Positions 1 to 64,000 of a DNA stretch of 64,000 bases are shown piece by piece. This DNA is from Solwaraspora sp. WMMD792 (lineage in GTDB: Bacteria > Actinomycetota > Actinomycetes > Mycobacteriales > Micromonosporaceae). The stretch covers positions 682,001-746,000 of the forward strand of contig NZ_JARUBH010000009.1 of assembly GCF_029626105.1 (NCBI RefSeq). The letters run 5' to 3'. Position 1 is the stretch's first letter. Each line of letters opens with the position of its first letter. Both the position numbers and the translations under genes were made by a program. Under the pieces are notes generated by a model. That model searched no databases and was not told the DNA's origin. It worked only from the letters and a program-made list of their open reading frames with translations.

Positions 1-2
1 CG

Positions 3-884
3 CTGGCCGACGCGCTGGCCGAGGGCCGGGTCGGCGGTGCCGGCGTCGACGTGTACGCGAAGGAGCCGTGCACCTCCTCGCCGCTGTTCGCCTTCGACAA
101 CGTGGTCGCCACCCCGCACCTGGGCGCCTCGACCGCCGAGGCGCAGGACAAGGCGGGTCTGGCCGTGGCCCGCAGCGTCAAGCTCGCGCTGCAGGGCGAA
201 TTCGTCCCCGACGCGGTGAACGTGCAGGCCGGCGGGGTGGTCGCCGAGGACGTCCGGCCGCTGCTGCCGCTGGCCGAGAAGCTGGGCAAGGTGTTCACCG
301 CGGTGGCCGGGGTGGTCGCGGCCAGCGTCACCGTCGAGGTACGCGGCGAGGTCGTCGGCAACGAGGTGTCGGTGCTCAAGCTGGCCGCCACCAAGGGGCT
401 GTTCAGCTCGGTGGTCGAGGAACAGGTCACCTACGTCAACGCGCCGCACCTGGCCGCCGACCGGGGCGTCGAGGTGGAGCTGGTCACCCACCCGGACACC
501 GCCGACCAGCCCAACCTGGTCACCGTCCGGGGCGTGCTGCCCGACGGCGGTACGGCAAGTGTCTCCGGCACCGTGGTGCAGTCCGCCGGCCGGGACGTGG
601 TCCGGCTGACCGAGGTCGACGGCTTCGACCTCGAGCTGTCCGCCGAGGGCATCCTGCTCTTCTTCCGGTACGCCGACCGGCCGGGCGTGGTCGGGACCAT
701 CGGCTCGATCCTCGGCGAGTCCAATGTCAACATCGCCGCCATGCAGGTGGCCCGGCGGTCCGCCGGTGGCGAGGCGCTGATGACCCTCACCGTTGACTCC
801 GCCGTCGGCGCGGAGTCGCTGCACAACGCCGCCAGCTCGATCGGGGCGACCGCGGCCAGCGCGGTGGATCTGCGCGAGGAGTGA
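3..884 (+). CDS. serA: D-3-phosphoglycerate dehydrogenase, C-terminal part (5' end outside window)
   Basis: Partial gene open at the left edge; about 293 residues are visible. It catalyses the first committed step of serine synthesis (3-phosphoglycerate to 3-phosphohydroxypyruvate). The visible part starts inside the NAD-binding catalytic domain, with GGAGVDVYAKEP and the active-site His segment TPHLGASTAEAQ. An intervening domain (ASB type) of long actinobacterial PGDHs follows. The C-terminal ACT domain (FFRYADRPGVVGTIGSIL, then NVNIAAMQVAR) normally gives serine feedback inhibition. A 13-bp perfect hairpin follows the stop. It is upstream of leuB and ilvE, a common actinomycete neighbourhood. 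Confidence 0.97.
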   Translation: MADALAEGRVGGAGVDVYAKEPCTSSPLFAFDNVVATPHLGASTAEAQDKAGLAVARSVKLALQGEFVPDAVNVQAGGVVAEDVRPLLPLAEKLGKVFTAVAGVVAASVTVEVRGEVVGNEVSVLKLAATKGLFSSVVEEQVTYVNAPHLAADRGVEVELVTHPDTADQPNLVTVRGVLPDGGTASVSGTVVQSAGRDVVRLTEVDGFDLELSAEGILLFFRYADRPGVVGTIGSILGESNVNIAAMQVARRSAGGEALMTLTVDSAVGAESLHNAASSIGATAASAVDLREE

Positions 885-910
885 CCTGCCGGACGTGTCG
901 TCCGGCTTCG

Positions 911-940
911 GCGGTTCGGGGACCCGCGTCCCCGAACCGC
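911..940. terminator. Hairpin between converging serA and the 948-1316 gene
   Basis: A perfect 13-bp inverted repeat (911-923 with 928-940, loop CCGC) sits 27 bases after the serA stop and just before the end of the opposite-strand gene. There is no T-run, as is common in high-GC actinomycetes. The symmetric position between converging genes fits a bidirectional terminator. Confidence 0.7.
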
Positions 941-947
941 CGCCCGC

Positions 948-1316
948 TCAGCGGGTCGACGCGCTGGCCGGCGGCGGATAGACCGAGCCGTCCTGCGGAT
1001 CGAGCAGCAGCAGATCGTGTTCCTGAGCCAGCCGTTCGATGGTGAGCAGCACCTCGTCGGCGCAGGTCTGACGCAGGTTCATCTCGACGTGGTCGGTTGC
1101 GGTATGTAATGGGACCTTTGCCCAGGGGCAGTCTTCTGTGGTGGAAGCGGCACCTTGATCCGGGTAACTGGCGGTCAGCGCGGCGTGGAAGGACGTGATC
1201 CGGCGGTCGGTCGCACCGTCGGCGTGCTCACCCTGCCGGCACAGTTCGTGTGCGGCGTGTACGTCCGCCGAGGTGGACTGATCGTCCAACGCCCATACGA
1301 CTAGATCGAATGTCAC
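948..1316 (-). CDS. Conserved hypothetical protein
   Basis: About 122 residues from a GTG start (protein begins VTFDLVVWALD). I chose it because the recognisable sequence begins there and the upstream in-frame ATGs (1334, 1373) add an unconserved-looking tail. The sequence is acidic with a mid-region Trp/Pro segment (CPWAKVPLH) and an EHDLLLLDPQDGSVYPP ending. Similar small proteins occur in actinomycetes, but I know no assigned function. No signal peptide or membrane segment is seen. It converges on serA and stands alone. The start is uncertain. Confidence 0.6.
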   Translation of the reverse strand: MTFDLVVWALDDQSTSADVHAAHELCRQGEHADGATDRRITSFHAALTASYPDQGAASTTEDCPWAKVPLHTATDHVEMNLRQTCADEVLLTIERLAQEHDLLLLDPQDGSVYPPPASASTR

Positions 1317-1562
1317 GCCGCACAGCGTGCCATCCATCAGGGGGATCATTCCACCCAGTGCCGTGGCCGACAAGCAATGTCAGAGGAATTGGAACCTTGC
1401 GCCCGGTTGTGCGGAATCGATAGCGTGGCGGTGCGGTTGCTCAGGAGTTGCTCCGGCGCCGGTCGCGTCTTCGGGTGACGTTCCGGCCGGGCCGTGGTCT
1501 CTCGGGTGACTGCACCCCCGGTGCGCGAGCTGAGCGCACGTGTCGCCGGCCCGCTCCCGTGG

Positions 1563-2486
1563 TCATTTGCCGAGATCACGGGGGTGGGCCGCGCCAGGGG
1601 TCGATCTTCTTTCGCCGACCAGGTCCAGCACGTGGTAGCCGTCCACTGTGGGAAACCAGTCGCGGCCGGCGGGTCCGGCGGCGAACAGCGCGGTCGCGTA
1701 GCCGTCGGCCACCGCGAGGTCCGCGCCGATCACCATGGCGGCGCTGTCCCGCTCCACCACGGCCCCGGTGTGCGGGTCGACGACCTTTCGGCTGCCGGCG
1801 GTCAGTCCACTGGTCCCGATCGCTCCGTCCACCATGGTCACGGTGGTCGGCTGGCTGCCCGGCGTGGCGCCGGCCGGGCCGTCGCCGGTGTCTGCGGACC
1901 GCGGCTGCTGCAGGGCGATCCGCCACGGTCCGCCGTGCGGGGCGCGTCCGCGTACCACCAGATCGCCGCCGCTGACCACGGCGTAGTCGGTGATCCCGGC
2001 AGCGCGCAACCGACCAGCGGCCCGCTCGATGGCCCAGCCCTTGATCATGCCGGCCGGGTCGAACCCGCCGGGCACCGCCCACGGGTCGAACCAGCCCTCG
2101 GTGGCCACCCGCATCGCCTCGCACCGGTGCACGATGTCGGCCAGCGGCGGGTAGACCTCGGCCGCGACCTCACCCCGGCGCAGCAGCGAGACCAGGCTGT
2201 TCGGCCGCAGCGGACTGTACGTCACGTCGATCGCGCGCAGCTCCGCGACCGCGTCGCCGATCGCCTCGCTCAGCCCACGCCGGCCGATCCGTTCGCTGCC
2301 TACCAGAACGAGCTGGTACTCGGTGGTGGACGTGGCGACGGTGTGCCGGGCGACCAGCTGGCCGGCCGGGCGGCTGTCGTCGGCCGGCGCGGCGGTGCCG
2401 GACGACCCGGTCGGGGTGCCGGCTCCCGGCGTCGGACCGATCCGCAGATCGGGCGGTTCCGGCTGGGCGGCGCGGTACGCCAGCAT
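1563..2486 (-). CDS. ApbE-like FAD:protein FMN transferase
   Basis: 307 residues. Members of the ApbE family covalently attach FMN from FAD to a Thr of target flavoproteins, or bind FAD. Family marks are visible: the GFDPAGMIKGWAIERAAG segment, the VVSGGDLVVRG flavin-binding stretch, and near the C-terminus VVDPHTGAVV followed by VIGADLAVADGYATALFAAG, which holds the metal-binding Asp region. An N-terminal Pro/Gly-rich stretch replaces the lipoprotein signal seen in many ApbE proteins, so this one looks cytoplasmic. No obvious target flavoprotein lies beside it. It is divergent from leuB with about 210 bases between them. The ATG start is plausible but a more internal start cannot be excluded. 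Confidence 0.85.
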   Translation of the reverse strand: MLAYRAAQPEPPDLRIGPTPGAGTPTGSSGTAAPADDSRPAGQLVARHTVATSTTEYQLVLVGSERIGRRGLSEAIGDAVAELRAIDVTYSPLRPNSLVSLLRRGEVAAEVYPPLADIVHRCEAMRVATEGWFDPWAVPGGFDPAGMIKGWAIERAAGRLRAAGITDYAVVSGGDLVVRGRAPHGGPWRIALQQPRSADTGDGPAGATPGSQPTTVTMVDGAIGTSGLTAGSRKVVDPHTGAVVERDSAAMVIGADLAVADGYATALFAAGPAGRDWFPTVDGYHVLDLVGERRSTPGAAHPRDLGK

Positions 2487-2699
2487 CGTCGATTCTCCTT
2501 CGCCGGTGCCCGGATCCGGTCTTCACCTACAGTAGCCGTCCGAGGTAAGTATGGTGTTAAGCCCGGCTGTGTGCTCCCTGGGCGGCGCGGGACGCCGCGA
2601 CCAGCGAGTAGCGTCCGTATTCTGGGACCGACGTACCGATTTCCGGGATGATCGCTTAACGTTCGCTAGGCGGTCGACGGAGCAGACGAGGGAGTTGAC

Positions 2700-3737
2700 G
2701 TGGCGATGGCGCGGATCGCGGTCGTGGCCGGCGACGGCATCGGATCCGAGGTGACCGCGCAGGCCCGGAAGGTCATCGACGCGGTGCTGCCCGGCGTCGA
2801 GGCGACCGAGTACGACCTCGGGGCCGCCCGCTACCACCGCACCGGCGAGGTGCTGCCCGACTCGGTGCTGGACGAACTCGCCGATCACGACGCCATCCTG
2901 CTCGGTGCGGTCGGCGACCCCAGCGTCCCGCCCGGGGTGTTGGAGCGCGGCCTGCTGCTCAAGCTGCGGTTCGCCTTCGACCAGTACGTCAACCTGCGTC
3001 CGTCCCGGCTCTGGCCAGGCACGGCGAGTCCGCTCGGCGGCGTCAAGCCGGGCGAGATCGACTTCGTCGTGGTCCGCGAGGGCACCGAGGGCCTCTACAC
3101 CGGCGCCGGCGGCACGATGCACCGCGACACCCCCGCCGAGGTCGCCACCGAGGAGAGCCTCAACACCCGGCACGGGGTGGAGCGGGTGATCCGGGACGCC
3201 TTCACCCGGGCTGCCCGCCGGGAGCGGCGCAAGGTCACTCTGGTGCACAAGACCAACGTGCTGACCCACGCCGGGTCGCTGTGGTCGCGGACCTTCGCCG
3301 CCGTCAAGGCCGACTTCCCGGACATCGAGACCGAGTACCAGCACGTCGACGCCGCGGCCATGTTCATGGTCACCCAGCCCCAGCGGTACGACGTGGTGGT
3401 CACCGACAACCTGTTCGGTGACATCCTGACCGACATCGCCGCTGCGGTGACCGGCGGCATCGGGCTGGCGGCCAGCGGCTGCATCAACCCGGAACGCCGC
3501 TACCCGTCGATGTTCGAACCGGTACACGGCTCCGCGCCGGACATCGCCGGCAAGGGCGTCGCGGACCCGGTGGCCGCCGTGCTCTCCGCGTCGCTGCTGC
3601 TCGACCACCTCGGTCACCCTGAGTCGGCCGAGCGAGTAGCCAGGGCGGTCGCGGCCGAGCTGGCCTCCCGCACTCCGGGAGCCGCGCTGCGTACCGCCGA
3701 GATCGGCGATCGGCTGGCCGCCCACGCCGTGGGCTGA
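2700..3737 (+). CDS. leuB: 3-isopropylmalate dehydrogenase
   Basis: 345 residues from a GTG at 2700, preceded by a GAGGGAG ribosome binding site. The enzyme oxidises and decarboxylates 3-isopropylmalate with NAD in leucine synthesis. Visible motifs are the N-terminal [12 protein letters not shown], the substrate-loop [15 protein letters not shown], the catalytic Lys region VHKTNVL, the metal-binding [17 protein letters not shown], and the NAD-binding [14 protein letters not shown]. Length matches the actinobacterial LeuB class. ilvE lies 360 bases downstream on the same strand, and leuCD are about 37 kb away in this window, so the leucine pathway genes are split. Confidence 0.96.
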
Positions 3738-3745
3738 GCCCAACC

Positions 3746-3774
3746 GGTCGACCCGCGTACCGCGCCGGTCGACC
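3746..3774 (+). terminator. Possible leuB terminator hairpin
   Basis: Two copies of the self-complementary octamer GGTCGACC (3746-3753 and 3767-3774) flank CGCG-TAC-CGCG, which can fold into one long hairpin 8 bases after the leuB stop. There is no T-run. Confidence 0.45.
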
Positions 3775-4097
3775 CTTGCCGGGGCCGCACCGCGCGCCGA
3801 CCGCGCTGACCGGAGTCCGCCCACACCACGCGTGTCGGCGGGCCCAGGTCCGCGCCCGTCGCCGCCAAGCCGTCAGTCCGGTACAGCACCGTCGACTACG
3901 CAAAGCTGCGCAGCTCGACTCGTCTGCCCGGTGCCGGTTGGCGTACCGACCGTGCCTTCGCCGTGGGCACCCCTGCCGACGGCCAATCACCAGGTGGCGG
4001 ACTTACCGGCCGCCGCGCCGGTTCCCGCTGAACGAACGTTCGGGGTAAGTTGCATGACACACAGCTTCGTCGCTTTCTCGCCATGGAGGTCAGCCCG
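3775..4097 (+). other. leuB-ilvE intergenic region with a LexA-like palindrome
   Basis: About 320 bases without a credible gene; reading frames here have no family resemblance. The one notable element is TGAACGAACGTTCG at 4029-4042. It differs at one position from the gram-positive SOS-box consensus CGAAC-N4-GTTCG. It lies 56 bases upstream of the ilvE start, where a promoter would be expected. Confidence 0.4.
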
Positions 4098-5195
4098 ATG
4101 ATCGGCGGTGACAAACTCGAATTCGAGATCCGTCCGAATCCACACCCGGTAGCCGACGCGGAACGCGCCGCGCTGCTGGCCAATCCCGGGTTCGGTCAGA
4201 TCTTCACCGACCACATGGTCACCGTCCGGTACGCCGAGGGCAAGGGCTGGTACGACGCCCGGGTGGAGCCACGGGCGCCGATCCCGATGGATCCGGCGAC
4301 CGCGGTGCTGCACTACGCCCAGGAGATCTTCGAAGGACTGAAGGCCTATCATGCGGCGGATGGGGGAGTGACCCTGTTCCGGCCGGACGCCAACGCGGCG
4401 AGGTTCATTGCCTCCGGCGCCCGGATGGCCATGCCAGCCCTGCCGGAGCAGGTCTTCCTCGACTCGTTGCGGCACCTGATCACAATTGATCGACAGTGGA
4501 TTCCGGCCGGCGATGACGGCAGCCTCTACCTGCGACCGTTCATGTTCGCCAGTGAGGTCTTCCTCGGTGTCCGGCCGGCCCGCGAATACCTCTACGCGGT
4601 GATCGCCTCGCCGGTCGGCTCCTACTTCTCCGGTGGGGTCAAACCGGTGACGGTCTGGGCGTCGTCGGTCTACACCCGGGCCGCGCCGGGTGGCACCGGA
4701 GCCGCGAAGTGCGGGGGTAACTACGCCGCCTCACTGGTGGCCCAGGCGGAGGCGATCGAGCACGGCTGCGACCAGGTGGTCTTCCTCGACGCGGTGCAAC
4801 GGCAGTACGTCGACGAACTCGGCGGCATGAACGTCTTCTTCGTCTACGACGACGGTTCGCTGGTCACCCCGCCACTGACCGGCGCGATCCTGCCGGGCAT
4901 CACCCGCGAGTCGGTGATCACCCTGGCCCGCCGGGCCGGTCACCAGGTCGTGGAACAGCCGGTCAGCCTGGCCCAGTGGCAGGCCGACGCGGCCAGCGGC
5001 CGACTGCGTGAGGCGTTCGCCTGCGGCACCGCCGCAGTGATCACGCCGATCGGCCGGGTCCGCTCGGCCGACGGCGAGTTCACCGTCGCCGACGGTGGGC
5101 CCGGGGAGGTCACCATGGCGCTGCGGCAGAGTCTGGTGGACCTGCAGCGGGGCCGGGGCACCGACCCGGACGGCTGGGTGCACCGGGTCTTCTGA
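4098..5195 (+). CDS. ilvE: Branched-chain amino-acid aminotransferase
   Basis: 365 residues. I chose ATG 4098 because GGAGGT at 4085-4090 lies 7 bases upstream; an earlier in-frame ATG at 4083 overlaps that site. The enzyme reversibly transaminates Leu, Ile and Val with 2-oxoglutarate using PLP (fold type IV). The PLP Lys is near residue 204 in AAKCGGNYAAS, and the arginine/loop region FMFASEVFLGVRPA and the C-terminal GTAAVITPIGRV are typical. It is the last step for all three branched-chain amino acids and fits beside leuB and cimA. A 17-bp hairpin follows the stop. Confidence 0.96.
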   Translation: MIGGDKLEFEIRPNPHPVADAERAALLANPGFGQIFTDHMVTVRYAEGKGWYDARVEPRAPIPMDPATAVLHYAQEIFEGLKAYHAADGGVTLFRPDANAARFIASGARMAMPALPEQVFLDSLRHLITIDRQWIPAGDDGSLYLRPFMFASEVFLGVRPAREYLYAVIASPVGSYFSGGVKPVTVWASSVYTRAAPGGTGAAKCGGNYAASLVAQAEAIEHGCDQVVFLDAVQRQYVDELGGMNVFFVYDDGSLVTPPLTGAILPGITRESVITLARRAGHQVVEQPVSLAQWQADAASGRLREAFACGTAAVITPIGRVRSADGEFTVADGGPGEVTMALRQSLVDLQRGRGTDPDGWVHRVF

Positions 5196-5205
5196 CCAGT
5201 GCCGT

Positions 5206-5242
5206 GACGCGGTGACCCGGGCCCGGCCCGGGTCACCGCGTC
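5206..5242. terminator. Bidirectional terminator hairpin, ilvE / phosphatase
   Basis: A perfect 17-bp inverted repeat (5206-5222 with 5226-5242, 3-base loop) lies between the converging ilvE and phosphatase genes. It is one of the strongest hairpins in the window and probably ends transcription from both sides. Confidence 0.8.
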
Positions 5243-5255
5243 GGCTCGGCCCAGG

Positions 5256-5996
5256 TCACTGCGTCAACAGATGGGCGCGCAGCTCGGTGATCCGGTCTGC
5301 GGACAGCCCGGCGGTGCGCAGGTACCCCTCGACCGAGCCGTGCCGCTGCCGCAGCTCGGTGAGGAACGTCTGCATCGCCTCGGCCGGGCAGGAGAAGAAC
5401 GGCACCGGCACCAGATGGTCGTTGCCGGCCTGGGTGCGCAGCCAGGCGAGCAGCCGTTCGCTGCCGGCGTTGCTCAACGCGTAGTCCTCGGCGATCACCG
5501 AATCCCGGACCCCGAGCAGGGACAGCGTCATCGCGCAGACCAGCCCGGTGCGGTCCTTGCCGGCCATGCAGTGCACCACCGCCGGTGCGGTCCGCGCCTC
5601 GGCCAACAGTGAGATCGCCGCGACGAAACCGTCCGCGGCCTGTTCGGTCAGATCGTGGTAGCGGTCAGCCAGGTAGCGGGCGGCACCCTGCTCCGGCTGG
5701 TAGGGGATCTCGCCCCAGTCCTGGTGCCGCAGGTGGATGTTGTGGTAGTCGAACCCGTCCGCCGGGGGGATTCGCCCGAACGTTTCGACCTCGTGCGGCC
5801 GGCGCAGGTCGATCACGGTCCGTACGCCGAGCGCGTCGAACGCCGCCGCGTCGTCGCCGTCGAGCCGGTGCGGCGAGTCGGCCCGGTAGATCCGCTGCCA
5901 GCGGACCGTGCGGCCGTCGAGCCCCGGGTAGCCCCCGATGTCACGGAAGTTGAACATGGTCGCGAAGGCCAACGAGCGGGTGGCGGCGGCAGTCAT
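5256..5996 (-). CDS. Tyrosine-protein phosphatase, dual-specificity-like (Tyr_phosphatase3 type)
   Basis: About 246 residues from ATG 5996. The active-site P-loop is VVHCMAGKDRTG, the Cx5R signature with the extended GKDRTG typical of bacterial lipid/tyrosine phosphatases of the IphP/PtpB group. The N-terminal FNFRDIGGYPG is the characteristic substrate-pocket motif of the same group. No signal peptide is seen in the chosen form; a longer form from 6143 adds an unconserved Arg/Pro-rich tail. The substrate is unknown: phosphotyrosine proteins or phosphoinositides are both possible. The gene is single on the minus strand, after a PRC-barrel gene from which it is separated by a terminator-like hairpin. 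Confidence 0.88.
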   Translation of the reverse strand: MTAAATRSLAFATMFNFRDIGGYPGLDGRTVRWQRIYRADSPHRLDGDDAAAFDALGVRTVIDLRRPHEVETFGRIPPADGFDYHNIHLRHQDWGEIPYQPEQGAARYLADRYHDLTEQAADGFVAAISLLAEARTAPAVVHCMAGKDRTGLVCAMTLSLLGVRDSVIAEDYALSNAGSERLLAWLRTQAGNDHLVPVPFFSCPAEAMQTFLTELRQRHGSVEGYLRTAGLSADRITELRAHLLTQ

Positions 5997-6032
5997 CGTT
6001 CTACGGTAGCCAGCCGGGCCGACACCGGTAAA

Positions 6033-6076
6033 CGGTGCGGGTGGCCGGCGCCACGTGGCACCGGCCACCCGCACCG
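6033..6076 (-). terminator. Hairpin after the PRC-barrel gene
   Basis: Perfect 16-bp inverted repeat, 6033-6048 with 6061-6076, 12-base loop, starting 18 bases beyond the minus-strand stop of the PRC-barrel gene. Probably its terminator. Confidence 0.65.
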
Positions 6077-6093
6077 GGTGGGTCGTCACCGGG

Positions 6094-6555
6094 TCAGATG
6101 ATCCGGCCCGGCGCCATCGGCGGGACCGGGGTGCCGGTGGCACCGCCGTAGTAGGCGCTCAGCTTGTCGCGGTACGCCGGATCCTTCGCGCTGGTCTCGT
6201 CGTACTCGGGGGCGTCCTTGATCTGGCCCTTGTCGCGGTCGACATAGACCTTCTGCGCGTCGTGGTCGACGTGGTTGACCACCCCGGCCGGCAGCATCAC
6301 CTTCCGGCCGAAGATCCACGGCCCGGTGTCGACCACCAGATGGCTGCCGTCCACCTCCTCGGTGGCGGAGTCGATCCGGCCGATGCCACCGTCGGTCGCC
6401 TCGACGTGGTAGCCGGCCAGGTTGGCGCCGTCGACCCCCGCGTCGTCGCGGTAGCGCCACGGGTCGAACGTGCCGGCCGGGGTACCGCCCACGACGTCGC
6501 CCTGACCACCGGCCGGCCCCGTCAGCGCGGTGTGTTGCGGATCGAGCCTGTCCAT
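6094..6555 (-). CDS. PRC-barrel domain protein
   Basis: 153 residues. The central region (GYHVEATDGGIGRIDSATEE to about residue 110) matches the PRC-barrel beta-barrel found in RimM, photosynthetic reaction-centre H subunits and many actinobacterial stress proteins. The Trp/Arg-rich lead-in FDPWRYRDD and the C-terminal DPAYRDKLSAYYGG are common in stand-alone actinomycete members. No membrane segment or enzyme motif is present. Role unknown, probably protein or ligand binding. GGAGG lies close upstream of the ATG. It is divergent from the cimA leader region. Confidence 0.8.
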   Translation of the reverse strand: MDRLDPQHTALTGPAGGQGDVVGGTPAGTFDPWRYRDDAGVDGANLAGYHVEATDGGIGRIDSATEEVDGSHLVVDTGPWIFGRKVMLPAGVVNHVDHDAQKVYVDRDKGQIKDAPEYDETSAKDPAYRDKLSAYYGGATGTPVPPMAPGRII

Positions 6556-6710
6556 CGGAGGTCACTCCTTCGCTCGGCGGAACTGACTGCGTCGTCGTCC
6601 CAGGAATACCCATGGCGCTCGATCGGTACACCTGACCTCGAACGATCCCGCTGTCCCGCGATGTGGATTCGACTACCGGTCCGGGCGCGGTCGGTGGCAA
6701 AGTACCCTGC

Positions 6711-6743
6711 GTGACTCGCCTCGTACTCATTATTGGCAGCTAG
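6711..6743 (+). CDS. Candidate leader peptide of the cimA attenuator
   Basis: A 10-codon reading frame (GTG start, TAG stop) encoding V/M-T-R-L-V-L-I-I-G-S. Five consecutive codons call for Leu, Val, Leu, Ile, Ile. The two Ile codons are ATT ATT, rare in this ATC-using genome, as expected for a ribosome-stalling sensor. It lies 30 bases upstream of an intrinsic terminator, and cimA, whose product feeds isoleucine synthesis, is next. The ribosome binding site is weak. Leader-peptide attenuation of branched-chain genes is known in actinobacteria; its use here is inferred from sequence. Confidence 0.65.
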   Translation: MTRLVLIIGS

Positions 6744-6802
6744 CGCGCCCGGCAACCGTCCGCCGAGCGCGCAGACCTCCCGCATCCGCGGGGGGTCTTT
6801 TT
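6743..6802 (+). promoter_or_regulatory. Transcription attenuator upstream of cimA
   Basis: The terminator stem is 6774-6783 paired with 6788-6797 (10 bp including one G-U, loop ATCC) followed by five T at 6798-6802, unusually canonical for this GC-rich genome. Immediately upstream, GCGCGC at 6743-6748 and again at 6767-6772 can pair and may be a pause hairpin. The terminator sits 90 bases before the cimA start, so it can only act on cimA or on the leader transcript. I did not identify a convincing antiterminator pairing by eye. Confidence 0.7.
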
Positions 6803-6891
6803 GTTGGCCGTACGAGGTCGGCCGGACGAGCGGGTGAGGACGGCCCGGCGCGAGCAGCGGGTGGTACGGGACGTCCGTCGAAAGGATCGAG

Positions 6892-8496
6892 ATGACTTTC
6901 CAGGTCTATGACACGACTCTGCGCGACGGTGCGCAGCGTGAGGGCATCAGCTACTCGGTGGTCGACAAACTCGCCGTCGCGCGGCTGCTGGACGACTTCG
7001 GCGTCGGCTTCATCGAGGGCGGCTGGCCCGGTGCGATGCCGAAGGACACCGAGTTCTTCCGCAGAGCCCGCACCGAACTCGACCTGCGGCACGCCGTACT
7101 CGTCGCGTTCGGTGCCACCCGCAAGGCCGGCGTCAAGGTCGCCGACGACCCACAGGTACGGGCCCTGCTCGACGCCGAGACGCCAGCGGTCTGCCTGGTC
7201 GCCAAGTCCGACATCCGGCACGTCGAGCGGGCGCTGCGCACCACCGGCGCGGAGAACCTGGCGATGGTCACCGACACGGTCGCGCACTTCGTCGCCGAGG
7301 GCCGGCGGGTCTTCCTCGACTGCGAACACTTCTTCGACGGCTTCCGGCACGACCCGGCGTACACCGCCTCGGTGGTCAGCGCGGCGGCCGCCGCCGGCGC
7401 CGAGGTCGTGGTGATGTGCGACACCAACGGCGGGATGCTGCCGTCGCAGATCGGCGCGGCGATCGCCGACCTGGTCGACCGGACCGGGCTGAGCGCCGAC
7501 CGGCTCGGCATCCACTGCCAGAACGACACCTCCTGCGCGGTGGCCAACACCATCGCCGCCGTCGAGGCCGGCGTCCGGCACTTCCAGGGCACCGCCAACG
7601 GGTACGGCGAACGCCCCGGCAACGCCGACCTGTTCGCCGTCGTCGCCAACCTGCAACTCAAGCTCGGGCTGCCGGTCCTACCGGACGGCTGCCTGGAACA
7701 GATGGTGCGCGTCTCGCACGCCATCGCCGAGATCGCCAACATCGCCCCCGACACCCACCAGGCCTACGTCGGGGCCGCCGCCTTCGCCCACAAGGCGGGG
7801 CTGCACGCGAGTGCGATCAAAGTGGATCCGTTGCTGTACAACCACGTCGACCCGTCGGTTGTCGGCAATGACATGCGGATCCTGGTGACCGAGATGGCCG
7901 GCCGGGCCAGCATCGAGTTGAAGAGCCGTGAACTCGGTGTCGACCTGGCCGGCCATCCGGACGCGCTGTCCCGGGTCACCAAGCGGGTGAAGGAGCTGGA
8001 GGCCGGCGGCTGGTCCTTCGAAGCCGCCGACGCCTCGTTCGAGCTGCTGGTCCGCTCCGAGCTGGCGGCCGACACCGGTGCCGTCACCACCCGGCCGTTC
8101 GCCCTGGAGTCCTACCGGGTGCTGGTGGAGCACCGCGAGGACGGCGCGGTGGTCTCCGAGGCCACCGTCAAGGTTCGGGTACGCGGCGAGCGGGTGATCG
8201 CCACCGCCGAGGGCAACGGCCCGGTCAACGCCCTCGACGAGGCGTTGCGGGTGGCGCTGCGCAGCCACTACCCGGACCTGGCCGAGTTCCGGTTGGCCGA
8301 CTACAAGGTGCGGATCCTGGAAGGCAGCCAGGGCACCGGGGCGATCACCCGGGTGCTGGTGGAGACGGTCGACGGCAACGCCCGGGACTGGACCACCGTC
8401 GGGGTGCACGAGAACGTGGTGGAGGCCAGCTGGCACGCCCTGGTCGACGCGCTCACCTACGGACTGGCCCGCAGCCGGACCACCACCGGCGTCTGA
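6892..8496 (+). CDS. cimA: Citramalate synthase
   Basis: 534 residues, ATG preceded by GAAAGGATCGAG. It condenses pyruvate and acetyl-CoA to (R)-citramalate, a threonine-independent route to 2-oxobutanoate and isoleucine. The N-terminal DRE-TIM barrel shows YDTTLRDGAQREG, and the metal-binding LGIHCQNDTSCAVANT and GTANGYGERPGNADL follow. The C-terminal region from about residue 400 is the LeuA-type allosteric dimer domain (KVRVRGERVIATAEGNGPVNALDEAL). The FIEGGWPGAMPKDTEFF segment is typical of CimA rather than LeuA. Placement near leuB and ilvE and the leader peptide upstream support branched-chain metabolism. Confidence 0.95.
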   Translation: MTFQVYDTTLRDGAQREGISYSVVDKLAVARLLDDFGVGFIEGGWPGAMPKDTEFFRRARTELDLRHAVLVAFGATRKAGVKVADDPQVRALLDAETPAVCLVAKSDIRHVERALRTTGAENLAMVTDTVAHFVAEGRRVFLDCEHFFDGFRHDPAYTASVVSAAAAAGAEVVVMCDTNGGMLPSQIGAAIADLVDRTGLSADRLGIHCQNDTSCAVANTIAAVEAGVRHFQGTANGYGERPGNADLFAVVANLQLKLGLPVLPDGCLEQMVRVSHAIAEIANIAPDTHQAYVGAAAFAHKAGLHASAIKVDPLLYNHVDPSVVGNDMRILVTEMAGRASIELKSRELGVDLAGHPDALSRVTKRVKELEAGGWSFEAADASFELLVRSELAADTGAVTTRPFALESYRVLVEHREDGAVVSEATVKVRVRGERVIATAEGNGPVNALDEALRVALRSHYPDLAEFRLADYKVRILEGSQGTGAITRVLVETVDGNARDWTTVGVHENVVEASWHALVDALTYGLARSRTTTGV

Positions 8497-8505
8497 CCTG
8501 CCCGG

Positions 8506-8537
8506 CCGGGGCCACCGGTGACCTGCCCTGGCCCCGG
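8506..8537. terminator. Hairpin between converging cimA and nuclease-fold gene
   Basis: Inverted repeat of 9 bp, 8506-8514 with 8529-8537, lies in the 55-base gap between converging stops. Likely terminator, no T-run. Confidence 0.5.
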
Positions 8538-8551
8538 GCGGGCGCTCCGGG

Positions 8552-9559
8552 TCAAGCGGCCGGCAGCACCAGCCCGGCGACGACCATCCGGTGGTCGCTG
8601 CCGGGCACCCGGTGCACGGTCACCGACCGCACCCCGATCCGGTCGTCCACCAGCACCCGGTCCAGCGTCACCGGCGGGATCGGGCTGCCGTCGTACGGCC
8701 CCCAGGTGCCGACCAGCCCGTCGCCGGTCGCGTCGGCGGCGTCGATGTAGCCGGTGGCGATCAGCCGGCGCAGCGCCGCGTGGTCCAGGGTGGCGTTGAA
8801 GTCGCCGGCCAGGATTCGCGGCGGGCCCTGCGGGTCGGGGCGGGGCTGCCCGGCCAGGTCGGCCCGCCACGACGACAGGGTGTGCAGCGCGAACGGCGCC
8901 ATCGGGTGCGCCGACTCGACCCGCACCGGCCCGCTGCCCGGCGGGCGGACCGTGCCGTACGACTGGGCGAAGCCGCCCACGTTGCGCCGTACCCCGTCGT
9001 CGGTGACCGGCCAGCGCGCGTAGACCGCCGACCCGGTGGTCCCCACCTCCGGATCGGCCCGGCGGTACGGCAACAGGTCGCCGACGCCGAGCCGGTCCAG
9101 CTCGGCCTCGGCCGCCGGAGTGAACTCCTGCATCGCCAGCACGTCCACCCGCTCCCGGCGCAGCAACTCCATCAGCACCGTCAGGTCCGCCGCCCCGGCC
9201 AGCAGGTTCGCCGTGGCGACCCGGACCGTGACCCCGTCGGCGGCGGTCGCGGTCCGGCCGCCGTCCGGCACCGCCCGGGGCAGCACCGCGACGGCGAGCA
9301 GCACCACCGCCAGCAGCGCGGCGCCGCTCGCCCACCGCCGCCGGGACCAGACCGCCACCGCCAGCGGAACAACCGTCCAAGCCGCCACGTACGGGGTGAA
9401 CGCGAGCAGCTGCACCAGCGGGCCGTACTCCCAGCCGGCCAGCCGCAGCACCGCCCAGAGCAGCCCCGGCAGCACCAGCGGCCACACCAGCCAACCGGCC
9501 GGCCGGCGCCGGGTGCTGGCCGGGGGCTGCGGGATGGGGCTGGTCTGCGGCGCGGTCAC
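8552..9559 (-). CDS. Membrane-anchored endonuclease/exonuclease/phosphatase family protein
   Basis: About 335 residues from a GTG at 9559; an ATG at 9625 is also possible. The N-terminal ~95 residues contain three hydrophobic helices (PLVLPGLLWAVLRL; LVQLLAFTPYVAAWTVV; GAALLAVVLLAVAVLP). The rest is an EEP-fold domain with VRVATANLL, the metal-binding Glu in LAMQEFTP, ILAGDFNATLDHAALR and the C-terminal GSDHRMVVAGL catalytic His. The catalytic domain would face outside. The substrate is unknown; related proteins are annotated as vancomycin-resistance VanJ-like or sphingomyelinase-like. It converges with cimA. Confidence 0.85.
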   Translation of the reverse strand: MTAPQTSPIPQPPASTRRRPAGWLVWPLVLPGLLWAVLRLAGWEYGPLVQLLAFTPYVAAWTVVPLAVAVWSRRRWASGAALLAVVLLAVAVLPRAVPDGGRTATAADGVTVRVATANLLAGAADLTVLMELLRRERVDVLAMQEFTPAAEAELDRLGVGDLLPYRRADPEVGTTGSAVYARWPVTDDGVRRNVGGFAQSYGTVRPPGSGPVRVESAHPMAPFALHTLSSWRADLAGQPRPDPQGPPRILAGDFNATLDHAALRRLIATGYIDAADATGDGLVGTWGPYDGSPIPPVTLDRVLVDDRIGVRSVTVHRVPGSDHRMVVAGLVLPAA

Positions 9560-9764
9560 GCCGGAACGGTATCCGGTGTGTCCCGGTGTGGACGGGCCAC
9601 CCCGGTCCGGTGTCGGTCGTACCACCCCGGCCGGTCAATCACCCGGTCGGAGACGGATCCCGGCGTTAGAACGGCCCGATCCGGGGCACCCCCCGGCCGG
9701 CGCCGCAGTGGCCCCGCACCGCGGGGCCGACCGGCGATTGGCGACCAGCGTCAAGGACGGTGCG

Positions 9765-10811
9765 ATGACGACGACCGAGCCACAAGTCAGTACGGACCAG
9801 CCAGCCGACGCCACTCCGGCCGCGGCCGCGCTGGAGCAGGCGCTGTTCGAGGTCAAACGGGTGATCGTCGGGCAGGACCGGCTGGTCGAGCGGCTGCTCA
9901 CCGCGTTGCTCGCCAACGGACACTGCCTGCTGGAGGGCGTACCGGGGATCGCCAAGACCCTCGCGGCGCAGACCCTCGCGGTCGCCGTCGGCGGCAGCTT
10001 CTCCCGGATCCAGTTCACCCCCGACCTGGTGCCCTCCGACATCGTCGGCACCCGGATCTACCGGGCGTCGACCGAGTCGTTCGACGTCGAGCTCGGACCG
10101 GTGATGGCCAACCTGGTGCTCGCCGACGAGATCAACCGGGCGCCGGCCAAGGTGCAGTCGGCGCTGCTCGAGGCGATGGCCGAGCGGCAGGTCTCGATCG
10201 GCGGCCGCAGCTACCCGGTGCCGGACCCGTTCCTGGTGCTGGCCACCCAGAACCCGATCGAGTCCGAGGGGGTCTACCAGCTTCCGGAGGCGCAACGGGA
10301 CCGGTTCCTGATGAAGGTCGTGGTCGACTACCCGACCGACGAGGAGGAGCTCGGCATCCTCTACCGGATGGGGGTGGACCGTCCGCAGCCCCGCCAGGTG
10401 CTGGACGCGGCCACCCTGTGCACCATGCAGCAGCAGGCCCGGGAGGTGTTCGTCCATCACGCGCTCGCCGAGTACATCGTCCGGCTGGTGCTGGCCACCC
10501 GCCGCCCGCAACTGTTCGGGCTGCCGGAGCTGACCGGGCTGCTGGCGTACGGTGCCAGCCCGCGCGCCACCCTCGGCCTGGTCGCCGCCGCCCGGGGCCT
10601 GGCGTTGCTGCGCGGCCGCGACTACGTGCTGCCCGAGGACGTCCGGGAACTCGCCACCGACGTGCTCGCCCACCGGCTGGTGCTCTCCTTCGACGCGGTC
10701 GCGGACGGCGTCGACGCCGGGTCGATCGTCCGCCGGCTGATCCAGGTGGTCCCGCCGCCGCGGATCGCGCCGGCCCACGACCAGCGACCCGGACTGGCGG
10801 CTGTCGCGTGA
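9765..10811 (+). CDS. MoxR-family AAA+ ATPase
   Basis: 348 residues, ATG with AAGGACGG upstream. MoxR ATPases act as chaperones with VWA partner proteins. Visible: Walker A GVPGIAKT, Walker B LVLADEINRAPAKVQSALLEAMAE, the sensor LATQNPIESEGVYQLPEAQRDRF and the lid domain after about residue 230. It is the first gene of a three-gene operon with DUF58 and VWA genes; its TGA overlaps the next GTG. This set is widespread in actinobacteria and is thought to assemble or activate membrane or metal-containing complexes. Confidence 0.95.
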   Translation: MTTTEPQVSTDQPADATPAAAALEQALFEVKRVIVGQDRLVERLLTALLANGHCLLEGVPGIAKTLAAQTLAVAVGGSFSRIQFTPDLVPSDIVGTRIYRASTESFDVELGPVMANLVLADEINRAPAKVQSALLEAMAERQVSIGGRSYPVPDPFLVLATQNPIESEGVYQLPEAQRDRFLMKVVVDYPTDEEELGILYRMGVDRPQPRQVLDAATLCTMQQQAREVFVHHALAEYIVRLVLATRRPQLFGLPELTGLLAYGASPRATLGLVAAARGLALLRGRDYVLPEDVRELATDVLAHRLVLSFDAVADGVDAGSIVRRLIQVVPPPRIAPAHDQRPGLAAVA

Positions 10812-11812
10812 CCGGCGACGGCCCGCTCGGTCCGGCCACCCTGCCGGAGCTGACCCCACCGGAGACGCTGCGCCGGCTGGAGCTGACCGTCACCCGGCGG
10901 CTCGACGGCCTGCTGCACGGCCAGCACCTGGGCCTGCTGCCCGGTGCCGGCAGCGAACCCGCCGGCAGCCGGGAGTACCGGCCCGGTGAGGACGAGGTAC
11001 GCCGGATGGACTGGGCGGTCACCGCCCGGACCACCGTGCCGCACGTCCGCGAGGTCGACGCCGACCGGGAGCTGACCTGCTGGCTGCTGGTCGACGGGAC
11101 GGCCAGCATGGACTTCGGCACCGGCGAGCTGGAGAAGCGGGAACTGGCGGTGGCGGCGGTCGCCGCGGTCGGCTTCCTGACCGCCGGCACCGGCAATGCG
11201 GTCGGGGCGCAGCTGATCGGGGCGGGCGGCGTTCGCCGGTTTCCGGCCCGGACCGGCCGGGACCATCTGCTGCATCTGCTCCGTGCGATGCTCGCGGCGC
11301 CCCGGGTACCGGCCGGCGGGTCCGGCCGGGACGCGCCGCCGCCGCTGGCCGACGGGATCGACGGGATCCGGCGGGCGGCCACCCGGCGCGGGTTGGCGGT
11401 GGTGGTCTCCGACTTCCTCGACGGACTGCCGGACGACCCGGCCGGCCGGCCGGACTGGGAACGGTCGCTGCGCCGGCTCGCCGCCGGGCACCAGGTGCTG
11501 GCGATCGAGGTGACCGACCCCCGGGAACTCGACCTGCCCGACGTCGGGGTGATCACCGTCGAGGACCCGGAGACCGGCCGCCGCCGGGAGATCAGCACCG
11601 CCAGCCAGGACCTGCGGCGACGGTACGCCGAGGCCGCCGCCGAACAGCGTGGCCAGGTGGCCGGGGCGATCCGCCGGGCCGGCGCGGCCCATCTGGCGCT
11701 GCGCACCGACCGGGACTGGGTGGCCGACATCGTCCGGCACGTGCACCGCCAACGGCAACTGGCCGGCTGCCCACCGGCCCGTCCCGCCCCGGTACCGGCA
11801 GGAGGACTCTGA
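10808..11812 (+). CDS. DUF58 domain protein
   Basis: 334 residues, GTG overlapping the moxR stop by 4 bases. The DUF58 core is visible at GSREYRPGEDEVRRMDWAVT, with a VWA-like fold following (LLVDGTASMDFGT, resembling a degenerate MIDAS) and AVVVSDFLDG. No transmembrane segment is seen, so it is probably a soluble member working with the MoxR ATPase. The stop overlaps the ATG of the VWA gene. Confidence 0.92.
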   Translation: MTGDGPLGPATLPELTPPETLRRLELTVTRRLDGLLHGQHLGLLPGAGSEPAGSREYRPGEDEVRRMDWAVTARTTVPHVREVDADRELTCWLLVDGTASMDFGTGELEKRELAVAAVAAVGFLTAGTGNAVGAQLIGAGGVRRFPARTGRDHLLHLLRAMLAAPRVPAGGSGRDAPPPLADGIDGIRRAATRRGLAVVVSDFLDGLPDDPAGRPDWERSLRRLAAGHQVLAIEVTDPRELDLPDVGVITVEDPETGRRREISTASQDLRRRYAEAAAEQRGQVAGAIRRAGAAHLALRTDRDWVADIVRHVHRQRQLAGCPPARPAPVPAGGL

Positions 11813-12774
11813 TGACCTGGCAGTCCCCGGAGCGGCTGTGGCTGCTCGCCGCGGTTGCCGCGCTGGCCGGCGGTTACCTGCTGATGCAACGGCGCGGTGC
11901 CCGGTACGCGGTCCGGTTCACCAACCTGCGGCTGCTGGACCGGGTGGCACCGCAGCGTCCGGCCTGGCGTCGGCATCTGCCGGCCGGGCTGTTCCTGGCG
12001 ATGCTGGCGCTGCTGGTGGCCGGGTTCGCCCGGCCGATGGACGAGGTCCGGGTGCCCCGGGAACGGGCCACGGTGATGGTGGCGGTGGACGTGTCCACCT
12101 CGATGCTGGCCAACGACGTACGACCGGACCGGCTCAGCGCGGCCAAACGGTCGGCGCACGAGTTCGTCGACGACCTGCCGGCGCAGTTCAACGTCGGCCT
12201 GGTGGCGTTCGCCGGCAACGCCTCGGTGCTGGTCGGGCCGGGCACCGACCGGGAGGCGCTGGGCGCCGGCATCGACCGGCTCGCCGAGGGGATCACCGGG
12301 GCCCAGGGCACCGCCATCGGCGAGGCGATCAAGACGTCGTTGGAGGCGATCCGGTCGCTGGACGCGCAGGCCGCCGAGGAGGTCCCGCCGGCCCGGATCG
12401 TGCTGCTGTCCGACGGGGCGAACACCTCCGGGCGGTCGCCGGAGTCGGCGGCGGCCGAGGCGGTGGAGGCCGGGATCCCGATCGACACCATTTCGGTCGG
12501 GACCGCCGCCGGATACATCGACTACGGCGGCGGCCGGCCGCTGCGGGTGCCGGTGGACGGCGAGAACCTCGAAGCGGTGGCCGAGTTGACCGGCGGCGCC
12601 TACCACGAGGCGGCCAGCAGCAGCCAGTTGAGCGCGGTCTACGCCGACATCGGCACCTCGGTCGGCTACCGGCTGGAGCTGGCCGACGTGTCGGCCCGGT
12701 TCATCGGATTCGGGCTACTGCTCGCCGTGGCCGCCGCCGGGACCTCGCTGTTGTGGTTCTCCCGGTTGCCCTGA
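11812..12774 (+). CDS. BatA-like VWA-domain membrane protein
   Basis: 320 residues; the ATG overlaps the previous stop and GGAGG lies 7 bases upstream. Two N-terminal membrane helices (LWLLAAVAALAGGYLL; LPAGLFLAMLALLVAGF), then a VWA domain with an intact MIDAS motif DVSTSM and ivLLSDGANTSG, and a C-terminal helix (FIGFGLLLAVAAAGTSLLWF). This matches the BatA/YfbK type, in which a metal-binding VWA domain is held between membrane helices. It completes the MoxR-DUF58-VWA operon. Confidence 0.92.
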   Translation: MTWQSPERLWLLAAVAALAGGYLLMQRRGARYAVRFTNLRLLDRVAPQRPAWRRHLPAGLFLAMLALLVAGFARPMDEVRVPRERATVMVAVDVSTSMLANDVRPDRLSAAKRSAHEFVDDLPAQFNVGLVAFAGNASVLVGPGTDREALGAGIDRLAEGITGAQGTAIGEAIKTSLEAIRSLDAQAAEEVPPARIVLLSDGANTSGRSPESAAAEAVEAGIPIDTISVGTAAGYIDYGGGRPLRVPVDGENLEAVAELTGGAYHEAASSSQLSAVYADIGTSVGYRLELADVSARFIGFGLLLAVAAAGTSLLWFSRLP

Positions 12775-12815
12775 CCCGCGCCCGACCCGCGCCTGACCCG
12801 CGCCCGACCCGCGTC
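12774..12815 (+). repeat. Short tandem repeat of GACCCGCGCC
   Basis: Four near-identical units of about 10-11 bases follow directly after the VWA gene stop, in the gap before the protease gene. Probably slipped-strand expansion; no function evident. Confidence 0.6.
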
Positions 12816-12859
12816 ACCCCCGCGCCAGACCCGACCTGGACCTGTGGAGGAGGAGCCCA

Positions 12860-13756
<897 letters not shown>

Positions 13757-13802
13757 CCACCGCCCAGGTGGTCGGCGCCGAGGGCGGCGGTACTGTCGGA
13801 TG

Positions 13803-14231
13803 ATGGCGGCAGGCGAGATGCGGGTCACCGACTCGGTGGTGATCCCGGCGGGCGAGTTGACCGAGCGGTTCTCCCGTTCGTCCGGACCCGGCGGCCAGGG
13901 CGTCAACACGGCGGACTCGCGGGTCGAGCTGTCGTTCGACGTCGCCGGCTCGGCCGCGCTGCCGGCGTGGCTGCGCCAGCGGGCGGTGCAGCGGCTGGCC
14001 AACCGGCTGGTCGGCGGGGTGTTGACGGTCACCGCCAGCGAGCACCGCAACCAGTTGGCGAACCGGGCCGCGGCCCGGGACCGGTTGTCCGCACTGCTGC
14101 GCGAGGCGATCGCGCCGCCGGCACCGCCGCGTCGGCCGACCCGGCCGTCCCGGGCGGCGAAGGAACGGCGGATCAGCGACAAGAAACGCCGGGCGCAGAC
14201 GAAGCGTCTGCGCCGCGGCGATCCTGACTGA
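13803..14231 (+). CDS. arfB: Alternative ribosome-rescue factor ArfB-like peptidyl-tRNA hydrolase
   Basis: About 142 residues. The GGQ-containing release-factor-like domain is clear (ERFSRSSGPGGQGVNTADSRVEL), followed by a basic C-terminal tail (PSRAAKERRISDKKRRAQTKR), the part that in ArfB/YaeJ enters the empty mRNA channel of stalled ribosomes. The codon-reading domain of normal release factors is absent. ATG 13800, 13803 and 13818 are possible starts; the last would begin MRVTDSVV. Converges with the subtilase gene. Confidence 0.9.
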   Translation: MAAGEMRVTDSVVIPAGELTERFSRSSGPGGQGVNTADSRVELSFDVAGSAALPAWLRQRAVQRLANRLVGGVLTVTASEHRNQLANRAAARDRLSALLREAIAPPAPPRRPTRPSRAAKERRISDKKRRAQTKRLRRGDPD

Positions 14232-14265
14232 CCAGGTACGCGACCCGGTCAGCTATTCGGCCCGG

Positions 14266-15810
14266 TCAGCACCAGCAGGCGTTGGCCCAGCTGTCGGTGG
14301 ACCAGAAGTGCGAGCCCCAGTCGCCCGGCGTCCACGATCCGGTGGACCAGAAGTGGCTCGACCAGGCGGGGTCCACCCACGACCCGGAGCCGTCCCAGGA
14401 CGGCGAGGTCCAGACCGCGCCACCCCAGGTGCGACTGGCCCAGGAGGTGCCGGTCCAGCCGTCCGCGGCCATCCGGTGGCCCAGCCAGACGCCGCCGGTC
14501 CAGGCGGTCCGGGCCGCGGACTGGCTGGCCCAGGCCGGGCTGCTGAACGGGCCGAAGATGCTCTGCTCGCCCTGCAGTGTCACGTTGTTGCGGACCACTC
14601 TGCTGGTGCCCCGGGACGCGTCGATCGGGCCGCGGCCGTCGGACCTGGTCCACTGCTGCGGCTGCCACACCGGGGTGTAGGTCAGCGCCGCGTTCAGGTT
14701 GATGCTGCGTAGGCCGAGGTTCGCGCCCCCGCCGGTGGGCAGGAAGGTACCGCTCTCCACCAGCACCTGTTTGACCTCGTCGGCGGTGAGCCACGGCTTG
14801 GCCTGCAGCAGCAGCGCGGCGACGGCCGAGGTGACCGCGACCGCCTGCGAGGTGCCGGTGCCCCGGAACAGGGTGCTGCCGACCCGGGCGCCGGGATAAC
14901 GGTTGTCGACGTTGGACCCTGGGTTGCGCAGCGACAGTACCGATTCGCCGGGGGCCAGCAGATCCAGTTGCCGGCCGGCCGTGGCGAGGTTGGTGAACGG
15001 CGCGAGTTCGTCGTCGGCGGTGGTCAGCGTGCCCTTGGTCAGACTGGCGCCGACCGTGATGACGTACGGGTTGGTCGCCGGATTGTCCAGCCGACCGAAC
15101 CCGTTGCCGTCGTTGCCGGCGGCCGCCACGACCACGATCCCGGCGTGCCATGCCTGTTCGACGGCGAAGTGCAGCGGATCGGTCCAGAAGGCCGGGTTGC
15201 CGGCGGAGCCGTACGCCAGGTTCAGTACCCGGATCGGATGGGTGGGGTCGTGGTTGCGGTTGGCGACGACCCAGTCGACCGCCGCGATGACCTGTGAGAC
15301 GTCGACCGCGCCGTTGGCCGTACCGACCTTGACCGAGGTCAGTTTCGCCTTCGGCGCCAGCCCGCGCGCGCCGCTGGTCGGATCGTCGCCGATCAGTACG
15401 CCGGCGAGGTGGGTGCCGTGCCCGTAGGTGTCGAGCCAGCGCAGATTCGTCGCCTGGGACTCGAAGGACAGGTCCGGGCCGTTGACCAGCCGGTTCGCCG
15501 GTAGGCCGGGGACCGGTACCACCCCGGTGTCGATCATCGCAATGCCGATCCCGGTGCCGTCCAGCGCCGCCGTCGCCGGGGTGTTCGCACCGACGATGCT
15601 GCGCACGTCGGCCAGCGAGGTGCCCTGGCCGATGCCGGGGGAGCCGTTCCACAGGCTGGCGAAGCCCCCGGCTGGTACACCGGCCGGTGCGCCGGCCGGC
15701 CGCGCCGCCGGCCCGCCGGCCACGGTGGCGGCGAGCACCACGACCGTCGACAGTGCAGCGATTTGTTTTCGGTATCCGCGCTGTTCGCGTACAGCGCTTA
15801 TCGTCGGCAC
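14266..15810 (-). CDS. Secreted subtilisin-like serine protease (S8) with Trp-rich C-terminal repeats
   Basis: 514 residues from GTG 15810, chosen because AGGAGG lies 9 bases upstream; in-frame ATGs at 15843 and 15861 lack such a site. An N-terminal signal (RKQIAALSTVVVLAATVAG) is followed by a peptidase domain with Asp94 (GIAMIDTGV), His131 (YGHGTHLAG), AAAGNDGNGFG and Ser321 (FRGTGTSQAVAV). The last ~80 residues carry a Trp every 5-8 residues in SxW/GxW patterns and end ACWC. That tail resembles a wall- or surface-binding repeat but is unassigned. There is no obvious propeptide domain. Divergent from the GGDEF-STAND gene. Confidence 0.92.
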   Translation of the reverse strand: MPTISAVREQRGYRKQIAALSTVVVLAATVAGGPAARPAGAPAGVPAGGFASLWNGSPGIGQGTSLADVRSIVGANTPATAALDGTGIGIAMIDTGVVPVPGLPANRLVNGPDLSFESQATNLRWLDTYGHGTHLAGVLIGDDPTSGARGLAPKAKLTSVKVGTANGAVDVSQVIAAVDWVVANRNHDPTHPIRVLNLAYGSAGNPAFWTDPLHFAVEQAWHAGIVVVAAAGNDGNGFGRLDNPATNPYVITVGASLTKGTLTTADDELAPFTNLATAGRQLDLLAPGESVLSLRNPGSNVDNRYPGARVGSTLFRGTGTSQAVAVTSAVAALLLQAKPWLTADEVKQVLVESGTFLPTGGGANLGLRSINLNAALTYTPVWQPQQWTRSDGRGPIDASRGTSRVVRNNVTLQGEQSIFGPFSSPAWASQSAARTAWTGGVWLGHRMAADGWTGTSWASRTWGGAVWTSPSWDGSGSWVDPAWSSHFWSTGSWTPGDWGSHFWSTDSWANACWC

Positions 15811-16086
15811 CGGTGCGATCCTCCTGACGAATAACAAGATCATGGCTACCGGTGGGTCCATCCGATAGGGACGCGTCCCCGGCACCACGGTGGACATGTT
15901 ACGTAGCAGAAACCTCTCGGGTGAGAACGAACATCCTCCTATCGTGCAGGACGTGCGTCGGGCCGGTGGACTCCCATGCCCGGTGACTGACGGATAGCAT
16001 CCAATTCGGTGGTGCCGTACACAGAGGGCACCCGTTAACCATGCCGACACGCCCGTCGGCCCACCAGGTCGCGGCAGGCGGGTCCG
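15811..16086. other. Divergent intergenic region, subtilase / GGDEF-STAND
   Basis: 276 bases between two divergent genes, AT-richer than its surroundings around 15825-15850 and 15895-15925. It must hold both promoters, but I could not pick a confident -35/-10 pair. No gene or hairpin recognised. Confidence 0.4.
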
Positions 16087-19000
16087 GTGACCCGGCACGC
16101 CGGTGGTGACGAGGGCGGTGAGACGTACGACGTGGCGGCGACCGATCCGGTCACGGGAGCCCGTCAGCGCGCATCCCTTGAGCCATTCCTCAGACGCCAG
16201 TTGAGCCGGGCGGGGCACCCCTGTGGGGTGTTCCTGTTCGACGTCGACTTCTTCAAGACCGTCAACGACGTCTACGGCCACCTGCGTGGCGACCGGGTGC
16301 TCCGCCAGCTCGCCGAGCGGGTCCGCGCCACCTGCCGGCCGCAGGACGTGCTGTTCCGGTACGGCGGCGACGAGTTCGTCGTCGTACTGCCGCAGACCGG
16401 ACGCACCGAGGCGGTCCGGCTCGCCCTGCGGCTGACCGAACGGATCCGCAACACCGAGTTCTCCGGCGACCCGCCGCTGCATCTGACGGTCAGCCTCGGG
16501 GTGGCGACCGCACCCGCCGACGGCACCACCGCCGAGCACCTGCTGGACCACGCCGACCGACGCAACTACCTCGCCAAACGGCGGGGGCGCGACAGCGCGG
16601 TCGCCGACGACGTGGAAATCGCCGACGACACCGGATCCCGGCTGTGGGAACGCGACGAGGCGCTGCGCCGTACCCACGAGTTCCTGACCCGGCTGCAGGT
16701 GACCGGCCGTGGCTCGGCCCGAATCCACGGGCAGCGCGGTGCCGGGCACACCCGTTTCCTCGCCGAGACCGCCCGGCTGGCCGCGTTGCGCGGGTTCGCC
16801 GTGGTCACGGTGCCACCCGAGCCGGAGCCGCTGCCGCTGCCGGTCTTCGCCGACCAGGTTCTGCTGATCGCCGACCTCGCCGCCGTCGACCGGGTCCCAC
16901 AGTTGCTGCGGGTCTGGTCCCGCCCGAGTCTGCTGCCCGCCGTGCTCGGGCTGGTGCAGGCCAGCACCGAAACGGCCCGGCCGGCCCGGCCGCCCGGACC
17001 CGTCGGTGCCGGCGAACCGGTCACGGTGACCGGTCCCGGCCCGCTGCCCGGTGTCGGTCCGGGTGGGGTGCACCTGCCGGAGCTGGAGCAGATCGAGCTG
17101 ACCCCGTGGTCGCCGGCGACGACCCGGATCTGGTTGCGGACCGCGCTGCGCGGCGAGCCCAGCCGGACCCTGGTGAACTGGTTCGTCCGGCAGACCGGTG
17201 GGCTACCGGCCGCCGCCGACCGGGAGCTCGACCGGGTGCGTAGCCGCCGTGGTCTGGTCGGTTCCGGCACCGGCGGCTGGACGTTGAGCCCGGACCTGCT
17301 CGGCCGGCCACGGCGCCGGGTGCGGCTGCCGGCCCCGCTGACCCCGCTGATCGGCCGGGACCGCGACGTCGCCCGGATCGACGCGCTACTGGCGACCAGC
17401 CGGCTGGTCACTCTCGTCGGGGCCGGCGGGATCGGCAAGACCCGGCTGTCGCTGTCGGTGGCCGCCAGCCTCGCGGCCCGGTTCGACGACGGGGTGTGCT
17501 TCGTGGCGCTGGCCGCCAGCCGCACCGCGACGGAGGTGCTCACCGCGGTCGCCGCCGCGCTGGACGTGCCGGTGCGTGCCGGACAGGCGGTGCTGGACGC
17601 GGTGGTCGACCACACCGCGGACACCGAGTTGCTGCTGGTGCTGGACAACCTGGAACAGGCGCTGGCCGCCGGCCCGCCGTTGGGTCAGCTGCTGGCCGCC
17701 GCCGGTCGCGTTCGGGTGCTGGCCACCAGCCGGGAGCCGCTGGGTATCTACGGCGAACAGGTCTACCGGGTGCCGCCGCTGCCGCTGCCCCGGCTCGACG
17801 ACCTGCCGCGCGGGGCGTCGGCCGCCGCCCGCGCGGTGGCGCAGCATCCGGCGATCGCCCTGTTCGACCAGCTCGCCCGGACGGCCGACGCGGACTTCAG
17901 GCTGACCGCCGACGCGCTACCGGCGGTCGCCGAGCTGTGCCGGAGGCTGGACGGCCTGCCGCTGGCGATCGAGCTGGCCGCCGCGCGTACCGACCAGTTG
18001 AGCCCGGCGGCGCTGTTGGACCGGCTCGGCCCGCATCTGGACCTGCTCGGCCCCGGGCCACGCGACCGGCCGGCCCGCCAGCGGACCCTGCACGGCACCG
18101 TCGACTGGAGTTTCGGCCTGCTGGAGCCCGCGCACCGGGACGTCTTCACCGCGGCGGCCGTCTTCACCGCCGAGCCGACGGCAGCTGCCGTGGCCGCCGT
18201 CGCCGGGCTGGGGCCGGTGGCCGGGGCAGGGCCGGTGGCCGGCGCCGGGTCCTCGGCCGTCGACGACGTCGCCGAAGCGTTGGAGGCGCTGGTCCGCAAG
18301 AGCCTGGTGGTGGCGGTGACCGGGCGGTCCGGCACCCGCCGGTACGCGATGCTGAACACCATCCAGACCCGGGCCCGGCAACTGTGCACCGCCGGGCAGC
18401 GGGCCCGGCAGCTGCGCAACCATCTGACGTACTGCGCCGGGCTGGCGGACCGGGCGGCCGCCGGAATGGCCGGGCCGGAGCAGAGCCGCTGGGCCGACGA
18501 GCTCGACCAGGAATACCCGGACCTGCGGGCCGCGCTGGAGCATGCACTCGCCACCGACGACCTGGCCACCGCGACTCGGCTGTGCCTCGGGTTGTGGCGG
18601 TACTGGCGCAACGGCAACCAGATCCGTGACGGCCGACAGTGGCTCGACCGGCTGCTCTCCGCCCCTGCCGGGTTGGCCGTGGAGCACCGCCGCCGACTGC
18701 TCTATCCGGCGGCGGTACTGGCCGCCACCCAGGACGACACCGCCACCGCCGCCCGACTCGGTGGGGAGTGCCTGCGCCTCACCGAGCAGGCCGGCGACGC
18801 CGAAGGCGTCGCGCAGGCCCGCAACATCCTCGGCGTCGCGGCGATGCTCGCTGGCCGGTACGACGAGGCCGGCGAACACTTCCGGTACGGCCTGGAGGTG
18901 TGGCGCGAGCTTGGGGCGAAGCCCGGCATGGCGATCGCGCTCGGCAACCTCGCCAAGGTCTGTCTGCGGGCCGGCGACATCGCCGACGCCGACTGGCACA

Positions 19001-19590
19001 TCAACCAGTGCCTGGCGCTGGAGCGGGAGGCCGGCAACAGTCGTGGCGTACTGCTCGGGTTGACCTGTCTGGCCGAGATCCTGCTCGCCCGGCCGGACCC
19101 GGCCGGCGCGGCCGCCGTGGCCCGGGAAGCGCTCGACCTGGCCACCGGGCTGGGGGACCTGTTCGGCGAGGCAGTCGCGCTGCACCATCTCGGGCAGTGC
19201 GAGCTGGCCGGCGGGGACCGGCCGGCCGCGCTGCGGTTGTTCGTCGCGGCCCTGGAACGGCGGTTCGAGCTGGGGGACCGGGCGGACCTGTCCACCTCGT
19301 TGGAGACGGTGGCGGAGGTGACCGTCGACGACGATCCGGCCCTGGCGGTACGGATCCTCGCCGCGGTCGACTCGCTGCGGTACCGGTTCGGTCTGGTCGC
19401 GCCGGTGGCGGTGCAGCAGCGGCGGGACGCGGCACTGGCCGCCGCCCGGCGCGCGTTGAGCGGTGACTCGTTCGACGCCGCCTGGTACACGGGTGTGGCC
19501 ACCCCGCTGGACCTGGTCGTCGACCAGGCACTGGACTGCGCACCGGAGGGACCCCGGGACCCGGCCACGGTGCTAGGGTCCCGGGGGTGA
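16087..19590 (+). CDS. GGDEF (diguanylate cyclase) - STAND ATPase - TPR fusion protein
   Basis: 1167 residues from a GTG. Residues ~20-175 form a GGDEF domain with intact RYGGDEFVVVLP (GGDEF at 93-97) and a perfectly spaced RxxD inhibitory site (RPQD, 84-87), so it could make c-di-GMP with product inhibition. Residues ~190-400 resemble a degenerate ATPase (HGQRGAGHTRF). From ~420 a STAND/NB-ARC-type ATPase starts with LTPLIGRDRDVARIDALL, Walker A GAGGIGKT (445-452), LLLVLDNLEQ and LATSREPLGIYGE. Residues ~780-1120 are TPR-like helices. No DNA-binding or membrane segment is seen. It may be a signalling switch joining c-di-GMP to a STAND sensor. The next gene overlaps its stop. Confidence 0.92.
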   Translation: MTRHAGGDEGGETYDVAATDPVTGARQRASLEPFLRRQLSRAGHPCGVFLFDVDFFKTVNDVYGHLRGDRVLRQLAERVRATCRPQDVLFRYGGDEFVVVLPQTGRTEAVRLALRLTERIRNTEFSGDPPLHLTVSLGVATAPADGTTAEHLLDHADRRNYLAKRRGRDSAVADDVEIADDTGSRLWERDEALRRTHEFLTRLQVTGRGSARIHGQRGAGHTRFLAETARLAALRGFAVVTVPPEPEPLPLPVFADQVLLIADLAAVDRVPQLLRVWSRPSLLPAVLGLVQASTETARPARPPGPVGAGEPVTVTGPGPLPGVGPGGVHLPELEQIELTPWSPATTRIWLRTALRGEPSRTLVNWFVRQTGGLPAAADRELDRVRSRRGLVGSGTGGWTLSPDLLGRPRRRVRLPAPLTPLIGRDRDVARIDALLATSRLVTLVGAGGIGKTRLSLSVAASLAARFDDGVCFVALAASRTATEVLTAVAAALDVPVRAGQAVLDAVVDHTADTELLLVLDNLEQALAAGPPLGQLLAAAGRVRVLATSREPLGIYGEQVYRVPPLPLPRLDDLPRGASAAARAVAQHPAIALFDQLARTADADFRLTADALPAVAELCRRLDGLPLAIELAAARTDQLSPAALLDRLGPHLDLLGPGPRDRPARQRTLHGTVDWSFGLLEPAHRDVFTAAAVFTAEPTAAAVAAVAGLGPVAGAGPVAGAGSSAVDDVAEALEALVRKSLVVAVTGRSGTRRYAMLNTIQTRARQLCTAGQRARQLRNHLTYCAGLADRAAAGMAGPEQSRWADELDQEYPDLRAALEHALATDDLATATRLCLGLWRYWRNGNQIRDGRQWLDRLLSAPAGLAVEHRRRLLYPAAVLAATQDDTATAARLGGECLRLTEQAGDAEGVAQARNILGVAAMLAGRYDEAGEHFRYGLEVWRELGAKPGMAIALGNLAKVCLRAGDIADADWHINQCLALEREAGNSRGVLLGLTCLAEILLARPDPAGAAAVAREALDLATGLGDLFGEAVALHHLGQCELAGGDRPAALRLFVAALERRFELGDRADLSTSLETVAEVTVDDDPALAVRILAAVDSLRYRFGLVAPVAVQQRRDAALAAARRALSGDSFDAAWYTGVATPLDLVVDQALDCAPEGPRDPATVLGSRG

Positions 19591-20096
19591 TCGAAGCAGC
19601 TGTCCACCTTGCCGCCCAACCCCGTCTCGACACCCTGGTCACCGAGTGGCGTTCCGAGGCGCAGCGGCTGCGTACCGACTATGCCGGCACCGCGTGGCTC
19701 GGTGACCGTCCGGCGGACGACACCGGCCTGGCCGGCCCCGACTACACCCGCCGCGGCGTGGACGTGCAGCTGTTCCTGCCGGACACCCACTGGTACGCGG
19801 TCGACGCCCTGGACGACGTGGAGATCCAGGTGACCGGCGGGCTGGTGCAGGTGGCCGCCACCGCCCGGCAGACCCAGGGGCTGGTCGGCGCGCTCGCCGC
19901 ACCGACGGTGGACTTCTTCGAGCACCCCGAGGGCGAGCCCGGTGTCGGGATCTGCCTGTCCCTGCGCGGCGAGATCTGGTCCAACCTGGGGCTGTCCTAC
20001 CGGGTGAGTGTGCTCTGCCGGCCGGACGCGGTACTGCGGGCCGGCGGGCGGGCCGACGACGAGCCGGCCGACGACGAGCCGGTCGACGGGGACTGA
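19587..20096 (+). CDS. Conserved hypothetical protein
   Basis: 169 residues, GTG overlapping the GGDEF-STAND stop by 4 bases, so probably translated with it. A mixed alpha/beta soluble protein with conserved-looking segments GVDVQLFLPDTHWYAVD and VGICLSLRGEIWSNLGLSYRV, and an acidic duplicated tail (ADDEPADDEPVDGD). No family recognised, no signal peptide or membrane segment. Coupling suggests it may act with the upstream signalling protein, but this is only inference. Confidence 0.7.
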   Translation: MIEAAVHLAAQPRLDTLVTEWRSEAQRLRTDYAGTAWLGDRPADDTGLAGPDYTRRGVDVQLFLPDTHWYAVDALDDVEIQVTGGLVQVAATARQTQGLVGALAAPTVDFFEHPEGEPGVGICLSLRGEIWSNLGLSYRVSVLCRPDAVLRAGGRADDEPADDEPVDGD

Positions 20097-20100
20097 CCGG

Positions 20101-20153
20101 GTCGGCCTACCCGGGTCGGCCTACCCGGGTCGGCCTACCCGGGTCGGCCTACG
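20101..20153 (+). repeat. 14-bp tandem repeat
   Basis: Three exact copies of GTCGGCCTACCCGG (20101-20114, 20115-20128, 20129-20142) plus a partial fourth, in the gap between two conserved genes. Likely replication slippage; it may separate transcription units but shows no hairpin of its own. Confidence 0.85.
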
Positions 20154-20161
20154 CTGGTCGG

Positions 20162-21064
20162 GTGGTGACCGACACCCTGCTCGACCGGGCCACCTGGACC
20201 CGGCGCCGCGACGCGCACGCCGAGCGCGTCGACCGGCTGGTGGGCGGGCACCTGGAGCGCCGCCGCCGGGGCGAGTCTCATCCGGTCGCGGACTTTCTGT
20301 TCACCTACTACGCGTACCGGCCGGCGCAGCTGCGTCGCTGGCATCCGGGGGCGGGGGTGCGGCTCGCCGACACCGAGCCGGCGCAGTGGGGCCGGGACTA
20401 CCGGGCGGTCCCGTGTGGTGACGGGGTGGCGGTCACGGTGGACACCGCCGGGCTGCTGGCCCGGCGCGGCGAGTTCGTGACCTGGGTACGGGACCTGCTG
20501 GCCCGTACCGCGACCCGGCCGGCGCACCTGGGCTGCTTCGGCCTGCACGAGTGGGCGATGGTCTACCGGCAGCCCGCCGACGAGGTCCGGCACCACCGGT
20601 GGCCGCTGCGGATGAGTCCGGCCGGCATCGCCGAGTTCGTCGACGGTCAGCGGATCCGGTGCAGCCATTTCGACGCGTACCGATTCTTCACCCCAGCGGC
20701 GCGGTCGCTGAACCTGCTCTCCCCGCAGCGCTCCAACCAGGCCGACTTCGAACAACCGGGCTGCCTGCATGCCAACATGGATCTGTACAAGTGGTCCTTT
20801 CGGTTGAGTCCGCTGGTCCCCGGCGAGCTGGTGGTGGACTGCTTCGAGTTGGCCCGTGACATCCGGGACCTGGACATGCGGGCCAGTCCGTACGACCTGC
20901 GGGAACTGGGCTATCCGCCGGTGCGGATCGAGACCGCGGCGGGTCGGGCCGAGTACGCGACGATGCAGCGGGATTTCGCCGAGCGGGCTGCGGTACTGCG
21001 GGGCCGCCTGTTGCGGTTTATCGCCCGATTCGATGGGTTTGGTCAGCTGAACCAGCCGAGCTGA
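20162..21064 (+). CDS. Conserved protein commonly labelled 3-methyladenine DNA glycosylase
   Basis: 300 residues from GTG 20162 (an adjacent GTG at 20165 is equally possible). The sequence is recognisable as an actinobacterial family often labelled 3-methyladenine DNA glycosylase: HPVADFLFTYYAYRPAQLRRWHPG near the N-terminus, a central GLHEWAMVYR, FDAYRFFTPAA, and GCLHANMDLYKWSFRLSPL. I see no helix-hairpin-helix or AlkA/Tag active-site motif, so the enzymatic label is not supported by the sequence itself. It is the last gene before the thiopeptide cluster. Confidence 0.75.
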   Translation: MVTDTLLDRATWTRRRDAHAERVDRLVGGHLERRRRGESHPVADFLFTYYAYRPAQLRRWHPGAGVRLADTEPAQWGRDYRAVPCGDGVAVTVDTAGLLARRGEFVTWVRDLLARTATRPAHLGCFGLHEWAMVYRQPADEVRHHRWPLRMSPAGIAEFVDGQRIRCSHFDAYRFFTPAARSLNLLSPQRSNQADFEQPGCLHANMDLYKWSFRLSPLVPGELVVDCFELARDIRDLDMRASPYDLRELGYPPVRIETAAGRAEYATMQRDFAERAAVLRGRLLRFIARFDGFGQLNQPS

Positions 21065-21130
21065 CATTTCCGACTCACCATCAGCTTTCTGTGCCAATCG
21101 TGGCCGCCTGCTGACTGCTGCCCTAATTCA

Positions 21131-21173
21131 GTCAACTCCAATGGTTGACCGGACCTAGACGTTCAACTAATCT
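21131..21173 (+). promoter_or_regulatory. Promoter and candidate operator of the thiopeptide precursor genes
   Basis: A good vegetative promoter is visible: TTGACC at 21145-21150, 17-base spacer, TAATCT at 21168-21173. A perfect inverted repeat GTCAAC-N7-GTTGAC (21131-21136 with 21144-21149) overlaps the -35, and GACGTTCAAC (21158-21167) lies in the spacer. Both are placed to let a regulator block RNA polymerase. Similar elements occur upstream of the second ArsR-like gene at 36800-36872. Confidence 0.7.
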
Positions 21174-21257
21174 CAAGCGCAGCAACAAGCTAGAACGTCA
21201 GGTGGAAGTCAAGGAGCGGCCCAGCGAACGGCTCCCGGGCCGACAAGGAGGTGCGCG

Positions 21258-21446
21258 ATGTTGGCGGAACTGTCGACGTCCTGGGATGCCACCCAGGACT
21301 ACGACCTGGACATCGACGTGGACGGGCTGGACCTCGGGCCACTCACCGTCACCGCGATGCGGGACTCGGTGGCACTGCCCGAGACCGGAGCGTCCTCGGC
21401 CGGCGACGGCGGTCGGGCCTCCTGCTCCTGCTGCTACGTCACCTGA
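21258..21446 (+). CDS. Thiopeptide precursor peptide 1
   Basis: 62 residues with a strong AAGGAGGTG site 5 bases before the ATG. The acidic leader (DLDIDVDGLDLGPLTVTAMR) and the junction RDSVALPETGAS closely resemble lactazole-type thiopeptide leaders (LSELTVTSLRDTVALPENGAS in LazA). The predicted core after the GA is SSAGDGGRASCSCCYVT: three Cys for thiazoles, several Ser for dehydroalanines, including the first core Ser needed for the pyridine. The Cys-Ser-Cys-Cys block and a C-terminal Tyr-Val-Thr tail differ from peptide 2. First gene of the cluster. Confidence 0.88.
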   Translation: MLAELSTSWDATQDYDLDIDVDGLDLGPLTVTAMRDSVALPETGASSAGDGGRASCSCCYVT

Positions 21447-21526
21447 TCCACCGGGCGCCACCGTCGGCGCCGGTCACCGACGTCCTCGCCGACCGCGAGG
21501 CGAACCTCTCCCGAAAGGTGCATCAC

Positions 21527-21715
21527 ATGTCCGACGAAATCATCGACGTCGAAGACCTCGAGCTGGACGAGCTGTCGGTCAGCTCCATCCGCGACTCGGC
21601 CGCGCTGCCCGAGACCGGTGCCTCCTCCGGCTCGTCGAGCTGCAGCTCCAGCTCCTGCTGCGGCGCCAGCTCGTGCTGCGCCTCCTGCGCCGAGGTCGAG
21701 CAGTCGGCGCTCTGA
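21527..21715 (+). CDS. Thiopeptide precursor peptide 2
   Basis: 62 residues, ATG at 21527 after GAAAGG. The leader (EIIDVEDLELDELSVSSI) ends with the same RDS-A-ALPETGA junction as peptide 1, so the same enzymes should recognise both. The predicted core is long (about 30 residues) and extremely Ser/Cys rich: six Cys, about a dozen Ser, with SSCC-type clusters, and an unmodifiable acidic tail EVEQSAL. A core with so many contiguous Ser and Cys is unusual. It lies 80 bases after peptide 1 and before a strong hairpin. Confidence 0.88.
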   Translation: MSDEIIDVEDLELDELSVSSIRDSAALPETGASSGSSSCSSSSCCGASSCCASCAEVEQSAL

Positions 21716-21804
21716 CACCACCGACCGCCCCGACCGAGGGCACCACCGGCAGTGTCAGGGATTGCCGGTAGCCGAGGCCGGGCGAATCACGTCAGTTCGA
21801 TCGA

Positions 21805-21833
21805 GCGGAGGGGGCGCGGTGCGCCCCCTCCGC
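21805..21833 (+). terminator. Strong hairpin between precursor genes and the enzyme operon
   Basis: Perfect 13-bp stem (21805-21817 with 21821-21833, loop GGT) about 90 bases after the second precursor and 25 bases before the ABC transporter gene. No T-run. In RiPP clusters such a hairpin commonly gives partial termination so that precursor mRNA exceeds enzyme mRNA. Confidence 0.7.
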
Positions 21834-21857
21834 CCGTCACATGCCCAAGGAGTGCTC

Positions 21858-22787
21858 GTGGAAGTCTTCGCCCGTCTCGACAGTGTCACCAAGACGTACG
21901 GCAAGGTGGTCGCGCTCGACGCGGTCTCCCTCGTGGTGCCCGCCGGGGTCACCGCCGTGCTCGGCCCCAACGGTGCCGGCAAGTCCACCATGATCGAAAT
22001 CCTCGCTGGTCTGCGCCGCCCCGGCTCGGGTCGGGTCGAGGTGCTCGGCGGGGACCCCGCCGACGTACGGATCAAGGGCCGCCTCGGCCTCACCCCGCAG
22101 CGCACCGCCCTGCCCTGGCGGCTCACCGTCGCCGAGACCCTCGCCCTGGTCGCCGCCCACTACCCGGACCCGGTGCCCCGCGCCGACCTGGTCGAGCAAC
22201 TCGGCCTCGGCCCGTTCCTGACCAAGCGGTGCGGCAGCCTCTCCGGCGGCCAGCGCCGCCGGGTCGCCCTGGCCACCGCCCTGGTCGGCCGCCCCGAACT
22301 GCTCTTCCTCGACGAGCCGACCACCGGCCTGGACGCCGACAGCCGCGACGGACTGTGGACGGCGATCGCCGCCGTCGCCGCCGCCGGCAGCGCGGTGCTG
22401 CTCACCACCCACGACATGGCCGAGGCCGAACACCTCGCCGAACAGGTCGTGGTGGTCACCGGCGGGCAGATCGCCCGCACCGGTGCGGTGACCGAGGTGG
22501 TCGCCGAGGTCGGGCTGCACCTGGTCGACATCGAAGTGACCGGCGCGCTGCCGCCGATCGCCGTCTCCGGCCCCGCCGACCGGGTGGAGACCGTCGGCAA
22601 CCGGACCCACATCTACACCGCCGACCCGGACGCCACCGTCCGGGCACTGGTCCGCGCCGAGGTGCCGTTCACCGGAATCCGGGTCGAGCGGGTCGGCCTG
22701 GAGGAAGCGATCCGCACGATCAGCCGGTCCACCGACCCGGGTGCCGTCACCCGGCCCGGGATCCGCGTTGCCGAGAAGGTGGCCTGA
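21858..22787 (+). CDS. ABC transporter ATP-binding protein (thiopeptide export)
   Basis: About 309 residues; GTG 21858 chosen because AAGGAG ends 5 bases upstream. ATPase motifs in order: Walker A GPNGAGKSTMIEIL, Q-loop region GLTPQRTALPWRLTV, signature LSGGQRRRVALATAL, Walker B LLFLDEPTTGLD, H-loop LLTTHDMAEAEHLAEQ. The ~90-residue C-terminal extension is typical of drug/antibiotic exporters of the DrrA/CcmA type. It pairs with the adjacent ABC-2 permease, one base away, and probably exports the mature thiopeptide or gives self-protection. Confidence 0.94.
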   Translation: MEVFARLDSVTKTYGKVVALDAVSLVVPAGVTAVLGPNGAGKSTMIEILAGLRRPGSGRVEVLGGDPADVRIKGRLGLTPQRTALPWRLTVAETLALVAAHYPDPVPRADLVEQLGLGPFLTKRCGSLSGGQRRRVALATALVGRPELLFLDEPTTGLDADSRDGLWTAIAAVAAAGSAVLLTTHDMAEAEHLAEQVVVVTGGQIARTGAVTEVVAEVGLHLVDIEVTGALPPIAVSGPADRVETVGNRTHIYTADPDATVRALVRAEVPFTGIRVERVGLEEAIRTISRSTDPGAVTRPGIRVAEKVA

Positions 22788-22788
22788 C

Positions 22789-23544
22789 ATGCGCTACGTC
22801 CTGCTGCACGCCCGCGCGCACGCCCTCGACACGCTGCGGATGCCCGCCTACTGGGCCCCCGCGCTGGGCTTCCCGCTGGTCTTCTTCCTACTGTTCGGGC
22901 TGGTCAACGCCAACCGCTTCGCTGACCTCGGGCTGGGCAGCGAGTACGCGATCACCCCGTTCCTGCTCTACACCACGCTCAACGTCACGGTCGCCTCGCT
23001 CGCCGCCGGCGTCGCCGCCGACCGGGAGAACCCGTGGGAACAGCGGCTGCGGCTGCTGCCGCTGTCCCCGCTGACCCGGTTCGCCGGCCGGCTGGTCTAC
23101 GTCCTCGGCTTCAACGTGGTCAGCTGGATTCCGCTGCTGGTCGTCGCCGCTTTCACCACCGACCTGCGGCTGCCGCTGGCTGCCTGGCCGGTCTGGCTCG
23201 GCGCGGTGGTGCTCGGCGCCGTCCCGTTCGGCCTGCTCGGCATGGCGATCGGCTACCGGTTCGCCCCGCAGCCGGCGATGATGCTGGCCAACCTGCTGTT
23301 CATGCTGCTGGCGTTCTTCGGTGGGCTGTTCGTGCCGATCGACTTCCTGCCGTCGGCGCTGCACGCCGTGGTGCCGTACGTGCCCACCTACCAGTACCAG
23401 TACTTCGTGCTGGCGCTGATCGACCGGGCCGACCATCTGATCGGGCCGAGCTGGATCGCCTTCCTGCTGCTGGGCTGGACGGCCCTGTTCGCCCTGCTCG
23501 CCCGCGCCGCGTTCCGGCGCGACGAGGGGGTGCGGTACGGATGA
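22789..23544 (+). CDS. ABC-2 type transporter permease
   Basis: 251 residues, ATG one base after the ATPase stop. Six hydrophobic segments can be picked out, starting with AYWAPALGFPLVFFLLFGLV and ending with WIAFLLLGWTALFALLA, with the ABC-2 pattern LLFMLLAFFGGLFVPIDFLP before the last pair. It forms the membrane half of the exporter. The stop overlaps the ATG of the dehydratase gene, so transport and biosynthesis are in one operon. Confidence 0.92.
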   Translation: MRYVLLHARAHALDTLRMPAYWAPALGFPLVFFLLFGLVNANRFADLGLGSEYAITPFLLYTTLNVTVASLAAGVAADRENPWEQRLRLLPLSPLTRFAGRLVYVLGFNVVSWIPLLVVAAFTTDLRLPLAAWPVWLGAVVLGAVPFGLLGMAIGYRFAPQPAMMLANLLFMLLAFFGGLFVPIDFLPSALHAVVPYVPTYQYQYFVLALIDRADHLIGPSWIAFLLLGWTALFALLARAAFRRDEGVRYG

Positions 23545-26264
23545 GCGAGGCCGCCGTCGTCCCGGCCACCGCCGACCGGCGGCCGGCGACCGACCCCACC
23601 CTGGCACCGTACGCGCTGGTCCGGCTGGCCGCGTTGCCGTACCCGCCGACCCCGGACGGTGCCCGCGAGTTCCGTGCCGCGCTGCGCCGGCTGGTCGAAC
23701 TGCGGTCGCGGATCACCGAGCTGGCCCCCCGGCTCGCCGACGCGCTCTACGCCAGCGCCGACGGGCACCCGGCCGACTTCCACCGCAAGGCGGTGCTGCC
23801 GCTGCGCCGCGACGTGCACAACGGACGGCTGCCCCGGCCGGACCGGGTCGCCGAACTCGGCGGCCTGCTCGACCGGGTGCCCGACCTGCCGGCCTGGCTG
23901 GCCGTCATGCGCGAGGCCGCGCAGGTGCGCGCCGAACTCGGTGAGCTGGCCACCGGCGCGCTCGGCGCGGAACGCGCCGCGCTCGCCGAGGTCTGCGCCG
24001 CCGAACCACTGCGCCGCGCGGTCACCCTCACCGGCGCCGACCTGCTTCGCGGGATCGACCGGGCGGCCGCCAGCGGGGCCAACCCGGACAGCCGGGCCCG
24101 CAAGTCCGAACCCAACGCGCTGCGGTACGCGCTGCGGGCCACCGCGAAGACCAGCCCGCTGTCCTGGTTCACCTACGTCGCCTGGGGCAACTGGACCGGG
24201 GCGTCAGAACCGGCCGGCGGTGCGGCACCGGCCGCTGGTGCCGCACCGGCTGACGGCGCCGGGGTCCCAGCCGGTGACGGGGACCCGATGGCCTCGGCCG
24301 GCGGGCAGCCGGTGGCCGTCGCCCAGGCCAACCGGACGCTGCTGGCCCGGCTGCTCGCCGCGGTGATCGCCGACCCCGGGTTGCGGGACACGGTGCCGCA
24401 CCGGCTGGCCGCCGCGATCACCGTCACCGGCGACCAGTTGACGTTCCGTCGGGACCGCCCGGTGCAGGGCGTCGACCGGGTCATCTCGGTGTTGGAGGAG
24501 GAGGTGTCGCTGGCCTGCACCGGACCGCTGCGGCTGCTGCTCGACCGGACCCAGGCCGCCGGGCCGGCCGGCATCACCCCCGGCGACCTGGTCGCCGAAC
24601 TGGCCCGCCGGCTGCCCGGCGGTCCGCCGCGGACCACCGCCGCCGCGACCCGCTACGTCGGGCAGGTGCTCGACGCCGGGCTGCTGCTCGCCGTCGAGCC
24701 CGTCGACCCGCAGGACCCGCAGGCCGTCCGGCACCTCGCCGACTGGCTGGACCGGCACCACCGCGGCGAGCTGGCCGACCTGCTCACCGCGATCGACGAG
24801 CAGACCAGCGGCTTCGGAGCCGTTGCGGCCGGTGACCGGGCCGCCGCCCTGGGCCGGCTGCGCGACACCTGGCGGTCGGCGTACCAGGCGGCGGGGTTGC
24901 CCTGGTACGACGCGCCGGTGCTGGCCGAGGACGTGGCGCTGCGGGAACCGGTCCGGCTGGACCGGCGCTACGGGCGGGCCGCCGCCGACCGGCTGCCCCG
25001 GCTGGCCGGGCTGGTCGAGCTGTTCGACCAGTACCTGCCGCTGCGTCGGCTGGTCCGGGACCGCTTCGTCGCCCGGTACGGCGTCGGTGGACGCTGCGAG
25101 CGCGCCGCCGACTTCTCCACCGAGATGAGCCAGGTGTGGCGGGCGTACAACCTGGTCTCGCCGTCCGGGGTGATCAACCCCGACCCCGAGTTCGCCGACC
25201 TGGTCACCCCGGCGCTGCGGGAGCTGGCCGACACCCGGGCCGGGCTGCTGGCGCGGATCCGGGCGGCGGCGCCGGCCGACGCGGCCGAGTTCACCCTGCC
25301 CGAGGAGATCGTCCGGGACGCCGCCGCCGCGCTGCCCGACTGGGTCAGCGCGCGGCCCGCCTCGTACGCGTTCTTCGTCCAGCCGGCCCGCCGCGACCGC
25401 GACGACCTGCTGGTGCTCAACCACGTGTACGCCGGCTGGGGCCGGTTCACCAGCCGGTTCCTGGACCTGGTGGCGCCGCAGGCGAAGACGCAGCTGGCTG
25501 CGCAGATCCGGGCCGCCGCCGGGCGGCACGCCCAGGTGGCCCAGTTCCGCCCGGTCACCGGATTCAACGCCAACCTGCACCCGTTGCTGGTCGACCACGA
25601 GGTGGGCGAGGACGGCCGGTGGGCCGACCTGCTCGCCGACCGGGTCGGGCTGCGCCACGACCCGGTCACCGACCAGGTGCGGCTGGTCCGCGACGACACC
25701 GGAGCCGACCTGGACGTGCTCTACCTCGGGTTCCTCGTGCCGTTCGTGATGCCGGACCGGACCGTACCGCTGCACTTCGACCTCAGCAGCGGACTGGTCG
25801 GCCCCGGCCTGCTGGCCCCGACCGGCGAGCTGGCCGGTGCCCGGCACCGGACCCGGCTGCGCTACCACGACCTGGTGCTCAGCCGGCGGTCCTGGACGTT
25901 GCCGACCGACGCCGCCGGGCGGCTGCGCGCCGACCTGGACGGCGACGGCGACGTGCCGTTCGACGCGGTCAGCAGCTGGCGGGCCCGGCTCGGCCTGCCC
26001 GCCGAGGTGTTCGTCGCCGCCGCCGGTGTCGACGTGCGCGGCGGCCCGGACGACTACCAGCGCTACCTGTCGCTGCCCAAACCGCAGTACGTCGACCTGG
26101 ACAACGCTCTGCACCTGCGGAACCTGCCCCGGCTGCTGGGCCGCCACGAGGGACCGGTGCGGATCGAGGAGGCGCTGCCGGTGCCGGGGACCGGCAGCCC
26201 GCACGGGCGGGTCGTCGAGCTGGTCGCCGAAACCTATCGGAAGGGGTGGGGCGGCCATGACTGA
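23541..26264 (+). CDS. Thiopeptide LanB-type dehydratase, glutamylation domain (LazB/TbtB-like)
   Basis: 907 residues. This is the N-terminal half of a split class I lanthipeptide-type dehydratase. It uses glutamyl-tRNA to activate core Ser residues as glutamyl esters, leaving elimination to a partner. The family segment SRARKSEPNALRYALRATAKTS (residues ~193-214) and LSWFTYVAWG are visible. The C-terminal region DLSSGLVGPGLLAPTG and a YLSLPKPQYVDLDN-like stretch match Lant_dehydr_N. No elimination domain is fused. A Gly/Ala/Pro-rich insertion occurs near residues 222-255. Overlaps the next gene by 8 bases. Confidence 0.92.
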   Translation: MSEAAVVPATADRRPATDPTLAPYALVRLAALPYPPTPDGAREFRAALRRLVELRSRITELAPRLADALYASADGHPADFHRKAVLPLRRDVHNGRLPRPDRVAELGGLLDRVPDLPAWLAVMREAAQVRAELGELATGALGAERAALAEVCAAEPLRRAVTLTGADLLRGIDRAAASGANPDSRARKSEPNALRYALRATAKTSPLSWFTYVAWGNWTGASEPAGGAAPAAGAAPADGAGVPAGDGDPMASAGGQPVAVAQANRTLLARLLAAVIADPGLRDTVPHRLAAAITVTGDQLTFRRDRPVQGVDRVISVLEEEVSLACTGPLRLLLDRTQAAGPAGITPGDLVAELARRLPGGPPRTTAAATRYVGQVLDAGLLLAVEPVDPQDPQAVRHLADWLDRHHRGELADLLTAIDEQTSGFGAVAAGDRAAALGRLRDTWRSAYQAAGLPWYDAPVLAEDVALREPVRLDRRYGRAAADRLPRLAGLVELFDQYLPLRRLVRDRFVARYGVGGRCERAADFSTEMSQVWRAYNLVSPSGVINPDPEFADLVTPALRELADTRAGLLARIRAAAPADAAEFTLPEEIVRDAAAALPDWVSARPASYAFFVQPARRDRDDLLVLNHVYAGWGRFTSRFLDLVAPQAKTQLAAQIRAAAGRHAQVAQFRPVTGFNANLHPLLVDHEVGEDGRWADLLADRVGLRHDPVTDQVRLVRDDTGADLDVLYLGFLVPFVMPDRTVPLHFDLSSGLVGPGLLAPTGELAGARHRTRLRYHDLVLSRRSWTLPTDAAGRLRADLDGDGDVPFDAVSSWRARLGLPAEVFVAAAGVDVRGGPDDYQRYLSLPKPQYVDLDNALHLRNLPRLLGRHEGPVRIEEALPVPGTGSPHGRVVELVAETYRKGWGGHD

Positions 26265-27450
26265 CGCCCTCGACATCGTCAGCTACTACTATTCGCCGAC
26301 CAAGCTGCCGCTGCTGCGCTCGGCGGTGCTGCCGGCCGCCCGGTGGGCCGCCGAGCAGGGGGTCGCCGTACACCTGGAACGGCACTGGCTGCACGGCCCG
26401 CACCTGCGGATCCGGCTGGCCCGCCGCGACCAGGCCGATCCGGCGGACCTGGCGGTGGTCGCCGCCGCGGTCGCCCACCGGCTGCGCGGGCACCTCGCCG
26501 AGTGGCCCAGCACCGAGCAGATCAGCGTCGCCGACCTGCTGGCGCAGGCCGAACAGGCCGGCCGGATCGAACTGGTGCCGCCGCCGTACCAGCCGATCCA
26601 CCCGGACAACACGGTCCGCGTCGAGCCGGTGGACGACACCGCGATGGCCACCCTGTTCGGCTCAGCTGAGGCCGTCGAGTGCCGCGCCGAGCTGCTGCGC
26701 CTCGGGGTGCCGGCGGTCAGCGCCGCCGCCGACCGGTTGGCCGCCGCCGGTGACAGCGCTGCCGCCCGGGTACGTACCTGCCTGACCGCGATGGCGCTGC
26801 ACGCCAGCCGCTACCCGCTCGGGCTCGGCAACGGTCACCAGTCGTTCCTGTCGCACCTGGAGGAGTTCCTGGTGCTCAACGACCCGGACGGCCGGGTACG
26901 GGCGGCGTTCGACGCCCAGTGGCGGCGCTCCGCAGACTCGGCGACCGCCCTGGTCGCCCGGCTGGCCGCCCCGACGGACGCGCCGGAGCCGGAGTCGGGT
27001 GCCGGTCCGGCGGCGTCGGGGCTGGACCCGGCCGAACGCGGGTGGGAACAGTGGACGGTGTCCGCCGCCGAGGTGACCGGGGCCGCGTACCAGCGTGGTG
27101 AACTGCCCCGGGTGCCGGCGTTCAGCTACCTCGACCGGGCCGAGCAGATCGGCGACCCGGACACGGTACGCCGCTGGCATCCGGACCGGACCGAGTACAG
27201 CGAGTACCACCAGTTGCTGCGGCAGATCGATTTCGACCGGGTCCCGTACGAGCGGGAGTTCGTCACCTACCGGTTCGCCACCAACGTGCTGTACCTGCTG
27301 CTCGGTCTGCTGGACGTCCGGCCGACCGAGCGCTATCTGGCCGCCTACCTGCTGAGCCGGGCGGCGGAGCGGATCACCGGGATCACCTGGCAGGAACGGA
27401 TCAACGGCTACCTGACCAGGCTGGCCGCGACCGCGCAGGAGGTGGCGTGA
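26257..27450 (+). CDS. Probable [4+2] pyridine synthase (LazC/TclM/TbtD-like)
   Basis: 397 residues, ATG overlapping the upstream stop. The N-terminal region (LDIVSYYYSPTKLPLL, then HWLHGPHLRIRLARRD) belongs to the thiopeptide-type bacteriocin / Lant_dehydr_C superfamily that includes both elimination domains and pyridine-forming macrocyclases. The other member here (32658-34442) is fused to a dehydrogenase like LazF and has the classical elimination start, so this stand-alone protein is best read as the enzyme that joins two dehydroalanines into the central pyridine and releases the leader. Assignment between the two roles is inference from architecture and gene count. Confidence 0.75.
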   Translation: MTDALDIVSYYYSPTKLPLLRSAVLPAARWAAEQGVAVHLERHWLHGPHLRIRLARRDQADPADLAVVAAAVAHRLRGHLAEWPSTEQISVADLLAQAEQAGRIELVPPPYQPIHPDNTVRVEPVDDTAMATLFGSAEAVECRAELLRLGVPAVSAAADRLAAAGDSAAARVRTCLTAMALHASRYPLGLGNGHQSFLSHLEEFLVLNDPDGRVRAAFDAQWRRSADSATALVARLAAPTDAPEPESGAGPAASGLDPAERGWEQWTVSAAEVTGAAYQRGELPRVPAFSYLDRAEQIGDPDTVRRWHPDRTEYSEYHQLLRQIDFDRVPYEREFVTYRFATNVLYLLLGLLDVRPTERYLAAYLLSRAAERITGITWQERINGYLTRLAATAQEVA

Positions 27451-29459
27451 TGAGCCCGCGACCCTCGACCGCCGAAGCCGGTCCTGTCGTGACCGTTCCT
27501 GCCGAAGCCGGTCCCGCTGCGCCGTCGGCGGCGGAGATCGTCGTGCGGCTGCGGCCGGTGGTGTTCGCCACCCCGACCGCCACCGGGGTGCACGTGCGCG
27601 GCTGGTCGTCGAGCTTCACCGTCAGCGGCGGCGCCGGGGTGTGGAAGGTGTGGCAGGTCCTCGCCCGGCACCTGGCCGGTGGGCTGACCCCGCAGCGGCT
27701 GGCGCAGCCGGCCGGGCGGCCCGAGGTGGACCGGGTCATCCGACTGCTCCTCGACCAGCTGCGGGAACACGACATGCTGGTCGAGGTGCCGGCCGGCTGG
27801 GGCGACCGGGAGGAACCGGATCTGCCGCCGGCCGACCTGGCCCGCTGGCTGGAGTCGGTGGCCGCCGACCCGGCGGCGGCTTGGCAGCGGCTGCGGTCGA
27901 CCACGGTCACCGTCGCCGGCACCGGTCCGGTGGCGACGTCGGCGGCCCGCACGCTGACCGGCGCCGGCCTGGCCGTCGACCCGGTCGGCGGCACCGCTTT
28001 GGACACCGTGGTACGGGCCGGCGAGGCGGCGGTCGCGGCCCGCTGCCTGCCGGAGATCGGGTACGTGACCCCGGTGGCCACGCCGGACCAGGCGCTGGCC
28101 CACGGCGCGGCGGTCGCGGCCCGACTGTCCCGCGCGCCCGGCTCGGCGCTTGCGGATGCGCCCGGTCCGGTCCGGGCCGAGGCGGCCGGCCCGGCGCCTG
28201 CGGATGCGTCGGTGACACCGGCGCTGGCCGCGCTGATCGGGGCCGCCGCGGCGCACCGCATCGTCTGTGCCGTCGCCGGTCTGCCCGACCCGGCCGAGGA
28301 GGCGGCCACCCTGCCCGGTGGCGAACCGGCCGCCCCCGGGCCGTACTACCCGTCGGTCCTGGTCGCCCGGCTCGACCCGGTCCGGGCCACGTACCACCCG
28401 TGGCTGCCGGCGGCCCGGGTGCCGCTGCCCGGTGCGCCGTCCGACATCGACGCGGTCGGGCTGCGGCTGGAAGCGTTGAGCGATCCGGAGCTCGGCGTAC
28501 TGCCGCCTGCGGTCCCCGGCGACCTGCCGCAACTGCCGGCGATGCTGGCCCTGGCCGGCCCGGCGCTGGGTGTCGCGGCCACCGCCGACGCCGCCCGGGT
28601 CGACGCCACCCTGCGGTACGCCGAGACCGTCCTCGGTCTCGGCGCACCGCGCGGCGACGGCGATGCGCGGGACGCCGGTGCCGAGGACGGTGCTGGGTCA
28701 GCGGCCAGCTGGACGGAGACGGCCGCGATCGGCGTCGACGCCCGGCACGCCAGCGGGGCGGCGCTGCGCCGGCTGGTGCACGCCGTGCACAGCCGGCTCG
28801 ACACCGACCCGGTGCCGGAGGCCGAGTGGGCCGGCGAACCGGCGGCGCGCCGCTGGTGGAAGGCGCTCACCCTGCGGTTCGCCGTACCGGCGCGGGTGGT
28901 GGCCCGCCGATTGCCGGCCGGCGCGGTACACGCCGAGATCGTCACCGACGCCGGGCCGCTGGCCTGGGCGGTGGAGGCCACCGCCGCCGACGCGGTGGCG
29001 ATGGCGGCGCTGGCCGCCACCGGCGTCGCCCAGGCCCGGGCCGCCGGCGTCGAGGTGCCGGCCGGGCCGGCGAGCCTGACCGGCGCGGCGCCGACCTGGC
29101 GGCCGGCCGACCAGCACCTGGCACCGTGGACGGACGACAGCTGGTACTGGCCGGCCGGGGTGATCGACAACGAGGAGCGGTTGCAGACGGCGCTGCGGGC
29201 CGCGCTCACCGCCGACGGCGCGACCCTGACCGTACGACCGGTGGTGCCGGTCACCGCCGACACCGGTCCCGCCGATGCGGGTCACGACGCCGACCTCGAC
29301 GCCGACTCGGTCGTCCACGCGCTGGCCGTCACCGGCTTCGCGTCGCAGGGCTTTCGGTGGACGGTGGCTGCCACCGGCACCGCCGTGGACGTCACCGATG
29401 CCACCGATGTCACCGGGACCACTGTGGGCACCACCGCCACCGCGAGCCGAGGAGCCTAA
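27450..29459 (+). CDS. RRE-containing Ocin-ThiF-like partner of the YcaO cyclodehydratase (LazD/TbtF-like)
   Basis: 669 residues; ATG 27450 overlaps the previous stop and follows AGGAGG. The N-terminal ~110 residues (VVRLRPVVFATPTATGVHVRGW, then WKVWQVLARHLAGG) resemble the winged-helix RiPP recognition element that binds leader peptides. The middle has a degenerate ThiF/E1 Rossmann segment (TTVTVAGTGPVATSAARTL) and ASVTPALAALIGAAAAHRIV. The rest is Ala-rich and poorly conserved. In lactazole-type clusters this protein delivers the precursor to the YcaO enzyme. Position directly before the YcaO gene supports the role. Confidence 0.85.
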   Translation: MSPRPSTAEAGPVVTVPAEAGPAAPSAAEIVVRLRPVVFATPTATGVHVRGWSSSFTVSGGAGVWKVWQVLARHLAGGLTPQRLAQPAGRPEVDRVIRLLLDQLREHDMLVEVPAGWGDREEPDLPPADLARWLESVAADPAAAWQRLRSTTVTVAGTGPVATSAARTLTGAGLAVDPVGGTALDTVVRAGEAAVAARCLPEIGYVTPVATPDQALAHGAAVAARLSRAPGSALADAPGPVRAEAAGPAPADASVTPALAALIGAAAAHRIVCAVAGLPDPAEEAATLPGGEPAAPGPYYPSVLVARLDPVRATYHPWLPAARVPLPGAPSDIDAVGLRLEALSDPELGVLPPAVPGDLPQLPAMLALAGPALGVAATADAARVDATLRYAETVLGLGAPRGDGDARDAGAEDGAGSAASWTETAAIGVDARHASGAALRRLVHAVHSRLDTDPVPEAEWAGEPAARRWWKALTLRFAVPARVVARRLPAGAVHAEIVTDAGPLAWAVEATAADAVAMAALAATGVAQARAAGVEVPAGPASLTGAAPTWRPADQHLAPWTDDSWYWPAGVIDNEERLQTALRAALTADGATLTVRPVVPVTADTGPADAGHDADLDADSVVHALAVTGFASQGFRWTVAATGTAVDVTDATDVTGTTVGTTATASRGA

Positions 29460-29461
29460 CC

Positions 29462-31447
29462 ATGTCGACCCGTACCGTTGCGACCCCGACCGACGATCTC
29501 GCGGCGGCGCTGGCCGCCGCCGGTCACCCGGCCGTCCCGGTGCTGGACGCGGTGGCGGCGCTGGACGCCGCGACGGCGCTGGACGCGGTGGCGGCGCTGG
29601 ACGCCGAGACGGTGCCAGGCGGCACCAGCGGTCGGACCGCGGTCGTCCTGCTTGACCACTGGACCCCGGCACTTGCCGCGCAGCTGAGCCGCCGGGCCTG
29701 GGAGACCGCCGCGACGGTCGTCCCGGTCCGCCTCGACGGCGGCCTGGTGCTGGTCGGCCCGGTGCTGCGGCCGAGAGCCGGCACCTGCCTGGCCTGCGCC
29801 GAGCAGGCCCGGCTGCGGGTGTTCGGGCCGGGCGTGCCGAGCCGGGACCCGCAGCTGCGGCAGGGCGGCGTCATCCCGCCGAGCCTGCTGCCGATGGTGG
29901 CCGGCGCGGTCGGCGACGCGCTGACCGACCCGGGCCGGTTGGACGCGACGGTAGTGGCGATCCGCACTGACCACGCCACCGTCAGCAGCCACCGGGTCCG
30001 GCCCCGCCGGCAGGGCTGCCGGATCTGCCGGCCGGTGCCGTTGGACACCCCACACGGTGCCGAGGTGCCGCTGACCGCCGCGCCGACCAGCGACCCGTAC
30101 TCGCTGCGCGGCGACAACCCACGGACCAGCCGGGCCGCGTTGCGCGCCGAACTGTTCGACTGGCGGCACGGGCCGGTCGCCCACATGATCCGTACCGAAC
30201 GGTCGCCGATGGCGCTGAGCACCAGCGAACTGTCCAGCGACACGGCGGTCCGCGAGGCCGGCTACGGCCGGGCGCGCAACTTCGCTGAGTCGGAGCGGAT
30301 CGCCCTGTTCGAGGCGGTCGAGCGGGCCACCGGGATGCGGCCGCACCGGCGGCGTACCGCCGTCGAAGCGGCCTTCGCCGACCTCGGCCCGGACCGGGCG
30401 GTCGACCCGGCCCGGCTCGGCCTGCACGACCCGGCGCACTACGACCACCCGGCGTTCCGGATGGTGCCGTACACACCGCAGACCCGGGTGCGCTGGGTGC
30501 ACGGCTGGTCACTGGACCGTCGCCGCCCGGTGCTGGTGCCCGAGCACGTCGCCTACTGGGGGCTGCACCGCAGCGACGGCCCCCGGTTCCTCTATGAGAG
30601 CTCGAACGGCTGCGGGCTGGGCAACAGCGCCGTCGAAGCCGCGCTGTACGGCATGTACGAGGTCGCCGAACGGGACGCGTTCCTGATGGCCTGGTATGCG
30701 CGGACCCCGCTGCGGCCGGTCGCCGTACCCGACGACGACCCGGTGCTGCCGCACCTGGTCGACCGGCTCGACACGGTCGGCTACGACCTGCTGTTCTTCG
30801 ACGCCACCAACGACCTCGGGGTGCCGACCGTGCTGGCCCTGGTGCTGCACCGCGACCCGACCAGCGGCGCCCCGCAGGCGTTCTTCGCCGCCGGCGCCCA
30901 CCCGGACCCCCGGTCGGCGCTGCGGTCGGCGGCGGCCGAGGCGGTGGTCGACGTGTTCAGTCTGCCCGAGGTGTCCCGCAACAAACCCGGCCATCTGGAC
31001 TCGGACCGGCTGCAGGCGATGTTCGACGACCCCCGGCTGGTCACCGGCCTGGAGGAGCACGTCGCGGTGAACACCCTGCCGCAGGCCCGACAGCGGTACG
31101 AGTTCCTGCTCACCGGCGACGCGCCGGCGCACTGGCGGGACGTGTGGCCGGATCGACCGGCCCCGGTGACCGACCTCGCGGTGCTGCTCGGCGAGACCGT
31201 CGAGCGGTGGGCGGCACACGGCCTGGAGACGATCGTGGTGGACCAGACCGACCCGGCGACCCGGGACCGGCTGGGACTGCACTCGGCGAAGGTGATCGTC
31301 CCCGGCACGTTGCCGATGACGTTCGGCCACGTGCACCACCGCACCCGGGGCCTGGACCGGCTGCTGCGGGTCCCGGCCCAGCTGGGCCGGCTGCCGTCCG
31401 CACTTGACTACTCCGACCTGCCCCTCTACCCGCACCCGTTCCCGTGA
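29462..31447 (+). CDS. YcaO azoline-forming cyclodehydratase with E1-like N-terminus (LazE/TbtG-like)
   Basis: 661 residues. It converts core Cys (and possibly Ser) to thiazolines using ATP. Residues ~100-200 are the remnant E1-like clamp with a likely zinc site of two CxxC pairs (CLAC and CRIC). The YcaO domain follows with NFAESERIALFEAVERATG, ESSNGCGLGNSAVEAALYGM and YEVAERDAFLMAWY, the ATP/Mg-binding Glu motifs of YcaO. It ends in a proline-rich LYPHPFP, like the PxPxP tails that place catalytic residues. The N-terminus contains an Ala-rich imperfect repeat (LDAVAALDAATALDAVAALD). Confidence 0.93.
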   Translation: MSTRTVATPTDDLAAALAAAGHPAVPVLDAVAALDAATALDAVAALDAETVPGGTSGRTAVVLLDHWTPALAAQLSRRAWETAATVVPVRLDGGLVLVGPVLRPRAGTCLACAEQARLRVFGPGVPSRDPQLRQGGVIPPSLLPMVAGAVGDALTDPGRLDATVVAIRTDHATVSSHRVRPRRQGCRICRPVPLDTPHGAEVPLTAAPTSDPYSLRGDNPRTSRAALRAELFDWRHGPVAHMIRTERSPMALSTSELSSDTAVREAGYGRARNFAESERIALFEAVERATGMRPHRRRTAVEAAFADLGPDRAVDPARLGLHDPAHYDHPAFRMVPYTPQTRVRWVHGWSLDRRRPVLVPEHVAYWGLHRSDGPRFLYESSNGCGLGNSAVEAALYGMYEVAERDAFLMAWYARTPLRPVAVPDDDPVLPHLVDRLDTVGYDLLFFDATNDLGVPTVLALVLHRDPTSGAPQAFFAAGAHPDPRSALRSAAAEAVVDVFSLPEVSRNKPGHLDSDRLQAMFDDPRLVTGLEEHVAVNTLPQARQRYEFLLTGDAPAHWRDVWPDRPAPVTDLAVLLGETVERWAAHGLETIVVDQTDPATRDRLGLHSAKVIVPGTLPMTFGHVHHRTRGLDRLLRVPAQLGRLPSALDYSDLPLYPHPFP

Positions 31448-31455
31448 GGTCGGCC

Positions 31456-32661
31456 ATGTCGTCAAGCCAGTTCGCCGCGACGCTCGCGGAGGTGTACGCG
31501 CACGGCCCCGGCAAGGACGTCCGGCCCGCGTCGGCGCCGCCGTACCGTCGCCGGCCCACCGGTCCGGCCGTGCCGTTCGCCGAGCTGGCAGCGGTCGCCG
31601 GACCGACCGGTGCCCGGCTGGTCCGGACGCTCGGTACGGCGCTGGCGCCGCGCCGGTTCGAGCCGTGGAACGGCTTCAACGAGCACCGGGCGTACCCGTC
31701 GCCCCGGGCGGCGCACCTGGTCGACGTGCTGCTGCGGCGAGACGGTGCCGACTGGCTGGTCGATCCGGTCCGCGAACTGCTGTATCCGGCGTCCGCTGAG
31801 TCGCCCGTCGCAGCGCCGGACGGGCCGGTCGAGCTGGTGCTGCGGGAGCAGCCGACGCGGATGCCGGCCGGCTACGGCCGGCTCGCCGACGCGCTGGCCG
31901 CGCTGGAGGCCGGTCACGTCGCCGGCGCGCTCGCCGAGGCCGCCGCCGGCCACGGACTGCGGTACGCCGTCACCACTGCCACCACCACCGGCGGGCCATG
32001 GCTCACCGTCACGCTTGGACCGTCGACCGCCCCCACCTGGTCACGGCACCGGCTGCGGGCGGTACGCAGCTCCGGGCTGAGCCCACGCGGGTTCGGCGCG
32101 GACCCCCGGCCGCTGCCGGCGGAGGCGTTCGAGCGGCTGGTCGCCGCCGCGTACCGACCGCCGGCCGGGTCACCGGTGACCGGGGTGCGCCTGCGGCACA
32201 CCCTCGCGGTCGGCAACGTCGCCGGCCGGGCGGCCGGCTGGTACCACCTCGACCCGGCCGCGACCGGGCGACCCGGGGCTGCTGCGCCGCAGCCGACCCG
32301 GCCGGGCGACGCGACCGGGCAGGTGCAGCGGGCGTACAGCTATCCGCGTACCGAGGTCGACGTCGCCGGCATGCCGCTGGCCTGGCTGGTCAGCGCCGAC
32401 GTGCCGGCCGCCGTCCGCACCGGCGGCCCGGCGGCGTACCGACGGCTGCTGCACGCGGCCGGTGCCGCCGCCCAGCACGTCGGCACCGCCGCCGCCGAGG
32501 TCGGGCTGTTCTGCCGGCCGGTACGCGCGGTGCGGGAGGCCGCCGCCGAGGCGGCCGCCGGTCTGCCCGCCGGGCACGACCTGATCTACCTGTTGTTGAT
32601 CGGCCGGTCACGGGTGCGTGACTTCGCCTACGACCTGAGCAACCCGGAGGTGTCGCCGTGA
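31456..32661 (+). CDS. Stand-alone nitroreductase-like protein of the thiopeptide cluster
   Basis: 401 residues; ATG 31456 has GTGAGG upstream. The C-terminal half (YSYPRTEVDVAGMPLAWLVSADV, HVGTAAAEVGLFCRPVRAV, HDLIYLLLIGRSR) fits the SagB/McbC nitroreductase fold used for FMN-dependent azoline oxidation, and the N-terminal SPRAAHLVDVLLR matches the other half of a degenerate double domain. Several positions expected to bind FMN are not obvious, so it may be a partner subunit rather than an enzyme. The azoline dehydrogenase activity expected for thiazole formation is already present as the fused domain in the next gene. Confidence 0.72.
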   Translation: MSSSQFAATLAEVYAHGPGKDVRPASAPPYRRRPTGPAVPFAELAAVAGPTGARLVRTLGTALAPRRFEPWNGFNEHRAYPSPRAAHLVDVLLRRDGADWLVDPVRELLYPASAESPVAAPDGPVELVLREQPTRMPAGYGRLADALAALEAGHVAGALAEAAAGHGLRYAVTTATTTGGPWLTVTLGPSTAPTWSRHRLRAVRSSGLSPRGFGADPRPLPAEAFERLVAAAYRPPAGSPVTGVRLRHTLAVGNVAGRAAGWYHLDPAATGRPGAAAPQPTRPGDATGQVQRAYSYPRTEVDVAGMPLAWLVSADVPAAVRTGGPAAYRRLLHAAGAAAQHVGTAAAEVGLFCRPVRAVREAAAEAAAGLPAGHDLIYLLLIGRSRVRDFAYDLSNPEVSP

Positions 32662-34442
32662 CCGCACCGACCATCACCGTCACCACCACCCGCACCTGGG
32701 TGGGTCTGCACTGTTTCGCCTACTGGTCGCCGGCCGACCTGGACACCTTCCTGGCGGTGACCGTGGCGCCGCTGCTGGCCCGGCTGCGCGCCGACGGCGC
32801 GATCGCCGACTGGTTCTACATCCGCTACTGGGAGGGCGGGCCGCATCTGCGGATCCGAGTTCGGGACCCGCTGCCGGGCATCGGTGACCGGTTACGGGCG
32901 GAGCTGGCCGAACTCGCCGGCCAGGCACCGTACGAGGTGTTCACCATGGACAGTGGAAGCTACTACCGGCGGCTGGGCGGCAGCGCCGCCCGGTCGGCAG
33001 CCGGCTGGCACGACCACGGCGACGTCCGGGAGATCCCGTACCGGCCGGAGACCGCCCGGTACGGCGGACCGCAGGCGCTGCCGGTCGCCGAGGAGGTCTT
33101 CTGCCGGTCCAGCGAGATCGCCGCCCGGATCGTCGGCGCGGTCCCGCCCGGCCCGGCCCGGTTGTCCGTCGCCGCCGAGCTGGCCACCGCGACCGCCGCC
33201 GCGTTGGGCCTGGACGAGTTGGGTGCGGCCCGGTGGCTGCGCGGCCACGCCGCCGGTTGGCGGTGGCAGAACGAGGTGGCGATGCTGCCGGCCGCGGCGG
33301 TGCAGGGGCAGGCGGCCCGGGTGCTGGCCAGCCAGGGCGCCGCGCTGCGCCGCCGGTGGGACCGGACGGTGGCCCGGGTCGGCGCGCAGGGTACCGACGC
33401 CGCCGACCTGGCGGGGGATCGGTCGCCGGCCGGGTACTGGGCGCAGGTCGTCCGGGCCGCCCGCGACGCGTTGGAGGGGCCGGCCGCCGCCGGCCCGGCC
33501 GACCAGCGGTGGCGCTGGGTGTGGGGCTCCCAGCTGCACATGCTGTTCAACCGGCTGGGCATCCTGCCGGACGAGGAGCGGTCGGTGTGCTGGCTGGTCG
33601 CCGGGACGGCGCTGGCGCCGGGCGGGCCGACGGACTTCTTCGCCGACGGGGCGGCGGCCGCCGACCGCCGCTACCACGAGGCGAGCAAGTTTCTGCCGGG
33701 GATGTTGCAGACGCAGAGGCCGCGCGAGGCCGTCTCGGAACGGAGCGGGACCCCGTTCCGGTTCGGCGGCCGGCCGGTTCCTCTGCCCGCCGGGGACCCG
33801 CCGCGTGCCGCGCTCGCTGATGTGCTGCGCCGGCGGGTCTCCGGTCGGGGGCGGCTGACCGGGCCGGTCACCGCCGAGCAGCTGGGCACCCTGGTGTGGA
33901 GCGCGCACGGGGTGACCCATCGCAGCCAGGTGCCGCTGCCCAACGGGGAACTGTACGACTACGCCCACCGCCCGTACCCGAGCGCCGGCGCGGCGTACGC
34001 GGCGCGGATGCGGCTGATCGTGCGGGACGTCGACGGCGTCGCCCCCGGCGCGTACCACGTCGACGACCTCGACCGGCAGTTGTGGCGGCTCGGGCCGGCC
34101 CCGTCGGTGCCGGAGCTGGAGGCGTCGTCGATGTGGTTCGGGGCGGACGCCCTCGACGTCGGCGGGATCGAACTGGCCGAGGTGCCGGCGCTGCTGGGGC
34201 TCTACGTGCAGCTGGGTGAACTGCGGGAACGCTACGGGATGCGGGCGCTGCGGTTCGCGGTGGCGGAGGCGGGTCACCTGGCGCAGGCGCTGTCGATGGT
34301 GGCGGCGGCGAGCGGGCTGGCGCTCGGCATGATCGGCGGCTTCTACGACGACGTCGCCCACGAACTGCTCGGCCTGGACGGCATCGACGACGTGTTGGTC
34401 TACCTGCTGCCGGTCGGCCGTCTCCCGGGAGGTGCGCGGTGA
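32658..34442 (+). CDS. Elimination domain fused to azoline dehydrogenase (LazF-like)
   Basis: 594 residues, GTG overlapping the previous stop. Residues ~1-340 are the SpaB_C/thiopeptide elimination domain (GLHCFAYWSPADLD, ADWFYIRYWEGGPHLRIRV, QLHMLFNRLGI), which removes glutamate from glutamylated Ser to give dehydroalanine. Residues ~375-590 are a SagB-type nitroreductase (LADVLRRRVSGRGRLTGPVTAEQLGTLVW shortened here: RRRVSGRGRL; then YPSAGAAYAARMRLIVRDV and GMIGGFYDD) that oxidises thiazolines to thiazoles with FMN. This fusion is diagnostic of lactazole-type clusters. It overlaps the ArsR gene downstream. Confidence 0.9.
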   Translation: MTAPTITVTTTRTWVGLHCFAYWSPADLDTFLAVTVAPLLARLRADGAIADWFYIRYWEGGPHLRIRVRDPLPGIGDRLRAELAELAGQAPYEVFTMDSGSYYRRLGGSAARSAAGWHDHGDVREIPYRPETARYGGPQALPVAEEVFCRSSEIAARIVGAVPPGPARLSVAAELATATAAALGLDELGAARWLRGHAAGWRWQNEVAMLPAAAVQGQAARVLASQGAALRRRWDRTVARVGAQGTDAADLAGDRSPAGYWAQVVRAARDALEGPAAAGPADQRWRWVWGSQLHMLFNRLGILPDEERSVCWLVAGTALAPGGPTDFFADGAAAADRRYHEASKFLPGMLQTQRPREAVSERSGTPFRFGGRPVPLPAGDPPRAALADVLRRRVSGRGRLTGPVTAEQLGTLVWSAHGVTHRSQVPLPNGELYDYAHRPYPSAGAAYAARMRLIVRDVDGVAPGAYHVDDLDRQLWRLGPAPSVPELEASSMWFGADALDVGGIELAEVPALLGLYVQLGELRERYGMRALRFAVAEAGHLAQALSMVAAASGLALGMIGGFYDDVAHELLGLDGIDDVLVYLLPVGRLPGGAR

Positions 34443-34933
34443 GCCCCCGACCCGCAGACGGTGCCCGGCGTACGGACGGTGCAGCCCCCGACCGTCAGGG
34501 AACGTCGGGGGCTGTGTCCAGTGTGCCACGGCAACCGGGTTCTGCGCGACCGCCCGGCGGTACCGGTCCGCCGACCCCGGCGGTACGGGTGCTCGACGGT
34601 GTCAACCAGCTGCGTGCCGTCGCCGATCCGATCCGGCTGCGGGTGCTCGCGGTGCTCACCGCCGAGCCGGACCGTGCGCTGTCCGCCCGCCAACTGGCCC
34701 ACCAGCTGGGCATCACGTTCAGCCTGATGCACTACCACCTGCGGGTGCTGTCCGAGGAGGGGATGATCCGGGTGGTCAACCAGCGGACCGACCAGGGCCG
34801 GGCGGAGCGGTACTTCCAGGCCGCGCAGTTGGCGCTGCGCTGGGACTTCCCACCGGCCGACCGGTCCGGTGACGACGCCGCGTCGGCGGACCGGCCGGGC
34901 GACGACGGGTCAGACGGGAAGCAGGCCCGGTGA
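34439..34933 (+). CDS. ArsR-type winged-helix regulator closing the thiopeptide operon
   Basis: 164 residues if it starts at the GTG overlapping the previous stop; the first ~55 residues are Pro/Gly-rich and unstructured, so a later start is possible. The helix-turn-helix spans LRAVADPIRLRVLAVL to MHYHLRVLSEEGMIRVVNQRT with the recognition helix ITFSLMHYHLRVL. No metal-binding Cys pair is present, so it is not a metal sensor. Similar in its HTH to the regulator at 36886. A regulator co-transcribed with the enzymes fits autoregulation of the cluster. Confidence 0.85.
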   Translation: MSPRPADGARRTDGAAPDRQGTSGAVSSVPRQPGSARPPGGTGPPTPAVRVLDGVNQLRAVADPIRLRVLAVLTAEPDRALSARQLAHQLGITFSLMHYHLRVLSEEGMIRVVNQRTDQGRAERYFQAAQLALRWDFPPADRSGDDAASADRPGDDGSDGKQAR

Positions 34934-34975
34934 GCAGCGGCGGGTCAGACGGGAAGCAGGCCGGATGAGCGGACG
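34906..34975 (+). repeat. 35-bp tandem duplication at converging gene ends
   Basis: The first 22 bases are identical in the two units (34906-34927 and 34941-34962), the rest partly so. It spans the last codons of the ArsR gene and the last codons of the opposite-strand radical SAM gene. Probably a local duplication of the maturase end. Confidence 0.75.
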
Positions 34976-36306
34976 AACAGGTCGATCCGGCCGGCCAGGT
35001 TCTCCTTCATCGGTGGGCACGGTGCGCTGCCCTCCCGCCACAGTTTCGGGCAGGCACCGCCGCACACCGGCAGGATCGGGCAGCCCCGGCAGCCGGTCTC
35101 GCCAGCGCGCAGCCCGGTGTACCAGTCGTCGAACTGGCCGGCCGGCCGCAGCCGGTCGACCGGTGCCTGGTCCACGGTGTCCAGATGCTGTTCGGTGAAG
35201 CCGGGCACCAGCGGCTGTTCGGTGCAGGAGTAGATCCGTCCGTCCGGGGCGATCACCTCGCTGTGCCGGGACACGGCGGTGCACACCACCCGGACCGGGT
35301 GGGTGGGCAGCAGCCGGCAGTGCAGTCCGGCCGCGAGGTAGGCGGCGTACCAGCGCAGTTCGGTCTCGGCGGCCTGCTGCTGGCGCAGCCGTACCTCGCT
35401 GACGTCGTTGCCCCACGAGTGGACCGGTGCCGGGTAGAACCGGATCCGGGGGTCGGCGAGGCCGGCGTCGCGCATCGCCGCGGCGAACTCGTCGGCCCGG
35501 TCGGCGTTGTGCCGGCCGATGTTGGTCCGTACGGTCACCTGCAGTCCGGCCAGCTCCGGATCGGTGAGCACGGTACGCAGCGCGGCGGTGATCCGGTGGT
35601 AGGAGCTCTGTCCACTGTTCAGCGGCCGGGCGGCGTCGTGCACCTCCGCCGGTCCGTCGATGGTGATCTCCATCCGGTCGACCCGGCAGTCCAGGTGCAA
35701 GGTACGCAGCTTGCGGGCGTCGAGCAGGGCGCCGTTGGTGACCAGCATCGCCGAGTAGCCGACCCGGTGCCGGGCCGCGGCGGCCACGAACCGGGCGGAC
35801 AGCGAGCGGAGTACGGCGTACCCCATCAGGGGTTCGCCGCCGAACCACCGCACCACCACGGTGTCGTGTTCGCCGCTGGCCATGGCGTGTTCGACCCGCG
35901 CGGCGATGGCGTCGCGGTGCCGGGTCGGCCGGGTGGCCGGGGTGTCCCGACGGTGCTCCTGCCCGCAGTAGTCGCAGCCCATGTTGCAGTAGCCGGTCGG
36001 CATCAGCACGAACTGCCGGTGCCGGGCACTGTCGGCCGCCTGCGCGCCGGCGTCGATCGTCGCGGCGGTTTCGTCGGTGTCGGCGGGCACCAGCAGGCCG
36101 AGTTCGGCGAGCCGGGCCTGTTCGTCGGCGGGCAGGCCGGCCGGGCCGGGGCCGTCGAGGAGGGTCCGCACGGTGCCGGTGTCGAGCAGGAGGGTACGGG
36201 CCCGTCCGGTGTGGAACACGGCGCGCAGTTGCCGGCCGGTCGGGTGCCGGTAGGTGGCCTGGCTGAACACGAGGTAGCGGCTGAGCACGAGGTCGGACTG
36301 GGCCAT
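34945..36306 (-). CDS. Radical SAM/SPASM peptide maturase
   Basis: 453 residues; ATG 36306 follows GAAAGG. Residues ~1-95 look like a PqqD/RRE-type precursor-binding domain (LVFSQATYRHPTGRQL, TLLLDTGTVRTLLDG). The radical SAM 4Fe-4S motif is Cys107-NMG-Cys111-DY-Cys114 (LMPTGYCNMGCDYCGQEH), with RWFGGEPLMGY. The C-terminus is a SPASM domain with Cys-rich VVCTAV, IYSCTEQ, GCRGCPILPVCGGAC and APCPPM that would bind two auxiliary clusters. Such enzymes install thioether, C-C or cyclophane cross-links in RiPPs. The 63-residue peptide gene lies upstream in the same orientation. Substrate and chemistry are unassigned. Confidence 0.92.
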   Translation of the reverse strand: MAQSDLVLSRYLVFSQATYRHPTGRQLRAVFHTGRARTLLLDTGTVRTLLDGPGPAGLPADEQARLAELGLLVPADTDETAATIDAGAQAADSARHRQFVLMPTGYCNMGCDYCGQEHRRDTPATRPTRHRDAIAARVEHAMASGEHDTVVVRWFGGEPLMGYAVLRSLSARFVAAAARHRVGYSAMLVTNGALLDARKLRTLHLDCRVDRMEITIDGPAEVHDAARPLNSGQSSYHRITAALRTVLTDPELAGLQVTVRTNIGRHNADRADEFAAAMRDAGLADPRIRFYPAPVHSWGNDVSEVRLRQQQAAETELRWYAAYLAAGLHCRLLPTHPVRVVCTAVSRHSEVIAPDGRIYSCTEQPLVPGFTEQHLDTVDQAPVDRLRPAGQFDDWYTGLRAGETGCRGCPILPVCGGACPKLWREGSAPCPPMKENLAGRIDLFVRSSGLLPV

Positions 36307-36357
36307 GAGGAGCCTTTCGGAGGGTCTCGACGAGTGGCTACCGGGGGCTACCGGGGT

Positions 36358-36420
36358 GGTGGACCATGGTGGACCGTGCGGCGGTGGACCATGGTGGACC
36401 GTGTGGCGGTGGACCGTGGG
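36358..36420 (-). repeat. 25-bp tandem repeat in the peptide-maturase gap
   Basis: Two copies of a 25-base unit (36358-36382 and 36383-36407) plus a partial third from 36408, each containing GGTGGACCATGGTGGACC with an internal ACCATGGT palindrome. It lies in the untranslated spacer upstream of the radical SAM gene on the minus strand. Confidence 0.85.
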
Positions 36421-36429
36421 GTGCAACGT

Positions 36430-36463
36430 CACCGGACCCGGAGCGGTCGCTCCGGGTCCGGTG
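36430..36463 (-). terminator. Strong hairpin after the 63-residue peptide gene
   Basis: Perfect 15-bp stem (36430-36444 with 36449-36463, 4-base loop) beginning 17 bases after the peptide stop on the minus strand and about 120 bases before the maturase start. Probably a partial terminator or RNA-stabilising element setting a high precursor to enzyme ratio. Confidence 0.75.
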
Positions 36464-36480
36464 CTGGTGAGAGCTGCGGG

Positions 36481-36672
36481 TCAGCTGAAGGCGCAGGCGA
36501 AGTTGACGCTGGAGCTGTCGTCGCGCCCGCCGGTGCCGTCGGTGGGCAGCTCGAAGACGACCATGCTCTGGCTGGGTGTCTCGTCCGGCTGCTGGGCTTC
36601 TACAGCGGCCTGGGTGGCCGGGGCGGCGATGGCGATCGCGGCGACGACGGCGAAGAAGGGGTTGGTGGGCAC
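36481..36672 (-). CDS. Candidate RiPP precursor peptide for the radical SAM maturase
   Basis: 63 residues from a GTG with an excellent GGAGGT 6 bases upstream. The N-terminal part is hydrophobic (NPFFAVVAAIAIAAPATQAA), unlike typical acidic RiPP leaders. The middle is acidic/polar (EAQQPDETPSQS) and is followed by MVVFELPTDGTGGRDDSSSV and the terminal NFACAFS, with a single Cys at 60 and Phe at 58 and 62. It sits directly upstream of the radical SAM/SPASM gene, separated by a strong hairpin. No known precursor family is recognised. Alternatives: a secreted small protein, or a pinensin- or FxsA-like peptide that I fail to recognise. Confidence 0.75.
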   Translation of the reverse strand: MPTNPFFAVVAAIAIAAPATQAAVEAQQPDETPSQSMVVFELPTDGTGGRDDSSSVNFACAFS

Positions 36673-36799
36673 GGTCGACCTCCGAAAGGGGAGCGGGGGT
36701 GGCGAAGAAAGTGGTGGCGCGGTGGGGTGACGTGGGCAGGTGGGGGTGGTGCCGGCCCGCGTGGTGAGTCGGTGGGATCGGGGGTGATACGATCTTGCT

Positions 36800-36872
36800 G
36801 ACGTTCAAAATAAGCTGAGCGACGGACGGAAGTCAATCGTCGGGGTAGAATCAACCGTGGAACGTTGGTTGA
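36800..36872. promoter_or_regulatory. Divergent promoters and candidate operators, peptide / ArsR
   Basis: For the peptide (minus strand): TTGACT (complement of 36831-36836), 18-base spacer, TATTTT (complement of 36807-36812). For the ArsR gene (plus): TAGAAT at 36846-36851. GACGTTCAA at 36800-36808 overlaps the peptide -10 and is identical to 9 bases of the thiopeptide promoter element at 21158. TCAACC-N10-GGTTGA (36851-36856 with 36867-36872) lies just after the ArsR -10. The layout suggests the ArsR protein controls both directions. Confidence 0.65.
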
Positions 36873-36885
36873 ACGGAGGTCTGCG

Positions 36886-37479
36886 GTGACTGAGCTGATG
36901 GCCAGCCGGGTGATCGAGGACGTGGCTACCCTCAAGGCGCTCGCCGACCCCATCCGGATGCGGGTGCTGGAGCTCGCGATGTCCGAGCCCGAGCGGACCT
37001 GGACCGCCAAGGAGCTGGCGAAGATCGTGGGCGTCGCGCCCACCAAGATCTACTACCACATCAACCAGCTGGAACAGCACCAGCTGCTGCACATCCGGGA
37101 CACCCGGGTGGTCAACGGCATCATCGAGAAGCAGTACGGTGCCGGCCAGCTCAACCTGACCTTCCACCGCCGCTCCGGCGAGGAACCCAGCTCGGTGCAC
37201 GAGGTCGTGGTCACCCTGCTGGACCAGATCAAGGACGAGATCGAGGCCGGACTGAACGCCGGCACCATCTCCGGCAGCAGCGAGGCGCCGGACCCGGTCC
37301 GGATGATGCTCAGCCGGGGGGTCGCCGAGATCCCCGCGGACCGGATCGCCGAGTTCCGTCACGAGCTGCAGGCCCTGATGCGGCGGTTCGAGCAGGCCGG
37401 TGTCGCCCGGGACGGCACCACCACCGGCGGGCACCGGTTCGCGATGCTGGTCGGCATGCACCCGCTCGGGCTGTCCTGA
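36886..37479 (+). CDS. ArsR-like winged-helix regulator divergent from the peptide gene
   Basis: 197 residues; GTG 36886 has ACGGAGGT 5 bases upstream, better than the earlier in-frame start at 36865. The HTH runs from LKALADPIRMRVLELAM through TAKELAKIVGVAPTKIYYHINQLEQHQLLHIRDTRVV (helix-turn-helix with recognition helix KIYYHINQL), followed by a ~110-residue helical ligand/dimer domain (VHEVVVTLLDQIKDEIEAG). This resembles the HTH_20 ArsR/YdfF group without metal-binding cysteines. It is likely the repressor or activator of the divergent RiPP unit, possibly also of the thiopeptide promoter. Confidence 0.88.
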   Translation: MTELMASRVIEDVATLKALADPIRMRVLELAMSEPERTWTAKELAKIVGVAPTKIYYHINQLEQHQLLHIRDTRVVNGIIEKQYGAGQLNLTFHRRSGEEPSSVHEVVVTLLDQIKDEIEAGLNAGTISGSSEAPDPVRMMLSRGVAEIPADRIAEFRHELQALMRRFEQAGVARDGTTTGGHRFAMLVGMHPLGLS

Positions 37480-37528
37480 CCCGGCTGCCGGGTTCACCCC
37501 GTCAGGCCGGGCCACCGGGGTCCGGCCG

Positions 37529-38728
37529 TCAGATCCACCGTACGGCGACCCCGGCGGAGAACGCGCCGCTACGCAGCTCCAACCGGACCGGGACCAGGTC
37601 GCCGCTGACCGTGAAGGCCAGCGGGACCAGCATCCGACCCCCGGGCGGCACCGGCTCGGCGAAGACGTCCCGGCCGCCGTTCTCCTGCCGGGTCGCCGCC
37701 TCGTCCACCCCGACCCAGTCACCGGTCGGCAGATACGCCCGCTGCAACGGCCCGTACCAGAACTGTTCGGTGTCGCTGCGGTTGCGCAGCCCGACCGTGG
37801 CGACACACCGCCGATCCTGCCCCTGCCCATCAACCGGCGCGCAGGCCATCCGGAAGACGGTGAATTCGAAGGCGGCCTCGGTCAGCAGCACCCCGAACCC
37901 GCCGGCCGGTGGCGCACCGATCCACCCGCTGGGCGGCTGGTTGGCCCGGTCCAGCACCTCGCTGCCGTAGCTGGCCACGCGTACCGCCGCCACCGCCAGC
38001 CCGGTCAGCATCGCCAGCAGCAGGCCGAACACCAGCGGCGTCGCCGGGCGCCAGCGGCGCTTCGGGGCGGCCGGCACCGCCGCCGGCAACCGCACCCGCC
38101 GCCCGGCCGGGGTGACGACCCGGCGTCGGTCGACCCGGCGCTCCCGCAGCCGGCGGTGCCACCCGTACCCGATCATCGCCACCACGACGAGTGCCGTCAG
38201 CCCGCCGATCAGCGGCATCGACGGGCGCTGCCACCAGGCCGAGTCCGCCGCCTCGATGCCGGCCGTCGGGGTCCACCGGGCGCTCGCGCAGTCGTACGGC
38301 CGCGCGGTGTCCCGCTCGTACGCGCAGACCGGGAAGGTCTGCGCGGTGCCGGCACCGCCCGGCCGGAACGACGCGGTGACCGTCTGCCCGCTGTTCGCCG
38401 GCAGGCTCAACTGCCAGGTGATCTCCGAGGCGTCGACCCGGCCGGCGGCGCCGACCGTGGCCACCGAGGTGGTGGTCGGTACGGCCATCCGCAGGGTGAC
38501 GTCGACCGGGGACACCGTACGGTTGACCGCCTCGATCCGGTAGGTCGCCGCGCTCTGCCCGATCTCGTTGATCGTCACCGCGACCAGTTCCTGCCCCTCG
38601 GCCCGTGCCGAAGCAGCCCTCTCGGCCCACGCCGGGGTCGCGTCCGGTGCCAGGATCCCCCCGCCGACCACCAGAACGGCGCCGAACAGCCAGGCTCGCA
38701 GCGCGTGTCGCCACCATGACATCACCAT
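37529..38728 (-). CDS. Secreted/membrane hypothetical protein
   Basis: 399 residues from ATG 38728 (38722 also possible). An N-terminal signal (HALRAWLFGAVLVVGGGILAPD) leads to an extracellular beta-rich region with IRIEAVNRT-like segments, two Cys (CAYERDTARPYDC) and then a membrane helix (MPLIGGLTALVVVAMIGYGW). An Arg-rich cytoplasmic loop, a second helix (PLVFGLLLAMLTGLAVAAV) and a second extracellular domain with a Cys pair follow. No enzyme motif. The two-helix, two-ectodomain layout suggests a surface or sensor protein; function unknown. Converges with the ArsR gene. Confidence 0.75.
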   Translation of the reverse strand: MVMSWWRHALRAWLFGAVLVVGGGILAPDATPAWAERAASARAEGQELVAVTINEIGQSAATYRIEAVNRTVSPVDVTLRMAVPTTTSVATVGAAGRVDASEITWQLSLPANSGQTVTASFRPGGAGTAQTFPVCAYERDTARPYDCASARWTPTAGIEAADSAWWQRPSMPLIGGLTALVVVAMIGYGWHRRLRERRVDRRRVVTPAGRRVRLPAAVPAAPKRRWRPATPLVFGLLLAMLTGLAVAAVRVASYGSEVLDRANQPPSGWIGAPPAGGFGVLLTEAAFEFTVFRMACAPVDGQGQDRRCVATVGLRNRSDTEQFWYGPLQRAYLPTGDWVGVDEAATRQENGGRDVFAEPVPPGGRMLVPLAFTVSGDLVPVRLELRSGAFSAGVAVRWI

Positions 38729-38925
38729 CTCGTTTCCGCCCCCGACCCGAACGGTAGGTCGGCACCGGCCGTCCGGCCGGCAAAGCGCGGTTCCGCCACC
38801 TGATCCGGTGACCGGTGCTAGATTTCCGCCCCTTGTCGCGCCCGTTGTCGCCCTCGCCGTGACCGTTGTCGCCCTTTGCCCCTGACCGTCGGGGCGGCGC
38901 GGGGGCAGGACGATACATTGACCGG

Positions 38926-39729
38926 GTGCGTATCGCTCGTTTCGCCCATGGCAAGGGAATGTCGTTCGGGGTCGTCGAGGGGGAGCCGGGAGCCGGCCCC
39001 GAGGCGTTGACCGTCGCCGAGGTCGACGGCCACCCGTTCGGCAAGCTGACCTTCACGTCGCAGCGCTGGGCGCTGGCCGACGTCCGGCTGCTGTCGCCGA
39101 TCCTGCCCAGCAAGGTGGTGTGCGTCGGGCGCAACTACGCCGACCACGCCGCCGAGCACGGTGCCGAGGTGCCGGCCGAGCCGTTGCTGTTCCTCAAGCC
39201 GTCGACCTCGGTGATCGGTCCACGGGACGCGATCCGGCTGCCCGCCCAGTCCCGGCAGGTGGAGCACGAGGCGGAGCTCGCCGTGGTGATCGGACCGCCC
39301 GGTGCCCGGCGCGCCGACCGGGCCGCCGCCGAGCGGGCGATCTTCGGCTACACCTGCGCCAACGACGTCACCGCCCGGGACCTGCAGCGGTCGGACGGCC
39401 AGTGGACCAGGGCGAAGGGCTTCGACTCGTTCTGTCCGATCGGACCGTGGATCGTCACCGGGCTGGACGTCACCGACCTGGAGGTCCGCTGCGAGGTGGG
39501 TCCGAAGCCGGACGAGATGGACGTACGGCAGCTGGGCCGGACCAAGCAGATGGTCTTCGACGTGCCGACCCTGGTGTCGTACGTGTCACACGTGATGACG
39601 CTGCTGCCCGGTGACGTGATCCTGACCGGGACTCCGGCCGGGGTGAGTGAGTTGACCGCGGGCGACACGGTGTCGGTCCGGATCGAGGGCATCGGTGAGC
39701 TGGCCAACCCGGTGGTCGCGGCGGACTGA
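38926..39729 (+). CDS. Fumarylacetoacetate hydrolase family protein
   Basis: 267 residues from a GTG that gives the normal family start (VRIARFAHG). The C-terminal FAH fold is clear: KVVCVGRNYADHAAE, FLKPSTSVIGP, the metal-binding Glu triad region VEHEAELAVVIG, ANDVTARDLQ, KGFDSFCPIGPW and LTGTPAGVSEL. Such proteins are usually acylpyruvate hydrolases or oxaloacetate decarboxylases rather than true fumarylacetoacetases. In many actinobacteria it precedes gltX; here the two tRNA genes follow directly. Confidence 0.92.
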   Translation: MRIARFAHGKGMSFGVVEGEPGAGPEALTVAEVDGHPFGKLTFTSQRWALADVRLLSPILPSKVVCVGRNYADHAAEHGAEVPAEPLLFLKPSTSVIGPRDAIRLPAQSRQVEHEAELAVVIGPPGARRADRAAAERAIFGYTCANDVTARDLQRSDGQWTRAKGFDSFCPIGPWIVTGLDVTDLEVRCEVGPKPDEMDVRQLGRTKQMVFDVPTLVSYVSHVMTLLPGDVILTGTPAGVSELTAGDTVSVRIEGIGELANPVVAAD

Positions 39730-39753
39730 GGCAAACCGCTGCGGTATCCCGAT

Positions 39754-39782
39754 TTGGCGCGCACCATGGGGTCAGGTAGAGT
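39754..39782 (+). promoter_or_regulatory. tRNA-Gln promoter
   Basis: TTGGCG (39754-39759), 17-base spacer, TAGAGT (39777-39782), ending 25 bases before the tRNA. A clean vegetative-type promoter. Confidence 0.65.
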
Positions 39783-39807
39783 TCTGTCCCGGTGCGGCGA
39801 GCACCGA

Positions 39808-39882
39808 TGGGGTATGGGGTAATTGGCAGCCCGACTGATTCTGGTTCAGTTAGTCTAGGTTCGAGTCCTGGTACCCCAGCCA
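39808..39882 (+). tRNA. tRNA-Gln (anticodon CTG)
   Basis: The cloverleaf can be folded: 7-bp acceptor 39808-39814 with 39872-39878; anticodon stem ACTGA/TCAGT enclosing loop TTCTGGT with anticodon CTG; T arm with TTCGAGT loop; discriminator G and encoded CCA to 39882. It reads CAG codons. Followed by tRNA-Glu, the usual actinobacterial pair. Confidence 0.96.
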
Positions 39883-39903
39883 CCGACGCCGGAAGGCTCC
39901 AGA

Positions 39904-39933
39904 TGGCGTCGGGGTGCTGGTCTCTGTTAGAGT
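39904..39933 (+). promoter_or_regulatory. Possible tRNA-Glu promoter
   Basis: TAGAGT at 39928-39933, the same -10 as for tRNA-Gln, with a weaker TGGCGT at 39904-39909 (18-base spacer). Confidence 0.45.
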
Positions 39934-39994
39934 TCGGCACCGTGTCCAACAGGACACAGCAGCACGAAACGGTAGTTTGCACCAGGAAAGTTCT

Positions 39995-40068
39995 GGCCCC
40001 GTCGTCTAGCGGCCCAGGACGCCGCCCTCTCAAGGCGGTAGCGCCGGTTCGAATCCGGTCGGGGCTAC
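39995..40068 (+). tRNA. tRNA-Glu (anticodon CTC)
   Basis: Acceptor stem 39995-40001 pairs with 40061-40067 (first pair G-U); anticodon stem CCGCC/GGCGG encloses CTCTCAA, giving anticodon CTC; T arm has TTCGAAT. Discriminator A at 40068; the 3' CCA is not fully encoded. Charged tRNA-Glu is also the co-substrate of the LanB-type glutamylation enzyme in this window, though this tRNA is a housekeeping gene. Confidence 0.95.
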
Positions 40069-40076
40069 AGCGCTCA

Positions 40077-40107
40077 AGGCGCCCTCCTCAGCGAGGGCGC
40101 CTTTTTC
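40077..40107 (+). terminator. Terminator after tRNA-Glu
   Basis: Stem GGCGCCCTC/GAGGGCGCC (40079-40087 with 40094-40102) followed by TTTTT at 40103-40107. Canonical intrinsic terminator. Confidence 0.9.
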
Positions 40108-40223
40108 GTCGGCGGGTCACCGTCCGTCGCTGACCATCATGCCCGACCTGGCCCGGCCTGCGACGGGTTATCCGAAAACTGGGCCTGCTCAGAGCGTGGC
40201 GGGGCGCGGAGCCAATGCCCGGT

Positions 40224-40910
40224 TCAGAGCCCGGAGAGTCGTTGACCGGCGCGGACAACGGCCATGGCGTGCCGCTCACCCGGCCGGCGGCCGAGCCGCT
40301 CGATGGGCCCGGAGACGCTGACCGAGGCGATCACCCGGCCGGTGCGGTCCCGGATCGGCGCGGAGACGCTGGCCACCCCGGCCTCCCGCTCGGCGACGCT
40401 CTGCGCCCAGCCGCGCCGGCGTACCTCGGCGAGGGTACGGCCGGTGAACTTGCAGCGGGGCAGCAGCGGCATGACGGCCTCGGGCGGCTCCCAGGCCAGC
40501 AGGATCTGGGCGGCGGACCCGGCGGTCATCGGCAGCACCGAGCCGACCGGCACGGTGTCGCGCAGGCCACTGGCCCGCTCGGCGGCGGCGACGCAGATCC
40601 GCTCGTCGGCTCGGCGCAGGTACAGTTGGGCGCTCTCGCCGGTGGCGTCGCGCAACGCGGCCAGCAGCGGCTCGGCGGCGGTCAACAGCACGTCGGGCGC
40701 GGCGTTGGCCAGCTCACCCAGCCGGGGGCCGGGCCGCCACCGCCCCTGGGTGTCCCGGACCAGCATCCGGTGGATCTCCAGGGCCTGCGCCAACCGGTGC
40801 GCGGTGGCCCGGGGCAGCTTGGTCCGGTCGACGAGTTCGGCCAGGCTGGCGCCGTCCACGCAGGCCGCGAGGATCACCACCGCCTTGTCGAGAACGCCGA
40901 CACCGCTCAT
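40224..40910 (-). CDS. IclR-family regulator of leucine genes (NdgR-like)
   Basis: About 228 residues from ATG 40910 (MSGVGVLDKAVVIL), the usual start of this ortholog group. The N-terminal winged helix (SLAELVDRTKLPRATAHRLAQAL) and the C-terminal IclR effector domain (PVGSVLPMTAGSAAQILLAW, SVSAPIRDRTGRVIASVSVSGP) are complete. It is divergent from leuC with only 49 bases between starts. In Streptomyces the equivalent gene, ndgR/areB, sits in the same place and controls leuCD and amino-acid metabolism. Confidence 0.93.
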   Translation of the reverse strand: MSGVGVLDKAVVILAACVDGASLAELVDRTKLPRATAHRLAQALEIHRMLVRDTQGRWRPGPRLGELANAAPDVLLTAAEPLLAALRDATGESAQLYLRRADERICVAAAERASGLRDTVPVGSVLPMTAGSAAQILLAWEPPEAVMPLLPRCKFTGRTLAEVRRRGWAQSVAEREAGVASVSAPIRDRTGRVIASVSVSGPIERLGRRPGERHAMAVVRAGQRLSGL

Positions 40911-40947
40911 ACTGTGTCCCACAAGCCGAAACATACCTCCCAGAATT

Positions 40948-40960
40948 TAGGATGTCCAGA
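40948..40960 (+). promoter_or_regulatory. leuC -10 element, leaderless start
   Basis: TAGGAT at 40948-40953 is followed by 6 bases and the leuC ATG, so transcription should begin at or next to the start codon. No Shine-Dalgarno is present, which fits a leaderless mRNA, common in actinobacteria. The region overlaps any NdgR site in the 49-base divergent gap. Confidence 0.6.
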
Positions 40961-42417
40961 TGGTGGGAGCCACTTCGAAGCAGACATCGCCCAGGACCCT
41001 GGCCGAGAAGGTCTGGGACGCGCACGTGGTGCGATCCGCCGCGGGCGAGCCGGACCTGCTCTACATCGACCTGCACCTGCTGCACGAGGTCACCAGCCCG
41101 CAGGCCTTCGACGGGCTGCGGATGGCCGGCCGGCCGGTGCGCCGGACCGACCTGACCCTCGCCACCGAGGATCACAACACCCCGACCGGGTACGCCGACC
41201 CGGCGTTCAACAGCCGGCGCGGCGACCTGCTGACCATCAGCGACCCGACATCGCGTACCCAGATCGAGACGCTGCGCCGCAACTGCGCCGAGTTCGGCAT
41301 CAAGCTGCACGCCCTGGGCGACGACAACCAGGGCATCGTGCACGTCATCGGCCCGCAGCTGGGCCTGACCCAGCCCGGCATGACGATCGTCTGTGGCGAC
41401 TCGCACACCGCGACCCACGGTGCGTTCGGCGCGCTCGCCTTCGGCATCGGCACCAGCGAGGTCGAGCACGTGCTGGCCACCCAGACGCTGCCGCAGTCCC
41501 GGCCGAAGACGATGGCGGTCACCGTCACGGGCGAACTCGGCCCGGGGGTCACCGCCAAGGATCTGGTGCTGGCGCTGATCACCAAGGTCGGTACCGGCGG
41601 TGGTCGCGGCTACGTGGTGGAGTACCGGGGCGAGGCGATCCGCCGGCTCTCCATGGAGGGCCGGATGACGGTGGCGAACATGTCCATCGAGTGGGGTGCC
41701 AAGGCGGGCATGGTGGCGCCGGACGAGACCACCTTCGCCTACCTCAAGGGCCGGCCGAACGCGCCGCAGGGCGCCGACTGGGACGCCGCCGTGGCGTACT
41801 GGTCCAGTCTGGCCACCGACGAGGGGGCGACGTTCGACGCCGAGGTGATCCTGGACGCCAGCGAGATCACGCCGTTCGTGACCTGGGGCACCAACCCCGG
41901 GCAGGGCGCCGCGCTGAGCGCCGTCGTGCCCGACCCGGAGCAGTTCGACACCGACGCGGAGCGGGTCGCCGCCCGACGGGCGCTGGAGTACATGGACCTG
42001 CGGCCGGGCACCGCGCTGCGCGACGTGCCGGTCGACGTGGTCTTCGTCGGCTCCTGCACCAACGGCCGGCTGGAGGACCTGCGGGCCGCCGCCGACGTGC
42101 TGCGCGGGCGCAAGGTCGCCGACGGGGTACGGATGCTCGTGGTGCCCGGGTCGGCCAAGGTACGGGAGGCGGCCGAGAACGAAGGGCTGGACAAGGTCTT
42201 CGCCGACGCCGGTGCCGAGTGGCGCTTCGCCGGCTGCTCGATGTGCCTGGGCATGAACCCGGACACGCTCAAGCCGGGGGAGCGCTCCGCCTCCACCTCC
42301 AACCGCAACTTCGAAGGCCGGCAGGGCCGGGGCGGGCGTACCCACCTGGTGTCGCCGCCGGTCGCCGCCGCCACCGCCGTGGTGGGCCGGCTGGCCGCGC
42401 CGGCGGACCTCAACTGA
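40960..42417 (+). CDS. leuC: 3-isopropylmalate dehydratase large subunit
   Basis: 485 residues. With LeuD it isomerises 2- to 3-isopropylmalate using a 4Fe-4S cluster. The cluster ligands are visible at Cys366 ([13 protein letters not shown]) and Cys426/Cys429 ([11 protein letters not shown]). Other marks are [37 protein letters not shown] and [13 protein letters not shown]. It starts without a ribosome binding site just after a -10 element. leuD follows 37 bases downstream. Confidence 0.97.
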
Positions 42418-42454
42418 CCGCCGCTGGACACGCACCACGAGACGGGATCACGAC

Positions 42455-43042
42455 ATGGACAAGTTCACCGTGCACACCGGGACCGCCGTCCCGCTGCGCC
42501 GATCTAATGTAGATACCGATCAGATCATCCCGGCGGTGTACCTCAAGCGGGTGACCCGGACCGGCTTCGCCGACGGTCTGTTCAATGCCTGGCGCGAGGA
42601 TCCAGGATTCGTTCTGAACAATCCTTCGTATTCCGGAGCATCCATTCTCGTCGCTGGCCCTGAGTTCGGCACCGGGTCATCGCGTGAACACGCGGTGTGG
42701 GCGCTGCGGGACTGGGGCTTCCGGGCCGTGCTGTCCCCCCGCTTCGGCGACATCTTCCGTGGCAACGCGCTCAAGGAAGGTCTGCTGCCGGTCGAGTTGG
42801 AAATGCCCGCCATTGAGGAATTGTGGTCGCTGGTCGAGGCCGACCCGGCTGCCGAGGTGACCGTCGACCTGGCCACCCGGGAGGTCAGGGCAGGTGCCTC
42901 CGGCTGGTCGTTCCCGATCGACGACTTCAGCCGGTGGCGGCTGATGGAGGGATTGGATGACATTGGACTGACCCTGCGTCACGAGTCGGCCATCACCGAG
43001 TATGAGCGCGGGCGGTTGTCGTTCAAGCCCGTCGTGGCATAG
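42455..43042 (+). CDS. leuD: 3-isopropylmalate dehydratase small subunit
   Basis: 195 residues. Swivel-domain partner of Leu[16 protein letters not shown], the [17 protein letters not shown] loop carrying substrate-binding Ser/Arg, and [20 protein letters not shown]. Normal length for the family. Co-transcribed with leuC. Confidence 0.97.
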
Positions 43043-43190
43043 CGCACAACCGTCGAGCCGGCCCCTTCCCAACGGGTTCCCGACGCCGATTCCGCCCCCA
43101 TCCGGTGGCCCACCAACCGTCCGGCTATACCAACCGGTCGGCTCGGGCCACCGGTTGGGGGCGAATCCGTTACGACACAAGGACTTTTTT

Positions 43191-43230
43191 CCGGCAGATG
43201 TTTGTGTCCTGCCGGTACAGGGCATACCGT
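43191..43230 (+). promoter_or_regulatory. Promoter of the HU gene with an overlapping palindrome
   Basis: Candidate TTGTGT (43202-43207), 17-base spacer, TACCGT (43225-43230), giving a start about 40 bases before the GTG. An inverted repeat CCGGCAG/CTGCCGG (43191-43197 with 43209-43215) straddles the -35. Confidence 0.5.
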
Positions 43231-43279
43231 GCGCGCAGAATGGCTCGTTGAGTCCAGTTGCACATACGGGAGGGAACTC

Positions 43280-43939
43280 GTGAACAAGGCAGAGCTCATC
43301 GATGCGCTCGCTGCTCGCCTGGGAGACCGCAAGACGGCGACGACGGCGCTCGACGCCGTCTTGGCCGAGGTTCAGTCGGCGGTCACCAAGGGCGACCGGG
43401 TGGGTATCACCGGTTTCGGGGTGTTCGAGAAGCGCGTCCGGGCGGCGCGAACAGCGCGCAACCCGCGTACCGGCGAGTCGGTGAAGGTCAAGAAGACCTC
43501 GGTGCCGGTCTTCCGGCCCGGCGCGGGCTTCAAGGACATGGTGGCCAGCGGCAAGGCGCCGAAGGCCACCGCGGCCAAGTCGACCGCGGCGAAGGCCACG
43601 GCGACGAAGGCCACCGCGGCCAAGTCCACGGCGGCCAAGAGCACCGCCCGTGGCGCGGCGAAGTCCACCGGTACGGCCGCCAAGTCGACCGCCACCAAGG
43701 CGCCGGCGAAGCGGGCGGCCGGCGGTACGGCGAAGAAGACCGCCGCTGCCAAGACCACCCGGTCCGCGGCGGCCGCGCCGGCCAAGAAGTCCGCAGCCAA
43801 GAAGACCACCGCGACCCGGTCCACCGCGGCCAAGTCGACGGCGGCGAAGTCGACCGGGGCGAAGTCGACGGCGGCGAAGAAGTCGCCGGCGAAGAAGGCC
43901 CCGGCGCGCAAGTCCACCGCCCGTAAAACCACCCGCTGA
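43280..43939 (+). CDS. HU-family nucleoid protein with histone H1-like tail
   Basis: 219 residues from GTG 43280 after GGGAGGG. Residues 1-90 are a standard HU fold ([42 protein letters not shown]). Residues ~95-219 are Lys/Ala/Thr/Ser/Pro repeats ([15 protein letters not shown] type) resembling the tail of HupS/HupB, which binds and compacts DNA. In Streptomyces the tailed HU is HupS and lies near leuCD as here. A canonical terminator follows. Confidence 0.95.
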
Positions 43940-43975
43940 GCCGTCCGGCCACACCGGCCGGACACCACCAGCGCG

Positions 43976-44011
43976 AAGGCGCCCACTGGCCAGTACGGCG
44001 GTGGGCGCCTT
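43976..44011 (+). terminator. Terminator after the HU gene
   Basis: Stem AAGGCGCCCAC with GTGGGCGCCTT (43976-43986 with 44001-44011) followed by T. A smaller hairpin GTCCGGCC/GGCCGGAC (43943-43950 with 43956-43963) precedes it. Confidence 0.8.
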
Positions 44012-44080
44012 TCGTATGCGACAGGGCCGCTGGAGCCGGTCCGCTGGGCCGCCGCAGCCGGCCCGCTGCCGGCCCGGCCG

Positions 44081-44968
44081 CTAGAGCCGGTCCGCGCCGA
44101 CCAGCCGGTCCCCGGCGAACGACAACAACCAGCCGCCGCCCTTCGCGGTACGGTGATCCGCCGCCGACCGCCGGGTCAGCACCGTCAACGCGGCCGGGAT
44201 CACCTTGCCCTGACTGCACACCGCAGCCGGCGTACCGGCCGCCGCCAGCTCGGTCAGCCGGCCTGCCGCCGCCAACGCGTTCTCGTCCGGCTGCTGGCCG
44301 GCGGCCGGCTCGTCGAACACCGACTCCACTTCGACCGGCAGGTCCAGCGCCTGCGCCAGCGGGGCGACCGTCTGCACACACCGCCGGGGCGACGCCGACA
44401 GCACCCGACGCGGCCCGGTCAGCACCAGCAACGCCGCCAACGCCTGCGCCTGCCGCAGCCCGGCGGTGTCCAACGGGCGGGCACTGTCCGGACCCGGCCA
44501 GGTGTCCCGACTGCCGGCGTGCGCGTGCCGCACCAGGGTGAGCGTCGCGGTCACCGGCGGCAGCTGCGCGAACCCGTGCAACACCCCGACGTCGTGCCGG
44601 TACGTCAACCGCTGCCGCGCCTGCCCCAACGGCAGCCAGCACAACTCGTCGACCTCGTCGGCGGCATCGACCGGCACCGGCCCGGACGACGCCTGCACCG
44701 CCCGCATCGACCAGTAGTCGACGACCTTCAGGTTGCCGTCCGGCATGGTGTACCGGATCGACGGCAGCCGCACCTGCGGCACCGCCCGGATCCCGGTCTC
44801 CTCACCGACCTCCCGCACCGCCGCCGCCAACGGATGCTCCGCCGGCTCCAGTTTGCCCTTCGGCAGCGACCAGTCGTCGTGCCGGGGGCGGTGCACCAGA
44901 CACACCTGCACCGCCCCGGTGTCGTCCGTCCGCCACACCACGCCGCCGGCGGCCCGGACCTCGGTCAC
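44081..44968 (-). CDS. Nudix hydrolase fused to histidine phosphatase domain
   Basis: 295 residues from GTG 44968, which overlaps the stop of the CHAD gene. Residues ~1-135 are a Nudix domain with the box GKLEPAEHPLAAAVREVGEETGI; residues ~145-295 form a histidine-phosphatase (PGM-like) domain starting LTLVRHAHAGSRD with the second-half VLSASPRRCVQT. This is the MutT1 architecture of mycobacteria, which hydrolyses 8-oxo-dGTP or Ap4A. Last gene of the polyphosphate run. Confidence 0.92.
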   Translation of the reverse strand: MTEVRAAGGVVWRTDDTGAVQVCLVHRPRHDDWSLPKGKLEPAEHPLAAAVREVGEETGIRAVPQVRLPSIRYTMPDGNLKVVDYWSMRAVQASSGPVPVDAADEVDELCWLPLGQARQRLTYRHDVGVLHGFAQLPPVTATLTLVRHAHAGSRDTWPGPDSARPLDTAGLRQAQALAALLVLTGPRRVLSASPRRCVQTVAPLAQALDLPVEVESVFDEPAAGQQPDENALAAAGRLTELAAAGTPAAVCSQGKVIPAALTVLTRRSAADHRTAKGGGWLLSFAGDRLVGADRL

Positions 44969-46494
44969 GGCAGCCACTTCGTCCGCTGCCCCGCCGACGC
45001 CCGCTCCCAGGCGGCGGCGAACTCCGCCCGCGCCGCGCGGATCGCGGCCCGTTCCCGTTCGACCAGCCGGCCGACGGTCACCGCCAACTCGTGGTCGTCC
45101 GGATGCTCGGCCAGCACCCCCTGCCAGGTCTCGGCGGCCACCGCCGCGTCCTGGTGCTCGCCGAGCAGGTTCTGCACCTTCGACAACGCCTTCGCCAGCT
45201 TCGCCGCGCCACCGCCGATCACCGGTGCCACCGCGTCCACCGCGTACCGGGCCTTCTTGCCGTTGATCCGCACCGCGTGCCAGCGCTCGTCGGAGGCGTC
45301 CAGGGTCAGATCGGCGGCACCGTCCACACCGCTGCCGCCGTACGCCAGCCGGCGCCACGGCTTGGCCACCAGCCGAGGCAGCACCTCGGTCGCCGGGCCG
45401 GCCGCCGCCGGGGTCAGTCGCGGCTCCCGGGCCGCCTGCACCAGCATCTCCACCAGGGCAACGTACCGGTCCGAGCGCAGCGCCGCGTCCACCTCGGCCA
45501 GTGCCGCCGCCTGCCGGTCGGCGAGCGTCGCGTCGATCAGCTCGACCGCCGCGGACGGCAGCGGCGCCAACGGGTCCGCCCCGGCAGTACGCCGCAACCG
45601 GTCCCGCAGCACCTCGGCGTCGCGGGCACCGCCGAGCACCCCGGCGACCCACTTCAGCTCGTCGCGCAGCGCACCCGCCCACTCGCGGTCCACCAACGCC
45701 CGGAAGGTCCGCAGGTCGCTGCGCAGCCGCCGGCACCCGACCCGCATCTGGTGCACGGCGGTGTCGTCGTCGCCGACCGGGGCGTGCAGCCGCACCAGCG
45801 GGTCGTGCGCCAGGATCCGGGCGACGCCGTCGCGGACCGCCCGGGTGACCACGTCGGCGGCGGTCGGCTCGGCCGGCAGGCCCTCGACCGCGGGTAGTTC
45901 CGCCGGCCCGGCGGCGGCCGCGCCCAACGCCCGTACGTGCTTCGGGGTGAACCCGCCGGCGGTCGCCCCCGCCGCGACCAGGTCGGCCTCCACCCGGTCC
46001 AGCAGCGACCGCTTGGCGGCCTTCAGCTCGACCTCCACCTCGCGGAACCGCGACCGGACAGTCTTGCCGTCCAACACCGACACCGCGTCGTCGGCCAGCT
46101 CCACCAGCAGCGCGTCGTCGGCGTCGCGCAACTCCAGCACCGTGCGTACCGTGCGCACCGTCGCGGCCGGCGTCAGCTCCACCCCCCGCGAGTACGCGGT
46201 GACCAGCCACACCAGCTCCGTCGGTGGCTTGCCGCGCTTACCGGACCGGCTGATCTCATGCCGTACGCCCGGCGCGTCGGCGGGCAGCTTCACCGTCCAC
46301 GGCTTCGAGTCGCCGACCCGGTGGCGCAGCGACACCCCGGCGCGGGCCAGCCGCAGATCCGGGGTGTCGTAGTAGGTGGCGGTCAGCTTCACCGCCGGCT
46401 GCTGCACCAGCCGGCCACCGTCCGGCAGACAGCCGGACAGGTCCGGCACGGTGAAACCCGGCTCGACCTCGTACTTACGTTCCTCCTCCACCAT
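44965..46494 (-). CDS. CYTH and CHAD domain protein
   Basis: 509 residues. Residues ~1-200 are a CYTH (triphosphate tunnel) domain: EERKYEVEPGF, TYYDTPDLRLARAGVSLRHR, FREVEVELK. Residues ~215-500 are a CHAD domain rich in Arg/Lys/His helices (VHQMRVGCRRLRSDLRTF, NGKKARYAVDAV, LGEHQDAAVA). CHAD binds polyphosphate; CYTH hydrolyses or makes triphosphates. It lies between ppk and the Nudix fusion, supporting a role in polyphosphate handling. Confidence 0.93.
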   Translation of the reverse strand: MVEEERKYEVEPGFTVPDLSGCLPDGGRLVQQPAVKLTATYYDTPDLRLARAGVSLRHRVGDSKPWTVKLPADAPGVRHEISRSGKRGKPPTELVWLVTAYSRGVELTPAATVRTVRTVLELRDADDALLVELADDAVSVLDGKTVRSRFREVEVELKAAKRSLLDRVEADLVAAGATAGGFTPKHVRALGAAAAGPAELPAVEGLPAEPTAADVVTRAVRDGVARILAHDPLVRLHAPVGDDDTAVHQMRVGCRRLRSDLRTFRALVDREWAGALRDELKWVAGVLGGARDAEVLRDRLRRTAGADPLAPLPSAAVELIDATLADRQAAALAEVDAALRSDRYVALVEMLVQAAREPRLTPAAAGPATEVLPRLVAKPWRRLAYGGSGVDGAADLTLDASDERWHAVRINGKKARYAVDAVAPVIGGGAAKLAKALSKVQNLLGEHQDAAVAAETWQGVLAEHPDDHELAVTVGRLVERERAAIRAARAEFAAAWERASAGQRTKWLP

Positions 46495-46577
46495 CGGGCC
46501 AGCCTAGCGCCGCCCGCCCGGGGCCGCCGCTGTCGCTGAACCGCCGCCGGCCGGCCGACGGCCGGTGACAGCAGGAG

Positions 46578-49190
46578 CTATTTGCCGGTGCCGATGAACC
46601 GTCGGAGCAGCCGCTCTTGCAGATGCACCAGCGGCCGTTCGTCGGTCGACCGGTGCCGGCTCCAGGTGCCGTCCGGGTGCAGCTCGAACGACTCGCAGTC
46701 CGGGCTGAACGCGTCGCTCATCAGCTGGTCCAGCTCGGCGCGGGCCACCGGGTCGGTCACCTGCACCAGCGCCTCCACCCGGCGGTCCAGGTTGCGGTGC
46801 ATCAGGTCGGAGGAGCCGATCCAGAACTCGACGTCGCCGTCGTTGCCGAACCGGAACACCCGGGAATGCTCCAGGAACCGGCCGAGGATCGACCGGACCC
46901 GGATGTTGTCCGACAGCCCCGGCACCCCGGGCCGCAGCGTGCACATCCCCCGGATCAGCAGATCCACCTGTACGCCGGCCTGCGACGCCCGGTACAGCGC
47001 GTCCACCAGCTCCTCGTCGACCAGCGAGTTCACCTTGATCTGGACCAGCCCGCCCCGGCCGTCACGGACGTGGGCGACCTCCCGGCCGATCCGCTCGATC
47101 AGCCCGCTGCGCACCCCGTGCGGGGCGACCAGCAGCCGCCGGTACGCGGTCTGGCGGCTGTAGCCGGTCAACACGTTGAACAGGTCGGTCAGGTCCGCGC
47201 CGACCTCCGGGTCGGCGGTCAGCATGCCGAAGTCCTCGTACAGCCTGGCCGTCTTCGGGTGGTAGTTGCCGGTGCCGATGTGGCAGTAGCGGCGGATCTG
47301 GTTGCCTTCCTGGCGTACCACCAGGGCGGTCTTGCAGTGGGTCTTCAACCCGACCAGGCCGTACACGACGTGACAGCCGGCCCGTTCCAGCATCCGCGCC
47401 CAGCCGATGTTGGCCTGCTCGTCGAACCGGGCCTTCACCTCGACCAGCACCACCACCTGCTTGCCGGCGGCGGCCGCCTCGATCAGCGCGTCGACGATCG
47501 GCGAGTCGCCGCTGGTGCGGTACAGCGTCTGCTTGATCGCCAGGACGAGCGGGTCGGCCGCCGCCTGCTCGATGAACCGCTGCACACTGGTGGAGAACGA
47601 GTGGTACGGGTGGTGCACCAGGATGTCGCCGTCGCGCAGGGTGGCGAAGACGCTGCGTGGCACCTCGCCCTCGACCAGCCGCGGGTGGGTGGCCGGCACG
47701 AACGGGCGGTCCTTCAGGTCCGACCGGTCGGAGCTCTCGTAGACCTGCCACAACGCGGACAGGTCCAGCAGCCCCGGCACCCGCAGCACGTCGTGGCTGT
47801 CCATGTCCAGCTCGCGGACCAGCAGGTCGAGCATGTGGTCGGAGATGGAGGCGGCCACCTCCAGCCGCACCGGCGGGCCGAACCGGCGCTGGGCGAGCTC
47901 CCGCTCCAGCGACTGCAGCAGATCCTCGTCGCGGTCCTCGTCGACTTCGAAGTCGGCGTTGCGGGTCACCCGGAACAGGTGGCACTCCACCACCTGCATC
48001 CCGGAGAACAGCTGGCCGAGCTGGGCGGCGATCAGATCCTCGACCGGCAGGAACCGGGCACCCAGCCCTTCCTGGCTGACCACCACGAACCGGGGCACGT
48101 TGTTCGGTACCTTGATCCGGGCGAACAGCTCCGGACCGCCGTCCGGGTCACGGACCGCGACGGCCAGGTTCAACGACCGGCTGGAGATGTACGGGAACGG
48201 GTGCGCCGGGTCGACGGCCAGCGGGGTCAGCACCGGGAAGATGTGCTCCCGGAAGTAGGTGCGCAGCCCTTCCCGCTCGCCCGTGCTCAGATCGCTCCAC
48301 CGGATCAGGTGGATGCCCTCGGCGGCCAGCCGGGGCCGGACCTCCTCGGTGAAGCACCGGGCGTGCCGGGCGACCAGGCCGGCGGTCTTCGCCGCGATCA
48401 GCTCCAACTGGGTACGCAGCGGCAGCCGGTCGCCGCCGCGTACCGGCAGCCCGGCCTGCAGCCGGCGCTTGAGCCCGGCGATGCGGACCATGAAGAACTC
48501 GTCGAGGTTGCTGGCGAAGATGGCCAGGAACTTGGCCCGCTCCAGCAGTGGGGTCTGCGGGTCCTCGGCCAGCTCGATCACCCGGGCGTTGAAGTCGAGC
48601 CAGGACAGCTCCCGGTTGAGGAACCGGTCGTCGGGCAGCGGCTGGCGGGCCAGCGTGGCCGGCTCGTCCGGCTCGGCCGGTTCGGCGGTGTCCGACACCG
48701 GGTTTGCCGGGTCGGGGGCCTGCACCGGCAGCGGCGCGGCGGGCGCGTCGGTCGCGGACTCGGCCACCGCCTGCGGTGCCGGCTCGGTGGTCTCCGGCGC
48801 GGCCACCGCCTCCGGTTCTGCGGTCTCCGGTGCCGGTTGGGGTGCCGCCTTGGTCCGCCGGCTCGCGGCTCGCGGGCTGCCCGCCGCCGTTGCACCGGCC
48901 CGGGTCCGTTTCGCCGCCGTGCCCGCTGACTTGCGGGCGGTGCCGGCCGTCGACTTGCGGGCGGTGCCGCCGGCCGATTTCCGGGCGGTGCCGGTCGAGG
49001 CCTGGCGGGCGGTGCCGTTCGACGACTGGCGGCGGGCCGGCCGAGCAGGCCGAGGCGTCGCGGTCGCGCCGTCGTCGGCAGCGGGCTGGTCGGCGGCAGA
49101 CTGGTCGGTGCCGGCGGGCTGGTCAGCGGTGGGCTGGTCGGCTGCGCGGCGCGGACGGGCGGCGGCGCGCCTGGAGGGGGCGGGCGTCAC
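46578..49190 (-). CDS. ppk: Polyphosphate kinase 1 with a long basic N-terminal extension
   Basis: 870 residues, longer than typical (~700). The first ~170 residues are low-complexity, with Ala/Thr/Lys repeats ([20 protein letters not shown]) and then a Glu/Pro/Ala-rich stretch. The enzyme proper begins at [20 protein letters not shown]. Catalytic histidine region [23 protein letters not shown] and the ATP-binding [22 protein letters not shown] are intact. It reversibly polymerises phosphate from ATP. The extension resembles nucleic-acid-binding tails and may tether the enzyme to the nucleoid or to polyphosphate granules. Confidence 0.95.
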
Positions 49191-49244
49191 CCGGTAATCA
49201 TGACCTGATCACGGTGAACTTGGCATGAATTCGCCCGGCTCCAG

Positions 49245-49442
49245 CTAGCCGAATGTGGGCAACGTGACGCGGTTAACGTGCCCGGACTCGTCACGCTCGA
49301 TGCGTACCCGCTGACCCAGCCGCAGCAGCCGCAACCCGGAAGCGTCGAACGCGGCCGCCGGGAACGACAGCTCCGCCCCGTCGTCGAGCAGCACTGTGCC
49401 GCTGCGGGTCGCCGGATCGAAGGTCGCCACCGTGCCCTGCAT
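49245..49442 (-). CDS. Small cold-shock-domain-like protein
   Basis: 65 residues, ATG two bases beyond the cofC stop, so translationally linked to cofC. MQGTVATFDPATRSGTVLLDDG and LRLLRLGQRVRIERDESG follow the beta-barrel pattern of cold-shock proteins, but the RNP1/RNP2 aromatic residues are mostly missing, so nucleic-acid binding is uncertain. The pairing with cofC recurs in actinomycetes. Confidence 0.75.
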   Translation of the reverse strand: MQGTVATFDPATRSGTVLLDDGAELSFPAAAFDASGLRLLRLGQRVRIERDESGHVNRVTLPTFG

Positions 49443-49443
49443 C

Positions 49444-50178
49444 TCAGCTCACCGACCTGTGTCGCATGTCAGCACGGTACCCGCTGGCGTACAGCGCGGC
49501 GGTGTGCCGACCCAGGCCGAGCCGGGCCGCGTCGGCGAGGTCGGCGGCGGTGTCCACGTCGCGGCGCAGCGTCGGCCAGTCCCCGCCGCGCCGGACGGCA
49601 CCCGACCGTTGATGCCGTACCGCCGATCCGGCGCCGAAACCAGGCCGTAGCGCGGTGCCGACGGCGGCCGCCAGCAGCACCGTCCCGGTGCCGGCGGCAT
49701 CCGGGACGAACCAGCGGTCCACGCCGGCCCCGACGGCGGTGTCGAGGGCGCTGACGGTGCCGATGCCGGTGTCGAGGGCGGCGGCCAGCTCAGCCGGCCG
49801 CAACGCCGGCAGGTCCGCGGTCAACGCGGCGACCGGCCGGCCCGCGTCGACCGTCGCGGCCCCGTGCGTCACCGCCGCGTTCAGCCCGCTCACCTCCGGT
49901 GCGCCGACCTCCGGCGCGTCGAGGTCTGGGGCGGCGAGTTCCGGGTCGGCGACGGTACGGGCCCCGAGCGCGCCCAACGTGGCGGTGGCGGCCGGATCCG
50001 AGGTGACCACCACCACCTCGGCGACCAGCGGGCAGGCCAGCGCGGCGGCGACGGTGTCGCGGGCCAGGGCCAGCGCCAGTTCCTCATGCGGTACGCCGTC
50101 GAGCGCACCCCGCAGCCGGCTCTTCGCCACCGCGAGCCGCTTGACCGGCAGCACCACCGACCAGGTCGCGTTCCGCAC
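49444..50178 (-). CDS. cofC: 2-phospho-L-lactate (phosphoenolpyruvate) guanylyltransferase, F420 synthesis
   Basis: 244 residues. CofC/FbiD activates 2-phospholactate or phosphoenolpyruvate with GTP for coenzyme F420 assembly. Visible: WSVVLPVKRLAVAKSRL (nucleotide binding), VVVVTSDPAATATLGALGA, AALTADLPALRPAELAAAL and TGTVLLAAA, with FGAGSAVRHQRSG near the end. F420 is characteristic of actinobacteria such as Micromonosporaceae. Divergent from plsC with ~140 bases between. Confidence 0.92.
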   Translation of the reverse strand: MRNATWSVVLPVKRLAVAKSRLRGALDGVPHEELALALARDTVAAALACPLVAEVVVVTSDPAATATLGALGARTVADPELAAPDLDAPEVGAPEVSGLNAAVTHGAATVDAGRPVAALTADLPALRPAELAAALDTGIGTVSALDTAVGAGVDRWFVPDAAGTGTVLLAAAVGTALRPGFGAGSAVRHQRSGAVRRGGDWPTLRRDVDTAADLADAARLGLGRHTAALYASGYRADMRHRSVS

Positions 50179-50315
50179 CGCTCCATCCTGCCGGCTGGGC
50201 TCGCATTGGCTCTGGCCGGGTCGGACAGGGCATGATTCGCTGCGTCGGTCGGCAAGACGGCGGTCGGGGTGTGGTGACCCGGTGGTGGCCAGGGTGCGGT
50301 GACGAGGAGGATCGG

Positions 50316-51056
50316 GTGGCGCGGCGGAAACTGGGCTTCTGGCGACGCTTCATCGTGATGGTGGTCAAACCGACCCTGCTCGTATGGACGAAGCGGACCT
50401 GGTCCGGGATGCAGCACATCCCCGGCACCGGTGGGGTGATCGTCGTCGCCAACCACATGTCGCACGCCGACCCGATGGTCATCGGCCATTTCCTCTACGA
50501 GGCCGGCCGCTGGCCCCGGTTCCTCGGCAAGGCCAGCCTGTTCACCATCCCGGTCATCGGGCGCTGGCTGCTCAAGGTGAAGCAGATCCCGGTGCACCGG
50601 GGCAGCGTCGACGCGATCAAGTCGCTGGAGGCGGCGATCGTCGGCGTCGACGAAGGCGGCGCGTTGGTGATCTACCCGGAGGGGACGACCACCCGCGAGC
50701 CGGACCTGTGGCCGATGCGTGGCAAGACCGGCGCGGCCCGGCTGGCGTTGACCACTGGAGCCCCGGTCGTGCCGGTGGCGATGTGGGGTCCGCAGCAGAT
50801 GTACGACCCGCGGACCGGAAAACTGAACCTGCTGCCCGGCCGGAAGGTGACCGTCACCGCCGGTGAACCTTTCGACCTGAGCAGATGGGCCGGGGTCGAG
50901 CCGACCCGGGCGGTGCTGGAGGAGATCACCGAGACCATGATGCTGCGGCTGCGGGACATGGTTGCCGAGATCCGGGGCGGCGAGGCCCCACCGCTGTACG
51001 CCCCGAGCGCCCGCCGCAACAACCGGACCACCGGCACCCCGGAGCCGGGACAGTGA
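50316..51056 (+). CDS. 1-acyl-sn-glycerol-3-phosphate acyltransferase family (PlsC)
   Basis: 246 residues from GTG 50316 after GAGGAGG. The acyltransferase motifs are [10 protein letters not shown] (HX4D), the substrate loop [23 protein letters not shown] and [13 protein letters not shown]. It makes phosphatidate or a related acyl product at the membrane. Its stop overlaps gpsA, whose product supplies glycerol-3-phosphate, a coherent phospholipid operon. Confidence 0.93.
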
Positions 51057-52057
51057 CCGGGACCGGCCGGGCCGTCGTCCTGGGTGCCGGCTCGTGGGGG
51101 ACCGCGTACGCCAAGGTGCTCGCCGACGCCGGGGCCGACGTGGTCCTCTGGGCCCGGCGCGAGCAGGTCGCCGCCGCGATCCGCGAGTACGGCACCAACC
51201 CCGACTACCTGCCGGCGGTGCGGCTGCCCGACCGGGTCACCGCCACCAGCGACGCCGCCGAGGCGATCAAGGGCGCAGGGCTGGTCGTGCTCGCCGTACC
51301 GTCGCAGACGCTGCGCGGCAACCTGGGTGACTGGGCCGCGCACATCGGCCCCGACGCGACCCTGGTCAGCCTGATGAAGGGGATCGAACTCGGCACCACC
51401 AAACGGATGAGCGAGGTGATCGTCGAGACCACCGGGGTCGGCCCGGACCGGGTCGTGGTGGTCTCCGGCCCCAACCTGGCCGCCGAGATCGCCGCCGAGC
51501 AGCCGGCCGCCAGCGTCGTCGCCGGCACCGACACCGCGCGCACGGCCGCCGTGCAGCAGGCGATGCTCACCGGCTACCTGCGGCCGTACACCAACGACGA
51601 CGTGATCGGCTGCGAGCTGGGCGGGGCGGTGAAGAACGTGATCGCCCTGGCGTACGGCATCGCCACCGCGATGCGCCTCGGTGACAACACCAAGGCCACC
51701 CTGATCACCCGGGGGCTGGCAGAGACGGCCCGGCTGGGGGTGGCGCTCGGTGCCGACCCGCTGACCTTCTCCGGGCTGGCCGGCCTCGGTGACCTGGTCG
51801 CCACCTGCTCGTCGCCGCTGTCGCGCAACCGGACGTTCGGCGAGCACCTGGGCCGGGGGGAGACCCTGGAACAGGCGCAGGCCGCCACCCGGCAGACCGC
51901 CGAAGGGGTGAAAAGCTGCCTGTCGATCCGGGACCTGGCCCGCGCGCACGGGGTGGAGATGCCGATCACCGAGCAGGTGGAACGGATCTGCCACGAGGGC
52001 CTGGACCCGCGTACCGCGTTGACGCTGCTGATGACGCGGGCCACGAAACCGGAATAG
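51053..52057 (+). CDS. gpsA: Glycerol-3-phosphate dehydrogenase [NAD(P)+]
   Basis: 334 residues, GTG overlapping the plsC stop. Rossmann motif [55 protein letters not shown], the catalytic Lys region [18 protein letters not shown] and [16 protein letters not shown]. It reduces dihydroxyacetone phosphate to sn-glycerol-3-phosphate. Complete and typical in length. Confidence 0.97.
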
Positions 52058-52097
52058 GCTCTGCCGCCGGCCGGCGACCTTGGTCAGGATGAACGGC

Positions 52098-53225
52098 ATG
52101 ACCGCCACTTCCCGCGACCCGGGGTACGGCGACGGCACCCGGTGTGTCGCAGCCGGGCTGCCCGAGCCGACCCCCGGCCAGCCGTTCCTGCCCGGCCCGG
52201 TGTTCGCCGCCCCGTACCACCTGGACCCGGTGACCGGGCCGTCGCCGGACCGCGACGGTTATGCCCGGGAGGACAACCCGACCCGGCGGGCGCTCGAATC
52301 GGCCATCGGTGACCTGGAAGGCGGCGACACCCTCGTCTTTGCCAGCGGCCAGGCGGCGATCACCGCGCTGCTGCTGACCACGCTGCGCCCCGGCGACACG
52401 GTGCTGCTGCCCGCCGACGGCTACTTCACCGTACGGGCGTTGGCCGCCACGGTGCTGGAGCCGATCGGCGTGACCGTGCGGCTGATGCCGACCGCCGGGC
52501 CGTACCCGGACTTCGCCGGGGTGCGGTTGGTGCTGCTGGAGACCCCGGCCAACCCGGGGCTGGACGTCTGCGACGTCGCCGCGCTCGCGGCGGCGGCGCA
52601 CGACGCCGGGGCGCTGGTCGCGGTCGACAACACCGCGCCGACCCCGCTCGGGCAGCGGCCGTTGGACCTGGGGGCGGACATCGTGGTCGCCTCCGGCACC
52701 AAGGCGCTGACCGGCCACTCCGATCTGCTGCTCGGCTACCTGGCCACCCGCTCGCCGGAGGTGCTGGCCGATGCGACGCGGTGGCGCAAGCTGACCGGGT
52801 CGGTGCCGGGCCCGTTCGACTGCTGGCTCGCCCACCGGTCATTGGCCACACTGGACCTGCGGCTGGCCCGCCAGTCAGCCAACGCGGAAGCGGTCGCCGC
52901 CGCGCTGGTCGGGCGTGGTGACGTCACCGGCGTACGCTGGCCCGGCCTGCCGACCGATCCGTCGTACGCGGTCGCGGCGGCCCAGATGCGCCGCATCCCG
53001 GGGATCGTGTCGTTCGACCTGGGTGACGCCGACCGGGTCGGCCGCTTCCTGACCGCGTCGAAGCTGGTGTCGGCGGCCACGTCGTTCGGTGGTCTGCACA
53101 CGGCCGCCGATCGGCGGGCCCAGTGGGGCGACGACACGCCACCGGGCTTCGTGCGGCTCTCCTGCGGCATCGAAGACACTGTGGACCTGGTACGCGACAT
53201 CACCGCCACCCTGGACGCTACCTGA
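52098..53225 (+). CDS. Cys/Met-metabolism PLP-dependent lyase (cystathionine gamma-lyase-like)
   Basis: About 375 residues; ATG 52098 chosen because AGGA lies 9 bases upstream. Fold type I PLP enzyme: YAREDNPTRRALESAIGDLEGG, FASGQAAITALLLT, VDNTAPTPLGQRPLDLGADIVV, the PLP Lys in ASGTKALTGHSDLLLGYL, and the C-terminal SFGGLHTAADRRAQW and FVRLSCGIED. Exact reaction (cystathionine gamma-lyase, beta-lyase or synthase) is not resolved by sequence alone. It is the last core gene before the accessory island. Confidence 0.9.
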   Translation: MTATSRDPGYGDGTRCVAAGLPEPTPGQPFLPGPVFAAPYHLDPVTGPSPDRDGYAREDNPTRRALESAIGDLEGGDTLVFASGQAAITALLLTTLRPGDTVLLPADGYFTVRALAATVLEPIGVTVRLMPTAGPYPDFAGVRLVLLETPANPGLDVCDVAALAAAAHDAGALVAVDNTAPTPLGQRPLDLGADIVVASGTKALTGHSDLLLGYLATRSPEVLADATRWRKLTGSVPGPFDCWLAHRSLATLDLRLARQSANAEAVAAALVGRGDVTGVRWPGLPTDPSYAVAAAQMRRIPGIVSFDLGDADRVGRFLTASKLVSAATSFGGLHTAADRRAQWGDDTPPGFVRLSCGIEDTVDLVRDITATLDAT

Positions 53226-53289
53226 CAGACTCGGTCCCGTGGGAGCCAGCGCGTGGGAAGCGGGATCCGGGTGATGGAGCAGGAGCCGC

Positions 53290-53550
53290 GTGGCGGTCCG
53301 CCGTCCGGCTACCGGCGACTGGCGACTGGCGGTCTACCGGCTGAGCGTCTGGTTTCTGCGGTCGATGGCTGTGGCGTTGCCCTGCATCTTCATCTGGCCG
53401 CAGGTCTGGTTCGTGTTGCCAATCGTCATCGTGTTCGGGCTGATCGTGACGTTGCCGCTGCGCTACCTGGCCCACTTCGAATGGAGGATGCCGATGCTCG
53501 ACCTCGACGCGTCGATGCTCAAGGACGCGTTGGACGCACGGTACTGGTGA
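53290..53550 (+). CDS. Small membrane protein
   Basis: 86 residues from GTG with GGAG upstream. One or two hydrophobic helices (LSVWFLRSMAVALPCIFIW and WFVLPIVIVFGLIVTLPL) and a short acidic C-terminus. No family recognised. First of several small membrane genes in the accessory stretch. Confidence 0.55.
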   Translation: MAVRRPATGDWRLAVYRLSVWFLRSMAVALPCIFIWPQVWFVLPIVIVFGLIVTLPLRYLAHFEWRMPMLDLDASMLKDALDARYW

Positions 53551-53572
53551 AATCTGGGATAGAGGTGCGGTC

Positions 53573-53914
53573 ATGTCGAGCCTGTTAGTGGTAGCTACAC
53601 TGCTCCTGGGGACCAGCCTCATCGGGGCGGGCTTCGTCATCCTCCTTATCGGACGTGTGCCAGTGCCGGCTGGCTTTCAGCGCCGGGATCTCGGATTGAT
53701 GTACCTCCTTCCGGGGATAGGAATTGTTCTGCTGCAAGCCGCGAGGTTCGCAGGCGGCACTGTGGCGCTCCTCTTCTTCCTCGCTGGGCTTGGGGTAGTC
53801 ATCTGCGGCGGCACGTTGGCGATTTTCTGCTCATGGCTGGCCTGGGGCAGGGGCCGGCGAGAAGATTCCCGTACTCCCGCGGCGGATGGACCGCGATCTC
53901 TGAAGGCGTCGTGA
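53573..53914 (+). CDS. Small membrane protein with a TTA codon
   Basis: 113 residues with three hydrophobic segments (LLVVATLLLGTSLIGAGFVILLIG; LMYLLPGIGIVLLQAA; VALLFFLAGLGVVICGGTLAIFCSW). It contains a rare TTA leucine codon at residue 5, unusual in core genes here. Its stop overlaps the Nudix GTG, so the two are translationally coupled. Function unknown. Confidence 0.6.
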   Translation: MSSLLVVATLLLGTSLIGAGFVILLIGRVPVPAGFQRRDLGLMYLLPGIGIVLLQAARFAGGTVALLFFLAGLGVVICGGTLAIFCSWLAWGRGRREDSRTPAADGPRSLKAS

Positions 53915-54384
53915 CTCGCCGGCGTGACTACTACCGCGACCCGGCCGCGCCGAGGGCGAACAGGATCGTCCCGGGCGGTTCAGCGATTGTCACCGACGAC
54001 TGCGGTCGGGTGCTGATGCACCGACGCGCCGACTCCGGCAACTGGTCGCTACCCGGCGGCACGATGGAGGTCGGCGAGACACTGCAACAGTGCGTCGTCC
54101 GAGAAGTGAAGGAGGAGACGGGCCACGACATCGAGATCACCGCGCTGATCGGCGTCTACACCGACCCGGCGCATGTGATCGCGTATGCGGACGGCGAGGT
54201 GCGCCAGGAGTTCACCGTCACCTACCTCGGCCGGATAGTTGGCGGGACGATTCTGGTCAGCGACGAGTCTACCGAGGTGCGGTTCGTCGATCCTGCCGAG
54301 TTCGCCGACATTCCCATCCACGACACGGTACGGCTGCGGCTGCGGCACCACGCTGAGCAGCGCGACACTCCGTACCTCGGATAG
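53911..54384 (+). CDS. Nudix hydrolase
   Basis: 157 residues from a GTG overlapping the upstream stop. A complete Nudix box, GGTMEVGETLQQCVVREVKEETG, is preceded by VLMHRRADSGNWSLPGG. The C-terminal FVDPAEFADIPIHDTVRLRLRHH is typical of actinobacterial ADP-ribose/NTP pyrophosphatase-like members. Substrate unknown. A degenerate second copy lies at 55496. Confidence 0.9.
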   Translation: MTRRRDYYRDPAAPRANRIVPGGSAIVTDDCGRVLMHRRADSGNWSLPGGTMEVGETLQQCVVREVKEETGHDIEITALIGVYTDPAHVIAYADGEVRQEFTVTYLGRIVGGTILVSDESTEVRFVDPAEFADIPIHDTVRLRLRHHAEQRDTPYLG

Positions 54385-54450
54385 AAGGGGGCGAGGGCAG
54401 GCGACGCTGAGTCAGCGGGCTGGTCCAGCTTGCCGGCTGGTGACCGGATT

Positions 54451-54590
54451 GTGTTAGCGGCTTGTGATACCGCCTTTACAGGTATGGGGTGGATCTCTAG
54501 TGTCGGACGGACATGCACAATAGCCACGCGGGTCCCAAGTGGATGCTGTCCATGTGTGCTGCCGTCCCGTCCGAGCCGTCCACTCGAGTT
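54451..54590 (+). repeat. Copy 1 of a ~135-bp duplicated intergenic element
   Basis: Aligns over most of its length with 56972-57105 at roughly three quarters identity by eye, sharing blocks such as GGATCTCTAG, GGTCGGACG, ATAGCCACG, GGATGCTG and CCGTCCGAGCCG. It is the main content of the 54385-54607 gap. No coding function, transposon ends or conserved hairpin seen. Confidence 0.7.
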
Positions 54591-54607
54591 GGGAGGTGGG
54601 TTGAGCG

Positions 54608-54955
54608 GTGAGTTCCTCGGATGATCCTGCTTGGCGTGTGCGCGGAGCTTGGGCCTACTGGCGCGCGTTGATCATCATGCGGTTCTTTCTGCTTGCATTC
54701 TTGGTCATCTTTGCCGTGATTCTGGCGTTGTTACTGGGAGGGCCGGTGGAGGTGCTGATGTCAGTTTTCTTCGCACTGATCTTGACGGTCGGTCTCGGAA
54801 TCTTTCTGGGGATGTTTTCTATCCGTCCGGTGTACCGTCGCATTGAAGAAACATCGTACTTTGCGGACATGGACATATTTGAACGTGGGCCAAAACTGTT
54901 CGGCATGGTCGTGCGCGACCTCTTTGCCTTTAACAGGTGGCGGCCCAGGCCTTGA
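54608..54955 (+). CDS. Small membrane protein
   Basis: 115 residues from GTG 54608; GGGAGGTGGG is upstream. Two strong helices (LIIMRFFLLAFLVIFAVILALLL and VLMSVFFALILTVGLGIFLGMF) and a charged C-terminus ending FNRWRPRP. Base composition is clearly lower in GC than the core genes and a TTA codon is present. Could be an orphan immunity-type protein of a polymorphic toxin locus, but this is speculation from context. Confidence 0.6.
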   Translation: MSSSDDPAWRVRGAWAYWRALIIMRFFLLAFLVIFAVILALLLGGPVEVLMSVFFALILTVGLGIFLGMFSIRPVYRRIEETSYFADMDIFERGPKLFGMVVRDLFAFNRWRPRP

Positions 54956-55053
54956 GTGAGTGTTTGCGATAGGTGTCGGACGGCGTGTCCTTCGGTGAGG
55001 GTGGTGTGGCTAAAACCTGGATCATCAAGCGCTGGAAATGGTGGTGAAACTCG

Positions 55054-55374
55054 ATGTCAGATCTCCATGGTAACGGATATCGTAGCACGACTATGTATAG
55101 GATGATGATTTGGGGGATCAGGGGCTTCTTGGTGTGCTTCCTGGCTGGTCTATTCCTGATTGCAATATTGGAGCTGGTAGTCGCGTCTGAGGTCATTGGC
55201 ATCATGGTGGCGGGTTGTGTCTTTGGGGGTGTAATTTCGTTCGCAACGGCGTTTATTCCGCTGACAAGATTCTCTGCATTGATACGGGAAAACGGTGGAA
55301 TGCAGATCGATGGGCAGCTGCCATTTTTGCGCCATCTGATATCCGACCTGTGGCGGATGGGGTGGCGCCGCTGA
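55054..55374 (+). CDS. Small membrane protein
   Basis: 106 residues, two or three hydrophobic segments (GIRGFLVCFLAGLFLIAILELVV and IGIMVAGCVFGGVISFATAF). Same low GC and general layout as the 54608 product, and both end in a basic Trp/Arg tail, but sequence similarity is weak. No Shine-Dalgarno match better than TGGTGG is visible upstream. Function unknown. Confidence 0.55.
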   Translation: MSDLHGNGYRSTTMYRMMIWGIRGFLVCFLAGLFLIAILELVVASEVIGIMVAGCVFGGVISFATAFIPLTRFSALIRENGGMQIDGQLPFLRHLISDLWRMGWRR

Positions 55375-55389
55375 AGCATTGTGGGAAAG

Positions 55390-55449
55390 GTGGTCGGGTT
55401 GGTGACCGATCTGGCGCAGGTGTTGGCCGACTCCCGTGGGGAGCAGTAA
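55390..55449 (+). pseudogene. Possible C-terminal remnant of a coding sequence
   Basis: A short in-frame stretch reading VVGLVTDLAQVLADSRGEQ then TAA looks protein-like (a helical C-terminal end) but has no upstream gene body. It lies between the small membrane gene and the degenerate Nudix copy. Could equally be chance. Confidence 0.25.
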
Positions 55450-55495
55450 CCCGACTTGGCTCAGACCTGCACTCCGTACCGCATCGTGAGGTGTC

Positions 55496-55685
55496 GTGAC
55501 TCGCCAGCGTGACTATTACCGTGACCCGGCCGCGCCGAGGGCGACCGGGATCGTCCCTGGCGGTGCGGCGATCGTCACCGGCGGTCGCGGTCGGGGGCTG
55601 ATGCACCGACGCGCCGACTCCGGCAACTGGTCGCTACCCGGCGAGACTGTTCTGGTCAGCGACGAGTCCACCGAGGTGCGGTTTG
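55496..55685 (+). pseudogene. Degenerate second copy of the Nudix gene
   Basis: The first ~45 codons (TRQRDYYRDPAAPRATGIVPGG to NWSLPG) nearly duplicate the gene at 53911. It then jumps directly to LVSDESTEVRF, deleting about 185 bases that include the whole Nudix box. After STEVRF the frame diverges and runs on without similarity to 55759. The product could not be a Nudix hydrolase. It abuts and overlaps the end of the opposite-strand DUF397 gene. Confidence 0.85.
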
Positions 55686-55714
55686 GACCCCGGCGGGGTG
55701 CAGGCGGTGTGCGG

Positions 55715-55915
55715 TCAGGCGGTGATGGTGCCGGTCTTGGTAGCGGCGACAAAGGCTGACCAGTTGGCGGGGGAGATGGTCAGGACCGGGCCGGTGGGGT
55801 CCTTGGAATCGCGTACGCCGATCACGCCGGCCAGCCCGTCGGCGACCTCGACACAGGCACCCTGGCTGTTGGATCGGCTGCTCTTGCGCCAGGTGGCACC
55901 GGTCAGGTCGGTCAT
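55715..55915 (-). CDS. DUF397 domain protein
   Basis: 66 residues. LTGATWRKSSRSNSQGACVEVADG, VGVRDSKDP-type (IGVRDSKDPTGPVL) and the Trp-Phe ending SPANWSAFVAAT are characteristic of DUF397, an actinomycete-specific small protein paired with XRE/DUF5753 regulators (BldB/WhiJ-like systems). The ATG overlaps the stop of that regulator by 4 bases. Confidence 0.93.
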   Translation of the reverse strand: MTDLTGATWRKSSRSNSQGACVEVADGLAGVIGVRDSKDPTGPVLTISPANWSAFVAATKTGTITA

Positions 55916-56787
55916 GGCTCGTACTCCTTCGCCGTGTCCAGCAGCAGCGCCCGCGACTCGGCCTCGCTCAGCGCGGCCGACCGGATGTCGTGGTAGACCC
56001 AAGCGTACCGGTCGCTCTCGGTCTGTTTGTCGAGGAAGAGCGCGCCGGTGATCGACTCCTGGTAGACCGTGGTGGGCTCGTACTGCTCGGGAAAGTCCAG
56101 GATGGTGAACGAGCCGCCGGTCAGCACCCCGGCGTGCAGATCGGAGGAGAACGGCAGGACCCGGACGGAGACGTTCGGCAGCCGGCCGGCGTCGGCGAGC
56201 CGGCGCACCTGTGCCGCCATGATCTGGCGCGACCCGACGACGCGGCGCAGCACCGCCTCGTCGACGACGACGTCGAACTCGGGAGCCTGTGGCTCCAGCC
56301 GGGTCAGCAGCCGGGCCCGGCCCAGCCGCACCGTGACCCGGTCGGCGATCTGGTGACGGGGCACGCCGTCGACGTCCTTGGTGAAGATCGCGGTGGCGTA
56401 CTCCCGGGTCTGCAAGAAGCCCGGCACCAGCTGACTCTGGTACTCGCGGATCCGGCTGGCGGCCTCCTCCAGGCCCACGTACAGCTCGAACCACGACGGC
56501 AGGCTTGCGTAGTCGTGCCACCAGCCCTTCTCCCGGGTCTTGGTCGCCAACGCGGCAAGGATCTCGGTGGTCTCCTCCTCGACGCCGTACAACTCGCAGA
56601 GCAGCACGACGTCGCCGGAGCGGACCGGGACCTCGCCGCGCTCCATCCGCCACAGCTTCGTCGCCGACCACTCCAGCTCGCTGGCCACCGACGTCTGCGG
56701 CAGCTGGGTCAGCCGCTCGCGCAGTTGACGCAGCTCCCGGCCCAGTCGTCGGCGCGGTACGGACGAGTTCAACACGGACGGGGACAT
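55912..56787 (-). CDS. XRE-family regulator with DUF5753 (WhiJ-like)
   Basis: 291 residues; ATG 56787 chosen for GGAGGT 7 bases upstream. N-terminal HTH (LGRELRQLRERLTQLPQTSVASELEWSATKLWRMERG); from ~90 the DUF5753 domain (WWHDYASLPSWFELYVGLEEAASRIREYQSQLVPGFLQT, VLPFSSDLHAGVLTGGSFTIL). Such pairs with DUF397 control developmental or specialised-metabolite genes in actinomycetes. Divergent from the LamG gene, which it might control. Confidence 0.92.
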   Translation of the reverse strand: MSPSVLNSSVPRRRLGRELRQLRERLTQLPQTSVASELEWSATKLWRMERGEVPVRSGDVVLLCELYGVEEETTEILAALATKTREKGWWHDYASLPSWFELYVGLEEAASRIREYQSQLVPGFLQTREYATAIFTKDVDGVPRHQIADRVTVRLGRARLLTRLEPQAPEFDVVVDEAVLRRVVGSRQIMAAQVRRLADAGRLPNVSVRVLPFSSDLHAGVLTGGSFTILDFPEQYEPTTVYQESITGALFLDKQTESDRYAWVYHDIRSAALSEAESRALLLDTAKEYEP

Positions 56788-56971
56788 GGCTACCACCTCC
56801 TGGGATGCTCGACCCGACCCATCCTGCCGTCACTAGTGGACTTATGAACTCCGTCGATCGGTGGACGAGTGGCTCGGCTCAACGTCGACGGGTTTTCGTC
56901 AGAGTTGTACGCGTGGCCGGTCGTACCCGACTGATGACTCTGTGTCGCTCGATGTCCAGTGAGGGAGGTTT

Positions 56972-57105
56972 GTGGTAGCGGATTGTGATGCCCCCTTTAC
57001 AGATACGGACGTGGATCTCTAGGGTCGGACGTACATGTCGCATAGCCACGGGGGTCCCTAGTGGATGCTGCCCAGACGCCGCCGATCCGTCCGAGCCGCC
57101 CACGA
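56972..57105 (+). repeat. Copy 2 of the ~135-bp duplicated element
   Basis: Second copy of the element at 54451, same orientation. It fills the promoter-side of the divergent gap between the XRE gene and the LamG gene and extends into the first codons of the latter. Confidence 0.7.
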
Positions 57106-58944
57106 CATCGCTGGCCACAGATCCTGGCCGCCACCGCCACCGCCACAGCCGCCGCACTGACGCTGAGCACACCCGGGCCGGCGGTCGCCGATCCACCCGG
57201 AGACCCGGTGCCGGCGCCGACCGTGACCTCGGTCGACTACCCCGACGACGGCGTGTCGCACGGCGGTCGGGACGTCGCGGGTGAGTTCACCTTCAGTACG
57301 TCGTCGCCCGACGTCGTCGCCTACGTGTACGGCTGGAGCAGCCCGGCAGGCACCACGGTGACCGTCCCCCCCGGGGCGAGCGTGACGTTGACCCTCACCC
57401 CACCGGGCGAGGGACCCAACGCCCTGCACGTCTACGCGCGCAACGAGTACGGCCGGCCCAGCCCGACGACGACGTACCAGTTCCTGGTCACCTCGCGATC
57501 GTCGCCGATCGGGCACTGGCCGCTGATCGACACCAACAACGAGCGCTTCCGTGCCCGCTCAGGCGGTCCCGACCTGGTCCCGAGCGGCGACGTCACCTGG
57601 GCACCGGACACCTACCTGATCGAGGCGAGCACGCCGGCTTTCGACGCAGTCGCCGAAGACCCGGTCGGCGTCCCAGGCGCGGCCACCGCAGCCGTGTCCG
57701 CGCTCGACACCTCGGGTTCGTTCAGCGCCGCCGCCTGGGTCCGGCCAGCCGACCTGTCTGGCGATCGCACCGCCGTCGGTGCCGACGGGACCGGTGCCGG
57801 TGGCTTCCAGTTGGGCATCCGCCAACTCGGCGACCCGCCGGCTCCGCACTGGGCGTTCACCGTGCCGACAGGTACGGCAGCATCGAGTCCGCTGATCTCC
57901 GCGTACCGTCCCGCGCCGATCGCCGCTTCCGACGTCGACCACTGGACCCACCTGACCGGCGTCTTCGACGCCGACGAGCAACTGCTTCAGTTGTACGTCA
58001 ACGGAGCCTTGGCAGCTGAGGCCGCGTTCGCGGCTACCCCGTGGCAGGCGGCTGGACCGTTCACGGTGGGCCGAGGCTTCAGCGACGGCGCACCGGCGCA
58101 GTGGTGGTCCGGCGGCGTGACGGACATCCTGCTGTGGAGCCGGGTGGCGGACCTGGAGGACCTGCACGGACGCTTCTCCGATCCCGGTGACACGCTTCCT
58201 GAGCTGTTCGGGGTGCTGACGCCGAGACAAGTTGGGCTGTGGGGGTTCGACTACTCGGCTGACTGCTGGTGCGGTGACGAGTTCGACCTCGGCTCCTGGG
58301 GCCGCAACCTGTACCTCGCCGGCTGGGACACCGTGCCGGCGACCTCGGGGTTCGTCCACGACTCCGGTGCCCCGACCGGCCACGCGGCCTGGTTCGACGG
58401 GACGAGCGGGTACGCCTCGACCACCAGCCCGTACGATCCGGTCCCGCGCCCGGTGCTGCGTACCGATCATTCCTTTGGGGTGTTGCTCTGGGCCCGTCTC
58501 GACGGTGACCCGGCAGATCCACTGCCCGGCAGTGATGCGGTGGTGCTCGCCCAGGGCGGCGACGAGACGGACGCGTTCCAGCTTGGATACCGGGCCAGCG
58601 ACGGGCGGTGGGTGTTCCGGCTGCGTGGAGCGGACGACGCCGACCTGCCCGACCTGGCCGTCGCCGCGAGTCCGGCTGCGGCGGTACCCGGCCAGTGGAC
58701 GCATCTCGCCGGGGTGTACGACGCGGGCTCGGAGACACTCACCCTCTACATCGACGGCGTGGCCGGTGACCCGGTGGCGGTGCCTGCGCCACCGAGTTGG
58801 ACCGCGCCCGGGTCGCTGACCGTCGGGGCCGGGGCAGGACCTGCGGGGCTGACCGGCTTCTTCCCTGGCCGGGTGAGCCGCATCGAGGCACACTCCGGCC
58901 CGGTCCCGGCCTGGCTGATCACCGACCGCTACACCCGTCCATAA
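57061..58944 (+). CDS. Secreted protein with two LamG/concanavalin-like domains
   Basis: 627 residues from a GTG with weak ribosome binding site. The signal peptide is WPQILAATATATAAALTL to AVADPPG. An N-terminal Ig/fibronectin-like domain (~50-145) is followed by two LamG-like jelly rolls (~150-370 and ~385-620), each with the family pattern FSAAAWVRPADLSG / HSFGVLLWARLDGDP, HWTHLTGVFD / QWTHLAGVYD and LYVNGALAAEA / LYIDGVAGDPV. Proteins of this type often sit before RHS genes in Micromonosporaceae and may be carbohydrate-binding or surface partners. The giant RHS gene follows 99 bases later. Confidence 0.9.
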   Translation: MDAAQTPPIRPSRPRHRWPQILAATATATAAALTLSTPGPAVADPPGDPVPAPTVTSVDYPDDGVSHGGRDVAGEFTFSTSSPDVVAYVYGWSSPAGTTVTVPPGASVTLTLTPPGEGPNALHVYARNEYGRPSPTTTYQFLVTSRSSPIGHWPLIDTNNERFRARSGGPDLVPSGDVTWAPDTYLIEASTPAFDAVAEDPVGVPGAATAAVSALDTSGSFSAAAWVRPADLSGDRTAVGADGTGAGGFQLGIRQLGDPPAPHWAFTVPTGTAASSPLISAYRPAPIAASDVDHWTHLTGVFDADEQLLQLYVNGALAAEAAFAATPWQAAGPFTVGRGFSDGAPAQWWSGGVTDILLWSRVADLEDLHGRFSDPGDTLPELFGVLTPRQVGLWGFDYSADCWCGDEFDLGSWGRNLYLAGWDTVPATSGFVHDSGAPTGHAAWFDGTSGYASTTSPYDPVPRPVLRTDHSFGVLLWARLDGDPADPLPGSDAVVLAQGGDETDAFQLGYRASDGRWVFRLRGADDADLPDLAVAASPAAAVPGQWTHLAGVYDAGSETLTLYIDGVAGDPVAVPAPPSWTAPGSLTVGAGAGPAGLTGFFPGRVSRIEAHSGPVPAWLITDRYTRP

Positions 58945-59043
58945 CTGATCACACACGCCAGCCGACCACTCCATGTCGGTCGGTGATGGTGTGTCCACCA
59001 CGTTGCTGGCAGTCTGTTGCCTTGATTCTGGGGAGTGGCGCTG

Positions 59044-62000
59044 ATGTCGGGTCGTCGGGTCAACCGGTTCTGGTTGTCGGGTGTGCGTCGCCGGGTCGCT
59101 GGGGTGACGGCGGTCGTGGTGGTGGCGTCGGCGTTGGCGGCTCCGCAGGCGGTGGCGGCGCCGGTGGGGACGGCGGCGGAGCCGGATGTGGGCCAGCGGT
59201 CGGTGCCGGTGGCGGAGCATGTGCCGGCGGGGGTGGATGACGAGTCGTCGGTGGCGGATTTCGCGCCGGTGCCTCCGGTGTGGCCGCAGGCGGCGTCGGT
59301 GGTGGCGGATTTGTCGTCTGGGTCGGCGGCGGTGGATGTGGGTGGTCTGCCGGTGGTGTTGTCGGCTCCGGAGCCGGTGGGTGACGTGTTGTCGGGGCGG
59401 GTGCGGGCTGATTGGGCGGATGCGTCGGAGGTGCCGGACCGGGTGCGGGTGGAGGTGGTGGATCCGGTTGAGGCGTCGGCGGCGGGGGTGGCGTTGGTGG
59501 TGCGGGTGGCGGTCGAGGGTGAGTCGGTGGCCGGTGGTGGGGTGCGGTTGGAGTTGGACTATTCGGGGTTCGCGGGGGCGTTCGGTGCGGCGTGGGCGTC
59601 GCGGTTGCGGTTGGTGGGGTTGTCGGAGTGTGCGTTGGTGGAGACGTCGGATCCTGAGTGTGCCGGGCCGGTGGGGTTGGGTTCGCGGAATGATCCGTTG
59701 GTGGGGCGGATCGGGGCGGATGTGGAGTTGTCCGCTGGCGGGGCGGGGGCGGGTCGGGCCGACGCCGCTGTTTCTGGTGGTGGTGCGGTGGTGGGGTTGC
59801 TGGCGGCGGGTGACGGGGAGACGGGGTCGTTCAAGCGGACGTCGTTGGGGCAGTCGGCGTCGTGGCAGGCGGGCCAGTCGGGGGGTGGGTTCTCGTGGTC
59901 GTATCCGTTGGAGGTGCCGCCGTCGCCGGGTGGGTTGGAGCCGGAGGTGTCGTTCGGGTATTCGTCGTCGGCGGTGGATGGTCGGACGAACGGGGAGAAC
60001 TCGCAGCCGTCGTGGATCGGTGAGGGTTGGGATTTCCATCCGGGGTTCATCGAGCGGTCGTACCGGACGTGCAGTGATGATCTTGAGGGGTTTCCGGCGC
60101 ATTACACGAACGCGACGCCGGATCCGTGTTGGCGGGAGCCGAACGCGAAGCTGGTGTGGCGGGGGCAGTCGACGGAGATCGTGCTGGGTGACGGGGACGG
60201 GAAGTGGCGGCTGGCCAACGATGACGGTTCCCGGATCGAGTTGTTGACCGGCCGGCATGGTTACACGCACAACGGTGAGGCGTGGCGGTTGACCACGACG
60301 GACGGTACGCAGTTCTACTTCGGTCGGCAGCGGTTGCCGGGGTGGAACGCGGGGGATCGTGAGACGAACTCGGTGATGGGGCAGGGTGTTTTCGCGAACC
60401 ACACGTGGGAGCCGTGTTACCGCTCGGACGGTTTCTACTATTCGCGGTGTTTCATGGCGTACCGGTGGAATCTGGATTATGTGGTGGATGTCCACGGGAA
60501 CTCGATGTCGTACTGGTACGACCGGGAGTTGAGCCGGGCGGGGATCACCGGGACGGGCACGTATCAGGTGCAGTACGACCGGGGGAGTGCGCTGCGGCGG
60601 GTGGAGTACGGCACGGTGGCCGGTGGTGAGGCGGACACGGTGAACCCGCCGATGCGGGTGTTGTTCGCGGTGGGTGACCGGTGTCTGTCGTCGTGTTGGA
60701 ACGGGAGTTCGCCGAACACGGCGAGCTGGCCGGACACGCCGTGGGATCTGCAGTGTGACGCGGCGCCGTGCAACAACAACATCGGGCCGTCGTACTTCAC
60801 GGCGAAGCGGTTGACGTCGGTGACGACGCAGGTGCGGGTCGGCGGGGTGTATCAGGACGTGGACCGGTGGGACCTGAGTCACGGTTTCCCGTCGACGAAC
60901 GAGTCGAGCGCGTTGAATCCGCCGTCGTTGTGGCTGTCGGGTATCCAGCGGACGGGTCTGGCCGGTGGGCAGGTGGCGTTGCCGCAGGTGACGTTCGGCG
61001 GGACCCGGTACGCGAACCGGACGGATCACAACGTGTCGGCGGCGGTGCCGGTGACGAACAAGTACCGGATTACCGAGATCAACACCGAGTCGGGTGGGCG
61101 GATCGAGATCACCTATGAGGGTTCGGACTGCACGGTGTCGTCGCAGGCGGATCCGGACCACAACTCGAAGCGGTGTTTCCCGCAGTACTACAAGCCGGAC
61201 GGGTCGCCGGCGGGGTGGTCGTGGTGGAACAAGTACCGGGTGACGCAGGTGGTGGAGCGGGACCTGGTCGGCGGTTCACCGGCGGTGACGCACAGCTACG
61301 CGTATTCGACGGCGGGGGCGACGTCGACGGTGTTGTGGCATCACAACGACGCGGATGTGTGGTCGCGGTCGTTGCCGTTGCGGACGTGGTCGGATTTCCG
61401 TGGCTGGCCGACGGTGACGGTGACCACCGGCACCGGGAGTGGGCATCAGACGCAGTCCCGGTACCTGTATTTCCGGGGGATGCACCGGGACCGCACCGAC
61501 GCCGGTCCCGGCACGAGGTGGGTGACGTTGACCGGCACGGACGGCGCGGTGCACGGCGACGACTGGTGGCGGGCCGGTTTCCTGTACGAGCGGATCGACT
61601 ACGCCGCCCCGGGCGGGCAGCAGCTGAACCGGACGATCCAGCAGGTGGCCGGCTACGCCACCTCCCTGCGTGAGGAGGATCCGGTCCACGCCCAGCCGGC
61701 CACCTGGCAGTCGGTGATCTCCCGGGTCGTCACCACGATCGGGTACACGTGGCTGGAACACGATGGCACGTGGCGGCACACCCGGACCGTCGACACCTGG
61801 GACACCACCTACGGCACCCTGATCTCCTCCGACGACCGAGGTGACGTGTCCACCCTCGCCGACGACGTGTGCACCCGGTACACGTACGCCCGCAACACCG
61901 GCGCCCCGTGGCTGATCGACACCGCGTCGCGGGTGGAGACCGTCGCGACGCCGTGCGGCAGCACCCCGTCCTACCCGGACGATCTGCTGTCCGACACCCG

Positions 62001-64000
62001 TTTCTACCGCGACGGCGCCACCAGCCACAGCACCGCGCCGACCCGGGGCCTGGTCACCAAGGTCGAGACAGCGCGGTCCCACGACGGCACTACCCCGACC
62101 TACCTCACCACCGGCACCACCACCTACGACGCCCACGGCCGGCCGTTGACCGTCACCGACGCCCTCAACCGGACCACGACCACCGCCTACACCCCGGCGT
62201 CCGGTGCGCCGACGACGGCCGTCACGGCCACCAACCCGCTCGGTCACGACGCCACCACCACCCTCGACCCGCGTCGTGGCCTGCCGACCGAGGTCAGCGA
62301 CATCAACGACAAAGTCTCCACCGGCGTGTACGACCCCCTCGGCCGGCTGACCACGGTGTGGGCCCCCGGCCGGCCCACCACCGAGACACCCGACCTCGAG
62401 TACGCGTACACGATCACCAAGACCGCGCCCAGCCACATCCGGACCCGCGCCCTGGGACCGAACGGCAACCAGATCGACAGCTACGACATCTACGACGGGC
62501 TGCTGCGGCCCCGGCAGACCCAGGTGACCGCCCCGGACGGTAAACGCACCATCAGCGACACCCAGTACGACGTACGCGGCCAGACGGTCAAGACGTCGAT
62601 GTTCTACAACGACGCGTCCGGGCCGACCGGCACCCTGGTCACCTTCGCCGACACCGCCATCGAGTCGCAGACCCGCACCGTGTACGACGGTGCCGGCCGG
62701 CCCACCCGTACCCAGCTGTGGTCGGCGAACACCCTGCAGTGGGAGACCGTCACCGGCTACGACGGTGACCGGGTCACCCTCGACCCACCCACCGGCGGCA
62801 CCCCCACCACCACACTCGTCGACGCCCGGGGCCGGCAGACCGCCCTACGCCAACACACCGGCTCGTCGCCGACCGGCGCCTACGAGGAGACCAGCTACGG
62901 CTACAACCCGCGTGACGAGCTGACCACGGTCACCGACCCGGCCGGGAACCAGTGGACCTACACCTACGACCTGCTCGGCCGGCGTACCGGCACCGTCGAC
63001 CCCGACGCCGGCACCTCCACCAGCACCTACGACAACGCCGACCAGCTGGTCACCACCACCGACGGCCGCGGCGAAACCCTCTGGTACGGCTACGACAACC
63101 TTGGCCGCCGTACCGAGCTGCGCGACGACACCTCCACTGGCGCACTGCGGGCGTCGTGGACGTACGACACCCTTGAGCTCGGTCAGCTGACCTCCGCCAC
63201 CCGCCACCACAATGGTGACGCCTACACGACGGCGGTCACCGGCTATGACGACGGCTACCGGCCCCTCGGCGCCACGGTCACCATCCCGGCCGCCGAAACC
63301 GGGCTGGCCGGCACCTACACCACCAGCCACACGTACCACGACAACGGCACCCCGGCGACCACCAGCCTGCCCGCGATCGGCGGCCTGCCCGCCGAAACCC
63401 TCACCTACGGCTACCACACCGCGTCCGGCCTGCCCACCACCCTCACCACCGGCACCGACACATTCGTCTCCGCGACCAGCTACCACTACGACGGCAGCAT
63501 CGCCCAGCGCGTCCTCGGCACCGGCGGCACCCGTATCCGGGTGTCCTCACCGGTCGAGACCGCGACCCGCCGTCTCGCCGCCTCGCAGGTCGACACCGAA
63601 CACCCCACCACCCCCGACACGTGGGACGACGCCGCCACCACCAGCTACACCTACGACCCCGCCGGCAACGTCACCTCGATGGCCGGCACCACCGCCGGTG
63701 TCGCAGACCAGGCCGAATGCTTCACCTACGACCACCTCCGCCGCCTCACCCAGGCCTGGACCGAAACCACCCCCACCTGCACCACCCCGCAACGCACCGG
63801 CGCCGACCCCTACCGGCAGGCCTTCACCTACGACACCACCGGGAACCGACTTACCGCGACCACCTGGACCGCGACCGGGTCGACGACCGCCACCTCCACC
63901 TACCCCACCCCGGGCAGCCCCCAACCCCACGCCGTCACCGCCGTCGACCACACCGGCGACACCACCCGCACCGACACGTACGCGTACACCACCGGCGGGC
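59044..64000 (+). CDS. Giant secreted RHS/YD-repeat protein (3' end outside window)
   Basis: Open from ATG 59044 to the window edge, at least 1652 residues. A signal peptide (VAGVTAVVVVASALAAPQAVAAPVG) leads into a SpvB/TcaC-like N-terminal region (LEPEVSFGYSSSAVDGRTN, WIGEGWDF, SYWYDRELSRA). From about residue 980 YD repeats appear (YDAHGRPLTVTDALNRTTT, YDPLGRLTTVW, YDLLGRRTGTVDPDAG, YDNLGRRTELRDD, YDHLRRLTQAW). The conserved RHS core end and C-terminal toxin/variable tip lie beyond 64000. Such proteins deliver toxins or act at the cell surface. GGGGAG precedes the start. Codon usage changes sharply along the gene. Confidence 0.92.
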   Translation, partial: MSGRRVNRFWLSGVRRRVAGVTAVVVVASALAAPQAVAAPVGTAAEPDVGQRSVPVAEHVPAGVDDESSVADFAPVPPVWPQAASVVADLSSGSAAVDVGGLPVVLSAPEPVGDVLSGRVRADWADASEVPDRVRVEVVDPVEASAAGVALVVRVAVEGESVAGGGVRLELDYSGFAGAFGAAWASRLRLVGLSECALVETSDPECAGPVGLGSRNDPLVGRIGADVELSAGGAGAGRADAAVSGGGAVVGLLAAGDGETGSFKRTSLGQSASWQAGQSGGGFSWSYPLEVPPSPGGLEPEVSFGYSSSAVDGRTNGENSQPSWIGEGWDFHPGFIERSYRTCSDDLEGFPAHYTNATPDPCWREPNAKLVWRGQSTEIVLGDGDGKWRLANDDGSRIELLTGRHGYTHNGEAWRLTTTDGTQFYFGRQRLPGWNAGDRETNSVMGQGVFANHTWEPCYRSDGFYYSRCFMAYRWNLDYVVDVHGNSMSYWYDRELSRAGITGTGTYQVQYDRGSALRRVEYGTVAGGEADTVNPPMRVLFAVGDRCLSSCWNGSSPNTASWPDTPWDLQCDAAPCNNNIGPSYFTAKRLTSVTTQVRVGGVYQDVDRWDLSHGFPSTNESSALNPPSLWLSGIQRTGLAGGQVALPQVTFGGTRYANRTDHNVSAAVPVTNKYRITEINTESGGRIEITYEGSDCTVSSQADPDHNSKRCFPQYYKPDGSPAGWSWWNKYRVTQVVERDLVGGSPAVTHSYAYSTAGATSTVLWHHNDADVWSRSLPLRTWSDFRGWPTVTVTTGTGSGHQTQSRYLYFRGMHRDRTDAGPGTRWVTLTGTDGAVHGDDWWRAGFLYERIDYAAPGGQQLNRTIQQVAGYATSLREEDPVHAQPATWQSVISRVVTTIGYTWLEHDGTWRHTRTVDTWDTTYGTLISSDDRGDVSTLADDVCTRYTYARNTGAPWLIDTASRVETVATPCGSTPSYPDDLLSDTRFYRDGATSHSTAPTRGLVTKVETARSHDGTTPTYLTTGTTTYDAHGRPLTVTDALNRTTTTAYTPASGAPTTAVTATNPLGHDATTTLDPRRGLPTEVSDINDKVSTGVYDPLGRLTTVWAPGRPTTETPDLEYAYTITKTAPSHIRTRALGPNGNQIDSYDIYDGLLRPRQTQVTAPDGKRTISDTQYDVRGQTVKTSMFYNDASGPTGTLVTFADTAIESQTRTVYDGAGRPTRTQLWSANTLQWETVTGYDGDRVTLDPPTGGTPTTTLVDARGRQTALRQHTGSSPTGAYEETSYGYNPRDELTTVTDPAGNQWTYTYDLLGRRTGTVDPDAGTSTSTYDNADQLVTTTDGRGETLWYGYDNLGRRTELRDDTSTGALRASWTYDTLELGQLTSATRHHNGDAYTTAVTGYDDGYRPLGATVTIPAAETGLAGTYTTSHTYHDNGTPATTSLPAIGGLPAETLTYGYHTASGLPTTLTTGTDTFVSATSYHYDGSIAQRVLGTGGTRIRVSSPVETATRRLAASQVDTEHPTTPDTWDDAATTSYTYDPAGNVTSMAGTTAGVADQAECFTYDHLRRLTQAWTETTPTCTTPQRTGADPYRQAFTYDTTGNRLTATTWTATGSTTATSTYPTPGSPQPHAVTAVDHTGDTTRTDTYAYTTGG

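Follow-up and report, generated by a model that had tools for sequence, protein, structure and literature searches.

Sactipeptides are characterized by a thioether from a Cys sulfur to a C-alpha carbon, and ranthipeptides by one from a Cys sulfur to a non-alpha carbon. CteB (PDB 5why, 5wgg), presumably the thermocellin maturase, forms thioethers and is built of an RRE, a radical SAM and a SPASM part, and a study of StsB reportedly concerned "catalytic site proximity". Lactazole-type thiopeptide clusters hold Thiopep_pre precursors, a LanB-type protein, a YcaO protein and a fused Lant_dehydr_C and SagB protein. In the portion of PMC8172795 drawn upon here, the donor Cys precedes its acceptor in the sactipeptide and ranthipeptide examples for which positions are given, and streptosactin (GggA/GggB) carries two small thioether rings, Cys25-Ser28 and Cys31-Gly34, formed by a SPASM enzyme. 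StsA relies on a discrete RRE, StsC, according to a portion of PMC12710340. A literature search conducted mostly outside subscription journals, and judged partly by title, returned no description of a system combining an Asn-x-x-Cys (NxxC) peptide with a thiopeptide.

The window, meaning the whole stretch of 64,000 nucleotides that was analysed, is part of a 7.4-Mb genome. A precursor peptide gene and a maturase gene within it constitute, with high confidence, a genuine radical SAM RiPP unit belonging to a wide family of NxxC precursors. The features of the unit and its promoter region are:

34945..36306, minus strand: radical SAM/SPASM maturase, 453 aa; CNMGCDYC at residues 107-114; seven invariant SPASM Cys; RRE-type N-terminus in the predicted model
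36430..36463, minus strand: GC-rich 15-bp hairpin between precursor and maturase, by folding, z -5.1 in the window
36481..36672, minus strand: gene of the 63-aa precursor peptide, starting with GTG; hydrophobic, Sec-like leader at residues ~5-26, recognition-like motif FELP at residues 40-43, C-terminal N57-F-A-C60-A-F-S
36800..36821, plus strand: operator-like element GACGTTCAAAATAAGCTGAGCG, common to the peptide/ArsR and thiopeptide promoters
36807..36836, minus strand: peptide promoter TTGACT-18-TATTTT, with the same spacing in nine dual-cluster loci
36832..36860, plus strand: second conserved block of the divergent promoter, GTCAATCGTCGG..TAGAATC..
36886..37479, plus strand: ArsR-type (HTH_20) regulator, 197 aa, divergent from the peptide

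The maturase shares the architecture of CteB, which is the best full-length fold match of its predicted model among the PDB matches listed. By sequence CteB matches at E 1.4e-18 over the radical SAM part, slightly behind ChlB at 1e-19, but it is only 18% identical to the maturase and acts with a different precursor, and in the NxxC core the likely acceptor precedes the Cys. The maturase ATG lies at 36306, 174 nt past the precursor stop, and its own stop at 34945; a longer GTG start at 36432 was rejected because it adds a repeat-rich stretch, while the part that can be aligned starts at about 36306. A short tandem-like repeat of GGTGGACCATGGTGGACCGTG, noticed by eye, lies at 36361-36420 of the window, between the hairpin and the start of the maturase. 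The radical SAM CX3CX2C motif (C107, C111, C114) and the SPASM cysteines C342, C361, C406, C409, C415, C419 and C430 (tested as the pattern C..C, CX2CX5CX3C, C) are invariant in 23 aligned homologues, and the protein matches PF04055 with 46.4 bits (cut-off 29.5) and TIGR04085 with 37.6 bits (cut-off 27). At the N-terminus the predicted model places strands at residues 12-20, 26-32 and 37-42 and helices at 43-50, 54-57 and 60-68, which, by the RRE definition in the portion of PMC12710340 used here, is an RRE-type fold in the model. The RRE-like N-terminus claimed by the preliminary description is thus seen in the predicted model, from which the assignment comes, and not by the Pfam RRE profile, which gave no match to the maturase; it is fused to the enzyme in that model. 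The best NCBIfam profile was TIGR04463 (E 1.9e-51), yet its score of 175.2 bits stands far below the membership cut-off of 525, and the PapB family profile (NF047865) gave 70.4 bits against a cut-off of 340. Maturases were found in 33 of 300 family genomes at E <= 1e-30 (seven of the 33 weak, 30-37% identical), and a class-wide search at E <= 1e-60 found them in 3 of 394 genomes, the window's own included. Relatives were taken from a scan of genome contigs, in which the best 80 of at least 319 were kept.

The coordinates of the 63-codon GTG gene upstream of the enzyme, and its strong ribosome binding site (GGAGG, 6 nt 5' of the GTG), were confirmed. The open reading frame is not a chance one, since it was called by a codon model trained on the window (score 23) and the peptide is present in 6 of 7 genomes of the window's genus, each time adjoining the maturase. 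Within the genus a codon-position test found no excess of third-position or synonymous change in the precursor, so that the case for coding is built on the conserved two ends of the peptide and on co-occurrence, not on dN/dS. The precursor had not been recognised as belonging to a known family, in agreement with the NCBIfam and Pfam profiles, none of which matched it; the StsA-type profile NF045559 gave no match to it, nor did the aroma-sacti NF045560 leader domain at E <= 0.1. The C-terminal NFACAFS holds the sole Cys of the peptide and two Phe, as had been described, and three more Phe lie elsewhere in the peptide. The notion that Cys and Phe are the conserved cross-link residues fared otherwise, because the conserved core is Asn-x-x-Cys and Phe is poorly kept across the family. 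A cross-link of the Cys to the two Phe was rejected, given that Phe stands two residues before the first Cys in only 5 of 42 curated peptides; Phe two residues after the Cys was seen only in the window's genus and in locus L044. The conserved partner Asn, three residues before the Cys, had gone unremarked. In a five-row peptide alignment the C-terminal part is invariant only at N57 and C60, and two leader Ala are invariant too.

The promoter of the peptide, in the form TTGAC[TA]-18-TATTTT, was found in all nine loci in which the unit and a thiopeptide cluster occur together (dual loci), and had no match in six Actinoplanes/Longispora type loci; a promoter scanner also finds it in the window (shuffle mean 0.0). 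Downstream of the precursor, the hairpin is by its shape called a probable attenuator. A strong stem was predicted in seven other loci that were folded (z -1.4 to -3.1), its sequence being different in L042, L043 and L044. A terminator scan gave no terminator.

The family was delineated from 106 maturase proteins, which were reduced to 87 non-redundant ones (<90% identical) and to 81 loci after dropping six with <1.4 kb upstream. A small open reading frame was counted if it was led by a Shine-Dalgarno sequence, had 18-110 codons, ended within 450 bp upstream of the maturase (or up to 40 bp inside it) and held N-x-x-C in its last 22 residues. Such a frame was found in 42/81 loci, compared with 1/81 on the antisense strand and 2/81 in an equal-width stretch 0.9-1.35 kb upstream, the candidate frames numbering 95, 71 and 69, respectively. 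Conservation of the peptide beside maturase homologues, the check proposed beforehand, is thereby found, and this co-occurrence supports the reading of the locus as a RiPP precursor with an RRE/radical SAM/SPASM maturase and a divergent ArsR. Loci with a maturase at least 38% identical to that of the window carry the frame in 35/45 cases, and those with more distant maturases in 7/36, two of the seven being chance-like. Among the ten close loci without it by the stated rule, L020 and L051 (G066, also L022) have DGGC, with Asp replacing Asn; in L056 an NFNVACCC lies farther upstream, with two M16 peptidase genes in between; and seven of the ten, among them L056, group in a single separate clade of the tree. 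After the chance-like matches at L139 and L136 were dropped, 42 curated peptides from 40 loci remained, a set selected for NxxC, in which Asn stands three residues before the first Cys in 37 and the motif Cys is the last residue in 15. Tandem forms such as NVACDSGC and NGVCGNGC occur. The loci are mostly from Actinomycetota, with single or few ones from Planctomycetota (L107), Pseudomonadota (L108, L109) and Cyanobacteriota (L111); Bacteroidota contributed L102 alone, a weak case, and none was kept from the other loci of that phylum.

Several loci of the family show arrangements of their own. In L108 (Roseibium), one open reading frame 475-143 bp upstream of the maturase contains two segments that resemble precursors, and in both a GCDSGC core follows Asn. 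In L056 two M16 peptidase genes come after the NFNVACCC precursor (14474-14599, minus strand), and the maturase and an MFS-like transporter come after these; the peptidases offer a possible route of leader removal in this branch. The ArsR-peptide-maturase unit of the Actinoplanes-type loci L045, L047, L048 and L050 adjoins a further module, which in L047 comprises a subtilase, a GAF protein, an adenylate cyclase/AAA protein, a weak R2K ATP-grasp match, a LuxR-type protein and a 59-aa peptide that by eye has the look of an aroma-sacti leader and is without NxxC. Six Streptomycetaceae loci (L068, L070, L076, L080, L087, L099) have homologous clusters in which the NxxC precursor is accompanied by a 715-740-aa protein, probably in the group of the B12-binding radical SAM protein of L057, by a group of MFS-type proteins and by genes belonging to the subtilase, GAF and cyclase groups.

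Leaders of the NxxC precursors are unlike one another, and in some loci they are very short. An aroma-sacti leader domain was found in the one Streptomyces precursor tested by profile (67 bits, cut-off 30), which also has the NxxC end, and look-alike leaders occur in other NxxC precursors. The aroma-sacti/StsA-type sactipeptides (NF045560, NF045559) are linked to the family through this Streptomyces homologue, and the window peptide differs from them in matching neither profile and in its Sec-like leader. Four Pseudonocardiaceae/Actinomadura loci show Sec-like leaders, as does the window clade. Close to the N-terminus, ten Sec-type peptides picked by eye contain 16-27 uncharged residues in a row, as against 5-8 residues in nine peptides of other types; the n-region has a net charge of +1 to +4 in seven of the ten, and the other three, from the window's genus, are without positive charge. 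The window peptide itself has a 16-residue uncharged hydrophobic run and A-x-A-like sites, but its n-region is without Lys or Arg, which makes its Sec signal weaker than those of its relatives. The two Sec-type groups and the Actinoplanes/Longispora group together form one supported clade of 16 rows in the tree. Of the hydrophobic, non-acidic leader-like half noted in the preliminary description, the hydrophobic run stands, but from its uncharged character the hydrophobic leader of the window clade is best read as a putative Sec-type signal. A FELP-like motif was matched by a regular expression in the leaders of 11/16 peptides (shuffles: mean 0.36, at most 4), a post hoc count whose five misses are window-clade peptides with a similar stretch visible by eye.

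Immediately beyond the maturase, a thiopeptide cluster of plus-strand genes from 21258 to 34933 (21.2-34.9 kb) adjoins the unit; it was absent from the preliminary description, as was the promoter element that unit and cluster share. The features of the cluster are:

21145..21173, plus strand: thiopeptide precursor promoter TTGACC-17-TAATCT, with GACGTTCAA in the spacer
21158..21199, plus strand: operator-like element GACGTTCAACTAATCTCAAGC of the thiopeptide promoter, with an inverted half-site GAACGTC at 21193-21199
21258..21446, plus strand: thiopeptide precursor A, core ..GGRASCSCCYVT; PF19409
21527..21715, plus strand: thiopeptide precursor B, core SSGSSSCSSSSCCGASSCCASC..; PF19409
21858..23544, plus strand: ABC transporter pair, ATPase 21858-22787 and permease 22789-23544
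23541..26264, plus strand: LanB-type dehydratase N-terminal protein, 907 aa, PF04738
26257..27450, plus strand: Lant_dehydr_C-type protein, 397 aa, presumably the pyridine synthase by position and size
27543..29459, plus strand: 638-aa thiopeptide cluster protein without a Pfam match
29462..31447, plus strand: YcaO cyclodehydratase, 661 aa; PF02624, TIGR03604
31456..32661, plus strand: nitroreductase-family protein, 401 aa
32658..34442, plus strand: fused thiopeptide-type Lant_dehydr_C and SagB dehydrogenase, 594 aa, which we take to be LazF-like
34589..34933, plus strand: small ArsR-type regulator (114 aa), encoded last, behind the thiopeptide genes

Thiopep_pre precursors together with LanB-type, YcaO and thiopep_ocin proteins mark this as a thiopeptide cluster, which we take to be comparable to those of the lactazole type; it is unlike them in its extra small ArsR and in the shared element that ties it to the radical SAM unit. 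The precursor of the unit was rejected as a substrate of these YcaO/thiopeptide enzymes, since the cluster has two Thiopep_pre precursors of its own and NxxC peptides are without fixed Ser/Thr. The thiopeptide gene set flanks the radical SAM unit in 9/9 window-clade loci, covering three genera and two arrangements; outside the clade, L056 has a single protein of a YcaO cluster. In a search at E <= 1e-60 the fused gene turned up in 12 of the 300 family genomes. Nine of these also carry the radical SAM unit, whereas the maturase is missing from the other three, G016, G017 and G088; in G003, from the window's genus, both fused gene and maturase are missing. A type A precursor (..NASCSCCYVT or ..GRASCSCCYVT) occurs in the nine dual genomes examined, its core unlike that of type B, and in the thiopeptide-only G016 the search pattern used gave just a type B precursor.

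The divergent ArsR-like regulator described earlier is indeed present (36886-37479, HTH_20), and the 114-aa ArsR is 32% identical to it over 100 residues. Both ArsR genes occur in L037-L044 and in the window, and the 20-kb loci from the three thiopeptide-only genomes yielded neither of them. The block ACGTTCAAAATAANCTGAGC recurs with small variations in the divergent peptide/ArsR promoters of nine dual loci. The window has two copies of its 9-mer GACGTTCAA, one at 36800 and one at 21158, where 0.13 would be expected and two were reached in 1/100 shuffles, and at this genome size (0.13 expected per 64 kb) the 9-mer alone cannot be genome-unique. A pattern for both site forms found exactly two sites in each of the six unit-carrying genomes of the genus and none in G003, and the reversed control of this first pattern had no match. 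A looser pattern found two sites each in G000, G110, G118 and G065, and none in 14 other genomes (three thiopeptide-only, seven with a maturase and no thiopeptide gene, four with neither); of nine dual genomes in all, five were searched with the first pattern only. Because both kinds of site had gone into the design of the patterns, the presence of two hits is in part built in, and uniqueness and absence elsewhere are what was tested. One site of each pair in the dual genomes lies at the peptide/ArsR promoter and the other before the thiopeptide precursor (in G118 on different contigs), and the element abuts the -10 box of each promoter and has been retained between flanks that have diverged. 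Plain local alignment of the two promoters is weak in several genomes and its best alignment is not always the same segment; 0 to 14 of 200 shuffles scored as high in the forward direction, and 0 to 179 with one promoter reversed. The second-block pattern gave no above-chance signal in the window (7 matches, 7.25 expected). Six of the nine dual genomes belong to one genus, so that the independent cases are three genera and two gene arrangements only. From the sequences, we strongly infer that the ArsR pair would co-regulate the RiPP unit and the thiopeptide. On balance it is rather likely that the NxxC peptide with its Sec-like leader and the thiopeptide form one ArsR-controlled regulon into which the radical SAM RiPP unit is tied.

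A closer relation could also be envisaged, in which the peptide is a partner of the thiopeptide (a second bacteriocin, an immunity or a signal peptide) and the mature peptide may be the inducer sensed by ArsR. The shared element and paired ArsR genes agree with it, as does the extracellular peptide implied by a Sec-type leader, but ArsR proteins reside in the cytoplasm and the unit showed no importer; a partner role is possible without being probable.

As to the modification, the Cys ends the peptide in 15/42 curated precursors, so that any intrachain acceptor must lie upstream there. With a terminal Cys that has no downstream partner and an Asn (Asp in two loci) fixed at -3, the simplest reading is a four-residue ring closed by a thioether between Asn and Cys; Asn(-3) is accordingly the best candidate acceptor, and an Asn57-Cys60 thioether at the C-terminus is predicted for the window peptide. 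The polarity of such a ring, with the Asn acceptor first and the donor Cys last, would be opposite to that of the sactipeptide and ranthipeptide examples in the portion of PMC8172795 used here, among them streptosactin, whose small thioether rings make it comparable to the ring predicted here. That opposite order is one reason to consider a different modification, namely a Cys thioether to a residue other than Asn, an epimerisation, or a ring-free change of the Asn side chain; moreover, SPASM and related enzymes perform several reactions on one scaffold, and the fold matches of the maturase include, in addition to thioether formers, a sulfatase-maturing enzyme and EpeE, an epimerase. Such chemistry is nevertheless judged rather unlikely in view of the invariance of N57 and C60 alone in the C-terminal part, the Asp that replaces Asn in two loci, and the motif Cys that ends the peptide and leaves no downstream acceptor. 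It is improbable that the unit is a stand-alone RiPP merely beside a thiopeptide cluster, its element stemming from a duplicated ArsR/promoter module without joint control: the unit does occur without the thiopeptide in Actinoplanes and Longispora type loci, the thiopeptide gene does occur without the unit in three genomes, and the paralogous ArsR genes could have brought similar operators, but unit and cluster have stayed linked in three genera and two arrangements, and the element sits beside the -10 box in both promoters despite diverged flanks and is absent from the three thiopeptide-only genomes.

For the favoured ArsR-controlled regulon, the following mechanism is proposed. The precursor would be transcribed from a sigma-70-like promoter overlapping the divergent ArsR promoter, and the hairpin after it may lower expression of the maturase relative to the precursor. 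The N-terminal RRE of the maturase, judging by its fold, would bind the leader, probably at FELP, and the radical SAM/SPASM part, judging by conservation, would join Cys60 to Asn57 by a thioether into a four-residue C-terminal ring. The modified peptide would exit by Sec, with the leader taken off by signal peptidase. One or both ArsR proteins may bind the shared element at both promoters, so that both peptides would be made together. A fuller version is advanced tentatively: a two-peptide regulon in which a Sec-exported peptide with a reverse-polarity four-residue Asn-Cys ring, under an ArsR pair and one shared operator, would serve as signal or partner of the thiopeptide, and in which NxxC would represent a broad multi-phylum class.

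The NxxC enzyme-substrate family yields one sharp and testable prediction, a link within Asn-x-x-Cys with the acceptor before the donor. As many of its precursors end at the reacting Cys while their leaders differ widely, it provides a system for studying how a single enzyme family copes with unlike leaders. Furthermore, two unrelated RiPP pathways appear to share one transcriptional switch, and, if this is true, deletion of the ArsR genes would be a direct route to awaken a silent thiopeptide cluster.
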